This document shows, piece by piece, positions 1-64,000 of a DNA stretch of 64,000 nucleotides. Numbering within the stretch: the first letter of the stretch is position 1; each line of letters opens with the position of its first letter. The DNA comes from Torymus aiolomorphi (Eukaryota; Arthropoda; Insecta; Hymenoptera; Torymidae): NCBI GenBank assembly GCA_036365515.1, contig CM070877.1, positions 88,421,522-88,485,521 on the forward strand, read 5' to 3'. A model generated the notes under the pieces. That model was not told the DNA's origin. It did no database searches and worked only from the letters and a program-made list of their open reading frames with translations. Position numbers and translations under genes: made by a program.

Positions 1-605
1 TTTTCCTGCATCATGTTACCGCAGAACTCTAAAAACGCTTCTGGCAACAGGAACTTCATGCCGGATGCAGATGTCATCGCTGCCATCGGCTCGGAAAACT
101 GTGCAAGCGACGTGTCGTCTACCACAAAACTCTGGTTTACTAAGTTGCCAGAGTCCTGCTGACTCGGTTTTTCTGTAGTTTTTCCGCCTGTTGTCTCTTT
201 TTCTGTCGGCTGTGGCGGCACGGTTTCTTTTATTGCCAACGTTGTTGCCTCAAGGTTGGCTTTTGTCGCATCGTCTTCTGCCAGCATGGTTAACAGGTGT
301 GGCTCGTCCATGGATTCACCTGTTATGTTCTTCCATGCTGGTGGAAGGTCTTCTGTGCTGTATTTTTGGATGAACGTGGCCCTGAAGTTTTCCCTCTTTA
401 TGAGCAGGGAACATTCGTCCTGACCTTCTTCCATTTGAAAATCGTCTGGTTCGTATATTCCAAGTAGCCACTGCGACATTCCGTTCATCTTTATAAATTT
501 GGAGCCACTGGTTTTCATATTCAGTATCTGTAGACGGTCGTCTACTTCTTTTTCCATCAAACATTGGCACCAATTTCCGATAGCATCTTCTATATTCTGC
601 GCCAT
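1..605 (-). CDS. Partial ORF of unknown function, runs off left edge
   Basis: An open minus-strand frame starts at the ATG at 605-603 and stays open for 201 codons to the window edge, so the C-terminus is missing. It begins MAQNIEDAIGNWCQC. A middle region with Asp/Glu and aromatic residues is followed by a Thr/Pro/Gln/Lys-rich linker (roughly residues 130-160) and a part containing PEAFLEFCGNMMQE. I see no signal peptide, zinc finger or catalytic motif. Codon use is mixed and GC content is higher than in the flanking AT-rich DNA. I do not recognise the family. It could be a host gene exon or a gag/ORF1-like transposon protein. The long open frame supports real coding. Confidence 0.5.
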   Translation of the reverse strand, partial: MAQNIEDAIGNWCQCLMEKEVDDRLQILNMKTSGSKFIKMNGMSQWLLGIYEPDDFQMEEGQDECSLLIKRENFRATFIQKYSTEDLPPAWKNITGESMDEPHLLTMLAEDDATKANLEATTLAIKETVPPQPTEKETTGGKTTEKPSQQDSGNLVNQSFVVDDTSLAQFSEPMAAMTSASGMKFLLPEAFLEFCGNMMQE

Positions 606-1316
606 TATGAATTCTTGTTCCGCTCGAAGTCTTCTTTACACGCGCTTGAGTGTGTAATTCAGAGTTTGGTTGTGTGTGCGGTTTCTATTAAAGGGATCGT
701 TCAATAAGGCGCACCTTTTTAATTTAGAAATAAATAAATAAATATGTATAAATAATTTATGATATATTATAATTCTATCTAACCTCCACACTCGGAATTT
801 CACTTCGAGTTGCAGAGGGTTTGATACCAGTCGCTCGGTTTCCACAACGCTGTGACGTACACGACCAGCTCGTAGTATACGCATCTATTCATAAATTTCC
901 CATTCATAAACGCAAGAGCAAAACATAAACAAACCAGATGCATCAATGTATACAAACATGCGATTGGGTGCGCCAGCGAAAATCTTATTCATTCACACAG
1001 CGCCTCTGATGTCACCGTATAAACACAAATATTTTCATGCGCAAGAGAGAAGACCAGACGATCGACTGCTACATAAAGGGCTCCGATTCTCGGTATCGGC
1101 ACGCACTTGTGTCCGACCTCTCGCCTATTCAGACTACCGATAAGCATTGCGCTTAGGTAACTGAAGCTGGCCACTCCTTTGCGCTCGTAAAACTTATGTA
1201 ATATAATTCATTTTTTAGTATATTAATAAACATACCTATAATTTTAGATTTTGATTTATGATTTTTTCTTCAAATAAACTCTCTAGATAACAACCGAATC
1301 CTAACTTACCTACCTC
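606..1316. other. Non-coding stretch, nothing recognised
   Basis: Upstream of the minus ORF. It contains an AT-rich tract with short A/T runs (720-780). Short open frames here show no homology-like features. I see no promoter motif I would defend. Confidence 0.4.
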
Positions 1317-1475
1317 CCACGGCACGATAGTCAGCCCTCTGCGTCGATTATTTACCCGGCTCCTCTCCTCTCACACGGCACGATAGTCAGCCCTCTGCGC
1401 CGATTATTTACCCGGCTCCTCTCCTCTCACACGGCACGGTAGTTGGCCCTCTGCGCCGACTACTTACCCGTATTA
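1317..1475. repeat. 56-bp tandem repeat, about 2.7 copies
   Basis: The unit beginning ACGGCACGATAGTCAGCC recurs with GGCACG at 1321, 1377 and 1433, an exact 56-bp period. The third copy is diverged and partial. The unit is GC-rich against an AT-rich background. Confidence 0.85.
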
Positions 1476-3100
1476 TCTAAGTAGTACGGTCGCAGCCAAT
1501 CAGCGCTAACGACTTACCTGCATCTACCACCTCTCTGTATCGACGGCACGGACTCCGGTACATTGCGCGCCGGTATCTAACCCTGAGATTGGGGCTACTC
1601 CCCTTCCGATTGTATGCTCGAGTCCAGTACATGAACTCTATAAAATTAATTTAACGTCCGAAAAAGTAAAGATTAAAGATACAGCTAGTCATTACCCAAG
1701 GTCGTTACGTTACAACGCACTGGCTGGTTTTCTTTTTAATTTGCCAGTAATTGATGCTTCGATCCCGATTTAGCACAAATTACTGGTTTGGCGCTGTTTT
1801 TCAGCTGTTCTAAAATTTTTACTTAGTAAAAAAAATTAAACGCCAGCCAGATCACCGCTGGTTCGAATCTACCACTCAGTTCGATTCTTGGTCACTGGTT
1901 CCTTACCATTCAACACGCGAGTAGTAGCCTCGCGCTTTATTTCTCACCAGTGACTCGAACTCGTCTCCTGCCCACTGGTTCGTGTGCCGGCTACTCAGAT
2001 GAAACGATACGTTTTCTCCCACGTAACGACCGTGGAGGCGGCGGGGAATGGGGAATGACTAAGGCCGCGATAAGACAACTCGATCGGATAAAGTTAATAG
2101 TAAAAGACTATTGCTTGTTAAATAAAAGAAGTTAAAAGGTGAATAGAATACAATGAAGTACTTGATTCGTGGTTGGGAATACCCTACCTAATAGGTGCGT
2201 CAGCACTAAGTACGCGGCGGCAGCTGTTTCGGTAGCTGACGTCGCGTTCGCGGTATAATACGACACGCACGCACGGTAATATACGTCGCGGAGTGAGAGC
2301 GGTCGCGCTCGCTGCGCGACACACACACGTAACTAAGCACGAGTGAGAGGGCAGACTACACTGCTGCGTCGTTTGCGCACTTGCCGCGCGCACTTACCGG
2401 TTATGAATCGCCGGCAAGTTGAACTTGGAGGATGACCTTGGCGACGGTTACGTGCACCATGTCTGCGCTCTCTCTGCGCTCGCTCTCTCGGCACGAGAAC
2501 GCTTAAACGGAGCCGCGGCCCAGGTGCGACGAGCCTGGACGAGCAGTAACGCGTAATTAATTCGCGGCGCGGTAGATTGCGTGCACGCTTAACTCGTAGA
2601 TGTTCTAGACGTATTACAATTGAACTTCCTCTCGAATGTCCTTGCAACTCGACAGGTAGATATGTTCACGCGCAGCGAAATACACAGGAGAATCAATGTC
2701 GACTTTTGCAACGGCTGGGTGGATTATGTACGGCAGGTGATACAAGCCTATCGTACGTAGCTTTCACACTTCAGTACGCGAGAAGCCGAAATAGTACACC
2801 GAATCACGCTTCGATTAATATCATTCTCGATACTATCGGGGTCACACTCGCGATACTGAAAGTTCTCCCCAAACAGGTGAATATACTTTTTGTCAGGAAC
2901 GAAAATTAGCGGAGCGAAAATATCAACGTGTCGACTTTTCTATAGCGAACTCTAAGATGGCTGCCGCCAGCTCGCCGAGGTCTGCTAGTCATCACGTGGA
3001 TACAGCTCCAATTCTGCATCGACGCGCAATCTCACGTTCGCGTGCGTGAGGCGCTACAACTAGAGGCTATTACCGACGTCGGTACGGCAGGCCGTGACAG
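1476..3100. other. No gene recognised; GC- and CpG-rich patch at about 2190-2660
   Basis: The stretch 2190-2660 is markedly richer in G+C and CpG than its surroundings, like a promoter or a young repeat. Frames through it (for example 2333-2647 minus and 2577-2909 plus) are rich in Arg, Cys and Ser, as expected from translating GC-rich non-coding DNA, so I do not call them genes. Confidence 0.35.
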
Positions 3101-3108
3101 GATGTGTG

Positions 3109-3160
<52 letters not shown>

Positions 3161-3169
3161 TGTGTGTGT
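3101..3169. repeat. (CGTG)n microsatellite
   Basis: About 15 near-perfect tandem copies of a CGTG tetramer, flanked on both sides by short TG runs. Apparent ORFs across it encode only repeated Arg/Ala/Cys/Val or Thr/His patterns. Confidence 0.97.
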
Positions 3170-3736
3170 ACGCCTGGATCTCAGCTTCCATTCGATCTGT
3201 TTTAACCGGACAGGCCTCATTTTCTTTGTTTTTTTTTGTCTGATGGCGGGTCAAAAATTCGTTTTTTGATTCGCCGATGCGTCTTTGTTATATTTCGAAT
3301 TTTCAATTTTCTCAATTCATTGTTCCTTTTTTTTTTTAATGATAAGATCGAGATATTGGAATCGAATGGATAGTATTCGAAAGAGCATTAAAATACCTAT
3401 ATTTTCTAAAAAAAAAATTCTCTAGCTATCACGGTTCTTTTCTTATTAATAGAAACGTGTTTTTTTTTTTAAACTTATAACTCCTAAACTAAACGGTCAA
3501 TTTTCTTGAGAAAAATCATGATAATGCAGAATGTAAATAGCTGTAATCTGTAAAAATTTTAATTCATTTTGTCGACTAGTTTTTGAGAAAAAAATTGAAA
3601 TGTGAAAAAAATGAGTTTTGTATGTCCAACGTTACGGGAGTAAAATTGACTTAATCGCTTTGAAATTCCTTGTAGAAGTAGATTTTCCATAGCTCTCGGT
3701 CGAGTTCTTTGGGCAAAATGATTTGTGCAGAAATTT

Positions 3737-4068
3737 CAGAAATATTTGAGGTTAAAATTTTTTTAACCTGTTCTTCAAATCGTGTTTTCTCGAGAACGGC
3801 TCCATGTATCAACTCCAAATTTATAGACAATTTTGTATGTAATATAGATAATATGTGTGCAAATTTTCATCAAGATCGCACGATTACATTTTGAGATATT
3901 TGATTTTGAATATTTTCGTATTTTACAAAGTTATTTTCTTTGTCGCATAATAACTAGAGAAAACAAAAATTTGATTAATCATGTTGAAATTTTGTGGAGA
4001 TGTAGAGTCTATATATTATCGCATAAGTCCTTTAGGTAAAAGAATTGTCTCATGATTTTTAGAGATAT
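3737..4068 (+). repeat. Direct repeat, copy 1
   Basis: AT-rich segment sharing an ordered series of words with 5876-6200 in the same orientation, such as AAATTTATAGAC, TTTTGTATG, GTGGAGATGTAGAGT and AGAGATATTT. It lies just left of the large inverted repeat. A third degenerate start of the unit is seen near 6190-6270. Similarity is moderate, roughly 70 percent by eye. Confidence 0.6.
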
Positions 4069-4069
4069 T

Positions 4070-5872
4070 TAACCCATTTCGTCCCAAATGTCCAAGATTT
4101 TTTTGGAGTTTTCAGAGCTCTAACTTTTTGTATAAACGGCCCAAAAGAAATGTAAAAGCACCATTTCGGATAGTTTGAAGCCTCCTCTTTCGAATGCTGT
4201 AGCCAGAATTGGGCTAAGACTTCACTAAAAAAAGTTATAACAAATTTATTGCATAAAGAATCCGAAATTTTCAACATTTTTTTTTCAGAAATGTGAATTT
4301 TCAACATGATAAAGTTGTACCAGATCATCGCATTTGCTATAAATCGCGGAGTTTTTATGTTCTCTTTAAAATCCCGTTGTATTTTTTTTTAAATTCAAAA
4401 TGGCGGCGTCAAGATAGCGCCCTAAGCATAGGAAAATTTTTAAAAATGCAAACTTTGCAAATTTATCATATTTTTTATACGAAGAAACTATGCCTGATCA
4501 TTGCAATGAGCATAAATGAAAACATATATGGTTTTGTGCAGCCAATGGCAGTCATGGTTGAATACATAAATGTTAGTATAAGTTAGTATAAGTTTACATA
4601 AATGAAAACAATATTATTTACTTGTTTCATTTGAACTTTTTCCAAATTTAAAATGGCGACATCAACATAGAGCTCAAAATCTACAAAACAGTGTGTAAAG
4701 ACGTTTTCCGCCGACTACACTTTTTGTTTCAAGTTTTTCTCCATGGAAAGTGTGTAGTTAATTCCATCTACATTTTTCCGCTGATTCCGAATATGCAATT
4801 TATTTTTTCGAAAGAGTTGTTGCTAATTTATTATTAACAATTTAATTATTTATAACGCTATAACTTTTTTATTAATTAATATTGAAAAATAAAATTGGTG
4901 CCAAAATGTATATTTTTACATTTAGAAACTTTTGTGACTCTTATAAAATTTTGCTATCTTGCATATTTTCCAAGATATTTATAATAAACCATAACGTATA
5001 TGAACATAGATGTGCATAGTCTATGCTATTGTTTATTATAAATATCTTGGAAAATATGCAAAGTTTTATAGCAAAGTTTTATAAGAGTTACAAAAGTTTC
5101 TAAATGTAAAAATATACATTTTGGCGCCAATTTTATTTTTCAATATTAATTAATAAAAAAGTTATAGCGTTATAAACAATTAAATTGTTAATAATAAATT
5201 AGTAACAACTTTTTCGAAAAAATAAATTGCATATTCGGAATCAGTGGAAAAAGTAGATGGAATTAACTACACACTTTCCATGGAAAAAAACTTCAAACAA
5301 AAAGTGTAGTCGGCGGAAAACGTCTTTACACACTGTTTTGTAGCTTTTGAGCGCTACCTTGCCGTCGCTATCTTAAATTTGGAAAAATTTCAAATGGATT
5401 TTGACAAGCAAGTAATATTGTTGTCATTTATGCTCATTGCAATGATCAGGCATAGTTTTTTCATATAAAAAATATGATATATTTGCAGTTTGCATTTTAA
5501 AAAATTTTTCTTATGCTTAGGGCGCTATCTTGACGCCGCCATTTTGAATTTCAAAAAAAAATCCAACGGATTTTTAAAGAGAACATAAAAACTCCACGAT
5601 TTATAGCAAATGCGATGATTTGGTACAACTTTATCATGATGAAAATTCATATTTCTGAATAAAAAATGTTGAAAAATTCGGATTTTTTTTTGCAATAAAT
5701 TGTTATAACTTTTTTTAGTGAAGTCATAGCTCAATTCTGGCTACGGCATTCGAAAAAGGAGGCTTCAAACGATCCGAAATGGTTCTTTTACATTTTTTTG
5801 GACCGTTTATATAAAAATTTAGAACGCTGAAAACTCAAAAAAAAAATCTTGGACATTTGGGACAAAATGGGG
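4070..5872. repeat. Large imperfect inverted repeat (foldback)
   Basis: The arm at about 4070-4995 reappears reverse-complemented at about 5030-5872, with the centre near 5010-5020. Shared words include CAAATGTCCAAGATTTTTTT, CATTTCGGAT and GGCGGCGTCAAGATAGCGCC. The left arm carries an extra local duplication near 4575-4600. By eye the arms are about 90 percent identical. Long arms without a transposase suggest a foldback transposon or an inverted duplication of one. Confidence 0.85.
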
Positions 5873-5875
5873 ATT

Positions 5876-6200
5876 AAGGTTAAAATTCTTTTACGGTTTT
5901 TTTCAAAATCGTAATTTCTCAATGACGACTTCATGTATCAGCTTGAAATTTATAGACTATTTTGTATGCAATATAGGCAATACCTGTGTAAAATTTTATC
6001 CAGATTATATGGTTATTTTTTTAGATATTTGATATTTAAAATTTTAGTCTTTTTGAAAATGACTTTCTTTGTTGTCGCACAATATAACTACATTAAAATT
6101 GTTTTAATTTCTTTGAAATTTGGTGGAGATGTAGAGTTTGTATATTATTTATTAGAAAAGTTCTTAGGGTAAAAGAATTCGTTTGTGAATTTCAGAGATA
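5876..6200 (+). repeat. Direct repeat, copy 2
   Basis: Same orientation as 3737-4068, on the other side of the inverted repeat. Together the two copies bracket the foldback. The order of shared words is preserved, with several indels. Confidence 0.6.
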
Positions 6201-6884
6201 TTTGAGATTAAAGCTATTTTAGCCCTCTTTTAAAATCGTAAATATTCGGGAACGCATTTATGTATACTAGAAAATGGAAATGCGTTATGCGCTATACGCC
6301 GATGCGCACGTATTGTATACCTGCTTTTGTTTTGTAATAGCCATTTATTATTTTTAAGGTTAGAACCTTTGTCTTACATTGAAAATTCCAGAAAGAGCAC
6401 ACAAATACGGACAGGCATACTACTAGAGACAAGTACCCTATGTGTGAAATTTCACAAAGAAAATATAATTTGAAGTAAAGGTTATTTAGGAATTTTAAAA
6501 GGTTTTGACGATAATATTATAAATTATTCTATTTATTTTTCACACATAATTTAAAAAAAATCATACCTATTACTTTATTTATATTTTATACATAATTTAA
6601 AAATTAATAATTTTTAATCTTCATAAATGAATTTAATTATAATTATGTCATAAATTGTTTCAAAAATTATAAATTTTGTTATTAAAAATTTATTAAAGGA
6701 ATAAGCAAATTAAGTTTGAGGAAGCCACGGGCCAATGAATTGGCAGCGGTTTTTGAAATTTTCTTACAGTTTTATACATTTTCTTACAAATAATGTAAGG
6801 AAATATAAGAAAAAATAAAAAAAATATAAGAAAATGTAAGAAAATGGATAAAATTGTAAAATATTACATGTTCCTATATTTATA
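6201..6884. other. AT-rich non-coding stretch
   Basis: Contains the tail of the direct-repeat family to about 6270, then very AT-rich sequence with repeated TAAGAAAAT-like words near 6800. No coding signal. Confidence 0.4.
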
Positions 6885-6886
6885 TA

Positions 6887-8090
6887 GGATAAGCGATACA
6901 GTTATTGACCACTCGACAGTGATTGGCCACATTCAAAAGAAAACGTTATATTAAACAAATTATGTGATAGAGCTTTTTTAACGATAATTTTTTAATTCTA
7001 CGAAGATTCCTCTTATAATTTGTATAAGTACTTTGCTACTTACTAATAATTCGAAAAGTAATTTTTGCAATATAAAAGTCGTCCTACGCGAAATCCTAAA
7101 AAAGTATGATTTTTATTGAAAACCCGTAAGAAGCGCATTGACAACTTTTTGTTACTTCAAACCAATTATCATCTCTATAATATCATTCTAACTATTATAT
7201 ATAATTAAAGTGTCCCTAGAGAACAGTATCCAATTATTTTATGTAATATTTTTACATGAACTTTAATAAAAACAGAGTGGTCCATAACTATCGTCAAAAT
7301 TATGCCATATGACAGTGATTGACCAGGTGGAAAATCACTATTTTACGGTTATGTTACCACGCAATCAGTAATTGTCATGGTGCTTTTTGCTGGATTTGTA
7401 TTGTTTTTTCAAGCATAAAAAAGGATAAACAAAGCATAAAATTAATAAAAATTAATTAAATAATTTGAAATATTATTAAAAGCAATTATTATTTGAATCA
7501 ATAATATAAAACATAATTTTTAACATCGTATATGTAAAAACATTATTATTTACAATTCAAGGTTAGATTTTAAATAATTAGGATGCCGAAAGTGAAAAAA
7601 GGAGTAAAATACTGAAAAACATACGATGAACAACAAATACAAGAAGCTACAGATGCAGTCCGAAATGGAATGTCATGGCGGCAGGCTTCTAAAATGGTTC
7701 GAGTTCCGCGAATTACTTTCAAATTTAGACAAAGTAAGCTATTCACAAAACAAAAACCGGAATAAATATTTATTTACAAATTATGCATAATTATTGAACG
7801 ATAATACTTATTCGTTATTTATTTTTATATAGTGGTCAATCACTATCTATTAATGGACAATGACCATGTCCAAGTGGTCAATCACTATACTTTTTCAGAT
7901 AATCGATTACTTTAATAAATTAAAAAAAAAACTTTGAATTTTTTTCCAATAAATTTATTGGTTTCAAAATTTATAGGGTTCTAAAAATATAATCTATAAG
8001 TTGTTATTAGCATTTTATTATATTTCAAATTCTTATTAGCAAATACTCCCCTTTGTTTGCTTAAGTGGCCAATAACTGTATCGTTTACCC
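6887..8090 (+). mobile_element. Fossil pogo-like DNA transposon with TIRs and TA duplications
   Basis: The left end GGATAAGCGATACAG pairs with the right end CTGTATCGTTTACCC, and the terminal inverted repeat continues for about 26 bp (ATTGACCAC against GTGGCCAAT). Both ends are flanked by TA (6885-6886 and 8091-8092), the Tc1/mariner/pogo signature. The 1,204-bp body holds the start of a psq-type helix-turn-helix protein. It also holds repeated AGTGATTGACCA-type motifs in both orientations (about 6920, 7315, 7835 and 7875) that look like multiple transposase binding sites. Most of a transposase is missing, so it is an internally deleted or decayed copy. Confidence 0.75.
7583..7733 (+). pseudogene. 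Psq-type helix-turn-helix remnant of a pogo-like transposase
   Basis: The ATG at 7583 opens a basic N-terminus, an in-frame TGA as codon 11, and then a helix-turn-helix reading through NGMSWRQASKMVRVP, which fits the pipsqueak/CENP-B-like DNA-binding fold of pogo transposases. The frame ends at a good splice donor (A/GTAAGC at 7734), so this could be a first exon. No DDE catalytic domain is found downstream within the TIRs. The call rests on the HTH pattern and the surrounding TIR/TA structure. Confidence 0.65.
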
Positions 8091-8092
8091 TA

Positions 8093-9845
8093 CACTTTTA
8101 TACACTTTTAAATAGTTTTTGTATATTTTTATGTTTTCTTACATTTCATTACAATTTTTACATATATGAAAGAATTTTCTAGAAAAAAATTTTAATTTTT
8201 TAAATGTATGAAAATGCATAAAATGTCCGAAAACTAATGGTTTTATACAGTGGTATACAGTTTCTTACAGTTTTGTACAATTTCTTACGGTTTTCTACAT
8301 TTATTCATTTCTTTTTTTCATTCGGGAAGTACACAAAATCAAAATTCACTGAAAATTGTTACAGAGATGTTACAGGCACATGATTATGTGAAAAACATAT
8401 TTTTTTTGGCTTTAGTCTCTAAGTTAGTACATTATATAAAATCTTAACCCTTATGCTCTTAAGAATAGAAGGTGGGAACATAAGAAGTATCTGCTATTAA
8501 AAAATTTACTGTTAAGAAAATAAATCATACAGGGTATCATATAGTTTTAGATTAAAATTTTGTTTTATAATAGATATATTTATAAAAATCGAATGGGTCT
8601 GAAGTTTGTAGTGCAACGAAATAAAAAAATATTTGATTTTACTTCAAGTTTATAATAATTAATAATACTTTTGCATGTAGATTTATTATTTTATAGTATC
8701 AAATAACTTTATGACAAAGGATGAAATAACCATTTTTATTGTCTAATAACTTTAATTAATTGTAAAAAATTATTTCGTTGCACTTCAATGATGCAAACTT
8801 CAGACCCATAAAATCGATCCTTATATGGATCATCTCTAGAAGCAAAAGTTTTAAGATAGAAGCGTAATAGTAGTTTTCGATACAAGTGCGAAAGTTTTGA
8901 TTCTAACACGAGTGTAGAATCATCTTTCGCTCGTGTGTCGAACAATATTTTTTGATGCAGGGGGTGTAAAAGTGATTTTAAGAATTTGCAGAATGCGTAA
9001 AGTCGCACTTTATGCATACTGAATCAAAAAGTATTGTTAGACATATATATTAGTTTCCTATTGGTGAACATATGTGACTAATTTTATATTTTGTTCTTGG
9101 GGACAAAAACCAAGAAAGTCAAAACCAAGAAAGAAGATATACGCATATAAAGCACTACAAATTGAAAATTATATACTGAATACACTTAATATTTAGAAAA
9201 CAAAATTAGATTCTGTTGAAACTAAAATTACAATTAACTAATGTTTTAAAAGTTATTTAATGAACACTCATAACAGAAAAATCTATAAAATTCAGTTTTA
9301 TTTTTATAAAGACAATTTTTTTTATTTTAAAATAAACCTGATTAAAATTTAATAAATCTTTTAGTTTATCATATCAAAAGGTAATTTAAATATTTTCACG
9401 TATTGTCAAAATACATTATACTTAATATTTAAAGACACAATGAACTATATAATTCAGTAAAATATGTTTGTTTTATTTTCAAAATATATTTTACTTACTT
9501 AACGTGTAAATACACAATTAACTAAAAAATCGAGTTTAACATATGTTTGCTTTATTACATTTCGTCAAACTTCTTTATAAGACAACTGATCAATCAAGCT
9601 TTATTTTAATTCTAATAATTTTTATATTATTTTTTTTTATATTAAAAGATAAATAATGTTATTTTTTATTGAACTAACTATTGTATATTTTTACACATTT
9701 ACACATAAATAAAAGTAAGGGGCTCCGTACGTGAGGCTCTGTTTCTGTGGCATACGTTGTTTTGCCACTCGTTCAATCAGCGCCATATTGATTTTGTATT
9801 AAACCGCGAATTATAGTTTAAAAACGTAAAGGGTATCCCCCCCCC
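8093..9845. other. AT-rich stretch without a recognisable gene
   Basis: Very AT-rich with short open frames of low-complexity composition. It holds one hairpin (8826-8945, listed separately). Runs of TTAAATATTT-like words near 9180-9500 recur irregularly. Nothing else is supportable. Confidence 0.4.
8826..8945. repeat. Degenerate hairpin of the GATACAAGTGCG family
   Basis: GATACAAGTGCG is followed by inverted segments around a core with CTCGTGTG. The wording matches the hairpins near 10536-10660 and 15138-15345, so I treat it as a decayed member of a dispersed foldback family. Confidence 0.45.
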
Positions 9846-10003
9846 CCCATTATCCATGGCAAAAAGTCCTTTTCGAGAATTAGGAAAAAAGGTTTCAAAT
9901 CTTATTTTGACATTAGATTTGACATTATCCCCCATTATCTATGGCAAAAAATCCTTCTCTAGAATTAGGAAAAAAGGTATCAAATCTTATTTTGACATTA
10001 GAA
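9846..10003 (+). repeat. Two-copy 85-bp tandem repeat after a poly-C run
   Basis: CCATTATCCATGGCAAAAAG at about 9847 and CCATTATCTATGGCAAAAAA at about 9932 start two near-identical 85-bp units ending TCTTATTTTGACATTAGA. The first is preceded by an uninterrupted run of C. Confidence 0.85.
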
Positions 10004-10479
10004 TAAATGTGTTTTAGCCTCTGAAAGTTCCGTCTTTCCTGAACCGTGCTACCATCCCAGTTGAAAATAATTGCGTAATTTTTATACGTTATTGCATAAC
10101 CTATCAATATTACGTAACATATTTATGTTACGTAATAAAATAGGTATACAGCGAATCCACATTGCATGCCGTATGCCGTATGCTCTGTTATGAACAGGGT
10201 TGTTCCGACCAGCGATGCCAAAAGGTGGAGAATTCTCCAACTAGCTTTCCGTGGTTGTTAAATGAGAAGGTTGGCAGCAGCTCGCAAAAGTATCTCGCGC
10301 AACTTCACGTCGACGTCGTTCCGCCAGTTCCGCGTTTCAATGATAAAGTGGAGCGGGCATTCCGGCAATTATGATTTTAATGTCAAATTGTCAATCCTTT
10401 TTGAATTATAAACTTCTTTTTAATTATAAACAATATTAATTAGATGCTATATCCTAATTAATGATTATTATTCAGGTAT
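10004..10479. other. No supportable gene
   Basis: A short plus frame at 10162-10374 (70 codons) is more GC-rich and Cys-containing than its neighbours but shows no domain. I leave it as unassigned sequence. Confidence 0.3.
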
Positions 10480-10981
10480 ATAACTTTTTGGTTAGGATTA
10501 ATTCACAGCTTTGATGGTGAGAAGATAGAATAGTACATTTCGACGCTGGTGCGGAAGGTGATGATTTACTTCATGTGACGTTTTTCGCACGAGCGAAGCT
10601 CGTGTGAAAAGTCACATGAAGTAAATAATCAACTTCCGCACTCGTTTCGAACGGTATTTTATACCACGAGCACCGAAAAATCATACCAAAGTTATGATTT
10701 TGAGGTTAGAGTGGTATAAAAATAATTAAAATACTCATTGTATTTTATTGAGTAATTGATTTTGAATAAAAAATAATTGAATTGAGTAATCAAGAAAAAG
10801 TGTAACTAATGTACAGCTGTAGTTTAGCATGCCAAAGGTAAAAGCCATTAGGGCCAGAGGGTATAATATTTTTAAATCAGTTTTTTCAGTAATCAATTTG
10901 CCAACGAAAATAATTTTTATTTAATTTTTTATACAACTGCTATAAATGGTTTACTACTATTTGTTTTGATTATTAAATGTC
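10480..10981 (+). repeat. Duplicated unit, copy A (left part)
   Basis: Starts ATAACTTTTTGGTTAGGATTA and contains GCTTTGATGGTGAGAAG, AGGGCCAGAGG and TTTTTAAATCAGT. It matches 20055-20189 in order and orientation. The large CACTA-like element is inserted in this copy, whose right part resumes at 19672. Confidence 0.7.
10536..10660. repeat. Hairpin with core GAGCGAAGCTC
   Basis: The arms TTACTTCATGTGAC and GTCACATGAAGTAA, extended by GTGCGGAAG / CTTCCGCAC, flank a centre with TCGCACGAGCGAAGCTCGTG. This makes a strong palindrome of about 90 bp lying inside duplicated unit A. Confidence 0.85.
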
Positions 10982-13900
10982 TACCCTGCTGGAAATGGTC
11001 GATTAAAATCGATTAAAATCGATTAAAAATTAATCGATTTATATCGCTTTTAATCAACATAATCGACTACAAAAAAATTGCGGATTAAGCATTAATCCGT
11101 ATTAATCGAGTTTAATTTCTATGGGATTCAATGCTGATTAAGCGCATTAATTTTAATTGAAATTAATCGATTTTAACGTGTAACTAACTGCAATGTAATT
11201 TAATCGGATATTTTACAATAGAATTTTAATAGGTTTTTATCAGTGTTAATGGTTATGAGGTTTTATATCCCTTAATATTCTAATTTCGGGTAAAGTATGA
11301 ATCGATTTTTAGCTACTTTAATTGACACATGTGTCTATTGCTTTCAATGTGCTAAAATTACATTAGATAGTCATGGTCTTGGATCGGTTCCAATGAATCT
11401 TCACTTTGATCGATGTATATGAGCAAATTCGAAATTGAGTATGAATCAACTTTTATCGACTTTAATTCATATATGCACTTATTGCACTGAATGCGTCAAA
11501 ATACGATTAGGCATCAATACGTTTTAATCGACTTCAATAAAGTTTACGCTAATTGATTCTTGTAAGCTAACATGAAATTGTCTGCGAATCAAGTTTTATC
11601 GACTTTAATGTACACATGCACTTATTATCGATGTGAATGCGTTGAAATAGGAATACGAACTAATAGGGTTCAATTGGCTTAATACACTTTACTCTAATCG
11701 ATCCTTATAAGCTAATTCGAAATTGATTACGAATCAACTTTTATCGAATTTAATTTACATACGTACTTACCGCTCTATATAAGTCAAAATACAATTACGT
11801 ACTATATTAGTTTTAATAATTTCTAATGACCTTCACTTTAATGGATTCTTATATGAGCTAATTTGAAATTGAGTAGAGATCAATTGAGTAGAAATTGATT
11901 AAAATTCAATCGATTTGAATAGTGAATCTAAATACCAAAAGTAACATTTCATTTCGATTGATATTATATTATAATCTATGGAAATCTATTAAAAACGATT
12001 AAAACTGAAACTAAAATGTAATCGTTTTTAATCGACTTAAAAACTATAATTTGTAATGTAGTATTAATCGAAATAAAATGTAGAATTTGGTGTTCAGATT
12101 CACTATTCAAATTACTTGAATTATAATCGATTTTAATCATTTTTAATGTGCTTTTTTTTGCCAGGGATTACTGATATCAAAATTGAATCGTACTACATTG
12201 ACTTTCATCGACTTTTATATAAAATCTGATCGAATTATATACAAAATATATACAATTAGTACACTATTTACATTTTTTTAATTGCTTTTACAGACGAGCT
12301 ACTGTACTTCAATATAATTTGGCAATTGACATAAGTACCTCGCGTTACCTACATTTAAAATGATCATTTTGCATGTAACATCACTGATAGGAATTATTCG
12401 GTACTGATCAAAATTTTCCGATTTAATTTTTTTTATGTGATTCACTTCAAATGGATTTTCTTCAAAAACTTCAATTTTTGATATTTGGAAGTAACTTTTG
12501 TTATCAATGCACAAAATATTTATGACCTGCCCGAAGTTTGAGGATGTCAGTTGTATTACGGCGTCATTCGTACGCTGGGCACGTGTGTATTTTATACTGT
12601 GAAATGCTTGATGTCTATATATACACTTTTTGTACACTCACGCTAGTGTTCCATTAACATTTCTAAAGGTACCTTTCCCGATATATACTACTTCATCTTC
12701 ATCCCCATATTTGAAATACGAAGAAAGCCTTTTATGCGTAAATAATTTGGAGTAATAATTTTTTATTTCATTAGTGGAGTAATTAACGTTTCCTGTTCTG
12801 AAGTGTAATTTTTCCAAACGTGTTCTTGACATCTGCTTATCCATTCCATTTGGCCCATTCACTAATTGCCTTAATTCATGGATATTACTTTCAAAGGGGA
12901 ACGTGGAATTTGCCCAGAGAGGTCCATTTTTTCTTACAGAATTCACTATGTGTAAAACAGAATGAACGTTAAATGTCATGCACGTGTAATTAAAATAATA
13001 TTCATATAATGCTACGAATTTTTTTAAATCGTGTTCACATTGAAACAATTCCTCTTCTGTAATTTCCGTTTTCAACAATGTAAATAAACTTTTAACAAAT
13101 AAGGAATAATGCTTTAATGCTTCCTCATTGAGAATCCCAGACAGGCATGGCAAGCTGTAACATAAATTCCAATGTTTGATCTCGACAGCATGCCAATTTC
13201 CACGCTCCAACTCGGGCAGTCTATGTATGTCGTGCGTCGGCTTTATTGACATTAATCTGCCTTCAATCCTTTTCTTGTCAACGGCTGACAATTTGAATTG
13301 AGATTCCGATTTTGTATACTGTTTAAACAATTGATTATCAACACCCGCGAAAGAGCCATGTAAGTAGTCATAAGAAAAGGACCATACCATATCGATATAC
13401 GGAACTGCAGATAATGAGATATCACCCTTGACTCCTCTTTCGGAAGCTTTATTTAGCAAAGTTACCTCTTTCACATCTTCTGAATGACTTTCTTTAGTTC
13501 TTAATGGCTGAGTGACCAGGCGATCCTGATTAGGATGAAACATCGGATACCTAATTCCTGACACTTCTGCGAAGTAAATTCCAATATGGTAGCACCACGA
13601 ACATCCGAAGTACCCATTGAATTGGATTCTTCGCTGGAAAATTGGTCTAGCTACAGAGTCAAAAATGAATGATAATGGAATAAACTTAAGAACCATCTGT
13701 TTGTCATTCAAATCTGTAATTTCTATCCCAGTTTCATATAAAGATAATGCCGTACTGAAGAACTCAGAAAAATACAAATCAGCTACATCACTATTTGGTT
13801 ATTTAGTTGTTATCAACATACCAACTAGAAGAACATAGGCAAATCGCATTTTGGGAGGTAAACAATTGACAGTAATTTGCATTGGCCAAAATTTTTGTTT

Positions 13901-14917
13901 GCCACTTTTGGTACATAATGCCCCGTCAGAACCAACATTGTAAGTAAAATATTTTTCTCCATTGGTATTGATTAATTTGTACCGTTCATTATCATAAACA
14001 TCTCGTATTGCACCTTCCGATGGGTTCTCCGAAATGTATTCTTGAAATTTAAAAAATTCTTTTTTTATATATTTCTTGATTGCGGAATAACATTTTCAAC
14101 TCATACTTCAGGTCTATTGTTATGAAGTAATTTTTAGAACACAGACTGACTTTGTTTTTTTCTGAACAATTTGAACAAATTACTTCTTTGTTTGTGATAT
14201 TCTCATGGGAACTTGAATAAATAACTTTTTTCTTACATGTTTTGCAGTAATAATGATATATGATTTTGTCATCCGGGGGATCGAAAGCTTGTTTGAATCT
14301 ATACTTAGATATATTGATATCATTTGCCTGGGGTCCAGCTAATAATTTAAGCATATCGATTAAGCTTTCTCTTTGAGTATCCGATACCTTAAATCGCAAT
14401 GAATATGCCATAACCAGCGTCATAACATCTCGCACACTCATTCCAGATTCGCTGAACATTATTCTGTCATCAAACGCCGTCTCCTCGTCATCGCTTTCAG
14501 ATTCACCACTATTGTTGGAATCACATACCACATCATCAAGTCTGTTATAACTATTACACCTGTGTTAAAAAGATAAAAATACGTAAGATTACAATAAAAC
14601 TCAAAGCTTTGTTAGAAAACGTTCGTTGAAAATGTTTAAAAGTTTAATAATCTATTGGAAAGGTGAGTCGTAATAACGATTTTTATAGCTTATTTCAATT
14701 AGATTGATATAAAAACCGAATAGAAATCAATTCAATGCGATTAGATTTGTATTCTCATAATTCATGATTTTAAAATCTTATGGTTTTTAATCAACTTTTA
14801 TTTGTTTTTACACGAACCTAATTAAAATAAGATAAATCAATAGTCGACTGAGAGAGACAGATATATGATACGAGAGATACAGAGCATATAGGCAGCGCGA
14901 GGCCCGGCAGGCCGAGT

Positions 14918-15958
14918 GGGTGGTGGAAAAAAGGAGTATTAAACAGTAATAAACAGAATTAAACAGTAACAGTAATTAACAGTAATTAACAATAATGAAA
15001 CAGTTTTATAAAACGATTAAAAATTTAATCGATTTGAAATATGAATCTTAATACCAAATTTTACATTTAGCTTCGATTAAGAACGATTGAAAATGATAGA
15101 AATCGATTAAAAACGATATAAGTCTAAAGTCGACTAATAGTATATTACGATACAAGTGCGATAAAAGTGATTTTTGGACTCGTGTGATGTTAGCGCCCGA
15201 GCGAAGCGAAATAATTCACACGAGTTCGAAAATCATTTATCGCACCTGTATCGTACGATATTTTATAATACGAGTGCGGAAAATGCCATTTTATCGTACG
15301 CTTGCGTGCGGTAAGTAGGCGTTTTCAGCACTAGTGTTATAAAAGGAATTTTAATCGACTTCTATCGCTTTTACTTTTAATCGAGTTCTGTCGTTTACAA
15401 TTGTAATCGCTTCTATCGCTATTAATCGATTTCTATCGATTTTAATAATTTTTAATCGAAAGAAAATGTAAAAATTGGCATTAAGATTCACATTTCAAAT
15501 CAATTAAATTTTGAATCGTTTTCAATCGGCCTTAAACACAATTAAACATTTTTAAACAGAAATAAACATTTTTAAACAGAAATAAACATTTTTAAACAAA
15601 AATGAACATTTTTAAACACGAATAAACTATAATAAATAAAAATAAACAAATATTAACACTTATAAACAGAAATAAACATTTTTAAATAAAAAAAAACAAA
15701 ATTTTCCTATTATGTACTTAATCAAAACTGAAAATTGAAAATGTTCATTTTTATTTAAAAAAGTTTATTTTTGTTTAAAAATGTTCAAAAGTGATGATAA
15801 CGTACTCATTGAAAATAAAATTGTTTATTTTTGTTCAAAAATGTTTAAAATTATGTGGCGAAATGGATGATTTTTAAACACTTCTAAACACTTCCAAACA
15901 TTTTTAAACATTTTTTAACACTTTTGAACATTTTTTAACAAAAATTTTTTCCACCAGG
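14918..15958. mobile_element. Nested CACTA-like MITE in the transposase intron
   Basis: Ends GGTGGTGGAAAAAA on the left and TTTTTTCCACCAGGG on the right. Both subterminal parts contain tandem AAACA/TGTTTA-type units (AATAAACAGT; TTTTTAAACA). It lies wholly between exon 2 and exon 3 of the transposase gene. Its inner part holds sequence resembling the host element (AATCGATT words) and a hairpin, so it is itself composite. Confidence 0.7.
15138..15345. repeat. Foldback with end motif ATAGTATATTACG
   Basis: GATACAAGTGCGATAAAAGTG and its inverted partner ending CACCTGTATCGTACG flank a core containing CCGAGCGAAGC. It starts at AATAGTATATTACG, a motif shared with foldbacks at 56878, 57139 and 57632. 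Confidence 0.8.
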
Positions 15959-16474
15959 GGGGGGGAGCGTGTGATGGGTGGTCCGTGTAATGGTTGGTTT
16001 TTATAAGAATCTAATAAAAATTAAATATAACTATTGTTTTTTAAGTTTCGCACCATTTCAATATATTACATTTGAATATAATTTCATAATTAAATAGGAT
16101 TTTAAATTTAATTCTTTTTTTTGCATTACATTACGAATGCATTTATAAGAATGAAAAGGTTATTAAAAATTATTTTTACTCACCCAGTACTATCATCGTC
16201 ATAATTATTATTTTCATTTGCATTTCCCTCTGATTGATCGGATTCTTCTTGGACTGAATGAATCAAATTATCAGACTGCCTTCCATCTGTGATAAAGAAA
16301 TGTTTATATTTCAGATGTAGAAATAAATATTTAAAAATAGAACTGAAACTTATATGCTGATGTTAACATTCGGTGTTAAAAAAGGTCGATCAAAAACGAC
16401 TAAAAATCTAATTTGATTCAATGGTAAATCTTATGAACAACTTATACGTCTACATTCAATTACATTCATATATA

Positions 16475-16703
16475 CACTGAAAAAAATGATGGATTTTGAA
16501 TAAATATTTAATAATATAGTGCCAATCACATATTTCTGTAAATTTGATACATATTTATGTAAAATGGATAGATCATTTAAACAATCTCAAGATTTATATA
16601 AATATTTATTTAATTTACATATAAGTACGTATCCAATTTATATAAATGTGATTGGCCACTATATTATTAAATATTTATTTAAAATCCATCTTTTTTTTCA
16701 GTG
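16475..16703. mobile_element. 229-bp mariner-type MITE with TA duplications
   Basis: Long terminal inverted repeats of about 60 bp (CACTGAAAAAAATGATGGAT on the left, the complement on the right, running in to GCCAATCACAT) with TA on both sides (16473-16474 and 16704-16705). It sits in the intron between the first two recognised exons of the CACTA-like transposase, so it landed after that gene existed. Confidence 0.88.
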
Positions 16704-17237
16704 TAAAAACCGATAACAGTTAATTCAATATTATTTTTTGTATCAATAATGATCAATGACTTTTAAGTTGAATAAACTTTTATCAGTTTTTGTATGAACA
16801 CCATTGAAATTTAATATAAATATTGTTATTAAGGTTCGCTATACCAATAAATTAACTATTTCTTCATTATATCAAAAGACTTTTCTTAACGGAACAGATG
16901 CATGAGAATTTAATCACTATTAAGGAATAATGAAGCATACATAACATAAAAAAAATTACTTGATAAATCAGCAGCATCATAATTATAGTAACTGTTTGAA
17001 TGACTATGACTTTCATCACTTGTTTCATGTTTACTGTTGTCACTACTTTCTGCTTGAATATTTTCAGCTTCTATACTTAAATTAATGTTATCCTCACTGT
17101 TAGTAGTAGATGTATCTGGAAAAAATCACAAGAAACAATAATAATTTTATAAATGAGAATTAATCTGTGTACAATATAAAATATCTCAAAATTTTAATAA
17201 TTTTAATAAGGTCGAGAATGATAAAAAAAATAAATAA

Positions 17238-17468
17238 GTGGTAGAGAACAAGGACGATGAAGACGAAAACGATACAAAATCGATGAATAATGGCGAGGAA
17301 GACATGAGCGATATAGAAAACTTCTCACCCATTTCTTATAATGAAGAAAATTTGTTACATTTCGAAGATGTAACAGACATCCCTCAGGGTAATGGTAGCG
17401 ATAACGGACAGTCGCCAATTCATGACCTGCTTCTGGTGGATAAAGAAGACCAGTCCTCGAACATATAA
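17238..17468 (+). CDS. Possible terminal exon of an acidic protein inside the CACTA-like element
   Basis: An open plus frame of 76 codons, rich in Asp, Glu, Asn and Ser, ends in TAA. It has no ATG. It is preceded by a possible splice acceptor (AATAAG at 17238), so it would be a 3' exon. It is on the strand opposite to the transposase. CACTA elements often have a second gene, but no homology to one can be seen. It could also be chance. Confidence 0.3.
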   Translation: MVENKDDEDENDTKSMNNGEEDMSDIENFSPISYNEENLLHFEDVTDIPQGNGSDNGQSPIHDLLLVDKEDQSSNI

Positions 17469-17475
17469 ATTGCAT

Positions 17476-19180
17476 TTTTTTCTCTTAAATATGAATTATA
17501 TTTTAGTATTTATTTTACACTTCATTTCTGTAATTATTAAGGTTTTTTTTAAATAATTTAATAAAAAATTAGAAAGCTCCTACTATTAAATCGCATGAAA
17601 ATTGATTAATTACGATTGATGCAGAGTTAAAAACCGCTGCTAATAGATTAGCACTCAGCTTTCTCAAACATAATTTTAGACTTCTATTTTTAATTTATTC
17701 ATAATAATTTTTTTATATAAATTTTTTATCAACATATGGATTCCACCAAATCATTAACATGCGTAAATATAGAAAAGCAATATAACAGTATTAATTAATT
17801 TCAAAGTAAATTTAAAAAACAGAAAATATAACCAAAAAATAACCAAAATAAATTTTCATATAAATAAACTAATTTTAGTGCAAAATTTGACTTTATAAAT
17901 GATTTCTATGAAATCGTATGAAATGTAATCGATGACATTTAAATCTTATTAAAAGCAATCAAGCTTAATGCAGGAATTAGCAATAAAAATCAATTACTTC
18001 AAGCGTCAGACCGTACCAATAAGTTGCATTAAAGTGGATTAAGGAGGCTCGGTGGGTAGATCCATTCCTACCAGAATTTCTTTAAAAAAATGCAGAGTAT
18101 AATCTACGGTACTATACGTAAGTATGCAAAATTTTTGGTCCACTTATCGACCAAAAAAAAGAAATAAAAATTGTCAAAGTTGCAACTTTTAACACGGGAG
18201 ATATAGGCCGGCCGCTAAAATTTTCTCTTTTAACTAAAATATTTATTTTTTCAATTAACAGATTTCAACAAAAAACTGAAATGTTTGAAGACAAACTCGC
18301 GAAGAACAAAATAATCATATAAAAATATTACCTTCACGACCTTTTAAAAAAACTGCAAGATCATTTGTAAACGTATCGATGTTATTTGTATATCTATATA
18401 GTGATATCGAGTATTTAAAACATCAGATTAATAACTTATTTTGTACACCGCCATTTTTTCATTATTTTTCTAGTAGTCTACAGAGATCGAATAAAGCTTT
18501 CCATCATGAATAATAATTTTTAATTACAATTTTTGCTAAACTTTACTATATTCACCAAGTTGAGAACCACTTAACTCACCGAGCCTCCTTAAAGTAGATA
18601 TAATATACATGATTTTAATGCGAAAAGAGACGACAAGAGTTCATAACTTTCAGCGCTAGTTCATAGGATAAAATCAGTTGGAAACTGATAATAGTTCATC
18701 AAAGTTACTATTAAATCAAACTAGATGGGATTAATTCCCATTGAAGCTCATACAGAGAAATTAATTTTAATGCAGCAATTGGTTATAAGGCTCGATTGTT
18801 TCCAATACCAGAATTTCGCGTACTATAGAAATAACATCATGGATGAAAGTCGATAAAGTGCAATTGATTTTAATGTACAAGGTGCGGACAAGAGTCCATT
18901 ACTTTCAACGTAGTTCATTTCTATCACTGAATCTGATAATAAACGAATGAAAAAGTATTTCAGTCAATTAAAAGCAATTAATTCTAATAGGAAAATTACC
19001 TATAAGAAACCACAACTTCAGACGGATTACCTCGTTACATTGCACTGAATAAAAATTGATTCATATATATTAAAGTCTATTAGTAGTTATTAATGTTAAT
19101 GCGTTATTTGACAATAAAACTGAATTATATTAAAGGCGATAGCTTCCGTATTATGAACTTACGCATAAAACTCATTAAAA
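17476..19180. other. Interior of the CACTA-like element, no gene seen
   Basis: AT-rich, with diverged AATCGATT-type words becoming dense after 19180. A less AT-rich patch at 18030-18230 has no open frame worth calling. Confidence 0.4.
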
Positions 19181-19671
19181 TAGATTAAAAGCGATTAAAT
19201 CTATAACTAATCGATCCTGGGACTAATTCTTGTACCCAATTTTTACATTTAAAATAAATATAAACGGATAATATATTAAAATCGATTGATTCGAATTGAA
19301 TATAATATCCAAAACGTATATTAAAAGCGACTCAGTCACAATTACTGTTAATCGATTTCAATTAATTCCATTGAATCGGTTTTAATAATAATATCCAAAT
19401 AGTATATAAAAAGCGATTTAAACTCAATTATTACTAATCTATTTTAATTGATTCCATTAAATCGTTTTTAATAGTAATATCCAAAAAGTATATTAAAAGC
19501 AATTGACGCCCCATTATTATTAATCGATTTTAATAAATTCCATTAAATCGGTTTTAATCGATCAATCGATTAAATAATGAAATTTAATAGCCAAAATGAC
19601 ATACACAAATTAGTCTCAGAATCGATTAAATTTTTTTTAATCGATTTTAATCGACCATTTTCAGCAGGGTA

Positions 19672-20189
19672 GTCAGTTTATATCTTCATTAATATCTGGT
19701 AGGATCAAGAACACGGAGTTAAAAAATCTGTATACTTTTGCAATATGCCTTTCAAGAAAGTGTTTGTTAATGTATTGTTTTTTAAGTTATTAAAGTTTTG
19801 TAGATACTCAATTGTATATTGTGTATGCATTTTTACAAGTATTAAGTAGCCAACCTTCAACGTCACAAACAAAATTTGAGTCCTGTCAATATTAAGTTAT
19901 GTTCGATTGAAGATAATGTTTGATTTTAGTTGCCCGTACACAGGCTGTGCATATGAGATTACTTGCATCGCAATGTTGATAATATGAAATCTTTGAGTAT
20001 GAGGCATAAGACTTATGTCAACGATACTATGCCAATTGTTGATTGGCATTTTTATAACTTTTTAGTTAGGACTACTTTATAGCTTTGATGGTGGGAAGAC
20101 ACCATTAAAACCCATTGGGGCCTAAAAGTTTAATATTTTTAAATCAGTGTTTCTAGTAATCAATTTAAAATGAAAAAAATTCTTATATT
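19672..20189 (+). repeat. Duplicated unit, copy A right part and copy B start
   Basis: Resumes the unit interrupted at 10983: ATATCTGGTAGGATCAAGAA and AATATGCCTTTCAAGAAAGTG match 21760-21850. At about 20055 (ATAACTTTTTAGTTAGGACTA) copy B begins and continues to the MITE at 20190. Confidence 0.7.
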
Positions 20190-20902
20190 CCCTAGTAAAA
20201 AAAATTTAATGCTCATAACAGTTGATATCTGCAGCTATCAGAAAAAAACTGAAGAAAATGGAAGAAAACGGAAATTAACTGCAGAAAAATGTCGGAATTG
20301 AGACAAAGACAACAGTAATCTTCAGTTTTTATCAGTTTTCTTCAGTTTGTATCAGTTTTCAACAGTTATCTACAGTTATTTGCAATTATAAACAGTTTTC
20401 TTCAGTTATCAAGAGTTATGTTCTGTTTTCGGAAAAGCAAGCGACTTTAAGAAGTGAAGAAATCAGTAAAAAACTGAAAATAACAGTTTTATTCTGAATA
20501 AAACTGAAGACAACAGTTATACACGGATGAAAACTGTTTATAAATGTAATAAAAATATTGGAAAATTTTGCTATATACAACTTAATTCGATACTTGAACA
20601 TAACAGTTAATAATTGAAGAAAACTGATAATAACTATTAATAAACGAAGAAAACAGTTTTAAACTGTTTAAAAGTGAAGAAAATTTTGAAGAAAAGTGAA
20701 GAAAAATGAACAAAACAATTTTTTTAAAATTTTTTTGCGATTGGAATTTGAACATAACAGTTAATAACTGAAAATAACTGATGAAAACTACAGATAGCTG
20801 TTGTCTTTGTCTCAATTCCGACCTTTTTCTGCAGTTATCTGCAGTGAATAACTGTTTTCTTCAGTTTTATTCAATTGTCTTCACTATCTTTTTTTGCTAG
20901 GG
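20190..20902. mobile_element. CACTA-like MITE 'A' with TT duplication
   Basis: Left end CCCTAGTAAAAAAAATTT, right end TTTTTTTGCTAGGG, TT on both sides. The body is made of irregular tandem words such as AACTGAAGAAAAC and their complements arranged in inverted orientation, the same design as the other members. It interrupts copy B of the duplicated unit. Confidence 0.8.
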
Positions 20903-20924
20903 TTACTTTTTATACAACTACTGT

Positions 20925-21713
20925 CCCTCCCTAGCGGAAATAATTTTTGTAAATAACTGTTAATAACTGTTAATAACTGTAAATAACAGTTTATAAGTGT
21001 TTGATTTGAGACATTAATAACAGTTATTTATAGTTATTTACAGTTATTTACAGTTATTAACAGTTATTAACAGTTATTAACAGTTATTTACAGTTTTGCA
21101 GAAAAGTACCTGCGAAAACGGAGGTACTGACAAAGGGTATTAACAGTTATTAACGGTTATTAACAGTTATTAACAGTTATTTACAGATATTTACAGTTAT
21201 AAACAGTTTATTTTTTTCGCTATAATACTAACTTTTTTCTTATCAACAAAACTGTAAATAACTGTTAATAACTGTTAATAACTGTTAAAATCTGTTAAAA
21301 ACTGTTAAAAACTGTTAATAACCGTTAATAACTGTAACTAACTTTTATCAGCACCTCCGTTTTCGCAGGTACTTTTCTGCAAAACTGTAAATAACTGTTA
21401 ATAACTGCTAATAACTGTTAATAACTGTTAATAACTGTAAATAACTGTAAATAACTGTTATTAACGTCTCAAATCAAACACTTATAAACTGTTATAAACT
21501 GTTATTTACAGTTATTTACAGTTTTTTACAGTTATTTACAGTTATTTTCATTTTTCATTCCCACTAGGGCTACTAAAAATGATTACCTGGATGATATCAA
21601 ATCAACTTTATCTTGGTTCTAACTTGATTTGCCTTGATTAAAGGTAAATCGGTGCATAATCAAGATAAATCAAGATTGATTTGAGGATATTGAGGTAGTC
21701 ATTTTCATCTGGG
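20925..21713. mobile_element. CACTA-like MITE 'C', split by MITE 'B'
   Basis: The left fragment CCCT (20925-20928) continues at 21572 with ACTAAAAATGATTACCTGG. The right end CATTTTCATCTGGG closes at 21713. Removing MITE B restores the terminal inverted repeat CCCTACTAAAAATGATTACC against CCCAGATGAAAATGACTACC. The body would be only about 150 bp. Confidence 0.65.
20929..21569. mobile_element. CACTA-like MITE 'B' with CT duplication
   Basis: Left end CCCTAGCGGAAATAATTTTT, right end ATTCCCACTAGGG, flanked by CT (20927-20928 and 21570-21571). The interior is a near-perfect inverted arrangement of AATAACTGT words repeated dozens of times, with a short unique core (ACCTCCGTTTTCGCAGGTAC and its complement). 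Confidence 0.85.
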
Positions 21714-22210
21714 ATAACGGTTTTACTACTTTTTTTTATTATTAAATATCTAATCAATCAATAACTTTATATCTGGTAGAATGTTCACTGCAATAACCTC
21801 GAGTTACAAATCTGTATAGTTTTGCAATATGTTTTTTAGTAAAGTGTTTATTAATGTATTATTTTTTAGCTACGTAAAAAGAAGTAACTTCCTAAAGTTT
21901 TATAGATACTTATCTATCTATTGTGTATACAGCTTTACAATTATCAATTGGCCAACTTTCAACGTTACAAACTATATTTGAGGCTGTACTCAATGTTAAA
22001 TCTAAGTGTTGATAATATGAAACCCTTAAGGTAGATAATAAATAATCTTTAATAATTAATAATCAATAATAATAATTAATAATCAGTAGTAATTAATAAT
22101 CTTTAAATCTTTTAATGTATAATTTTATTTGCTATGCTAATTGTTGATTTGTATTTTTATAACTTTTTAGTTAGCATTAGTTTATAACTTTGAAGACATC
22201 AACTGCAGTA
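21714..22210 (+). repeat. Duplicated unit, copy B end and copy C start
   Basis: GGTTTTACTACTTTTTTTTA and ATATCTGGTAGAATG match copy A at 10940-10980 and 19690. ATAACTTTTTAGTTAGCATTA near 22158 begins a third, short copy. Confidence 0.65.
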
Positions 22211-23296
22211 TCTTATGATGTTGAAGAAATTTGGAAGAAAATAAAAAAATAATTTCAACATAAAAAGCCTTTTTTATTTCTATTTTCTTGGCTTTATAAT
22301 TCAGATCTGGAACATTCCGATTGCTACAAGAACTTATTATCAGACTACAAAATAAAATACTTACTCTTTATACCATATGTGTAACTTTTAGTTAGAGAAC
22401 AATTCAAGAAAAGATAAAAGTATATAGATTTTAATCGGTTTTTACGTAATCGATTTAGAAATGTAGAAATTATTTTATGGGTGACTTTATAATAACTAAT
22501 TAAAACATCGCGGAAACAACTTATACTTAATTAGTGATAGTTGAACACCTAAAGAATCACATTTCGCTTTATCACTCAAGATTATTTTGATAGTACAATG
22601 GAATTTTTTTATACTGTTTAAACGCAATATTCAATGTTACTAGCTATATATCCATGCGCGCTGCGCGCGCTCTATGTCCTTCTTTTTATTCCTTACGAGC
22701 TGGAAATCTTTACCTTTTAATTTTAATGCATCTTTAAGAGTTGATATAATACTGTAGTACATTTACTCTTCATGAATACTAAATTTCGGGGCTATATAAA
22801 CTGTAAGCTTATTCGAATTTTTTTTCATTAAGTATTAAATAAAGAATAAAATCTGAACATAATATGGATATAATTTATTCTTATAAGATTAACAAAAATT
22901 GCAATTTAATTGCAATTTAATAGCCATTCGTATTGCGTTTTGAAATGCTTTACTACTTCTAGCCATCATTTTAACAAATAATTAAAACATGTTATTTATT
23001 TTTTTAACTTACAACCAACATTAATTTGATCATTATTCATTTAATACTTTTTACTTTAATCATTCTCATTCACATAAATAATAATTACCAAATAAAAATA
23101 TGCATATTTAATTTTGAATTCTCGCGCCTTTTATTCAAGAGTCAATTACAGATCAAATCTATAGATGCTTCACTTCTTCTGGTCATCACTTTTTTAAGAA
23201 GGAAATAAGTTATCAATTTAAAAAAATAAAGAAGTTTATACATCACTATAATTAATTATAATTACATGCTTATATATATATTACAAAATATACTGT
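22211..23296. other. AT-rich stretch without a gene
   Basis: Nothing coding seen. A short palindromic GCGCGCTGCGCGCGC occurs near 22660 in otherwise AT-rich DNA. Confidence 0.4.
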
Positions 23297-24010
23297 TCAA
23301 TAATTTATTAGATTTAAAAAATTTATTAACGCTAGGACATTCTCTTTAGGAATTAATGCAAAATTATCGAAAGATTCCATTATTCTTTGGTACAAAGCAC
23401 CGCCTCTTGCTTCGCCTTCCTCTTCGTTATCGTTATATATTTGCACAATGGACCAAACAATACTTTTAACCTCTTGATTCATTTGACTTAAGACTTTTAA
23501 AACAACACAACCATGTTTTTCTACTGATACGTCTGTCGATTCGTCGAATAATATTGAAAATTTGTTGACGCATATAATATTTAAGATGTCCAGTTTGTGA
23601 ACGGCAGCTATACCATTTGAAATTTTGGAAAGCGTCATTCTATTAATTTTTACTACCTTCAGCGCTTCAACATTTCGAGAGATATTGATGGTAACTTCTC
23701 ATAGCTCGTCAATCAACGACAGTGCTAGATTATTTTTAGCGATGAATGCTGCTAATATTATTTTAATTCTAGCCACTTCAGCATTGAATGCTGCTTCATC
23801 ATCATCATATACTTCATTATCGGGTCCGAAATTTTCCATATTTTCAAAATGTCTAATGCTTGCCGCATGATCATTAATTATCCGTAAATGCGCATTAAAC
23901 TCAGTATTACATACCACACAGCATGCCCTTTGGGGATTTTCATGAGGTCTTAACCATCTCCTTCTGTCGGGATGACACTGCCAAACGCGTTTATAACAGT
24001 GGGTACGTGG
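23297..24010 (-). pseudogene. hAT-family transposase fragment
   Basis: A minus frame is open from about 24010 to 23297 except for one in-frame TGA near 23700. The N-terminal part reads CCVVCNTEFNAHLRI, a BED-like zinc finger arrangement. After an Ala/Ile/Lys-rich helix comes KFSILFDESTDVSVEKHGCV, the characteristic start of the hAT catalytic domain. The C-terminal catalytic part and dimerisation region are missing, so the copy is truncated. TIRs were not identified. Confidence 0.7.
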
Positions 24011-24608
24011 CCTGCGTCCTATATTGCGGGGTAAATTTCGGTGGTCACGATGCGCTAACCTACCTCATCGCTCACGACGCCGAACATCGTTTATAATCGG
24101 TGGATTACGATGTTCATTGTCTTCACCGATTTCCATTATTTGTTACGTAGTGAAATAATGTAGGCAGGAAAGGTGATCCGAAACGGTAGGAAAATGAAGA
24201 GGAGCTTTTTTAATATTTATAAATATGATGTAATCTGCAAATAAAATGTTTAAAATAGCAACATTCATTGTTATGCTAAAAGTATCTTTGTTTTAGAAAA
24301 TTCTTGTCTTATAAAGTATCATAATATAAACGTAATAATATACATAATGGTTTTCAATTTTTTTTTAAATGTAAAATACTTTTAATGTTTCAAATGATAA
24401 TATTTGTTTTGTAATATTTAAAATATAGAAAAGCAGAATTGTGTCATTAAAATCTAAAAGCTTTGTCTACTTAAGATACATTAAATATTTTCAAAAGTCT
24501 ATTTTAATTATACAACAATTTTCGTTAGCTATTTGGAAAGCTTGACCATTGTCCTTATTATATTTTCTTGTTTCTAATAATGGGCCAATATCATGAGTAG
24601 ATAAGCTA
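24011..24608. other. Non-coding junction between hAT fragment and Polinton
   Basis: The first 120 bp have repeated GGTGGATTACGATG-like words; the rest is AT-rich. No gene seen. Confidence 0.35.
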
Positions 24609-24659
24609 GGCTGGTTCTGCATCAAACAGGTCGTGACCTGTCTGATGCAGAACCAGCCT
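24609..24659. repeat. Near-perfect hairpin at the left Polinton boundary
   Basis: AGGCTGGTTCTGCATCA and TGATGCAGAACCAGCCT are exact complements around ACAGG/CCTGT and a 4-nt centre. GATGCAGAACC then recurs in the two following units of about 80 bp (24634-24795). Confidence 0.9.
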
Positions 24660-24753
24660 AGGGTTTTTGGATCACCCGCAATTGCACGAGCGCCATTAAC
24701 CCATATAACGCGTCAAGACCTGCTAATGCAGAACCGGCATAGGGTTTCTGGAT

Positions 24754-24877
24754 CACCCGTAGTTGCACGGGAGTCAATAACCCAGACCTGCGGAATCGGT
24801 ATACCGCCTCTGACTCACCCGCGCGCCAACGAGTTGAGTCAGAACCGGTCTACCGATTCTTGATCAGGTCTTGCCCG
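24754..24877 (+). repeat. Candidate left terminal inverted repeat of the Polinton
   Basis: The segment from CACCCGTAGTTGCACGG to CAGGTCTTGCCCG is matched, reverse-complemented, by 45823-45951. Conserved blocks include GAATCGGTATACCG, CTCTGACTCACCCGCGCG and CTACCGATTCT; identity looks above 80 percent. Similar but weaker GC-rich sequence continues inward on both sides. Orientation and position fit TIRs enclosing the Polinton genes. A dispersed repeat landing twice is the alternative. Confidence 0.5.
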
Positions 24878-25055
24878 TTCTCCACGAAGTCAGGGGGGAG
24901 AGAGGACCGCGAACGCCCAGCGGCTCGATGGCAAGCCGCAAAACGTGCAGCGATAGCAGCCGGCTGCATGCTACAAATGGACAGTGGTAGCAGCCGGCGG
25001 GGTGGGCGGTTACAGCGGCGGGCTGCCTGCTGTCAACGGATGGCGACTTACTTAC

Positions 25056-25314
25056 CAACTACTCGTTTGTCATCCTCGTTATTGCCCGTAGGTGATGGCT
25101 TCCTCGCTTTGTCCCGCGGCGATGGCTTCCTCGTTGCAAAAACTGAAAACATAATAAAATTAGTATATATTATGATACCCCCCCTCCCCATGATTATATA
25201 GAGAAAAAAATCCGTGCAAAAAAATACTAACCTATCGAAGTTTAATAGGTGGTATCCTCGTCGTCGCACAGTGTAGACATCCCAGTGATCCAGCGGCGAT
25301 GGCTTCCACGTTGT
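25056..25314 (-). other. Two minus-strand exon-like segments with consensus splice sites
   Basis: Segment 25314-25232 has an acceptor TTTTTCAG and donor ATAG/GTTAGT. Segment 25142-25056 has acceptor TTTTCAG and donor GTTG/GTAAGT. The two share GAAGCCATCGCCGC near their starts, as if duplicated. Both could code in part (AACGAGGAAGCC reads Asn-Glu-Glu-Ala) but no long frame joins them. They may be exons of a transcript coming from the gene cluster to the right, or of a non-coding RNA. Confidence 0.35.
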
Positions 25315-25401
25315 CTGAAAAATAAAAAATCTATTAATATAGAGTATGCGAGAGAGAGAGAGAGAGAAAGAGATAGTATGCCTCACACATAGTTTAAAAT
25401 G

Positions 25402-25603
25402 TGCTCTGAAAAGAACAGTTTTAAATAAAAATATGTATAAACACAATATTTTGTTCCAATTGCTCTGAAAAGAGCAGTTTTAAATATAAGTATGTATAAA
25501 CATATGAATAGTTTGTTCCAATTGCCCTAAAAAGAGCAATTTTAATGAAAATATAAGTATATATATAAACATAATAAATGTTCCATATGCTCTGAAAAGA
25601 GCA
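25402..25603 (-). promoter_or_regulatory. Tandem array of four histone-type 3' stem-loops, minus strand
   Basis: Four minus-strand hairpins of the form TGCTCTTTTCAGAGCA lie at 25402-25417, 25461-25476, 25523-25538 and 25588-25603. Spacing is 59-65 bp and the repeated spacers are AT-rich. Each has a 6-bp stem and 4-nt loop (TTTC or TTTT) like metazoan histone mRNA 3' ends. The bottom pair is T-A instead of G-C. They would end transcripts coming from the right. Confidence 0.7.
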
Positions 25604-25769
25604 ATTTAATATATAAATATAATAACGTAATACTTATGTAATAAAAAGTGTTATACTTAACTAAAGAAGGATGGTGTGAGAGGACGCCCCTGCGTTTATA
25701 AACCGCTGACGTTCTTACATCTGAAAAACATAAAAAAGCATGATATAACATCTACACAGTGCGGACGAA

Positions 25770-26150
25770 TCTTTAATCGCGAGGAAGCACGCGAGAAACT
25801 AATAGCGACGCTGTCATCGTCGGGAAAGTGTGCTTGACAGTGGGTGAGCGAAACGTTCATACGCGCGTGAGAAACTAACCTCATCAACGGGAAAGAAACA
25901 AATCGCGGCATTGTCATCGTCGAGGAAGCGCGCACTAGCTAGAAAACTAACCTAACATCGTTGAGCTGCATGTGCGCGCGAGCGAACGAAAGTTTAACCT
26001 CATCGTCGAGGAAGCGTGCACAAGCTAGAAAACTAACCAATATGCTCGCGTACGACGACAAACAAGAGAGCCTCAGAATGATGTTATACGCGCGTGAGCC
26101 CCGACGTTGAGGAAGCACCCGAGAAACTGTCATCGACGTCAAGGAAGCAT
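25770..26150. repeat. Irregular repeats of a GAGGAAGC unit
   Basis: GTCGAGGAAGCGCGCAC, GTCGAGGAAGCGTGCAC, GCGAGGAAGCACGCGAG and TTGAGGAAGCACCCGAG, each followed by GAAACTAAC-type words, recur six or so times. On the minus strand many are GTTAGT-type splice donors, so these could be degenerate duplicated small exons. No reliable reading frame. Confidence 0.5.
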
Positions 26151-26192
26151 GTGTGTGAGAGAAGAGGAAGAGAGATTCTTAAAAAAACTTAC

Positions 26193-26279
26193 CTTTTGCT
26201 TCCTAGCGTTGTATGACCTCGTTTACCGCGATGTTTTCATCCTCGACTTTCCCCAGCTGCTACTGTTGTACGTGTGCGT

Positions 26280-26375
<96 letters not shown>

Positions 26376-26527
26376 ACGGTAACGTTCCTACGTTACATGT
26401 TCCTACGTAAGATATTACCGTGTCGAAGAGAGAGAGAGAGAGAGAGAGAAACGCACACACATACAGCGGGCTTCCTGGTGATCCTGCTGCTGCCGTCTTC
26501 GTTGTCCTTCGTTGAGTCGCGGTCCAT
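26193..26527 (-). CDS. Possible small two-exon gene, minus strand
   Basis: The ATG at 26527 opens MDRDSTKDNEDGSSRITRKPA, ending at a donor (GCT/GTATGT, 26465). A phase-0 acceptor (GTAGCAG, exon from 26256) continues to a TAG after EVIQR, and that exon closes with AAAAG/GTAAGT at 26193. The product would be only 38 residues, acidic and basic in turn. The intron is mostly a (CT)n tract. Consensus splice sites on both sides are the only support; it may instead be part of a longer non-coding transcript that continues to 25056. Confidence 0.3.
26281..26449. repeat. Two (GA)n tracts separated by a hairpin
   Basis: (GA)n covers about 26281-26371 and resumes at about 26427-26449. Between them GACACGGTAACGTTCCTACG and its near complement form an imperfect hairpin (26373-26424), apparently a small insertion in the microsatellite. 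Confidence 0.95.
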
Positions 26528-26834
26528 GAAGGAGAGCTCTTACTCGCACGACGATACTGCCGTTTCACGCAACTATAGCGTGCGCGCGGCGGTAGCGCCG
26601 CCACGTTCTATGCGGGAGATCCTGCTCGCACCGCGGTCGAGGGCGAAATGGCATTTTTGCTCTTTCAAGCGCCTCCACTCCATGCGGCACCTTCAAGCAC
26701 ATGTGCGGGAGCTCCTGCTCGCGCGGCGACTGCGCGTGATGTGAATTTTTCGCTCTTTCACGTGCGCCCCCCTCCCCGCGGTATCTTCTTGCAGGCGCGC
26801 TCTCCTTCGCGCGCGACTAGAAGCGCTCGCGGGC

Positions 26835-26910
26835 GCTGATTGGCACGGAGCAGCTCCGCGGAAGGCGATATAAGTAGCGTGTTTCTCTCCGTTCGATATC
26901 AGTCCGAGCA
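26835..26910 (+). promoter_or_regulatory. CCAAT and TATA promoter of the first acidic-protein gene
   Basis: GCTGATTGGCACGGAG (an inverted CCAAT box) is followed 25 bp on by GATATAAGTAGCGTGTTTCT (TATA at 26867-26874), with the ATG 37 bp after the TATA box. The same order and much the same sequence precede the minus-strand paralogue (CGATATAAGTAACGCG), so the promoter was duplicated with the gene. Confidence 0.75.
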
Positions 26911-27459
26911 ATGGACTCCAAAGAGTTAAATTCAGTCCGCGCAATGGACTCCGACGGCGATGAAGCAGTTGCAGCAGCGGACTTTCTCCACATTGATCTC
27001 GACGACTCGGACGAGTGGCAAGTCATCATGCATGGTCTCGCAGCCTTGGAAGGTTGCGAGGCTTTCGACATCGAGAGGCTGCCGGAGTTAGGTCCACTCG
27101 AGGACTTCAATGAGTGGCTATTGGAGATGGAAGAAGCTCGAGAATCATCGCCCATCCCGCTCCAACAACCGCATCAATTGCCGATGACTCTACCAGGCAC
27201 ACCACCGCCTGCTTTATCACCGACGTCTACCTCACCACCACCCCTCATGCTCTATGACAGAGATGGGGGTTATTATGAAGTGCTGGCTGACCACGTCCAG
27301 TGGGAAGCAGTGCCTGAGGTCCTCCTAGTCATTATTACCGATGATGATGATGACGACGATCACGAGATGCCAGCGGAGGATGGTCGTCCTCTGAAAAGAG
27401 GTCGGTCGTCATCACCACCACCACCACCGGATAAGCGGCAACGGCGAAACTCGACTTAA
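26911..27459 (+). CDS. Small nuclear-type protein, acidic/Pro-rich/basic (paralogue 1)
   Basis: Intronless, 182 residues, ATG in a good context right after the TATA box. Residues 1-75 are strongly acidic with a helix reading HGLAALEGCEAF, then LPELGPLEDFNEWL. Residues 80-115 are Pro/Ser/Thr-rich. LMLYDRDGGYYEVL (about 112-125) is matched in paralogue 2. A run of Asp follows, and the end is basic (KRGRSSSPPPPPDKRQRR), like a nuclear localisation signal. This layout suggests a transcription regulator with an acidic activation domain, but I recognise no family. The TAA is followed by histone-type stem-loops. Nearby genes are its paralogue and a third gene of similar layout. Confidence 0.8.
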   Translation: MDSKELNSVRAMDSDGDEAVAAADFLHIDLDDSDEWQVIMHGLAALEGCEAFDIERLPELGPLEDFNEWLLEMEEARESSPIPLQQPHQLPMTLPGTPPPALSPTSTSPPPLMLYDRDGGYYEVLADHVQWEAVPEVLLVIITDDDDDDDHEMPAEDGRPLKRGRSSSPPPPPDKRQRRNST

Positions 27460-27460
27460 T

Positions 27461-27539
27461 CGGCCTTTCTCAAGGACACACACACACACACACACGCACG
27501 CGCACGCGCACACACAGACAATCGGCCCTTTTCAGGGCC
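27461..27539 (+). promoter_or_regulatory. Histone-type 3' stem-loops after paralogue 1
   Basis: Two bases after the TAA lies a degenerate hairpin (CGGCCTTTCTCAAGG). After a (CA)n tract comes GGCCCTTTTCAGGGCC (27524-27539), preceded by ATC: a 6-bp GC-rich stem and TTTC loop, exactly the metazoan histone mRNA stem-loop form bound by SLBP. Confidence 0.8.
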
Positions 27540-27594
27540 CTATATAATTTGAACGAAACAGCAAATTATTTATTTATTTCTATATATTATAATC

Positions 27595-27793
27595 AGCTCT
27601 TTTCAGAGCTAAAATATATTTATTTTGTGTTACAATAAGCTCTTTTCAGAGCTAAAAATATATTTATTTCTATATGTTATATCAGCTCTTTTCAGAGCTA
27701 AAAATATATTTATTTCTATATGTTATAATCAGCTCTTTTCAGAGCTAAAAATATATTTATTTCTATATGTTACAATAAGCTCTTTTCAGAGCT
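27595..27793 (+). promoter_or_regulatory. Tandem array of five histone-type stem-loops
   Basis: AGCTCTTTTCAGAGCT occurs five times, at 27595, 27638, 27684, 27731 and 27778 (spacing 43-47 bp), with spacers of AAAATATATTTATTTCTATA type. Stems and the TTTC loop are invariant; the bottom pair is A-T instead of G-C. This continues the 3' region of paralogue 1. Confidence 0.85.
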
Positions 27794-28002
27794 AAAAATA
27801 TATAACATGGTAACAAACAATTTATTAAAAATCTTGAAACTCTCTCTCTCGTTTCCACTAAAAGAAGTTCGCGCATGCAATTTATGTATACTGAACATTA
27901 TTTTATATATATCTTCACCCAAAGAGATTATGCTTGAAAGAACTGATTTAAAGAAATCTAATAATAATGAATATGTTTGTTCATAGTTAAATAAATATTT
28001 GT
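27794..28002. other. AT-rich spacer between convergent genes
   Basis: Lies between the 3' stem-loop regions of the two convergent paralogues. Purine-rich words such as GAAAGAACTG (about 27935) could act as a histone downstream element, but this is guesswork. Confidence 0.35.
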
Positions 28003-28048
28003 GGCCCTGAAAAGGGCCGATTGTACAGGTTTGGTCCTAAAAAGGACC
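28003..28048 (-). promoter_or_regulatory. Two histone-type stem-loops after paralogue 2
   Basis: Read on the minus strand, GGTCCTTTTTAGGACC (28048-28033) starts 2 nt after the TAA, and GGCCCTTTTCAGGGCC (28018-28003) follows. Both have perfect 6-bp stems with GG/CC at the base and 4-nt T-rich loops, and are preceded by AATC, as in insect histone genes. Confidence 0.85.
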
Positions 28049-28050
28049 GA

Positions 28051-28584
28051 TTATTCGAAGAGACGACGACGACGAGACGGTGATGTTGAATGGTCTTCAC
28101 GATAACGACGTCGCTTTCGAGGTCTGCACTGAAGGTCGTTGTCAACCTCCATTTCGTCATCCGCGTCTTCGGCTTCCCCTGATGTCTGCGGTAGTTGCTC
28201 ATATGCACGAATCAGTGCAAAATCCTCCGGCACCTCATAATACCGCCCTTCATGCGGGTCGTACAGCATGTACGATGGCGGCGATGCGGGTGGTGTTCGC
28301 ATCACGAGGTCCGGAGGAGGTTGCGATGTGTGTGGTCTTCGCAATTCATATTCTTCTTCCTCCTCCTCGAGCAGTGGAGTAGGTGCTCGTTGCTGCTCTT
28401 CCTCCTCCTCCTCAAGCTCTAGATCCATAAGCCATGTGTCAAAAGCGAGAGGAGAGGACAGCTCGGGTATCTCCTCCAACGCAAAAGGTGCGCAATCCTC
28501 CAAAGCTCTCAAGCCATCGAGGATGGCTTCTTGAAGAGACTCATCGTCGAGAAGGTCCTGGAGAAAGTTATTCTTCGACTCCAT
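28051..28584 (-). CDS. Small nuclear-type protein, acidic/Pro-rich/basic (paralogue 2)
   Basis: Intronless, 177 residues. The N-terminus carries LDGLRALEDCAPFALEEIPEL, clearly related to paralogue 1. A long Glu run (about 55-82), a Pro-rich stretch with RTPPASPPS, the shared YMLYDPHEGRYYEVPED motif, an acidic patch, and a basic C-terminus (RPRKRRR ... SRRRRLFE) follow. TP/SP sites suit proline-directed kinases. It is convergent with paralogue 1 and divergent from the gene at 28761. The start follows a TATA box (CGATATAAG on the minus strand, 28622-28630). Function unknown; a nuclear regulator is inferred from composition only. Confidence 0.8.
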   Translation of the reverse strand: MESKNNFLQDLLDDESLQEAILDGLRALEDCAPFALEEIPELSSPLAFDTWLMDLELEEEEEEQQRAPTPLLEEEEEEYELRRPHTSQPPPDLVMRTPPASPPSYMLYDPHEGRYYEVPEDFALIRAYEQLPQTSGEAEDADDEMEVDNDLQCRPRKRRRYREDHSTSPSRRRRLFE

Positions 28585-28760
28585 TGCGAAAAATGATGTC
28601 GATCGGAGAAAAACGCGTTACTTATATCGTCTCTCGTGGAGATGCTCCGTACCAATCAGCAGCCGCGAGCGCCGCGTGGAGAGGAGGAGCACATACACAG
28701 AGGGTGTTGCGCTTTATCTATAAAAGCCACGTAGTTACAGAGCAATCATCACTCGCTGAC
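28585..28760. promoter_or_regulatory. Divergent promoter with CCAAT and two TATA boxes
   Basis: For the minus gene: ATTGG (28652-28656 region, read on minus) then GATATAAGTAACGCG. For the plus gene: TATAAAAG at 28719-28726, 35 bp before its ATG. The region is only 176 bp, as compact as in histone gene pairs. Confidence 0.7.
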
Positions 28761-29246
28761 ATGGATCCATCGAGCGACAACCTCCGAGCAATGGAGACAC
28801 TGTGGAGTGAGACCGATTTCGATTGGGAGATCGGCCTCGCGATGGACAGCGACGACGAGTTTCTCTCGGCGTTGGTGGTACCGCTGGCTACATCATCGCC
28901 GATTAAGTCACCGATTGCGTCGCCAATGTTCACGCCACAACGCTTGCCCTGTCCATCCCCGCTCTTCATTGAGCGACTACCGCACTGCCCACCGCTGGTG
29001 TTGCCGCCGCTGTCGCCGCCGCCTTCGCTCTCACCGGTGCCTTCTTGCTTCTCCCCGGGATTTTTGGAAAAGTACGAGCCGTGCTTTTCTCCAGTCTCTG
29101 AGGAGAAGCAGGATGTGATAGAGGTAGGATCATCGCCTTTGTGCATCACCTCGGGGACGATGTCACCGCGGAAGATGCCGGTGAAGCGACCTCGTGACGA
29201 CAGTGATGAGCCACGTCGGCGAATTCGTCGACGTCTTACGATTTAA
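28761..29246 (+). CDS. Third acidic/Pro-rich/basic protein
   Basis: Intronless, 161 residues from the ATG after the TATAAAAG box. The acidic N-terminus (residues 10-40, with SETDFDWEIGLAMDSDDEF) is followed by a long Ser-Pro-rich centre with many SP motifs (SPIKSPIASPMFTP), then SPRKMPVKRPR and a basic end (RRRIRRRLTI). It shares the overall plan of the two paralogues but not their YYEV motif. The SP density suggests multi-site phosphorylation by a cyclin-dependent-type kinase. Immediately after the TAA come two histone-type stem-loops. Function not recognised. Confidence 0.75.
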   Translation: MDPSSDNLRAMETLWSETDFDWEIGLAMDSDDEFLSALVVPLATSSPIKSPIASPMFTPQRLPCPSPLFIERLPHCPPLVLPPLSPPPSLSPVPSCFSPGFLEKYEPCFSPVSEEKQDVIEVGSSPLCITSGTMSPRKMPVKRPRDDSDEPRRRIRRRLTI

Positions 29247-29248
29247 TC

Positions 29249-29288
29249 AGTCCTTTTCAGGACTATTCAATCGGCCCTTTTCAGGGCC
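29249..29288 (+). promoter_or_regulatory. Two histone-type stem-loops after the third gene
   Basis: AGTCCTTTTCAGGACT (29249-29264) starts 2 nt after the TAA. GGCCCTTTTCAGGGCC (29273-29288) follows, again preceded by AATC. Same arrangement as after paralogue 2 on the other strand. Confidence 0.85.
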
Positions 29289-29574
29289 TCGAATATTTTT
29301 AACGTATGAGCAAATATTCATGTTTTATTTAAATAACATATATTTATAATTATCATTATGTAATTTATTTTAAATACTAGCTATATTCAACGAGCTTCAC
29401 GCGTATTATTTCCGATCGAGTTAGTTAGATTCAATTTAAAAGTTTAAAAGTTTGATAAATAAAATAACTAATATTTCTTTTACTATTTCGATTATTCAGT
29501 TTTTAAATATTCAAACATAATCGATTTTGACGCTTTACTGTGAGGATAGATCACTTTTTTAAGAGAGAAGAATA
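29289..29574. other. AT-rich spacer
   Basis: Between the third gene and the mariner-type insertion. No gene or motif recognised. Confidence 0.4.
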
Positions 29575-30621
29575 TACCGGGTGTCCCATTTTAAAACCAC
29601 CAGGCAAATATCTCGAAAACTAAGGGATATGGAAAAAAACTTTTAATAGAAAAGTTGTAGGGTTCAGAGGGGCCCAACTGATCGTGACCTTGGTTATGAC
29701 CTCGAGGTCAATGATCAAGGTCATTTGAAGATCAAATCGATTTTTTCAAATGGGAAGCTCCACTTTTGACCTTATAAATGGAAAGAGCGGAAAATTTTAC
29801 GTTCAGATATGTCCTTGAGTCAAGGTCATCGTCATGGTCATGGTCATGTTTAAAATCAAAATCAATCAACGCATCAAAACATTCCCATAATTAGGCATAC
29901 GAGACAAATTGTTAAATACAAAAGTTGTAGGGTTCAGAGGGGCCCAACTGATCGTAACCTTGGTTATGACCTTGTGGTCAATGATCAAGGTCATTTGAAG
30001 GTCAAATCGATTTTTTCAAATGGGAACCCCCATTTTTGATCTCGTAAATGGAAAGAGCGGAAAATTTTACGTTCAGATATGTCCTTGAGTCAAGGCCATG
30101 GTCATGGTCATGGTCATGTTTAAAATCAAAATCAATCAACGCATCCAAACATTCCCATAATTACGCATACGAGTGTTAAATACCGAAGTTGTAGGGTTTG
30201 GAGCGGCCCAACTGATCGTGACCTTGGTTATGACCTTGAGGTCAATGATCAAGGTCATTTGAATGTCAAATCGATTTTTTCAAATGGGAACCCCTATTTT
30301 TGACCTCGTAAATGGAAAGAGCGGAAAATTTTACTATTTTTACTATTATCAATATTTACTAGGGTTAACCACTTATATCAAATAATAACAAAAGTTAATA
30401 AGTGTTGACCACCTGTATCCAATAGTGACCGGTAGTATTCAGCATTGATCGGTATTAGTCAATAATTATTACTGTTTACATCAAATTGTTTTCAAATTGA
30501 ACACACTTATATTGGCACAGAAAATTAAACTTTTTCGTTTTAAAATATTGTATAGTATAATAACATATTATTTCTTTTGTGGTGTGTTTTGATAAATAAT
30601 TGCATTTACAACTAAAAAAGA

Positions 30622-31689
30622 ATGCCTGACTATTCTGCTAATGAAATAGTTGAAATTCTTCTTATTTTAGGAGAATGTCGACGAAACTATCGAGAGGCAA
30701 GCAGATTGTATCGTGCTCGGTTCCCTCAACGACAACAGCCTGATCATACGGTAATACGTGACATTGAACTGCGCGGTCGACAAGGAAACTTCGTTCGAAG
30801 AAGGAGGACACTGAATGAACACGATTATGAAAATAATCCTCGCTTTCTTGCTGTTCTAGCCATGGTACATTTAAATTTTCATGTCAGTTTACGCGAAATC
30901 GAGTTAACAATGGGTATTCCAAGATCTACGGCCAGTAGATATTTACGATATGCGCGTTACCATCCCTACCACATTACTCTAAATCAAGCTTTAACTGTGG
31001 AAGATTATCGACGGAGAATAACATTTTGCCAATGGGCAACACAACAAATTACTGATGATGAAAATTTCTTTAACAATGTTCTTTTTAGCGACGAGGCTAC
31101 ATTTCAGAGTACTGGTATGTTGAATCGCCATAATTGCCACTACTGGTCTCCTGTTTATCCTCATTGGATGCGAGAAGTTGATCATCAGCATCGCTGGAAT
31201 GTAACGGTATGATGTGGTATTATTAACGGATGTCTGATTGGACCTTATTTTTTTGTAGGTCACGTAACTCAACATACTTATTTACAGTTGCTGAGAGACG
31301 AGCTGCCACTCTTTCTAGAAAACGTTGATCTCCATACAAGGGCCAGAATGTGGCTACAACAAGATGGTGCTCCTCCACATTATGCCAGAATTGTCAGAGA
31401 TTTTCTTAATGAAAGGTTTAACGGTCGATGGATTGGTAGAGGAGGTCCCGTAGCATGGCCACCAAGATCTCCAAATCTGACATCTCCAGATTTTTATTTA
31501 TGGGGCTTCCTAAAAAATACAGTCTACCGCAACAGGCCAACTACAAGAGATGACATGATTCAAAGGATTACACAAATCTGCTTAAGTATTCCACGTCAAG
31601 TATTATTAAATACTGTTAGAAACTTTAAAAGGAGAATAGAATGTTGTCAACAAATAAATGGTGCAACTTTTGAGCATCTTCTTCAGTAA
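30622..31689 (+). pseudogene. Mariner-type DD41D-like transposase, one premature TGA
   Basis: The frame runs from ATG 30622 to TAA 31689, about 355 codons, with a single in-frame TGA at 31210-31212. Residues 1-60 form the HTH domain common in insect mariner-type proteins (LGECRRNYREASRLYR). Catalytic signatures are FSDEATF, WLQQDGAPPHYA and SPDFYLWG; 41 residues separate the second and third Asp, so spacing is DD41D-like. GPYFFVGHVT is also conserved. The stop falls where a Trp is usual. Otherwise the protein looks complete, so inactivation is recent or the stop is read through. Confidence 0.85.
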
Positions 31690-31765
31690 ATGGTGACCGA
31701 AATACTTGGATCCTATGACTAAATACACATGAACGTGGAATTTTCCAATGAATTTTTAGCTGTCC

Positions 31766-31996
31766 TGATCATCCCCGACCTTGCCTTAACTGGCCGGGTC
31801 ATCTCCGACCTTGCCTTAACTGAGCGGGTCATCTCCGACCTTGCCTTAACTGGCCGAGTCATCTCCGACCTTGCCTTACCTGGCCGGGTCATCTCCGACC
31901 TTGCCTTAACTGGCCGGGTCATCTCCGACCTTGCCTTAACTGGCCGGGTAATCTCCGACCTTGCCTTAGGTGACCGGGTCATCTCCGACTTTGCTC
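31766..31996 (+). repeat. 30-bp minisatellite, seven to eight copies
   Basis: TCCGACCTTGCCTTAACTGG followed by CCGGGTCATC repeats with a 30-bp period just downstream of the transposase. Because 30 is a multiple of three, long false ORFs appear on both strands. Confidence 0.93.
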
Positions 31997-32603
31997 TTAA
32001 CTGCACGGAAACTGACCATAACTTTGACCATGACCTTGACCCAAGGTCATATCAGAATTTTTCGGTTTTTCTATTTACGAGGTCAAAAGTGAGGGTTGCC
32101 GTTAAACAAAATTGATTTAACCTTCAAACGACATCATCCTTGACCTCAAGTTCATGGTCAAGGTCACGATCAGTTGGGCCCCTCCAAACACTACAACTTC
32201 TGTATTTAACACTCGTATGCGTAATTATGGGAATGTTTGGATGCGTTGATTGATTTTGATTTTAAACATGACCATGACCATGGCCTTGACTCAAGGACAT
32301 ATCTAAACGTAAAATTTTCCGCTCTTTCCATTTACGAGGTCAAAAGTGGGGGTTCCCATTTGAAAAAATCGATTTGACCTTCAATTGACCTCAAGGTCAT
32401 AACCGAGGTTACGATCAGTTGGGCCCCTCTGAACCCTACAACTTTTGTATTAAAAGTTTTTTTCCATCTCCCTTAGTTTTCGAGATATTTGCCTGGTGGT
32501 TTTAAAATGGGACACCCGGTATATATAATTATAAGAAATTAATATAACCACAAAATTTAATAAAAAATGTTTATTAATTCATAATAAATGAACAAATTAT
32601 AAT

Positions 32604-33197
32604 TCAAATATACATAAAGTGATAGGATTTTGATATTTCCTTCACGTTTTTGTTATGTTGATGCTCAAGCATCCATCTTTTTATAACTACTGCGTTTCGA
32701 AGTGCGCATACTGGAAAGTTACAGGCAGTATGGTTGGTACATGAGACTGATTCTGCAGGTAGACTTTTCAATGAAGGACATCCCATCTTTTCGATATTAG
32801 TAACTAATCTGGAAATTATAAATATTATGAAAAACGTTTTTTATGAAAATAATTTTATAACAAAAATAGCTTACTGATCGGGGAAAAATCTCTTCAACCA
32901 TTTACTTTTCTCCATTCCTTTCACATAAATCTCTGCTCCGAAGAGTACCCCACTTAGAGTGTTTTCTAGTTCATCGTATGGGATGTTGCCTGCTCTCCAC
33001 ATTATTCCATGGAAATTTTGTTCAAGCCAGCGATTTTCAGACTTGTTTTTTTCCAACAACATGTCCCATGTATAAGGCGGTTTAAATAGGAAAACCGATG
33101 GTGTAGGGTCTTCCTCGAGAGGGATGATAGCTACTTCCTTGAAGACGAATTCATTCAAGGTAATTTTGAAACCATGGACATCAACAATATACTTCAT
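32604..33197 (-). CDS. Polinton-associated protein of unknown function (left copy), two exons
   Basis: Exon 1 is 33197-32875 (ATG before KYIVDVHGFK) and exon 2 is 32808-32604; donor CA/GTAAGC, acceptor TTTCCAG, phases agree, giving 175 residues. The protein is related along its length to the gene at 44770-45285 at the other end: VDVHGFK / VDMQGFK, FVFKEVA / FVLKELA, FLFKPPY / HLFKPPF, FHGIMW / YHGLSW. The C-terminus has a Cys/His cluster (CTNHTACNFPVC) that may bind zinc. A longer upstream frame to 33341 exists but the internal ATG fits the paralogue. Function unknown. It is divergent from the polymerase gene. Confidence 0.75.
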
Positions 33198-33359
33198 CTT
33201 GATGCTGCGACTGTTCTCGAACGAGAGCAAGGGAGTGAATGAGGTTTTCAGCGTCTTACTGTTTATTTTATAGTCGCCCTTCCTATTTTGTTTAACCAAT
33301 CGCGTTATTTTTTTTCTCCCCACCACATCACCTACACCCAATCAGAACCGATCACTTTT

Positions 33360-33435
33360 CGCGAATTTTTAAATAAAAGGAGGTGTGTGTGCGGCGGATA
33401 GTCATTCGACTGCCTCGCGCGGTCAATGGCTCAAG
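33360..33435 (+). promoter_or_regulatory. Likely promoter of the polymerase gene
   Basis: TTTTTAAATAAAAGGAGG at about 33366-33383 is TATA-like and lies about 60 bp before the first in-frame ATG. The same intergenic space serves the minus-strand gene. Confidence 0.5.
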
Positions 33436-36400
33436 ATGCCTCAATACTTCAAAAATACAGCTCTTATGCTATGTCAATCGTATCGGCTTGCTTTAAGTGG
33501 TGCGGCTGACCAAAATGATGTGAACAATTGGATTGCGCTTGGCCGTAGCGCTCTAGTTGAAGCTGAAAAATTGGCTCAGCGCAGGCCCGAGTTAAGAGAC
33601 TTAACAGTGGCTGATAGGCAAAAGTTGCAAGCTGCCATCGCGCTCATAAAGAGTGTTCTACTCTTGTTGAGCGAACATCGAGTGGTGGGTGCCGGGCTAC
33701 AAGCGAGTGAAAATGGCCCCTCGGTAAGCTGGGATGATGTCGAATCAGCTTTCGAGAACAGAATAAAGACGGGTGTCATCACAAACCGGAGACATCTTGA
33801 TTTATTAAAGTTCATGAAAGACGCTAAGCAACAATTTATTGAAAAAGTGCGTGAAATTCTTAAAGAACTTTTAAAAGTGAACACAGTGTTAGCGGCCGAG
33901 TACGCTATAGTTAAAAATGGCGAAGAGACAATTGAAATAAAATATTTCAACACAAAAACAGCTTCGATATATTCGACTACGGACTTGAATGAGTGGTTTG
34001 TTATGAACGTGCACAATCCAATCGACACTGATATGGAAGAGTTTCAAGAGCGCGAGTCGGGCTGGTCGCTTAAATCAATCTTAAATTTAGTTGTGAACAT
34101 TTACAAGTTCAATCCAATGAGAGGAAGCTCGTACATTGATTTGCCGCCATTCATCAAGAACAAGAAGGCGTGTATAAATGTAGAAAATCAAGATAATGAA
34201 TGTTTCAAGTGGGCAATTCTATCGGCACTACACTATACTAGGATAAATTCTAATCGAGTGGCGACATATGTACCTCATCAGGACGATCTCAACTTTAAGG
34301 GAATCAATTTTCCCGTTGATCCCAGAAAAGTTGGTAAGTTTGAGAAACAAAATGACATTTCTGTAAATGTGTACTATTTAAAGAAAAAAGGAGAAGCGTT
34401 TGATGTCTTACCTCGTCACTTGACGGCTGACAAAAAAGATACACATGTGAATTTATTACTCATTGAAAATAATTATGTTGACGAGAATGAAGATGGCTCG
34501 GCTCTCAATGATGATGATATTGAATTTAAATTCCATTATGTATGGATAAAAAATTTATCAAGACTGTGTAGTAAACAGCTTTCTTCGCACAACCGTAAAA
34601 CTTTCATCTGTGACCGCTGTCTACATTATTTTCGAACTGAAGAGAAGTTGACTAAGCACATAACTGACTGTGAAAAAATAAATCAGTGTAAAATTACTCT
34701 TCCATCTGTGAAAAACAATACTTTAGAGTTTACAAACTTTGGTTTTAAGAATCGTATGCCGTTCGTAATATACGCTGACTTTGAATGTATATTGAAGCCT
34801 GTAATTGACAATGAATGAGCTTACCAGCATCACGGGCCGTTTAGTGTGGGATTTTTCATTAAATGTAGCTATGATGACTCTCTCTCGGAATATAAGAGTT
34901 ATAGACAAGAGGATGAACAAACCGAATCTCCAGCCAAATGGTTTGTACAGAGTCTTCGCTCTCTGGCTGTGAAATTGAATGATTCATATAAAAATCCAAA
35001 GCCAATGAATAACCTAACATCGCTTGAAAAAATTATGTTTGACCGAGCACGTCTATGTCATATTTGCGAGAAGCCATTTACTAAGGAAGACAAGCGAGTA
35101 CGCGACCATTGCCATTTTACGGGAAAGTGAGTATTTATTTCTCTCTCTCTCTCTCTCTCTCTCTCAACTAAAAATTATTGCAGATATCGTGGACCTGCAC
35201 ATAGCAAATGTAATCTTGGCTTCCAAGACTCGAGAACGATCCCCATAGTTTTTCACAACTTGAGCGGATACGATTCTCATCTCTTTATCATAGAAACTGC
35301 AACGTGCTTTCCAGGACGAGTTTTGCTACTTCCACAAACAAAAGAGAAATACATATCTTTTACAAAGTTTGTGGAAGGTACAGACATAAACCTGTGATTC
35401 ATCGACTCGTTCAAGTTTATGGCTTCATCACTCGACAAGTTGGCATCATATTTGGAGAAACTGAATACTCTGGAGCGAATGTTTAAAGAAGATGGTCTAT
35501 GCGATGAACAAATTTCACTTTTGAAGAGAAAAGGAGTTTTTTCATACGACTATGTCTCATCGTTCGAAAAGCTAAACGAACCAAATCTCCCTTCGAAAGA
35601 TGACTTCTTTAGCAGTTTATATAACGCTCATATCAGCGATGAGGATTATGAGCATGCACAGAACGTTTGGCAGAGTTTCAGCATACAAGATCTTGGGCAG
35701 TACTCTGACTTATATCTCAAGACAGATGTTATACTATTGACTGAAGTTTTTGAAAATTTCAGAAATAATTGTCTTGAGGCTTATGAGTTGGATCCCGCTC
35801 ACTATTACACGACACCCGGATTGACTTGGGATGCAATGCTCAAAAATACTCAGGTATGATTTACTTTAAATAAAATTAATTAACTAAAATTCACAATTAA
35901 AAAAAAACAAATTTTATATTTTACAGATTAAACTTGAGCTTCTTACCGATGTGGGCATGTTGCTGTTTATCGAGCGCGGCATACGGGGAGGAATAAGTCA
36001 ATGTTGCAATCGATATGCAAAAGCGAACAACGCGTACATGAAGGATGGTTACAACACTAACGAGGACGAAAAATATTTGATGTATTTCGATGTGAACAAT
36101 TTGTACGGTTGGGCAATGACTGAGCCCTTAACCTATGGTGGCTTCAAGTGGGTGCAGAATGTCAACGAACCAAACTTCTTCGACATCCCCGATGACTGCG
36201 ACTTTGGATACTTTGTCGAGGTGGACCTGAAGTATCCCGAGTCACTGCATGATTCGCATAAAGATCTGCCGTTCTGTGCCGAACACATGGCGCCTCCTGG
36301 CTCGAATCAGCATAAACTTATGACGACGCTTCACGACAAAACTCGTTACGTGCTACACTACCGAGCACTTAAACAGGCTTTGAAACATGGCTTCGTTCTC

Positions 36401-37651
36401 GTCAAAGTCCATCGTGCCATACAATTCAAGCAGAGTCCTTGGCTTAAAAAGTACATCGATTTGAACAGCGCAAAAAGGAAGGAAGCCAAAAACAAGTTTG
36501 AAAAAATGCTTTTCAAACTTTTCAACAACGCTGTGTATGGCAAGACGATGGAGAATGAGAGGAAACGCGTTGACGTGAAGCTAGTCACTAAGTGGAAAGG
36601 TCGCTATGGAGCCGAGGCACTTATCGCATGACCGAATTTTCACAGCTCTGACATTTTTGATGAAGACCTCGTTGCTGTGCAACTGCTGCGCACGGAGATC
36701 TACATAAGAAAGCCAATCTACATTGGATTGTCAGTTCTGGACTTATCAAAAACGCTAGTATACAGGTTCCACTATGACTACATGCGAGATCGTGTAGGAG
36801 ACCAAAGCCAGTTATTGTACACCGACACGGATAGTCTGATCTATGAAGTCACAGGTGTTGACATGTACAACGTGATGCGGCAAGACATCCCCGAGTTTGA
36901 CACATCAGACTATCCACAGACCAATCCATTTAACATGCCACAAGCCAATAAGAAGAAGGTTGGCTTGATGAAGGATGAGTGCAACGGTGAGATTATGCTA
37001 GAGTTCGTCGGGCTGCGGAGCAAAATGTACAGCGTCAAAGTCCAGAACCAGAAACCCATTAAGAAGGCCAATGGAGTGAAGACTTCTGTAGTCAAACTCT
37101 CCATCAGCTTTGAGGATTACATCAAGTGCCTTCACGAGAACGTCATCGTCACTCGAGAGCGCCGAAACATCAGGTCTCGACATCACAATATCCACACTGA
37201 GAAAGAGAGGAAAATTGCTCTCAGTACCCATGACGACAAACGCTGCCTGCTGCCTGGCACTGCAGATACGCTGCCCTCGGGCCACTACAGAGCAGGAGTG
37301 GTGGGGGAAGAGCAGGCCAATCAGAACGAAGAAGTTGCTGGAGAGGGGGAACGCGAGCCGCCGAACGCCGCCGCCACCGAAGAGCTTCTATATAATGAGG
37401 CCGCGCGAGAGCAGGAGGTCATTCGCACAGTCGAGCCTTCCAGCAGTAGTCTTCAGCAACAGCTCCAGCGGATCTCAACGCCGCTTCCTCGATCTTGGCA
37501 GCAGATTACTTCAGTTGCGCAGCCGCTTCTCGCTGTCTCACGGCCGTTTCTTGCTGTCTCGCAGCCGCTTCCTGCAGCTTCGCTCCTCGTCTTAAAAAGA
37601 CCTTGTGAGGAAAATACTGAAAGTATTATTAAGAAAAGGAGAGAAATCTAA
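33436..37651 (+). pseudogene. polB: Protein-primed DNA polymerase B of Polinton
   Basis: Family-B polymerase that would copy the linear element from a terminal protein. The reading frame starts at the ATG at 33436. It includes a C2H2-type finger (CDRCLHYFRTEEKLTKHITDC region, about 34607), exonuclease motif YADFEC (about 34770), motif A DVNNLYGWAM (36089), motif B KLFNNAVYGK (36515) and motif C YTDTDSL (36818), then a Gln/Pro-rich C-terminal extension beyond the usual end (about 37290-37651). Two introns fit: 35127-35183 (57 nt, with a (TC)n tract) and 35854-35926 (73 nt). Breaks are three in-frame TGA codons at 34816, 35395 and 36629. No frameshift is seen. The exon reading frames are otherwise continuous. 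Confidence 0.9.
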
Positions 37652-37735
37652 GGTTTGTATTTTCTTAAAGTAATTTTTTCGTTTTATTTTTTCTTCTATT
37701 CAAAAACTAATCATTTACAAAACTTTCTGTTACAG

Positions 37736-38035
37736 ATGGATTTTTCAAAATTAAGCGCTATCGCGCATGGAGGATTCCTTCCCACAAAAAGACTGGTCGA
37801 TCTGACCAAGGGCCAGCTGTACATGGTGACAAGTCTGAAGGATGTGACTACCAAGTATGGAAAAAAAGTTGTGACTGAGCTGGAGAGAGAGTTCGACGTG
37901 TTTATGCCAAAGAGAGTATCGGAGGCTCTTTAACAAGATGAAGAGTTCTACTTGAAACTCCAGGACGCAGCGAATAAGTGCGAACTATTTATAAAATATC
38001 ACGGTGGTTCGAGTGTAGAATTTAGCGGCAAATAA
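37736..38035 (+). pseudogene. Small Polinton protein, possibly DNA-binding, with one stop
   Basis: The ATG at 37736 follows an acceptor-like CTGTTACAG. The frame gives MDFSKLSAIAHGGFLPTK and then FDVFMPKRV, an in-frame TAA at 37931-37933, and continues in frame through KLQDAANKCELFIKYHGG to a TAA at 38035 (99 codons in all). A short gene of this kind after polB is familiar from insect Polintons. A single-stranded-DNA-binding role would fit but cannot be shown here. It may be spliced to the polB transcript (donor-like AAG/GTTTGT after 37651). Confidence 0.55.
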
Positions 38036-38039
38036 TTAA

Positions 38040-38280
38040 GTAATGTGAACATATGTAGTTAACCTTTAAGTATTGCGAAATGTTTAAGTATTTATGAAAA
38101 AATATATATTGAAAATGGTTAAGTATTTGCGAATATATATATAAATCAAGTATTGCGAAAAATATAAGTTAAGTATTGCGAAAATAAAATGTTAATTACG
38201 AAAAATATATATAAGTATTACGAAATATAGTTGAGCGCAAATGTATATATATTTTTTTAATTTATTATTAAACAAACTCT
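38040..38280. repeat. Degenerate AAGTATTGCGAAA repeats between convergent genes
   Basis: Words of the form AAGTATT(G/A)CGAAA recur about six times, mixed with (TA)n, between the plus-strand small gene and the minus-strand integrase. AATAAAA at about 38183 on plus could serve as a poly(A) signal. Confidence 0.6.
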
Positions 38281-38324
38281 TTGTTTAACTTTAAAAATTG
38301 TTTTTATTAAAAAATTCCATATTC

Positions 38325-39239
38325 TTACGTATCTTTTTTCTCAATCCAACTATTATGTGAATTATCAAAGCCAAGCCATTTTACAAAAATTTTACATCCT
38401 TTTTTCTTTATTACTTTTTCTACAAGATAAATATCTGGATACTTGGCCTTGAGTAGTTCTTGCTCGTAGAAACCGCCTGAAACAGGCTGATCTTGATAGT
38501 CCTTTAGATGGTAAGTTGGAGGATTTGTAGCTGCTACACGTACAATTGTAAATATCTCTGTAGACCAATTGGGAGTATATCCTTTGTCAAATACTGCTTT
38601 AGCCTTGCTCACTCGGACTTTGTCACCAATTTTAAATTTTGGTTTAATTTTCTTAGTTATTTTAGGGGAAAATTTCCTCAGTATATCTGCTTCATTATTG
38701 GCTGTTACATCTTTAGGTTTCACGCCAATAGTACGATGTTTACGATTATTGTATGCAGTAAGTAAATCGGGTAAAATATCTAGCCACTTGTAGCTGCCGC
38801 GCAAACTGAATTTTTTTCACATTACACTTTTTAGCGTACAATTAAAGCGTTCATATATGGATGCTTTTAGGTTGCTATAGGTTGAGTACAATTTAATTTC
38901 GTATGTGTTCATAAGTTTTTGAAAATCTGTGTTATAAAATTCTTTTCCTCGATCAGTATGGAGATTTTTCGGTACTCTGCCTTTAGCCAGCACAGATTTC
39001 ATAGCTTTTGAGACATCTTTGCCTGTTTTTCTCTTTACAGGAATAGCCCATGCATATTTGGAGAAAATGTCGATTATAGTGAGCAAGTACCTATAGTCCT
39101 TATTATCGCGCGAATATGGAATCATTTCGACGAGATCTGCTTGCCAAGTTTCATCCAAACCACGTACGTCAAAGTGTCGACGTGTATAGTTACGTCTTGC
39201 AGGTTTATGTAGTTCTTCAACTAGTCTTTCGTGTTCCAT
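38325..39239 (-). pseudogene. int: Polinton integrase with chromodomain, one premature TGA
   Basis: Retroviral-type integrase that would insert the element. From ATG 39239: TWQADLVEM (D35), HTDRGKEFYN (D96) and IYERFN (E130), an rve core with about 33 residues between the last two acidic residues. Past an in-frame TGA at 38815-38817 the frame goes on with the C-terminal part, KVRVSKAKAVFDKGY and then a chromodomain (YLVEKVIKKKGCKIFVKWLG), ending at 38325. About 304 residues in all. An N-terminal zinc-binding region is not obvious. It lies 10 bp downstream of the fibre-like gene on the same strand. Confidence 0.88.
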
Positions 39240-39249
39240 GTTTTTGGAA

Positions 39250-39603
39250 TTACGGATTGAATACCTGTGCCAAACTCTCTTTTATAGTTAAAACGTCAGC
39301 TTTTATTTGAGATTTCTGGGCATCAAGTTCATTTCTATGATTATCAACTATTATATTCAAATCATCTAGCCTAGCTCTAAGTCTTGTAGTTATGTCAGTT
39401 ATTCCTCGAATTTCTATTTGAATAATATTTCGTAGAGACTCTAAGTTTACAGCATCGCTCGGCTGTTGAGGTTCGGCAATATTACATAATTTTTTATTTT
39501 CCATGTCGTAGTGACCGTCAAACGTGACTTTAAAGCCAACGCCAGGTGGCCCTCGACTGCCTTCGGTTTTTCCAAGATTACGTCCAAACACGTCGACGCT
39601 CAT
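39250..39603 (-). CDS. Fibre-like virion protein with collagen-like turn and coiled coil
   Basis: The ATG at 39603 (MSVDVFGRNL) gives 117 residues. A short collagen-like stretch (GSRGPPGVGF) leads into a region resembling phage tail-fibre starts (DGHYDMENKKLCNI), then DAVNLESL and a C-terminal helix with heptad spacing up to the stop. Such a fold would make a trimeric spike or fibre. Role inferred: receptor-binding or vertex protein. The frame is intact. Neighbours are the integrase downstream and a conserved Polinton gene upstream on the same strand. Confidence 0.65.
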   Translation of the reverse strand: MSVDVFGRNLGKTEGSRGPPGVGFKVTFDGHYDMENKKLCNIAEPQQPSDAVNLESLRNIIQIEIRGITDITTRLRARLDDLNIIVDNHRNELDAQKSQIKADVLTIKESLAQVFNP

Positions 39604-39633
39604 TTTGAGAATGATTCGTTTATTCGTGTGCAC

Positions 39634-40527
39634 TTAATATATATAGCCTGCTTCGCGAAGTTCTTCGATTATAGAGTGTATCTCGTTTACATGACTTGGA
39701 TTTCCGGCAGACCTTTCAGCTACTAGTAAGTGAAGCCGGTCAACGAGCTCGTTTGGATCGTCCCAGTACATATAGTCCAAAGCAGTATGTTTTTTCGCAA
39801 TTTTATAACGAGGTAATGAACCACCTTTAATCGATTCATTTGTTTTCGAGGTAATATTGAACATTGGAGCAATAAAATTATTAAATTTATTACTATTATG
39901 AAAACGAATCTTTTCGTTCTTGTCATATCGCGTTTTATGAACAGACGATAGTTTTTAAATTTTGCGATAATTTTTTAAATCATCTGAACTTATATTATTT
40001 TTATTTGGTTGTTTCGCTATGAGTAACTCGAGTAATCCTGTAGTTTTCGGATATGCTACTCCGTTAATTTTAATTTTATTATTATGAAAACTAATCGGTA
40101 AATTACCAATAAAAAATTCACCCTTTTCATTTCGTACTCCATAAATTTTGTCAAGATACTGAGGCTGATTAAGCTTGAGGGCCTTGACGTACAAATCAGA
40201 GTCATCAGCATCGTTATCGCTACCTGCTGTTTCGAAAGATGTGTCATGGACGTTCTGTAGAGTATCATTGAACTCACTGTCAGAACTTTCGTTCTTTTTG
40301 TCATTCTCCAAACTTTGTTCGACTGTATTATGTTTAACACTACTTTGTTCAATATTTTTCTGAGCTACAAGTTTTTGAAGCGGATCAACTATTGGTTTAA
40401 AAGTTTCACTTAAAATCATTTCGACATTGTCTTTCCCAAATTTTAATATTCTATATTTGCGTTTAATCGCATCTCGTGCCTTAACGAGTTGACGAAGCAC
40501 GTTTTTTTCTCGTTGAAAGTCAGTCAC
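39634..40527 (-). pseudogene. Conserved Polinton protein of unknown function, one stop
   Basis: One frame of 298 codons broken only by a TAA at 39955-39957. The N-terminus is basic and helical (NVLRQLVKARDAIKRKYRIL). The centre is Ser/Asp/Glu-rich and probably disordered. A C-terminal part reads YLDKIYGVRNEKGEFFIGNLP and, after the stop, DYMYWDDPNELVDRLHLL and EIHSIIEELREAGYIY. I recognise it as typical of insect Polintons but know no function. It lies between the packaging ATPase and the fibre-like gene, all on minus, probably co-regulated late genes. Confidence 0.7.
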
Positions 40528-40568
40528 GTTGTCGTTTCAACGTTCAGTCTGAAACTGCTGATTGTTAC

Positions 40569-41273
40569 CTATGTGTATGCTATATTTATAGCAAAATTGT
40601 CAAAGCCCTTACGAAATCTGCCGTCATTTATTCCTCGATCTTTATCGATGACTAGAAAACCGTGCTTATCATCTGTCCAACACTTAGAGCACAATTCTTT
40701 AAAATGTATATAAGTCATATCGGTATTTACGTGATCGTCATAGATATGCTTTAGATTTACCTCATCTTGTCTAAAAATGGCAAGTAAGTTTACATTATCT
40801 CTGACAAGATGTTTTGGAACGTGAGCATAAGTTTGGCATAGATAAAAACAATCAACCTTTTTATGTCTGCCCATGCAGAAGAAGGCCCTAACATTATCTT
40901 GTTTTTCGCAAGCAATATCGTCAAATATCATGATAGAGTTCGGAAGCGCGTGGTCAGGATCGGCAACTGCATCGTGCTCGCTGAACGGAAAATATTGTAC
41001 ACCTTCTATGGGTTCTAAGATTTCATTTAAAAATTTATATTTTGGTTGATTGAGAGACTTTGAGTAAACGTATACGTTTTCAAATCTAACACCATTAGGA
41101 TGCGTTATGAGAGCAAGTAAACTATTTGTTTTTCCGCAGTTTGACGGACCGCAGAACACGGCTCGTATACTATCAGGAAGTAGATCGCCGTGTCGCTTTT
41201 CTCTTTTATCATGCTCTACAAGTACATCAAAATTTTCTATTGGCAGCTTTACCGACTGCTCCTTGAAGTTCAT
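40569..41273 (-). CDS. Packaging ATPase (A32/FtsK-HerA type)
   Basis: 234 residues, intact. It would pump DNA into capsids. Walker A is GPSNCGKT (residues 42-49) and Walker B is IMIFDD (about 114-119), followed by a sensor-like CQTYAHVP. Length and motif spacing suit the Polinton/adenovirus-like and poxvirus A32 group. The ATG at 41273 lies about 50 bp below a shared divergent promoter. Its reading frame has escaped the decay seen in polymerase and capsid genes. Confidence 0.88.
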   Translation of the reverse strand: MNFKEQSVKLPIENFDVLVEHDKREKRHGDLLPDSIRAVFCGPSNCGKTNSLLALITHPNGVRFENVYVYSKSLNQPKYKFLNEILEPIEGVQYFPFSEHDAVADPDHALPNSIMIFDDIACEKQDNVRAFFCMGRHKKVDCFYLCQTYAHVPKHLVRDNVNLLAIFRQDEVNLKHIYDDHVNTDMTYIHFKELCSKCWTDDKHGFLVIDKDRGINDGRFRKGFDNFAINIAYT

Positions 41274-41376
41274 GATCTTTACTCTATGAAAACCAAATCA
41301 CGACTGATTGCTGCGAGTATAAATAGCGGTCTTATATAGCTTTCACCATCAGTTGCCCGTTGACTTTCGAAGAGTG
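41274..41376. promoter_or_regulatory. Divergent promoter between ATPase and PLA2 gene
   Basis: CTTATATAGC at 41332-41341 is the plus-strand TATA box, 35-45 bp before ATG 41377. GCTATTTATACTCG on minus (about 41317-41330) could serve the ATPase. All in 103 bp. Confidence 0.6.
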
Positions 41377-42222
41377 ATGATCATTCACAAACGTGGACGC
41401 GGTTTAGTTAATAAAATTATCAATAAACTTCCATTTGAGCTCCACATACCCGGTTATCAGTACTGCGGCCCCGGCACTAAGTTGGCAAAACGTTTAGCTC
41501 GAGGAGATCTTGGAATTAATCTCTTAGACACTACTTGCAAGGAGCACGATATAGCTTATTCTAAAAATCGTGAAAACGTTCAAGCGAGAAACGACGCAGA
41601 TAAAATTTTATCTGAGAAAGCTTGGAAACGCGTTAAATCAAAAGACGCTAATTTTGGTGAAAAAGTGGCTGCATACGCTATAACTAATACTATGAAATTA
41701 AAATGTAGACTCGGTATGGGGTTGAAGAAGAAAAATAAAAAGCGAAAGAACACTAAAAAATTGGGAATGGGTTTAAAGAAGAGAAGCCAAGTTCCCTTGA
41801 AAAAAATTATCAAAGCTGGTGCCTTTAAATCACCGCCAAGTAACTGCGCTCTAACAGTCATACGATCAGCTTTGAAAAAAGCACGGAGCGCTGTTAAAGA
41901 ATCTGAAGGTAAAAAGAATATTAAAATTCCACGTATTTTACCAGTCCCCACGAAAACAGGAGGGGTATTGCCATTTCTCATACCTCTATTTGCAGGTTTG
42001 AGTGCAACTGGCGCTCTAGCTGGTGGTGCTGCTGGAATAGTAAAAGCCGTAAACGACGCAAAAGCCGCTAAGGAGCAGTTGGAAGAAAATAAAAGGCATA
42101 ATAAAACTATGGAAAGTGTAGCGTTGGGCAATGGCTTATATCTTAAACCACACAAAGTAGGGTTAGGTCTCCATTTAAAAAAAAAAAAAGTTCATGAAAT
42201 TACCTCAGCGAGCACTTACTGA
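41377..42222 (+). CDS. Virion protein with phospholipase A2-like domain
   Basis: 281 residues from ATG 41377. Residues 27-33 (YQYCGPG) are the calcium-binding loop and residues 54-61 (CKEHDIAY) the His-Asp catalytic dyad of the viral PLA2 type known from parvovirus VP1. A basic middle with repeated MGLKK motifs (about 100-140) is followed by a hydrophobic, glycine/alanine-rich segment (FLIPLFAGLSATGALAGGAA, about 205-230), a charged helix and a Lys-rich tail. It probably acts on endosomal membranes during entry. The end overlaps the protease gene by 29 nt in another frame. Intact frame. Confidence 0.8.
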   Translation: MIIHKRGRGLVNKIINKLPFELHIPGYQYCGPGTKLAKRLARGDLGINLLDTTCKEHDIAYSKNRENVQARNDADKILSEKAWKRVKSKDANFGEKVAAYAITNTMKLKCRLGMGLKKKNKKRKNTKKLGMGLKKRSQVPLKKIIKAGAFKSPPSNCALTVIRSALKKARSAVKESEGKKNIKIPRILPVPTKTGGVLPFLIPLFAGLSATGALAGGAAGIVKAVNDAKAAKEQLEENKRHNKTMESVALGNGLYLKPHKVGLGLHLKKKKVHEITSASTY

Positions 42223-42556
42223 CGCCGACATATTAAAATATGCAAAACTTTTAAAAATACCTAATTTTCGAGGAGTATTTATGAGAAACGCATTGCCGGC
42301 TTCTGGCCCACACTATTACGAATCGGCTATAGTTAATCTAGATGATGCTAGCGGCCCTGGGACACACTGGGTTGCATATAGAAAAAGAGGCAAAAATGTT
42401 ATATATTTCGATAGTTTTGGCGATCTTCGACCGCCTTTAGATTTAATATTATACCTCGGAGTAGACGAAGTTAAATATAATCATGAAAGATATCAAGATT
42501 TTGACACATACAATTGCGGACATCTATGTCTAAAATTCTTGTGCGGGGCTATATAA
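42194..42556 (+). CDS. Adenain-type cysteine protease
   Basis: 120 residues, intact. It would mature virion proteins, as adenovirus protease does. Candidate catalytic residues: H58 in GTHWVAY, D73 in YFDSFGD, Q101, and C108 in YNCGHLCLKFL, the order of the C5 (Ulp1-like) family. The ATG at 42194 lies inside the tail of the PLA2 gene, so the two are translationally linked or come from separate transcripts. The stop overlaps a TATATAAGG box (42549-42557) that would drive the next gene. Confidence 0.87.
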   Translation: MKLPQRALTDADILKYAKLLKIPNFRGVFMRNALPASGPHYYESAIVNLDDASGPGTHWVAYRKRGKNVIYFDSFGDLRPPLDLILYLGVDEVKYNHERYQDFDTYNCGHLCLKFLCGAI

Positions 42557-42599
42557 GGAGAGGCGGGGGAAACATTGCATCATTCTGATTTAAGCTGTC
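42547..42599 (+). promoter_or_regulatory. TATA box of the penton-like gene
   Basis: GGCTATATAAGGAGAGG spans the protease stop; the next ATG is at 42600, about 45 bp on. Same spacing as at 43310, 44705 and 45421. Confidence 0.6.
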
Positions 42600-43316
42600 A
42601 TGGAAGGTTCATTAACTCGTGACACTTTCAGGTACATCTTCTACACTAGAAGCACAGTATTTTCCACCAATCGAGTTATCGCCAAATAAAAATTACGTTT
42701 TAGGCCTTGTTGAACTTTTAACATTTAATTCAATCCCCAATATAGATAGTAACAATAATAAGTTTTACGTAAGTGGAAACGTTGTCCTTCTTCCGGTGGG
42801 AAGTTACGAAATTGAGGATATTGACAAATTCCTTCGTAAAAAATTAGCGCACAACGACATTACTTTCAATTTAAAGCCAAACAATAATACTCTTCGCTGT
42901 ACAATCAAGTGCAGTCAGGCTATAGATTTTCGACCTGAAAATTCACTCGGTCGTCTACTGGGCTTCACCAGACGTATTCTCGAACCGAACGTTGCTCATA
43001 ATTCTGACTTACCTGTTACAATTCTCAAAATCAACGCTTTGAGAGACGAGTGTAATATCACTTCGGGAGCATATATAAACGACAAAAAAGTACATACAAT
43101 TCACGAGTTTTTCCTGCAGTACCTCTGGGGTATAAAATCATCGAAGTTCCCTCACACATCATTTACCTTCCGATTGCCGTAAAGCGTATAGATCATTTAC
43201 AAGTACGCATCATCGATCAAGACGGAGATTTAGTAAATTTCCGCGGAGAAGTTATAACTATAAGGTTGCATATCCGCCAATCATATTGGGAATCGTTTAC
43301 AACAAAAACTATATAA
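42600..43316 (+). pseudogene. Penton-like minor capsid protein, two frameshifts
   Basis: Single-jelly-roll-type minor capsid gene, about 238 codons. The ATG at 42600 is out of frame with the main body, which begins TLSGTSSTLEAQYF, implying a 1-nt indel near 42617. The body runs through YVLGLVELLTFNSIPNI and SLGRLLGF. Near 43110 one nucleotide is missing and the frame changes; after it the sequence carries IIYLPIAV and RIIDQDGDLVNFRGE, typical of the C-terminus of Polinton penton proteins. The stop at 43316 lies within the next gene's TATA box. Confidence 0.75.
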
Positions 43317-43432
43317 GCAGAGAAATATGCCCACCACGCATCAGTCATCGACGAACTGTGAAGACGCTAACACGTCGGAGCATAAAAAAACTAAAAAGTC
43401 TAGGCTTAAAAGTAGTACTTGGTGGAAAATAA
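43262..43432 (+). CDS. Possible small basic protein overlapping the penton end
   Basis: A frame without an ATG reads YKVAYPPIILG then NKNYISREICPPR and RRTVKTLTRRSIKKLKSLGL, ending at TAA 43432. The very basic end resembles a DNA-condensing core peptide. It overlaps the penton 3' end in another frame. A competing frame from ATG 43325 (58 codons, Lys/Ser/Cys-rich) looks less protein-like. If the initiator was lost by mutation, this is a pseudogene. Confidence 0.35.
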   Translation, partial: KVAYPPIILGIVYNKNYISREICPPRISHRRTVKTLTRRSIKKLKSLGLKVVLGGK

Positions 43433-43462
43433 CTTGCATCATCTTTTGCTGCTTTCAACGAA
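43304..43462 (+). promoter_or_regulatory. TATA box and leader before the capsid gene
   Basis: AACTATATAAGCAGAG at 43308-43320. The leader to ATG 43463 is about 145 bp and contains the small basic frame. Confidence 0.5.
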
Positions 43463-44698
43463 ATGGAAGAAATTCTAAGCATACAGACACCTGTAACTTT
43501 TGATGAATCCGTAGCGCACTACGAGGTTCATGCTCACCAACCGTATACATCATCATTTAATAACAGCGATGAAATACGCATATCTATTCAATATCAAGAT
43601 TTATGTCTCTTACCTTCACGCAGTGCGCTACATATCTGCGGACGATTGGTTAAAACTAATAATACTCCCGTTGAAAATACAAAACTTGTGAATAATGCCA
43701 TTTGTCATTTGTTTGAAGAAATCAGATATGAGTTGAACGCCATTGAGATAGACAAATGTAAAAATGTTGGTTTAACTACTCTCATGAAAGGATGGGTGTC
43801 ACTCAATCCGACTCAGAGTTTTATCTTGAAAATGCTGGCTGGATCGATATAGAAGAAACACAAAAGATAATCGATGATGCCGGTTACTTCAATGTATCGA
43901 TTCCATTGAGCCTAATTTTTGGCTTCGCAGAGGACTATCGTAAAATAGTAGTAAACGCAAAGCATGAACTCGTTCTCATGAGATCAAGAAACGACTTGAA
44001 CGCTGTTGTACAAACAGCTACACGAGCAGCCGAACAAGACGTTTATGAGAACTTTAAAATTGAATTAACTAGAATCGAATGGCTTATGCCATACGTAGTT
44101 GCATCTAACTCTAACAAAATTCGCCTACTAGATTTTGTAGGAAAAGACCGTCCTATTGTCATGAGTTTTCGCACGTGGGAATTGTATGAATACCCATTAC
44201 TTCCGATTACGTCGAGACAGGTGTGGACTGTAAAAACATCAAATCAACTTAAAAAACCACGCTTCGTCGTCTTAGGTTTTCAAAATTTTCAGTCGAAAAG
44301 ATAAGAAGGCAGTAAACGCTAGCCGCTTTGATCACTACAATCTTACAAATGTAAAACTCTTTCTCAATTCTCAGTCATATCCGTATGGTAATCTTAACCT
44401 CGATGTGAATCGTAATCAATTTACCATGCTCTACGATATGTACGCTAATTTTCAAAATTCTTACTACGGCAAAGATCCAGAACCTATGTTGAGAAAGTCG
44501 CAATATCTCACATACATACCGCTGATAGTAATAGACTGCTCAAAATAAAACGAGTCCTTAAAAAGCGCCCCTGTAGACATCCGTCTGGAATTTGAAGCAA
44601 AGGAAAATTTTCCGGCTGGAACTTCAGTCTACTGCTTGATCTTGCACGATCGTATAGTTCAATATAGTCCCGTAAACGGCGACGTGCAGAAACTTTAA
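43463..44698 (+). pseudogene. Major capsid protein-like gene, two frameshifts and a stop
   Basis: About 411 codons from ATG 43463 to TAA 44698. Conserved stretches in order: EIRYELNAIEIDK, then after a 1-nt loss near 43804 LENAGWID and GFAEDYRKIVVNAKHEL, FRTWELYEYPLL, then after a second shift near 44293 NASRFDHYNLTNVK and YPYGNLNLDVNRNQF, an in-frame TAA at 44547-44549, and IRLEFEA near the end. I take it as the major (double jelly-roll, hexon-like) capsid protein from its position beside penton and protease and its wide occurrence in insect Polintons; structure prediction would be needed to prove the fold. Confidence 0.7.
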
Positions 44699-44769
44699 GG
44701 AGTATATAAGGTGAGTGAGCCTCCGGCTCCTTGTCATTCGTCATTTGGAAATCAAAGTGAAATTTTGCC
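44699..44769 (+). promoter_or_regulatory. TATA box of the right terminal gene
   Basis: GGAGTATATAAGGTGAG at about 44699-44715, with the ATG about 60 bp downstream. Confidence 0.6.
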
Positions 44770-45285
44770 ATGGACTACGCAGTGGATATGCAGGGCTTTA
44801 AAAAGCCTGGCAATGATTTTGTTTTGAAAGAGTTGGCTTTTGTGTCTCTCAACGACGGCGATGAGCCAGTAGTGCACCTCTTCAAGCCACCATTTCCTTG
44901 GCGAAGACTGACAGACAAGTACAAACGTGAAAATTTGTGGTTAGAACTTTGCTACCATGGCCTGTCATGGGATGGTGGTGATTACGATTATACTGAAATC
45001 GGAAAAATTATTCAAGATGCATTGAAAGATGCTAACAGAATTTTTGTCAGTGGTGTGATAAAAAAGTTGTGGTTAGAGCGTTTCAACTTCAAAGTTACAG
45101 ATATCACTGAAATGGGCTATCCGGCGTTCGATTATCCAAGATCAGTGACTATATGTGCTAATCATAATGGAGCGTACAAAACTACTTGTGCTCGATACAA
45201 CGTAAAGCGCATGAAGCAGTTTTACCTCAACGATTCAAACATGGAGTGGGAAGACATCATGGAATGGGAAGATATTGATGAATAA
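44770..45285 (+). CDS. Polinton-associated protein of unknown function (right copy)
   Basis: 171 residues, intact, intronless. Paralogue of the 32604-33197 gene: shared VDMQGFK, FVLKELAFVSL, HLFKPPFPW, WLELCYHGLSW and a C-terminal Cys/His cluster (ICANHNGAYKTTC). It ends with an acidic near-repeat (WEDIMEWEDIDE). The two copies lie at opposite ends of the core region and point outward, so they may have arisen by terminal duplication. Function unknown; zinc binding is inferred from the Cys/His spacing. Confidence 0.78.
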   Translation: MDYAVDMQGFKKPGNDFVLKELAFVSLNDGDEPVVHLFKPPFPWRRLTDKYKRENLWLELCYHGLSWDGGDYDYTEIGKIIQDALKDANRIFVSGVIKKLWLERFNFKVTDITEMGYPAFDYPRSVTICANHNGAYKTTCARYNVKRMKQFYLNDSNMEWEDIMEWEDIDE

Positions 45286-45331
45286 ATTTTTAAGGGCAAT
45301 GGAGGGGTTGATAAACAGGTAGAACCTCACA

Positions 45332-45359
45332 GGATAGGAGCGAGGTGGGGCTCCTATCC
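45332..45359 (+). terminator. Strong hairpin after the right terminal gene
   Basis: GGATAGGAG and CTCCTATCC flank a GC-rich centre, followed by CC, TT and an A-run then a T-run. It could mark a 3' end. It differs from the histone-type loops at 25-29 kb. Confidence 0.6.
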
Positions 45360-45420
45360 CCCTTAAAAAAATTTTTTTATTCAGTAGACCAGTAGATGGC
45401 GCTCGCAAGCAATCGAGGTC

Positions 45421-45465
45421 TTATATAAGCATGTTGCAGTCGCTAGAGACTTTCATTCCCTCATA
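45421..45465 (+). promoter_or_regulatory. TATA box of the myristoylation-motif gene
   Basis: TCTTATATAAGC at 45417-45430, 37 bp before the ATG. Confidence 0.6.
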
Positions 45466-45615
45466 ATGGGTCAAACCAGCAGCTCGACCGTTGCTCCCGA
45501 GCAACAGCGACTCATACAAAACGATTCAAAACAGTCGCAATGGAAAAAATGTTCGGAAAAAATTCCCACAAACACATATTCTTTGCCCGAGCAAAAGGGT
45601 TATAAAAAGTTCTAA
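45466..45615 (+). CDS. 49-residue protein with N-myristoylation motif
   Basis: The ATG at 45466 gives MGQTSSSTVAPEQQR, a textbook N-myristoylation start (Met-Gly with Ser/Thr at positions 5-6), then a Gln/Lys/Ser-rich tail to TAA 45615. A TATATAAG box at 45421-45428 precedes it by 37 bp, matching the other Polinton genes. Myristoylated virion or membrane-linked proteins are common in related DNA viruses. It is the outermost gene before the right terminal repeat. Shortness is the main doubt. Confidence 0.6.
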   Translation: MGQTSSSTVAPEQQRLIQNDSKQSQWKKCSEKIPTNTYSLPEQKGYKKF

Positions 45616-45822
45616 ATATTAACTAGTAGATAAGAGCCGCTGGCCGAGTGATGCAGGCTGGCAAGCAGCAGGCCGCCGACCGCCCGCCGCCGACTGCTAC
45701 CGCTGCCCGTTTGCAGCAGGCTGTCGTGCCGCTCGTCGCTGGCCGTTCGCTGCCAGCGGCCCGGTCGTCGCTCCAAGGCCTGCCGCATGTACACGTGCAT
45801 TCACGGCTGGCCGAGAGAGTTA

Positions 45823-45951
45823 CGGGCAAGACCTGATCGAGAATCGGTAGGTCGGTTCTGGCTCAACGCGTTGGCGCGCGCGGGTGAGTCAGAGACGGTA
45901 TACCGATTCTGCATGTCTGGGTTATATTGGCTCTCCGTGCAACTACGGGTG
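45823..45951 (-). repeat. Candidate right terminal inverted repeat of the Polinton
   Basis: Reverse complement of 24754-24877: CGGGCAAGACCTGATC ... CGGTATACCGATTC ... GCAACTACGGGTG. The inner flank (45640-45720) is GC-rich with GCAGGCTG and CCGCCGAC words that echo 24960-25035 on the other side. Confidence 0.5.
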
Positions 45952-46369
45952 CGAATACGCGGACTACAACAAACAACTGGGGTACAAAAACAGGAAAAAA
46001 TTTTTGAGGGCATACCTACCAGACAAGTTTTTTCTGGTTCCTTAGGTGTCTCCCTACATAAAAATACTCATGAACACGGTTTATCATTTACCAAACTTTT
46101 TCGCCGACCAAATCGATGTCAAAATTTTAATCCAATTATTCTCTTTTTTAAAGAATACATCGTATTATTGATATAGTCGAAATTCCTTTCATTTCGACGC
46201 TTTCTTAGGCCCCTGTACTTAAATTGTTACTAAAAGAAGACAGTTTTACAACAAAATAATGAAGGTTAAAAAGAAAGCTTGCTGATTTTAATGGCGTTGA
46301 AGCATAAAAAATATAAATTTGATAGAAAATTAAAAATCCTGATACTTAAATCCCTTTTTGCTTTTGTTT
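45952..46369. other. Flank without gene
   Basis: AT-rich; nothing recognised apart from a short inverted AAAAAATTTTT-type tract. Confidence 0.4.
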
Positions 46370-46985
46370 CCTAGTGGAAATCGTTTTTGTGAATAACTGT
46401 AAATAATTGAAAATAACTGAAAATAATTGTTTGATTTGAGACGTAAATAACAGATATTTTCAGTTATTTACAGTTATTTACAGATATTTTCAGTTATTTA
46501 CACTTTTGTAAATTAATAATTGTAGGAAAAAATGTATTGAGAACAGTTATTAACAATCATTTTCAGTTTTTTCTGTTATTTACAGTTATTTACAGTTAGT
46601 TACAGTTATCTTCAGTTATTTACAGTTATTTTCAGTTATTAACATTTATTTTCAGTTATTTACAGTTATTAACAGATTTTTACAGTTATTTACAGATATT
46701 TGTTAATATACACATTTAATTTTTTTCGCTATAATGACAATTTTATTTTCCATCAACAAAATTGTAAATAACTGTAAATAATTGTAAGAAACTGTAAATA
46801 TCTGTAAATAACTGTAAAAAACTGTAAATAACTGTAAATAACTGAAAATAACTGAAAATAATCGTTAGTTACGTCTCAAACCAAACAATTATTTTCAGTT
46901 ATTTACAGTTATTTACAGTTATTTTCAGTTATTTTCAGTTATTTACAGTTATTTTCAGTTACTCACAAAAACGATTTCCACTAGG
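46370..46985. mobile_element. CACTA-like MITE 'D' with AATAACTG subterminal arrays
   Basis: Ends CCTAGTGGAAATCGTTTTTG and CAAAAACGATTTCCACTAGG are exact complements. The interior is repeated AATAACTGT / ACAGTTATT and AAAATAACTG words, as in MITE B at 20929-21569. About 616 bp; the 2-bp duplication is not clear because of a possible C loss at the left end. Confidence 0.85.
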
Positions 46986-47069
46986 GTAGTTGCAAAAACA
47001 TGATTTTTTCAAGTTTACATAGAGTAGAATTTAAAACGGAAGTAATATTTTATTTTCATGCACATTGTT

Positions 47070-47914
47070 AATACGCTGTGTCTTTGGAAAAAGAAACAAA
47101 TTACATATATCGATAGATGTTTTCTCGCTTTTTTCAATGGTTTTTTCCAGTCAAAAACTTAAGTAGAAAGTTCAGAGCGATTTCTCAAAAAGAATATTTT
47201 TTTTCAAAAACAATTTTGACATTCGAAAGAACAAGTTTTAAGCTACCCTCAAATTTCAAGTTGAAGAAATGAAATTTCATAAGTCATAAAATTGAAATAC
47301 GGCGACGAGTGGCCGCGCTTGCCCTGCGCCGGAACACGCTGTTACGGACGAATTTTACTATTCGTTGTTTCGTACTTGAAACATATCATATTTTCAATTT
47401 TTCAAACAATGATCTTCTTAATTGCAAACGCTGAAGAAGTTATTTCCAAAGTGAAACTTCTAATTTCTTTATGTTTCTCGGAAAACAACGCTTTTACTTC
47501 CCAAGATGCGGCACAATCATTCCAATATAACAATAATCAATGTAGTTTGGTATCAACAGCGGTTTTTTATTGTAGAGAATTAAATTTGAAATTAAATAAA
47601 AAAGAATGGTAGTTTTTTTCAGCAAATTTATCTCTGACTGCCGTAGTTAAATTTTATTACTATTGAACTCTTCCTTTCTCCAACATGAAATGAGTGTTTT
47701 GTATAGCTTCGACTTGCTCTTTCGAATGAAAAAATTAATTTAAAAAAAAAAAAGAAATGGTATTCTTTTAGAGAAATTGCTCTAAACTTTCAACTCAAGT
47801 TTTTGACTGAAAAAAGCATGTCAAAGAAACAACAACAATATAGCACCATTGGAAAAAAACAGGAAAACATCTATTGATATATTTAGTTGTTTTTTTCGAA
47901 AGACTCAGCGTATT
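47070..47914. repeat. Foldback element of about 845 bp
   Basis: The left arm AATACGCTGTGTCTTTGGAA ... ATAGATGTTTTC ... TTTTTCAATGG is matched by CCATTGGAAAAA ... GAAAACATCTAT ... GACTCAGCGTATT at the right. The inner arms also pair near 47160 and 47800 (TCAAAAACTTA / AAGTTTTTGAC). The middle has a diverged open frame (47292-47612) that I do not trust. Confidence 0.75.
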
Positions 47915-47982
47915 ATGAGCATTTATGAGTTGAACACAGCGTATTATGAGCAATTATGGGTTGAACACAGCGTATTATGAGC
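47906..47982 (+). repeat. 31-bp tandem repeat, left of the LTR element
   Basis: GAACACAGCGTATTATGAGC recurs with a 31-bp period (47906, 47937, 47968). It continues at 56341-56402 beyond the retrotransposon, showing the element landed in this array. Confidence 0.9.
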
Positions 47983-48537
47983 TGTTACGTGTGAGCCTAT
48001 CTCGGTTCACGCACGTACGAAGGGTTCTGAGGTATTCGTGTCGTTCCAAGCCGAGACTCTAAACGATGCAGTGAAATAGTAAACTAGAGTTAAAGTATAC
48101 TTGAGTTATTTATTAAAATACTTATAGGCGCGAGAGAGATAATCGTAACGCGCGTCCGCGATGCAACCGATCGACGTCCTCTCGTGAATTCGTTATCCGC
48201 TCATCCTCGTCCCTCGTACCTCGCTTCCGTCCTCTCTCTGACCCCGCTTTCGTTCTCTTTCTTTCTGTCTTCTGGATGCGTTCCCCTTGGTTTTTATATC
48301 TCTGTCTTGGGGATCGTAAGTGGGGGATCATTGCTCATCGGCTGTTCGTTTCTTCCCCCTAATTCGACGTCCAGATCTCGTGCCGGTGATTCAGTGCCTC
48401 GCGGATTCGCTGTTCTGCTGACTGGCATTGGTTGATGTCATGCACCTTCGACATTCGACGTCCTCTATCAACGCTCGGCATATTGCTGACCGGGAGTTTG
48501 TGTTGCGCTTTCTCTCTGGAAGCTACCACTCGTAACA
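47983..48537 (-). repeat. 3' LTR (555 bp)
   Basis: Nearly identical to 55739-56340 but lacks a segment of about 50 bp (GGGCTACGTGTCTTCG ... region) before the GCGCTTTCTCTCTGG end. Begins TGTTACG, ends CGTAACA. Confidence 0.93.
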
Positions 48538-48963
48538 CGTCTGAGGGCCGCGACATCGACCTCCGAGGCGATGAAACAAGTGATGAGGCGGGAGAAAAAT
48601 TTTCCTTTTTTTTTCTTGATATTAGGGTTAGATGCGGTAGGTTCGTAGAATTGCTGCTAGAATTCGTTGGAGTTAGTTCGATACTAAAGTCTATATACTG
48701 CTAGGGTTGGCTAAGGTTGACGTCGAGCGGTCGGGAGTGTTAACAAAATTATTCATCTTTCTAGGGTATGATGTGTGTATGTTACAGTCTTAATATTCGT
48801 GTGTAGTGTTGTGTCTGCGTGAGTGTACCTAACAATACAATGCTAAACCTAACGATTGTTCTCTCTCGCTTCTTATTATATTCTTCTTGTACATAGAGTC
48901 TGTTAATACTTGGATACATGATATACTGATAATGCAATAGATATGTATATATATATTTTTTCT
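48538..48963. other. Non-coding part of the LTR element next to its 3' LTR
   Basis: No polypurine tract is obvious on the minus strand beside the LTR. No gene seen. Confidence 0.4.
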
Positions 48964-49374
48964 TTATTTATGACATGTTATAGGATCGAGCTTGCGGCTC
49001 TGATTCTTCTCAACCCGTGCTTCGTGTTGACGGTGTAGCAGGGTGATGATTCTCCCTGTGGTAGTCGAATAATGTACCGCTGAAGGTAGTAGCGCTTGCG
49101 ATGGTGTACCTGGAAAAAGTTCTTTATTGATTAGTAGCGGGGGCTCCCTTCCCCTAGGCCAGAATTTCCAACCCAACGCGAGGACGATTATGATCGCGAC
49201 GATTGACCCGCCTGAATACGAGACTGCTTGTTTTAGGGCTATAAACTCGCCATCCACGGCGTCGCGTTGTTCTAGTTCCTGCGCGCGGTTGATTATGTTC
49301 TTCAGCTCGTTTCGCAATTCTAGCGAAGCGGGCTGCGCGAGCTTGCTTTGTGGCATGCTAACAGATTCTCTCAT
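48964..49374 (-). pseudogene. Possible env-like C-terminal fragment
   Basis: 136 codons on minus, close to the 3' LTR where env is found in Gypsy-type errantiviruses. A helix rich in Glu/Arg/Gln (LRNELKNIINRAQELEQRD) precedes a hydrophobic segment (SIVAIIIVLALGWKFWPRG, about residues 57-75) that would span the membrane, then a polar tail. No fusion peptide or ectodomain remains. Identity as env is inferred from position and the helix-plus-anchor layout only. Confidence 0.4.
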
Positions 49375-49860
49375 TGTGTTGCAGCATCGATCCTCCGCCG
49401 GTAGTGACTATTAGAATAAATTATGTCAATAATATACAAAATTTTGTGTTTGTTAAGAGTAGATGTCCTACAGTATTACATCAATGCTTAAAGATGCCTC
49501 AAAATTGAAAGAAAAGGATTTCCGACTTATAAGTTATACGGAATGCCAATTGAAAGCACATATAACGCGCGGCGCGCATGAATTTGGCTAGTATTTTGAA
49601 AATGTAGATAAAAATAACGTAACACATGGCGCAGTCAGTAAGCTGTTCGCCTGTCCCCCTGAATTCCTATGGGAGTCTTAATATCGCATGCCGATGGTTT
49701 CATTGTTACTGTGGCGTCATTGGAGGGTGACATCTAAATGATGGTTACCATTTAGTCGGTTTACTATATAGTTATTTGTGGTGCATACAAATTTCATACA
49801 ATGTCAAGTAGTCTAATTTCTACCTTCACAATTTCTTAGCAAGATGACTTAAAAGTTGTT
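49375..49860. other. Non-coding interior of the LTR element
   Basis: No coding or motif signal that I can support. Confidence 0.35.
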
Positions 49861-50605
49861 TTATTATAGTGATTTATTGTGAAAAGGTTTATTAACTTTT
49901 ATTGGATGTTTAAATAACTTTTTCCAGTTCAGTTATGTTATTTACCAGTAGTTAACGTCGAGGGGATTAGTTTAAGCCCTCACTCAAGTATTTCTGATTA
50001 TTAGTTGATTTATTATAGGGCTTTATTGTTCAAATGTTTATTAGCCTGAATTGAATGTTTAAATAACTTTTTTCAGTTCAGTTATGTTATTTACCAGTAG
50101 TTAACGTCGAGGGGATTAGTTTAAGCCCTCACTCAAGTATTTCTGATTATTAGTTCATTAATTATAGTGATTTATTGTTAAAATGTTTATTAATCTTTAT
50201 TAATTATTTAGCTAATTTCCGGGAGTGAAATACCTTGTCCCCCTTATAGTTAAAATTAGGGGCAATCGTTTAAGCCGTCTCTGACATTTTTCCGATTGCA
50301 AGTTTATTAATTATAGTGATTTATTGTTAAAATGTTTATTAATCTTTATTAATTAATTAACTAACTTCCGGGCGTGAAATACCTTGTCCCCCTTATAGTT
50401 AAAATTAGGGGCAATCGTTTAAGCCGTCTCTGACATTTTTCCGATTGCAAGTTTACTAATTATAGTGATTTATTGTTAAAATGTTTATTAACGCTTATTA
50501 ATCATTTAAATAACTTTTGGGCGTGATATGCCTTTTCCCTCTCATAGTTAAAATTAGAAGCGATCGTTTAAGCCGTCTCTGAAATTGTTCCGATTGTAAG
50601 CATAC
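49861..50605. repeat. 149-bp tandem repeat, five copies
   Basis: Units start with TTAATTATAGTGATTTATTG at 49861, 50010, 50158, 50307 and 50456. Each contains a variable middle and ends CCGATTGCAAGTTTA or TCTGATTATTAGTT. The first two copies resemble each other more than the last three, so the array grew in at least two steps. Confidence 0.92.
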
Positions 50606-50951
50606 AGCGTATGCTTTTATGAGTGGTTACGCAACTCTTCTTCCTATGTAGTTGTAGCAAGCTCGTGTATGTATATGCACGCTGAGCTATACCTCAATGC
50701 ATTTGACTGCATCCCTATGCAGACGCTCCCTATGCTTGCTCGCCTGTCCAGAGCTAGTAGTGTATGGGGTCGGTTTTTTCCTTTAAATTAATATCTTACC
50801 TATTCTGTTTTCCCTTATTTCTGAACCCTTCTCTAAATGATTATGTGGCCCATAGGGTCCTGTTCAGATATTTAAATTATGAATTTATTGTTTATTTCTA
50901 TGACTTACATTAAATTTTAATGAAGATTTTTATGTAGTTTCCAGAGTATTG

Positions 50952-50989
<38 letters not shown>

Positions 50990-51139
50990 GCTATTATTAT
51001 TACTATTTTTGCTATTATTTTTTTTTTCTTCTTCATTTAACTAGCAGTCTCAGTTACATACGCCTATACCTTCTCAATCTTAATGTAAGAATCTTTTTTG
51101 GGTTTAAATTTATTCTGTGCCTAGTGGAAAGAACTACCA
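50606..51139. other. Non-coding interior with an (ATT)n microsatellite
   Basis: (TTA)n at 50953-50989 followed by degenerate copies; no gene. Confidence 0.7.
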
Positions 51140-51493
51140 TTATTCCCTTCGGACGGTTGAGGTCGGACATCCCGCATGTTCCCCTTTTCTTATTCCATTA
51201 CGTAGCCATTCAAAAGCGTAGAATTCGCTCGACCAGTCGGGTTCTATATTAGTATAACTTCTTATTTTATTCATTAGCCGTGCGGCGGTGAGTATGCGCT
51301 TTACATTTATGCTGATGTCCGTCTTAACTTGATTAGAAGGCCATCTACAGTTCGGTTCATGTATATAATACGCGCGTCGCCTAGTTAGTCTGAAATGATG
51401 ACTTGTTTGTCCCGAGTCCTCTATGAGTGTGAGTGTGAGTGGTGATGTTATTCCTGTAATAACCAGATTGGTCATGACGAAAACGTATTCCAA
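51140..51493 (-). CDS. Unassigned 117-codon frame in the LTR element
   Basis: Minus frame with a hydrophobic start (MEYVFVMTNLVITGITSPLTL) like a signal peptide, then a polar, Arg-rich body with Cys residues. It lies upstream of the env-like tail on the same strand, so it might be the N-terminus of an envelope gene. No family recognised. Confidence 0.3.
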   Translation of the reverse strand: MEYVFVMTNLVITGITSPLTLTLIEDSGQTSHHFRLTRRRAYYIHEPNCRWPSNQVKTDISINVKRILTAARLMNKIRSYTNIEPDWSSEFYAFEWLRNGIRKGEHAGCPTSTVRRE

Positions 51494-52273
51494 CTTTTTC
51501 AGCGTGCTTCTTTTTCCTAACTAATTTCGATGTTTAAAATTACTATATGTTATTCTAGCGATACTCACTGCCGAACTAAAGATATTTATTATTACTTTTT
51601 TAAAGAACTGTATGTTTGACGTATCTTTGCACGTGTGATGTGCTTTTTTTCTCGACTTGGGCGCGCGAACTCCCCGCGATTGGGCCTGTTTTTTTTCTTT
51701 AGAAGAACATACGTGATAGCGACCTTTACCTGCGCGGCGTCTGAGGGGCCGCGGAAAAAAGAAAAAATATATATTCCCCCCGCCTTTTTTTTTTTTTTTA
51801 GCGTTTTCTATGCTCGCCTGTCGTGTGAGGGGCCGCGATGAATTTGCGCGAACGACTCTCCTCTTCCGAAACCTTCGAAACCTTATTTATTCGTTTATTG
51901 AAAGATTCGTAACTTTTTCGATATTCGTATGTACGACTCGCGTTTGATCCCCTTTTCTTATTTTAGCGTCATGTCTGCTATGATTAATTTCCACGATTTC
52001 GCACGGCCTTGCATATTCCGGCTCTATTTGGTGGAGTCTCGCTTTCTTCGCGAGATATTCCATTTTTCCTCTCCCCGAGGAAATGGTGAGTGCTTTACCT
52101 TTGATCGTAGTAAAACTTAAAATCGTATATGACTTGGGCCAGTTTCATTGCAGTGAGAGTTCTTAATTGTGCTAGTGTGTATGTACCGTCCACCCTGTAG
52201 CTATCCTACGTTAGCTCCTCCTTTTCTCGTTCTGGATTCCTTTTTCGTTTTTCTTTTCTTTGTCCCGTTGTAA
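51494..52273. other. Non-coding interior of the LTR element
   Basis: CT-rich sequence with repeated GAGGGGCCGCG words (51740 and 51830), which also occur beside the 3' LTR at 48541. No gene. Confidence 0.4.
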
Positions 52274-52720
52274 CTCAGAGGCCGCTGTGCGTGTTTGCCT
52301 CTCTGATACGACTCAGAGGCTTTGGGGCGTGTTTGACCTTTCCCTTGTTCCTGTTTTCTTTCGCAGCTCAGAGGCCGTTGCGCGTGTTCGCATCTCTGAT
52401 ACGACTCAGAGGCTTTGGGGCGTGTTTGACCTTTCCCTTGTTCCTATTTTCTTTCGCAGCTCAGAGGCCGTTGCGTGTGTTCGCATTGTAGATACGGCTC
52501 AGAGGCTTTGGGGCATGTTTGACCTTTCCCTTGTTCCTGTTTTCTTTCGCAGCTCAGAGGCCGTTGCGCGTGTTCGCATCTCTGATACGACTCAGAGGCT
52601 TTGGCGCGTGTTTGACCTTTCCCTTGTTCCTGTTTTCTTTCGCAGCTCAGAGGCCGTTGCGCGTGTTCGCATCTCTGATACGACTCAGAGGCTTTGGGGC
52701 GTGTCCGACTTTTACAGGTA
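52274..52720. repeat. 93-bp minisatellite, almost five copies
   Basis: CTCAGAGGCCGTTGCGCGTG starts at 52274, 52367, 52460, 52553 and 52646, an exact 93-bp period. As 93 is 31 codons, it creates long repetitive frames on plus that are not genes. Each unit contains TTTCTTTCGCAG, a good splice acceptor on plus. Confidence 0.95.
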
Positions 52721-53292
52721 ATCCAAATGTATGCGGCCGTTCGCTAGTTAATCATTTGATGGTTTAATTTCTTTATCATCGAGATCCATAAGTGTTTCTG
52801 GATCTATAGCCTTGAATATCCTCAGGGCTCTATCTTTATCTTTTTGTATCTTGGTTATGGCCCTTAGTATATTGGCTAGTTTAAGTTATGTTCTCATTAA
52901 TATTCATTGTTAATATTCATTCAACTTTTCGTTTTTTTTTTCGTGCGACCTCGTATGGTTCCAACGTGATGGTGGACAAATTCTTGTTTTTTTTTCGGCT
53001 TTCGAAGTCTTACAAGCAGAGTTTACGTGACCTTCATATTTGGATAGCAAGTCCTGTTCAAGGAATTAATCTGTTTTTACGGAGATTTCATCATGTGCTA
53101 CGAATTCTTCGCATAGCAGGCAGCACAATTATGTACGAATCGTTTCAGGCGTCCAGCATTGCTCTGGCAAGCATCTCCACTTTTATGGTTGGCAGGTGTA
53201 TGGAAATCTAGCACTTTAGTTGGGATAATCCTGTAATATGTTTGGGTCTACTCGTGGTTACTTCTTCCTTACAGTCAAAGTCCTGCAGGACT
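52721..53292. other. Non-coding interior between minisatellite and gag
   Basis: T-rich, no conserved frame. Pol would be expected here in an autonomous element. Confidence 0.4.
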
Positions 53293-55417
53293 CTAGTACC
53301 GGGCATTCTGAGAGTTTAAATGACCAATCACATTCTTATTATTTGTCTCGTTATTGTGGTTATATCTTGCGTTATCTCGGCGATCACCATTGCGCCAATC
53401 ACTCCTAAGATCCCTTGTATAATGATGTAGCTGGTATTTATCGTTATTGAAGCTATATCCGCCCTCCAGATGAGTGCTATATCTTTGATCACCTTCGCGA
53501 CCTTGGTTATTGTTTTGCTGATAGTGATTAAGACGATCGTCCCAGACATTTCCATTGTAATAAGGTCGATAGCGAGTAGCGTGGTTTCCACTGATTCGGT
53601 AATCCAATCTCCGATAGCGGTTAGGTCGCCATTCGTAGTTTCTTGTATATTGCCTATTCGTGTCAGGCGGATCTTCCTGCGATTTCACGTTTATGGATTG
53701 CGTGGTATATACTACTACGGGGTGCGATAACGTGATAACCTGTCTCATTGGGTATGTGGTATATAACACTTGCGGTGGCGACGGTGGCGATGGTGTTCCT
53801 CCCAGTTTGTCCAAATTCCCTAAGGTGACTTCCGCGTTCTTCAGGCTCCTTCGTAGGGCGTAACAATCACCATATTGATGTCCCTTCTTTTGGCAGAAGA
53901 TGCAAAATTTTGTCTCCGCGTCCCTATACTGGCACCTACCCTCGGGGTGATTACCCATGCCACATACACTGCAGCGATCCCTGGCGGGGGCTCTCCTAAT
54001 CGTGGCCTGCGGATTATCGTCTTTTAGTTTAGCGTATTTTTCCATAAGTTCGGTTAGAATACCTTCGGCGGAGGTGGGGCCTGCCTGCGCCCCCACGCGT
54101 CGTGCCCCAGTTCTCTGTTCAACTCTTACGGCTTCTGTTATCGCCTCTACCAGGGTTTTGGGATTCGCGGCCCTTACTTGGTGTTGCAGATCCCCTTCAA
54201 GACCGTACAGAAACTGATCGAGAGCTTCCGAGTCACCCCTGTTTTTGTAAGTTAGTTTCTCGAAATCTTGTAGGGATCTATCGGCATCGTAGGTATTCAG
54301 TAGTCGATTCAGCAAGATTTCTATGCCCTGTCCATAACTTCCGACGCTTTCCCGTTTCTCTTGTTTGATAACCTTAAGTTCGGCGAGTAATCTGTCGGCG
54401 CCTCCAGCGTGCGTGTACCTCATTGTAATATCTTCGAGTATTTTTTCGACCGATGTAAAACGGTTCATAGGGCACATATAACCATCCGCAGCTCGTCCGC
54501 GAAACTTGGAGGCTAACGCGCTCATTAACCAGCATTCTGCTGACGGGCCAAATTCGTTGAGTACATTGCGCACAACACGGCAAAAGAATGCCACCGAGTC
54601 GGGATTGCCGTCGAACGGAGGAATCGTGTTCATAGCCTGTTGCAGTGAAAATGTCCACACAGCGTCTCTCGGCCGGGAGACGCGCGGGTGTGGCGGTGGG
54701 AGGTCGATGGACTCGGGCAGTGGCTCGGCGAGGGGCTGCCGCATCGGTATATAGCCTACCCCGGAGCCTGGAAGCTCTGTTTTTAATTGTGACTCTATAT
54801 TTGTTAATCCGCTAGCCCTTTTGGCGTGCGCGAGGAAATGATTGTAACCCGATAGTCTTCTCGCCTTAAATTCTGGTATTTGATCAGGCGTTACCCACTT
54901 CGGTATCTAGTCATTGGGTGCTTCTGTGGCTGTGTGCGGAGCACAGAATAATTCGCGATCCACGCTCGCGGCGTTGGACGCTGCCGGAAGTCCCCCATTA
55001 TTAAGTTCACTTTTCCCGGGCGACGCCCTCCCGGTGGAGTACGTCGCCTGCAATAGTTCTCTTAACGGGTTCGGGGATTTCGATTGCGTTTTTGGTAATT
55101 TTTGTAATCTGGCCGCGAGTTCTTCTCTATAGTTCGTAATAATTTGTACCTCGTCGATCCCCAGATCTCCTGCCCCCAAGATAAAACGTGATCGAGCTTC
55201 CGACTCGCGTTTCCAAAGCCTCGGGAGAGGATAGAGCTATTGCCATGTCGGCACAGGCGAGAGCACCATTAATGTCGGCCTCCAGCTGATCCGTCGTTCA
55301 AAACCCGGGGGTTCGAGGGCGTGCCCCTGAGCATCGCGTTAATTCTACGTCGGGATCGAATCCGGCGGCTTCATTTTGCCACGCGGAGTCAAGGCTATAT
55401 TCTTCGTTATTCCTCAT
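53293..55417 (-). pseudogene. gag: Retrotransposon gag with two zinc knuckles, broken N-terminus
   Basis: Main open part 54744-53293 (483 codons): a capsid-like region (IPPFDGNPDSVAFFCRVVRNV, ITMRYTHAGGADRLLAELK, YGLEGDLQHQVRAA) then two CCHC knuckles, CSVCGMGNHPEGRC and CIFCQKKGHQYGDC, and an Arg/Asn/Tyr-rich end. Upstream the same frame continues past a TAG (about 54908) to about 55180. Another frame reaches back to an ATG at 55417 (MRNNEEYSLD) with a TGA near 55307 and a 1-nt shift near 55205. Gag would package RNA and form particles. Zinc knuckles and capsid pattern suit Gypsy-like elements. Confidence 0.8.
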
Positions 55418-55738
55418 GTTTCGACGCGACAAGAGTTTCTTAAACATGATAGATTTAAAGTGTTCCCCGAACCAAAATCACTCAGTATTCATGGCCCGTA
55501 ATTTTACCTTCTTTTAACTCGCTCCTTATTGGTCACGTGATTCCCCACGAGAGACAGGGTGCAATAATTGGGTATTAAAAGTTTCACTTACCCTTGTAGG
55601 CAGGCCACAATAAGGATGATGGAGACGTGTAGCATCCTTTCTTCCTGTCAAGCGTTGAGTGGCACGTATTCGGTTCGTACTTCGCGATTTTACTCAGATG
55701 TATTTCTAACGAACACCCCACACCTAGCACCAGAAAAT

Positions 55739-56340
55739 TGTTACGTGTGAGCCTATCTAGGTTCACGCACGTACGAAGGGTTCTGAGGTGTTCGTGTCGT
55801 TCCAAGCCGAGACTCGAAACGATGCAGTGAAATACAACTAGAGTTAAAGTATACTTGAGTTATGTATTAAAATACTTATAGGCGCGAGAGAGATAACGTA
55901 ACGCGCGTCCGCGATGCAACCGATCGACGTCCTCTCGTGGATTCGTTATCCGCTCATCCTCGCCCCTCGTACCTCGCTTCCGTCCTCTCTCTGACCCCGC
56001 TTTCGTTCTCTTTCTTTCTGTCTTCTGGATGCGCTTCCCTTGGTTTTTATATCTCTGTCTTGGGGATCGTAAGTGGGGGATCATTGCTCATCGGCTGTTC
56101 GTTTCTTCCCCCTAATTCGACGTCCAGATCTCGTGCCGGTGATTCAGTGCCTCGCGGATTCGCTGTTCTGCTGACTGGCATTGGTTGATGTCATGCACCT
56201 TCGACATTCGACGTCCTCTATCAACGCTCGGCATATTGCTGATCGGGAGTTTGTGTTGGGCTACGTGTCTTCGTTCTTCGACAGTCTGTATGAGTTCATG
56301 GCCGCACGCGCTTTCTCTCTGGAAGCTACCACTCGTAACA
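55739..56340 (-). repeat. 5' LTR (602 bp)
   Basis: Longer of the two LTRs. A TATA-like TATAAAAACC (minus, near 56045) is plausible for retrotransposon transcription. Confidence 0.93.
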
Positions 56341-56402
56341 GAGCATTTATGAGTTGAACACAGCGTATTATGAGCATTTATGAGTTGAGCACAGCATATT
56401 TT
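56341..56402 (+). repeat. 31-bp tandem repeat, right of the LTR element
   Basis: Continuation of the 47906-47982 array (GAGCATTTATGAGTTGAACA...), last copy diverged. Confidence 0.85.
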
Positions 56403-56876
56403 GCGCGAAAAATGTGCCATGTGAGTGCGTTGGCTCGTTTATGACGAACGCTCCCATATGCGAGCTTGCGGGATTTTATGAGGGAACATGTGAAAGTGAT
56501 ATAGTGTGTATGAGTGCTAGAGAGATTGTGGTGATCTGTGAGTGTTACACGAGCTTGCAAAGACGACGGCGTAGAGGCATACGCGAGCACGTAAGAACAT
56601 TTACGAGCTTGCTGAAGCTTATGTAGAGAGGACACGAGTCAGAAATATATGTGAAAGAGTGATAGGGTATGTGTAAGAGAGTCTTAGACAGGGTTGCGAG
56701 TACTTGAGTTCCTGAGACACTCAAGTCTTTAACAAGTCCAGAAACACTTAGGACTAAGGCCGTCTTTGTAGACCCAAGAGGCCCGGGCCTATGGGTTCGA
56801 GCTTTTGGAGGGGTTCCTTTTGGAGCAAAAAATTATGAAGCTGGAGCTAGCCTTCAGAAGAAATTTTCATAATTCT
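56403..56876. other. No gene recognised
   Basis: Mixed composition, short frames only. Confidence 0.35.
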
Positions 56877-57240
56877 AATATAGTATATTACGTTCCTAGG
56901 CCGGGAAATAGGATATTACATTCGCGTGTATATGATATTCTATTTTCCAGTCGAGGTGCTTATACTATTTTTCTTCATACCCTGGCTCGAAAGTTCGACA
57001 AAATCTGCATGTTTTGCGACCGGGAAATTGCAGGTTATAGTCACGTCATATCCTGAAAACACGTGACTGTAATATGCAACTTCCCGGCCGCAAAACACGC
57101 ATGTTTTGGTGAACTTTCGGCCGGGATATGATGAAATAGTATATTACGTACCATGAAAGGAAAAAACTTGGACAGTCTACACCTCGTGTAAATTGCCACC
57201 AGAGCCGAAAGCGAGGGTGACAAACACAAGCTGGGGGCTG
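56877..57240. repeat. Foldbacks with ATAGTATATTACG ends and CCGGGAA/TTCCCGG arms
   Basis: ATAGTATATTACGTTCCTAGG at 56880 and a second ATAGTATATTACG at about 57139. Between them AAAGTTCG ... CATGTTTTGCGACCGGGAA is paired with TTCCCGGCCGCAAAACACGCATG ... GAACTTTC around a centre near 57055. Confidence 0.75.
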
Positions 57241-57599
57241 GCCAATTTTACTCCCGTGGTGCGTATACTATTTTTCCTCACATCGAGGCCGAAAATGCCA
57301 CATTTCCGTTTCGGAGCCGGGCGGGAATGAGGCACTTTCGTCCCGGTGTAAGAAAAAAACTTTTATTCCACACTCGACCAACACCTTTTGCCCTCAAACA
57401 TCGGAGCAAAAGTTGCATATATTTCCCGCAAATCTCATTTGCGAGTCAAAAATAAATTTTGTTTTTCTTTAATTTTTATAATATTATTTATTTTGTAATA
57501 AATCCATGAAAATAGTGGCTTTTTAAAAAAATAAAGAATTTTAATTATAGAATATGAAAAGAACACAACAAAATATGAAAAAAAACATGTCAGGCCCGC

Positions 57600-57820
57600 T
57601 TTTCAGAGTCAAAAGGTAACCACGGTCGAGTGTAGAATAATAGTATATTGTGTGCCAAGGGCGTAAAGTGGGTCTTTTTAGATCGAGCGTGGGGTTGTAG
57701 TAGTAGCCGAAAGTGAGCTAGAACGAGCCGAAAGCGAGTACGTTTGCGAACCGAAGACGAATATTTCAACCACATGAGGTCAAAAAACCCACTTAGCCCT
57801 TGGTGCATACCATATTTTTT
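57600..57820. repeat. Foldback with AAGTGGGT...ACCCACTT arms
   Basis: Left CCAAGGGCGTAAAGTGGGTC and right ACCCACTTAGCCCTTGG flank a core with GAGCCGAAAGCGAG. The left outer part has AATAGTATATTG, the family end motif. Confidence 0.8.
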
Positions 57821-57953
57821 TTCAGAATCGATGATTTTCTTAAACAATCCTGAAAACTCCATTCAAAAACGACAGCGGCCGCTTTTCATTTTTTACCGCC
57901 CGCTACTGCGAGCAGCGGTCGTTTTCGATTTTTACCGCCCGCTACGGTGAACA
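57821..57953. other. Short duplicated TTTTTACCGCCCGCTAC words
   Basis: TTTTTACCGCCCGCTAC occurs at about 57891 and 57937, immediately before the long-TIR element. Confidence 0.7.
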
Positions 57954-60900
57954 GGGGCTTTATTGAGGTAAGCGATATATCGCAAATCTGCAAAAAACTG
58001 ATGGCTATAGGCCACCAAAACGTTCAGTTTCCCTTCGACATTTGAGATATTTGCGATATGGCCGAATCCATCTCAAATCAGACAGCCCGCGTATGCCTAT
58101 TTCACCTATCATGTTGAAATAAAAATATTTATGTTCTACTCGAAAAAATATTTTACACGTGTTTTTTTATTTTTTTGTTTCATCAAAATTTCATGCGTTC
58201 AGCGATGCCGAAAAATTCCGAGAAAATTCTTTCATTGAGAAAAAAAGTTTTCAATGTGATTTTCAGACTGCTATTGTTTCAGCAGTTTTTCGAGCTTTTA
58301 AACGTGTAACACACAATTTCACTCAGTTTTGAGCCCTCTTTAACGGCCTTAATGTCATTTTCAAAAAAAATAAAAAATCCACGAGCTATGCACTTTTTAC
58401 TGAAAAATTCATTTTTTAGGGAAGTGCCTTTTTCTCGAAAACCCCATGTTTTTTTTGCACAATTTTTGTTGTCGTGATAGAGGACGGTAATGCCTAGCTA
58501 GACGTATTTGTGAGATTCGGTACTTTTTCCCTGGGATAGCGATCACTAATGAGATAACACACAAACAAATTTTTCACGCCTAATGCTTATATATAGTCAA
58601 TGATATTAGAGTCAATGTAAAGGTATTTGTCTTTGTGTGTATGTAATATACAGGTACACATAACTATGTATTTATTTGTTATTTGCGTCTTTTTGATTTT
58701 TTATTTTTATACCTTTTTTTCATTTGTATACCTATTTTACTACCTTTGTTTTTCTGCTTCATTGTTCTTAATTCAGTAAGCGGACGATCAGCGGTCTTTG
58801 CTGTCAAACAATGTATTTTATCGTCACATGTTTTTTTAACCCATATATGAGGTTTGTGGATTCCAGGATACTTTGGAGTTGTAAGCCAATCAATATTTTT
58901 TTCTTTTCTGAATTGTTCTATTTCAGCATCTTGTAAATGTATTATTTTAATAGCATCAGTATATTTTTGAACATGTATTGCAAAATCATTTGCGTTTTGA
59001 ATAGCTTCTTCAAGGGGCTCTCGAAGATTATGCGAAGTAGCATAATGCTTTATAAGTCCACCCACACCATCTACAGCTCCTTTGCCGTGCCCAGTAGCAG
59101 AGAACAACCATTTTATATCACACGGTGCTCGTTTTAGTTCATCTAATTGAAAGCGATTTTTAAAGTGACTCGCAGCGCCGTCTGATACGATGGTAATTTT
59201 TTAATTGAATCACAACAATTTTCTTTCAAGAATTTTATAATTTTTTGTACTGCTAGCAAAGCATACGCTGAATCATGTTTTCGGTCATCACTTATAACTG
59301 CGAAACTTTGTGTCGAATCCCCTTGATAAGAGACTGCTGTGAAAATAGAAATTTGATCATTAACCCAATGATTTCCTTGAACAGCTTTATTATGAATCAC
59401 AGCCCAGTTTTCAGCGAAGTCTATTTGAAGAACTAAATGATGTGAGTCTTTTTAGCACTTTCTCTTTCTGTTTTTATAGCTTTGCGTTGTATATTTTTTA
59501 CATACATGTGAGTACTAACCCTCATGGTCCAAACCGAAAGTTCATCTTTAAAAGCAGAAATTGATAGTGTCTTTTAATCAGGTTTCCATTATCCCACAAA
59601 GCATATGTAATTTCTTCTGTGCCTTCTACATCTTGCAGTTTTAAAACATGAAACGTAATTCCCTTAATCCCTGGACATAGTTTACATTCTTGTAAATAAC
59701 ATAAATCAGATGGCTCAGAACACATTGTTGCATTTATTATTTGTGACCGACTTTCATCCAACTCTGTGACGTTACTCCCTCTAAAATTAATTAAGCTCGT
59801 AAGAAATAAATCATAATTTGCGCAATAGATACAGAGACAAACTTCTTTGATGGGGCTAAGTAAGACATACTTTGGTCGCAAACTATAAAATTTCGATTTT
59901 CCAATTCTCAATTCTGGATAATCATTTTTAAATACTTTATACGTCTCTTTTAAACTTCGAGTAAGAAAACGCTTAACTTCTTTCTCTTTTTTATTGTTAA
60001 CTTTAATTGTAACAACGTCACATTTATTAGGACTTTGTCTTGAACAATTAAAATCATCATTTAAATAATATTCCATAACAATTTTTTCCATGTTTTCATC
60101 AATCGGATGGCCTGAATATGCATCTGGTTCTGAATAAATTCCTTTTTCTTTAACAAGATTTCTCGATTTGTTGATCATATACATTCTTATTTCTGGAAAT
60201 AAAGATAAAATTTCATGTTTTGTAAAGGATGAAGGTAGCAAAGTCAGAATTTTTATTTTTTCTGATACCGTAGAACACTTTTGCAAGGCTAGACCAAGAT
60301 TTTGTATCCATTCTGTACAATGGCATACAGTTGATTCATTTGCTGTTATAGAAACGTCATAAACATTGTTCAACTTCACATCAAGGGTATTAGACAATGT
60401 TGAAAGTATTTTTTTTTTTCTTCTTTGTTACGTAATTTTCAATTGATTTTTCATGTATAAGATTTTTTCTTTTAAGAGGCGATACAGAACCTAAGAAAGA
60501 TGTACTTATTTCATTATTAAATTCTTCAATGCGTTCTGGAGTACTTGGTAAAAAATCTTCATCTCTATCAACTACGTTATCGGTAACTTCATTATCCGTT
60601 ATAAATTCATTGTCAGTACTACTCACCAATTCTAAAGCACGATTGTAACAATGTTGACACAGATATGTAGAAGGTGTCAAAGGTAAATGAGGATAGAGGT
60701 GCTTCAATGGATGAGCAAGATTCTCAAGTTGTTTTAAACGTACGGAACTAGATTTGTAAATAATTTGTTTGTGTTTGTCTAAAAGTCTGCACATTTGATT
60801 CTCTCTGTTGAGTAATATTGAGACATCGTAGTTGAGTTGATAAGGTGTAAATATGTAATAATTTTCCAAAAGATGATGGTTTTAAATAAGACGAGATGTG

Positions 60901-61628
60901 TGATATATGGCAGAAACCGAACTTTTCTTTGTAAATGTTAAGTCAAACCATATCCATCTAGCGGACAAATGTACTAGTACATATACTCCTATAAGTAGGC
61001 GCACGTACATGTATATTACATACGCACAAAGATAAATACCTTTACATTGACTCTAATATCATTGACTATATATAAGCGTTAAGCGTGAAAAATTTGTTTG
61101 TGTGTTATCTCATTAGTGATCGCTATCCCAGGAAAAAAGTACCGAATCTCACAAATACGTCTAGCTAGGCATTACCGTCCTCTATCACGACAACAAAAAT
61201 TGTGCAAAAAAACATGGGGTTTTCGAGAAAAAGGCACTTCTCTAAAAAATGAATTTTTCAGTAAAAAGTGCATAGCTCGTGGATTTTTTATTTTTTTTGA
61301 AAATGACATTAAGGCCGTTAAAGAGGGCTCAAAACTGAGTGAAATTATGTGTTACACGTTTAAAAGCTTGAAAAACTGCTGAAACAATAGCAGTCTGAAA
61401 ATCACATTGAAAATTTTTTTTCTCAATGAAAGAATTTTCTCGGAATTTTTCGGTATCGCTGAACGCATGAAATTTTGATGAAACAAAAAAATAAAAAAAC
61501 ACGTGTAAAATATTTTTTCGAGTAGAACATAAATATTTTTATTTCAACATGATAGGTGAAATAGGCATACGCGGGCTGTCTGATTTGAGATGGATTCGGC
61601 CATATACCGCTTACTTCAATAAAGCCCC
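57954..61628 (-). mobile_element. DNA transposon with terminal inverted repeats of about 620 bp
   Basis: The left arm 57954-58663 (starting GGGGCTTTATTGAGGTAAGC) is mirrored by 61005-61628. The left arm has about 90 extra bases (GCGATATATCGCAAATCTG ... AGATATTTGCGATATGG) that themselves form a hairpin and are missing from the right arm. The body is a minus-strand transposase. No target duplication is obvious. Confidence 0.85.
58679..60869 (-). pseudogene. Transposase of the long-TIR element, several frameshifts
   Basis: Reading on minus: 60869-60390 (N-terminus, with a possible zinc site, STYLCQHCYNRALE), 60397-59522 (a region with EVKRFLTRSLKETYKVFKND, FYSLRPKYV and CLCIYCANYD), then a break, 59400-59143 (QGNHWVNDQISIFTAV, FAVISDDRKHDSAYA), a 1-nt shift near 59190, and 59107-58679 with FSATGHGKGAVDGVGG and a Lys/Arg-rich end. 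The DxxAS and GHGKGAVDG motifs are those of a widespread animal DDE-type transposase family; I am not sure of its superfamily name. At least two frameshifts, so inactive. Confidence 0.7.
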
Positions 61629-61934
61629 AGCGGGTGCTTTTTAGTTGTTCCCGCTCGCTGGTCGACAAACGGTCGCTTTCGGCTCTATTAACAGGTTCAA
61701 AAAACACGAAAATCGTGTTTGTGGTACAAAAATAGTATATATAACACGGCACATAAGTAGATTTTTCTCTTGGGTGGTTATTGCCCTCACAAAAAGATTT
61801 TTCACGAGGGTGCGTTTAGGGGGCAGTAAACGCACCCTCGTGAAAAATCTTGTCGTGAGGACAGTAAATCCACCCGCGGTAAAAATCTGCTACTTTCGCC
61901 CCTTGTTACATAAAGTACTAGTATACTATTTACA
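61629..61934. repeat. Foldback with near-perfect inner palindrome
   Basis: AAGATTTTTCACGAGGGTGC and GCACCCTCGTGAAAAATCTT are exact complements around a core of about 20 bp (61795-61851). Outer arms (GTAGATTTTTCTC ... GGTGG / CCACC ... AAAAATCTGC) extend it to about 61755-61900. Flanked by TAGTATA words. Confidence 0.88.
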
Positions 61935-63745
61935 TGGATCCAAGGGGTGTAAAAGTCTTTTCCCAAAATTTCCGCACAGTCCGCAAAGACTGTAAGAAAT
62001 TTTCCTACGCTTTTCTAGCGCTACCGTATGAGATGCACCCTTCAACCATTTACAGCAAATTATTGAATGCGTGTGCCACTTCGAAACAAAATAAAGCTTC
62101 TTGGAGAGTGTTTTTAACACACCTACAAATTTTTTCCGATAATCGAAAACCCCGCCAAAGCCCGCGTTGAGAGATTTTTCGCCATTTTCCCAGCGCATCG
62201 CTACAAGTCATACCATTCAAACATTTACTGCAAATTTTGGAATGCGTGTGCCGATTCGAAGCCAATTCTAGCTTATTGGGGAGTGTTTTTAATAACCCTA
62301 TAAATATTAGTCGATGGTAGAAAAGCCTGTCAGAGCCCGCCGATCGCGATTTTCCGCCGTTTCTCCGGCGTCTCGCTCTGAATCGCGCCCTTCAAATATT
62401 TACTGGAAATTTTTGAATTCGTGCGCTCCTTCAAAATCAGTTCTAGCTTTTTGCGTAGGATTTGTAGAACACGTTAGAATTTTTTCCGATGTTGTAGAAT
62501 CCCACCAAGCCCTGGCATTCACGATTTTCCGCCGTTTTTCCAGGTAGCTAATTATAATGGGAACTGCGGTCCTCACGTATGTTCGTGGGCATATATTATT
62601 TATAAATGGTATCTTTCACGAGTTAAATGAAAGAGACATGATAAACGTATGCAGATACTTGGAAAACATTTTTTGATTATTACGAATCAAATAAAAACAG
62701 ACAAAGAATTTTTGAAAGAAACCGATATAATTATAACACATATAACACTATATAAAAGACAAAAAGTTTACGAACTGATCAATTAACAATCAAGAAAACA
62801 TTACCAATTTTAAATTTTGATTTAACAATAGACTTTTGTTCTTCGCTAAATTTGTTATTCGATTGAGGTAGAACATTTATTATTTATTTAAAACCATCAT
62901 CCATATAAAGATTAAACACAACACACAACACAATTTTTCTGAATTCATAGGATTGGGCATTAATTAAAGAAAAAATAATAATATTGAGAAAATATCAAGT
63001 TTTATTAAAAAAAAAAGAAACAAAAGAAAAAAAAATGAAAAAAGGAAAAAAGGAAAAGAAGAGGAGCCAAAGTCTCAGTATGTCCGCATTGTCGGTCCTG
63101 GATGCGGCTAAATTTGAGACAAAAAAAGGACTAAAAACTTACATGATCAATGTGAGCATGGCCTTGGCGGGCAGCTCCATCAGGAAAAATTCTAACGTGT
63201 TCTAAAATCCTACGCAACAAGCTAAAATTGGTTTTGAAGAGGCATGCGAATTCAAAAATTTCCAGTAAATGTTTGAAAGGTGCGATTCGTAGCAACGCAC
63301 CAGAAAAAGGGCGGAAAATCATGCATCCTGGGGCTTGGCTGGCTTTTCGATCATCGGAAATAAATTGTAGGTGTATACAAAACACTCCTCAATACGCTTG
63401 AATTGGTTTAGAATCGGCACACGCATTCCAAAATTTGCAGTTAATGTTTGAATGGTGTGACACTGTGACTTGTAGAAATGCACTGGAAAAACGGCGGAAA
63501 ATCGCGAACAGCGGGCCCTAGCGGGCTTTTCAATCATCGGGAAAAATTTATATGTGAATTAAAAACACTCCCCAATAAACTTAAATTAGTTTCGAGACGG
63601 CACATGAGTTCAAATATTTGTAGTAAATGTTTGAATGGTGTGACTTGTAGCGACGCCCTGAAAAAGCGTAGGAACATTTCTTACAGTCTTCGCAGACTGT
63701 GTAATATTGGGAAAACACTTTTATACTCTTTGGATCTATAGAAAC
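61934..63745. repeat. Large foldback built of about 190-bp tandem units in inverted arms
   Basis: The left arm (61934-62548) starts GGATCCAAGGGGTGTAAAAG; the right arm (63185-63745) ends CTTTTATACTCTTTGGATC. Each arm has about three tandem copies of a unit containing TTTCCGCC, CCATTCAAACATTTACTGCA and TTTTTTCCGAT. A unique middle (62549-63184) is AT-rich with an A-run and no transposase. This matches the FB-type layout. Confidence 0.8.
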
Positions 63746-64000
63746 TGGTATATAAATCTCTTTATTGAAATTAGCGCTGCTTCTCTGAAGCGCTAGCTTC
63801 AGCTTCATCAAAAACTGTCAAATTCAAAAGGTTATTGCTCTCCCAAGCTGCTCGCGTTCAATGATAATTTTTATTGAGGGTGTAGTGAATTCATACACCA
63901 TAGATCCTTTCGAGCATTATAAATTTATTGATACACCGACGTTTCGGGAGTATAATTAACTCCCCTTATCAAGGCTAAACACAATGAACATACAAAAAAT
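63746..64000. other. Right-edge sequence, possible retroelement remnant
   Basis: ACCGACGTTTCGGGAGTATA followed by ACTCCCCTTATCAAGG recalls a motif often seen at ends of arthropod retroelement copies. Too short to identify. Confidence 0.25.

What the first reader, a model, noticed from the sequence alone, without database searches (positions are those of the whole stretch)
26835..29288. Three non-histone genes ending in histone-type 3' stem-loops
Each of three small intronless genes (26911+, 28051-, 28761+) has a TAA followed within 2 nt by a stem-loop: GGTCCTTTTTAGGACC for the minus gene, AGTCCTTTTCAGGACT for the third, and a degenerate loop for the first, each then followed by a perfect GGCCCTTTTCAGGGCC. 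Seen: 6-bp stems, 4-nt T-rich loops, AATC in front, TATA boxes, CCAAT boxes for two, compact divergent/convergent layout. Known: this stem-loop form is the SLBP-bound 3' signal of replication-dependent histone mRNAs. Inferred: these genes borrow histone-type processing and S-phase timing. The proteins (acidic, SP-rich, basic end) are not histones. I know of no described case in a selfish element.
Basis: partly seen in the sequence, partly recalled or inferred. Interest (0 to 1): 0.9.

Follow-up and report, generated by a model that had tools for sequence, protein, structure and literature searches.

The report
Mobile-element genes ending in histone hairpins
Three non-histone genes inside a virus-like mobile DNA element end in the RNA hairpin that animals use to mark histone messages, so the element may be borrowing the host's system for making messages during DNA replication.

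Summary
Three intact ORFs (26911+, 28584-, 28761+) are each followed, 2 nt after TAA, by a histone-type stem-loop and then by GGCCCTTTTCAGGGCC. Gene 1 has five further loops in tandem, and a minus-strand array of four lies at 25402-25603: 15 in all. Ten strict 6-bp sites occur in 64 kb, all here; null mean 0.02. Loops behind genes follow gene orientation, and stems show double-sided changes. Rfam Histone3 is above threshold at one loop, below it at ten more. Terminal loops share an element 10-13 nt downstream, where a U7 site would lie. Out-of-frame tails of three relatives encode the same loops, two with the exact 24-nt spacing. Core genes nearby are Polinton/adintovirus-type. Best reading: element genes use host SLBP/U7 3'-end processing, giving poly(A)-less, replication-linked mRNAs. 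No RNA data, host genome or host U7 was available, so processing and timing are inferred. No described case appeared in the papers searched, some of whose listings were partial.

The parts
26836..26874 (+). Gene 1 promoter: CTGATTGG (inverted CCAAT) and TATAAG
   Evidence: aligned with the gene 2 promoter
26911..27459 (+). Gene 1, 182 aa, acidic with basic C-terminus; paralogue of gene 2
   Evidence: (32% identity, E 9e-17)
27462..27477 (+). Gene 1 SL1, 2 nt after TAA, 5 of 6 bp
   Evidence: 17.7 bits
27524..27539 (+). Gene 1 SL2 GGCCCTTTTCAGGGCC
   Evidence: 27.1 bits, E 0.00017
27552..27565 (+). HDE-like element AACGAAACAGCAAA
27595..27793 (+). Array A: five tandem AGCTCTTTTCAGAGCT loops (SL3-SL7), period about 47
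27804..27817 (+). HDE-like element AACATGGTAACAAA after the last array loop
28051..28584 (-). Gene 2, 177 aa, acidic with basic C-terminus
28033..28048 (-). Gene 2 SL1 GGTCCTTTTTAGGACC
   Evidence: 14.9 bits
28003..28018 (-). Gene 2 SL2 GGCCCTTTTCAGGGCC; inside the Rfam Histone3 hit 28023-27979 above gathering score
   Evidence: 36.6 bits, cut-off 34
27976..27989 (-). HDE-like element TAACTATGAACAAA
28621..28656 (-). Gene 2 promoter: CCAAT and TATA, homologous to the gene 1 promoter; in the divergent region shared with gene 3
28719..28726 (+). Gene 3 TATA box TATAAAAG
28761..29246 (+). Gene 3, 161 aa, SP-rich, three full CDK consensus sites, basic C-terminus
29249..29264 (+). Gene 3 SL1 AGTCCTTTTCAGGACT
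   Evidence: no Histone3 row of its own; counterpart encoded in the tails of P0006 and P0007
29273..29288 (+). Gene 3 SL2 GGCCCTTTTCAGGGCC
   Evidence: 23.1 bits; counterpart encoded in the tails of P0006 and P0007
29301..29314 (+). HDE-like element AACGTATGAGCAAA
25402..25603 (-). Array B: four loops (25588, 25523, 25461, 25402), U-A first pair, two of them with a G-U pair; no intact gene found upstream; TATAAA at about 25700 on the same strand
33436..37651 (+). DNA polymerase B of the element, broken into several frames
   Evidence: PF03175 above cut-off in 35957-36631, below cut-off in 35419-35859; stops in all frames
38817..39239 (-). Retroviral-type integrase core
   Evidence: PF00665, 4.6e-16
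40569..41273 (-). A32-type packaging ATPase, open ORF
   Evidence: PF04665, 9.2e-09
41377..42222 (+). Phospholipase A2-like protein, open ORF
   Evidence: PF08398, 3.6e-11
42194..42556 (+). Adenain-like cysteine protease (weak match)
   Evidence: PF00770, E 0.049, below cut-off
43463..44304 (+). Double jelly-roll major capsid protein, two overlapping frames
   Evidence: PF21738, 8e-13 and 8.3e-42
20948..21520 (+). Candidate left terminal repeat region (10-bp repeats, itself partly palindromic); outer end not fixed
46388..46937 (-). Candidate right terminal repeat region

Best explanation
The three genes are early or regulatory genes of an animal (probably insect) Polinton/adintovirus-type element. 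Their pre-mRNAs carry the host's replication-dependent histone 3'-end code: an SLBP-type stem-loop (shown by sequence) and, beginning 10-13 nt behind the terminal loop, a shared element where U7 snRNP would base-pair (position and sharing shown, U7 pairing inferred). Host SLBP, U7 snRNP and CPSF73 would cut 4-5 nt after SL2, or after the last loop of array A for gene 1. This gives short, unspliced, poly(A)-less mRNAs that are exported and translated through SLBP and accumulate when the host replicates DNA (all inferred), the state in which a nuclear DNA element with its own polymerase can copy itself. SL1, 2 nt after the stop codon, would be an extra SLBP or decay site, and the arrays back-up processing sites or SLBP reservoirs (inferred).
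For: Histone3 hit above the gathering score at gene 2 SL2, the only family above its cut-off in the window. Ten more Histone3 rows below it, all on the strand with the T-rich loop. Ten strict loops in 64 kb, all here, null mean 0.02. Pairing: 59 of 60 cells over 10 distinct rows of 11, and 83 of 84 over 14 distinct rows of 15; 4 of 6 pairs change on both sides; slid partners pair in at most 60% of cells. SL2 differs by one compensated pair from a loop GGCUCUUUUCAGAGCC printed among the histone substrates of PMC7026596. Orientation follows the gene in all three genes (+, -, +). HDE-like element: 0 of 400 shuffles at widths 14 and 16. Out-of-frame tails of P0006, P0007 and P0019 encode 2, 2 and 3 loops, against 8 sites in 900 shuffled peptides. 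Single-ORF genes with TATA/CCAAT promoters and a divergent pair, as I recall for histone clusters.
Against: 14 of 15 loops fall below Rfam's gathering score or give no row. The 5' flank is mostly AATC, AATA or AAAC rather than CCAAA, and the 3' flank ACAAA is found only at gene 2 SL2. AATAAA occurs 451, 177 and 170 nt behind SL2 of genes 1, 2 and 3, and ATTAAA 285 nt behind gene 1 SL2, so ordinary polyadenylation is possible. SL1 lies so close to the stop that a terminating ribosome would cover it. The HDE-like motif was spotted by eye before it was tested, is not significant at width 10 with four sequences (34 of 400), and could be shared by duplication of a 3' cassette (genes 2 and 3 align over about 150 nt). 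The number of different pair types does not exceed the shuffles (500 of 500 and 398 of 500), and 13 of 500 shuffles reached the number of pairs with double changes. No RNA, host genome or host U7 could be examined. Polymerase and capsid frames of this copy are broken.
Confidence: 0.75

Rival explanations
1. Captured relic: the 3' ends were copied from a host histone gene, perhaps with its promoter, and are now passive. The mRNAs are made by ordinary cleavage and polyadenylation downstream.
For: AATAAA lies 170-451 nt behind SL2. In Drosophila without SLBP, histone genes read through to downstream cryptic poly(A) sites (PMC2781718, passages). Cassette-like similarity of the gene 2 and gene 3 3' flanks.
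Against: Changes on both sides in 4 of 6 pairs. Loops still encoded in diverged relatives. Loops multiplied into arrays.
Confidence: 0.12
2. SLBP/U7 decoy: the arrays, and perhaps the doubled loops, serve mainly to bind host SLBP and so disturb host histone mRNA maturation while the element replicates.
For: Nine loops in two arrays, one of them (array B) without an intact gene and about 100 nt behind a TATAAA.
Against: Two loops sit at a set place behind each of three intact genes, which a pure sponge does not need; array A units could be plain tandem duplication (90% matches). No abundance data.
Confidence: 0.1
3. DNA-level or other RNA-level palindromes: the repeats are protein-binding sites on DNA, or transcription terminators, that resemble histone loops.
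For: Palindromic form; tandem arrays; AT-rich spacers.
Against: All 11 loops behind the three genes have the T-rich loop on the coding strand, following gene direction +, -, +. One loop passes the histone family model's cut-off.
Confidence: 0.03

Closest known systems
Replication-dependent histone mRNA 3' end (Rfam RF00032 Histone3; SLBP, U7 snRNP, HDE)
   Same: 16-nt hairpin with 6-bp stem and UUUC/UUUA-type loop, U-A top pair, second pair G-C, single-ORF short genes, shared downstream element, TATA/CCAAT promoters
   Different: Proteins are not histones; two loops per gene and arrays; first loop 2 nt after the stop; 5' flank AATC; host U7 complementarity unknown
Polinton/Maverick and adintovirus-type elements
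   Same: PolB, rve integrase, A32-type ATPase, double jelly-roll capsid, PLA2, weak adenain match, candidate inverted-repeat ends
   Different: No histone-type 3' ends in the listings and passages seen
Adintovirus 'Oncoid' class genes (PMC11071296, passages: defined solely by short linear motifs)
   Same: Small motif-rich proteins; SP-rich, CDK-type sites, basic tail
   Different: No LxCxE and no PxDL[ST] in the three proteins; that these two motifs are typical is recalled, not from a call
SLBP binding to a viral RNA: SARS-CoV-2 frameshift element (PMC12166091, title and abstract start in a search listing)
   Same: SLBP acting on a non-histone viral RNA
   Different: That is ribosomal frameshifting in an RNA virus, not histone-type 3'-end formation

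Membership tests
Histone 3' stem-loop (RF00032) | Covariance score above the curated cut-off | tested here: met
   Met at 1 of 15 loops (36.6 against 34); 10 more rows below the cut-off, one more
Histone 3' stem-loop (RF00032) | 6-bp stem kept by compensatory change, 4-nt UUUC/UUUA-type loop | tested here: met
   98-99% of cells paired, 4 of 6 pairs with double changes
Histone 3' stem-loop (RF00032) | HDE pairing with U7 snRNA | tested here: inconclusive
   Shared element beginning 10-13 nt after terminal loops; host U7 not available
Histone 3' stem-loop (RF00032) | Located at the end of a histone gene | tested here: not met
   No Pfam family above cut-off for the three proteins
Replication-dependent histone-type mRNA (function) | Cleaved 4-5 nt after the loop, no poly(A), S-phase peak | not testable with these tools
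   No RNA data
Polinton/adintovirus element | PolB, retroviral-type integrase, packaging ATPase and double jelly-roll capsid together | tested here: met
Polinton/adintovirus element | Terminal inverted repeats and 6-bp target duplication (recalled) | tested here: inconclusive
   Candidate inverted repeat regions, themselves partly palindromic; outer ends and target duplication not fixed
E1A/Oncoid-like motif proteins | LxCxE or CtBP-type PxDL[ST] motif (recalled) | tested here: not met
   0 in genes 1-3; of 23 proteins scanned one LxCxE, in the out-of-frame tail of P0019, and no PxDL[ST]

The most novel reading that the evidence does not exclude
A selfish DNA element has taken over the whole replication-dependent histone 3'-end code (loop plus U7 site) to make poly(A)-less, S-phase-locked mRNAs for non-histone nuclear regulators, and uses loop arrays, one without a gene, to bind SLBP and bias host histone mRNA maturation while it replicates. 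It would be the first natural set of non-histone genes on the histone mRNA pathway.
Probability: 0.25. Interest if true: 0.95.

Novelty: new variant of a known kind. Interest (0 to 1): 0.8.

Why it matters
A 2009 paper calls the 3' stem-loop unique to histone mRNAs and says SLBP had never been implicated in direct regulation of other genes (PMC2781718, passages). A virus-like element with this code on several of its genes would break that rule. It would be a natural test of what the code alone confers, and would show how an integrated DNA element could time expression to host replication without a regulator of its own.

Tried and rejected
Searches for the same arrangement in viral contigs gave nothing. 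Gene 2, the gene 3 alignment, the ATPase, one PolB piece and the protease found no relatives. The pattern GGCYCTTTTCAGRGCC hit 101 stretches; the 80 rows listed have one match each. None of the 101 fetched stretches (906 kb) holds two loops within 150 nt, against ten such neighbouring pairs in the window. I take those hits as chance.

The ATPase had no match in phage records. A protein search with P0019, hoping for more read-through relatives, returned five proteins, all known already and P0019 itself among them.

Fold work was uninformative. The gene 1/2 family model has mean pLDDT 67, with 0 PDB matches at E<=0.001. The gene 3 model has pLDDT 57 and almost no secondary structure.

The other Rfam rows (Fluoride, mir-598 twice, P31, snoZ178, Six3os1_2, SCARNA7) are below their gathering scores; I treat them as chance.

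An intact fourth gene in front of array B was looked for and not found. E1A-like motifs were looked for and not found in the three proteins.
Full report
What is there. Between about 25.4 and 29.3 kb the window holds 15 hairpins of the histone 3'-end type. Three open ORFs (26911-27459 +, 28584-28051 -, 28761-29246 +) each end in TAA, followed by TC and a first hairpin, then 24-62 nt further on (start to start) by GGCCCTTTTCAGGGCC. Gene 1 has five more hairpins AGCTCTTTTCAGAGCT in an array of period about 47. It has no intact gene in front that I could find, but TATAAA at about 25700 on the same strand.

Is it chance? A strict motif with six Watson-Crick pairs occurs 10 times in 64 kb, all here, with null mean 0.02 and maximum 1 over 200 block-Markov resamples. 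The pattern with one mismatch gives 12 sites, 10 of them here, null mean 0.55, largest 4. Up to two mismatches to GGCTCTTTTCAGAGCC, the RNA form of which is printed among the substrates of PMC7026596 (its name was cut off in the passage, I take it as H2a-derived), gives 10 sites, all among the 15, null mean 0.01. A looser motif gives 19 sites, null mean 2.41, maximum 8; 14 of the 19 are the hairpins described, and 5 are not of histone type, one of these lying at 26380 between the genes and array B. In one search, 0 of 101 viral-contig stretches carried two loops within 150 nt.

Is it the histone hairpin? Rfam Histone3 scores 36.6 at gene 2 SL2, above the cut-off of 34, the only family above threshold in the window. 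With the E-value mode on 6 kb, 11 of the 15 hairpins gave a Histone3 row (one above and ten below the cut-off), all on the strand with the T-rich loop. Gene 3 SL1 and three array B units gave none; one of those reached 13.1 bits in a search of 401 bases. Stem pairing is kept by change on both sides in 4 of 6 pairs. Over 10 distinct rows, 59 of 60 cells pair; over 14 distinct rows, 83 of 84. The first pair is G-C, A-U or U-A in different loops. In the shuffle control 0 of 500 reached the observed covariation score, 13 of 500 reached the number of pairs with double changes, and the number of pair types was no higher than in shuffles (500 of 500 and 398 of 500). Array units are related by duplication, so rows are not independent. 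Gene 1 SL1 has one broken pair in this copy.

A U7-type site. The three SL2 loops and the last loop of array A share an element beginning 10-13 nt behind the hairpin: AACGTATGAGCAAA, TAACTATGAACAAA, AACGAAACAGCAAA, AACATGGTAACAAA. I saw the likeness by eye and then tested it with these four flanks: at widths 14 and 16 no shuffle of 400 reached the observed score, at width 12 one did, at width 10, 34 did; with the three SL2 flanks alone, 4 of 400 at width 10 and none at 12-16. PMC7026596 (passages) places the HDE behind the loop and notes that Drosophila HDEs are AU-rich. Shared descent of a 3' cassette is an alternative: the gene 2 and gene 3 flanks align over about 150 nt. Two array B units have GGAACAAA only about 4 nt behind the loop, which does not fit the same geometry.

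Relatives. The protein database gave 9 relatives of gene 3 among 91 candidates and 11 of genes 1 and 2 among 1132, all from ENA contigs of 0.8-12.3 kb without organism names; they may come from the same or a near species. Three of these 20 run out of frame past the usual end, and their tails encode hairpins. P0006 and P0007 encode both gene 3 hairpins at exactly the window's spacing of 24 nt; P0019 encodes three gene 1 hairpins (spacings 96 and 72 against 62 and 71 here). The other 17 relatives and the three window proteins encode none, but they do not read across that region, so they are no test. 900 shuffled versions of the three gave 8 sites in all and no peptide with two. The residues between and behind the loops differ between copies while the loop residues are kept, and the P0019 tail allows a fully paired SL1 where this window has a mismatch (partly by eye). 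These are inferences from peptides; the DNA could not be fetched.

Setting. The cluster lies between candidate inverted-repeat regions at 20.9-21.5 and 46.4-46.9 kb, beside DNA polymerase B (PF03175, one piece above and one below cut-off), integrase (PF00665), A32-type ATPase (PF04665), PLA2 (PF08398), double jelly-roll capsid (PF21738) and a weak adenain match. This is a Polinton/adintovirus-type element. Polymerase and capsid frames are broken in this copy, while the three small genes and the ATPase and PLA2 ORFs are open. Another transposon with a DUF4817 helix-turn-helix protein sits at 29572-32524. The host is probably an insect, from general character only.

The proteins. Genes 1 and 2 are paralogues (32%, E 9e-17) and share the promoter block with CCAAT and TATA. 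Gene 3 shows no clear relation to them. It is SP-rich (11 S/T-P against 4.9 in shuffles), with three full CDK consensus sites; of 10 family members 6 carry three, two carry two, one carries one and one carries none. All three proteins end in basic stretches. They look like nuclear, perhaps CDK-regulated, regulators; that is inference. Fold prediction gave no usable match.

Mechanism and rivals. The most likely reading is host SLBP/U7 processing of element mRNAs, with expression linked to replication. Shown: hairpin type, orientation, pairing, placement, a shared downstream element, and the loops in relatives' tails. Inferred: SLBP binding, U7 pairing, cleavage, lack of poly(A), timing. AATAAA 170-451 nt behind SL2 leaves ordinary polyadenylation open; Drosophila histone genes also use downstream cryptic sites when SLBP is lost (PMC2781718, passages), so its presence does not decide. 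The arrays invite a sponge reading, which I rate lower.

Novelty. In the held library: histone stem-loop with Polinton, 0 papers; histone stem-loop with non-histone and virus, 0; histone stem-loop, transposon and SLBP, 1, the Drosophila Slbp paper; adintovirus with histone, 5, none on this by title and abstract start or, for PMC11071296, passages. The wider listings, 25 of 186, 15 of 28, 9 of 9, 20 of 45 and 25 of 225 papers, showed no such case by title and abstract start. PMC6035795 (wasp Polintons) has no 'histone' or 'stem-loop' in its text, nor has PMC11071308. The library lacks most subscription journals, and the main adintovirus paper is not held.

Noticed in passing
window 25402-25603 (-): Four-unit hairpin array of period about 60 with a U-A first pair, no intact gene found upstream, TATAAA about 100 nt upstream: possibly a non-coding hairpin RNA or the 3' end of a decayed fourth gene divergent from gene 1.
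   Followed up: partly
window 29572-32524: DNA transposon with inverted ends (141 nt, 96%) and a DUF4817-type helix-turn-helix ORF, inserted 283 nt behind gene 3 SL2; holds 30-bp tandem repeats at 31726-32024.
   Followed up: no
window 47983-48443 and 55739-56196: Direct repeats 97-99% alike about 7.75 kb apart, right of the Polinton, possibly the LTRs of a retrotransposon.
   Followed up: no
window 58056-61605: Fold-back element: 400-nt arms 99% complementary with 2750 nt between them.
   Followed up: no
window 32871-33197 (-) and 44770-45285 (+): Two copies, by eye, of one unknown element protein family at the two sides of the core genes; the second has no Pfam match at E<=0.1, the first was not scanned.
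   Followed up: no
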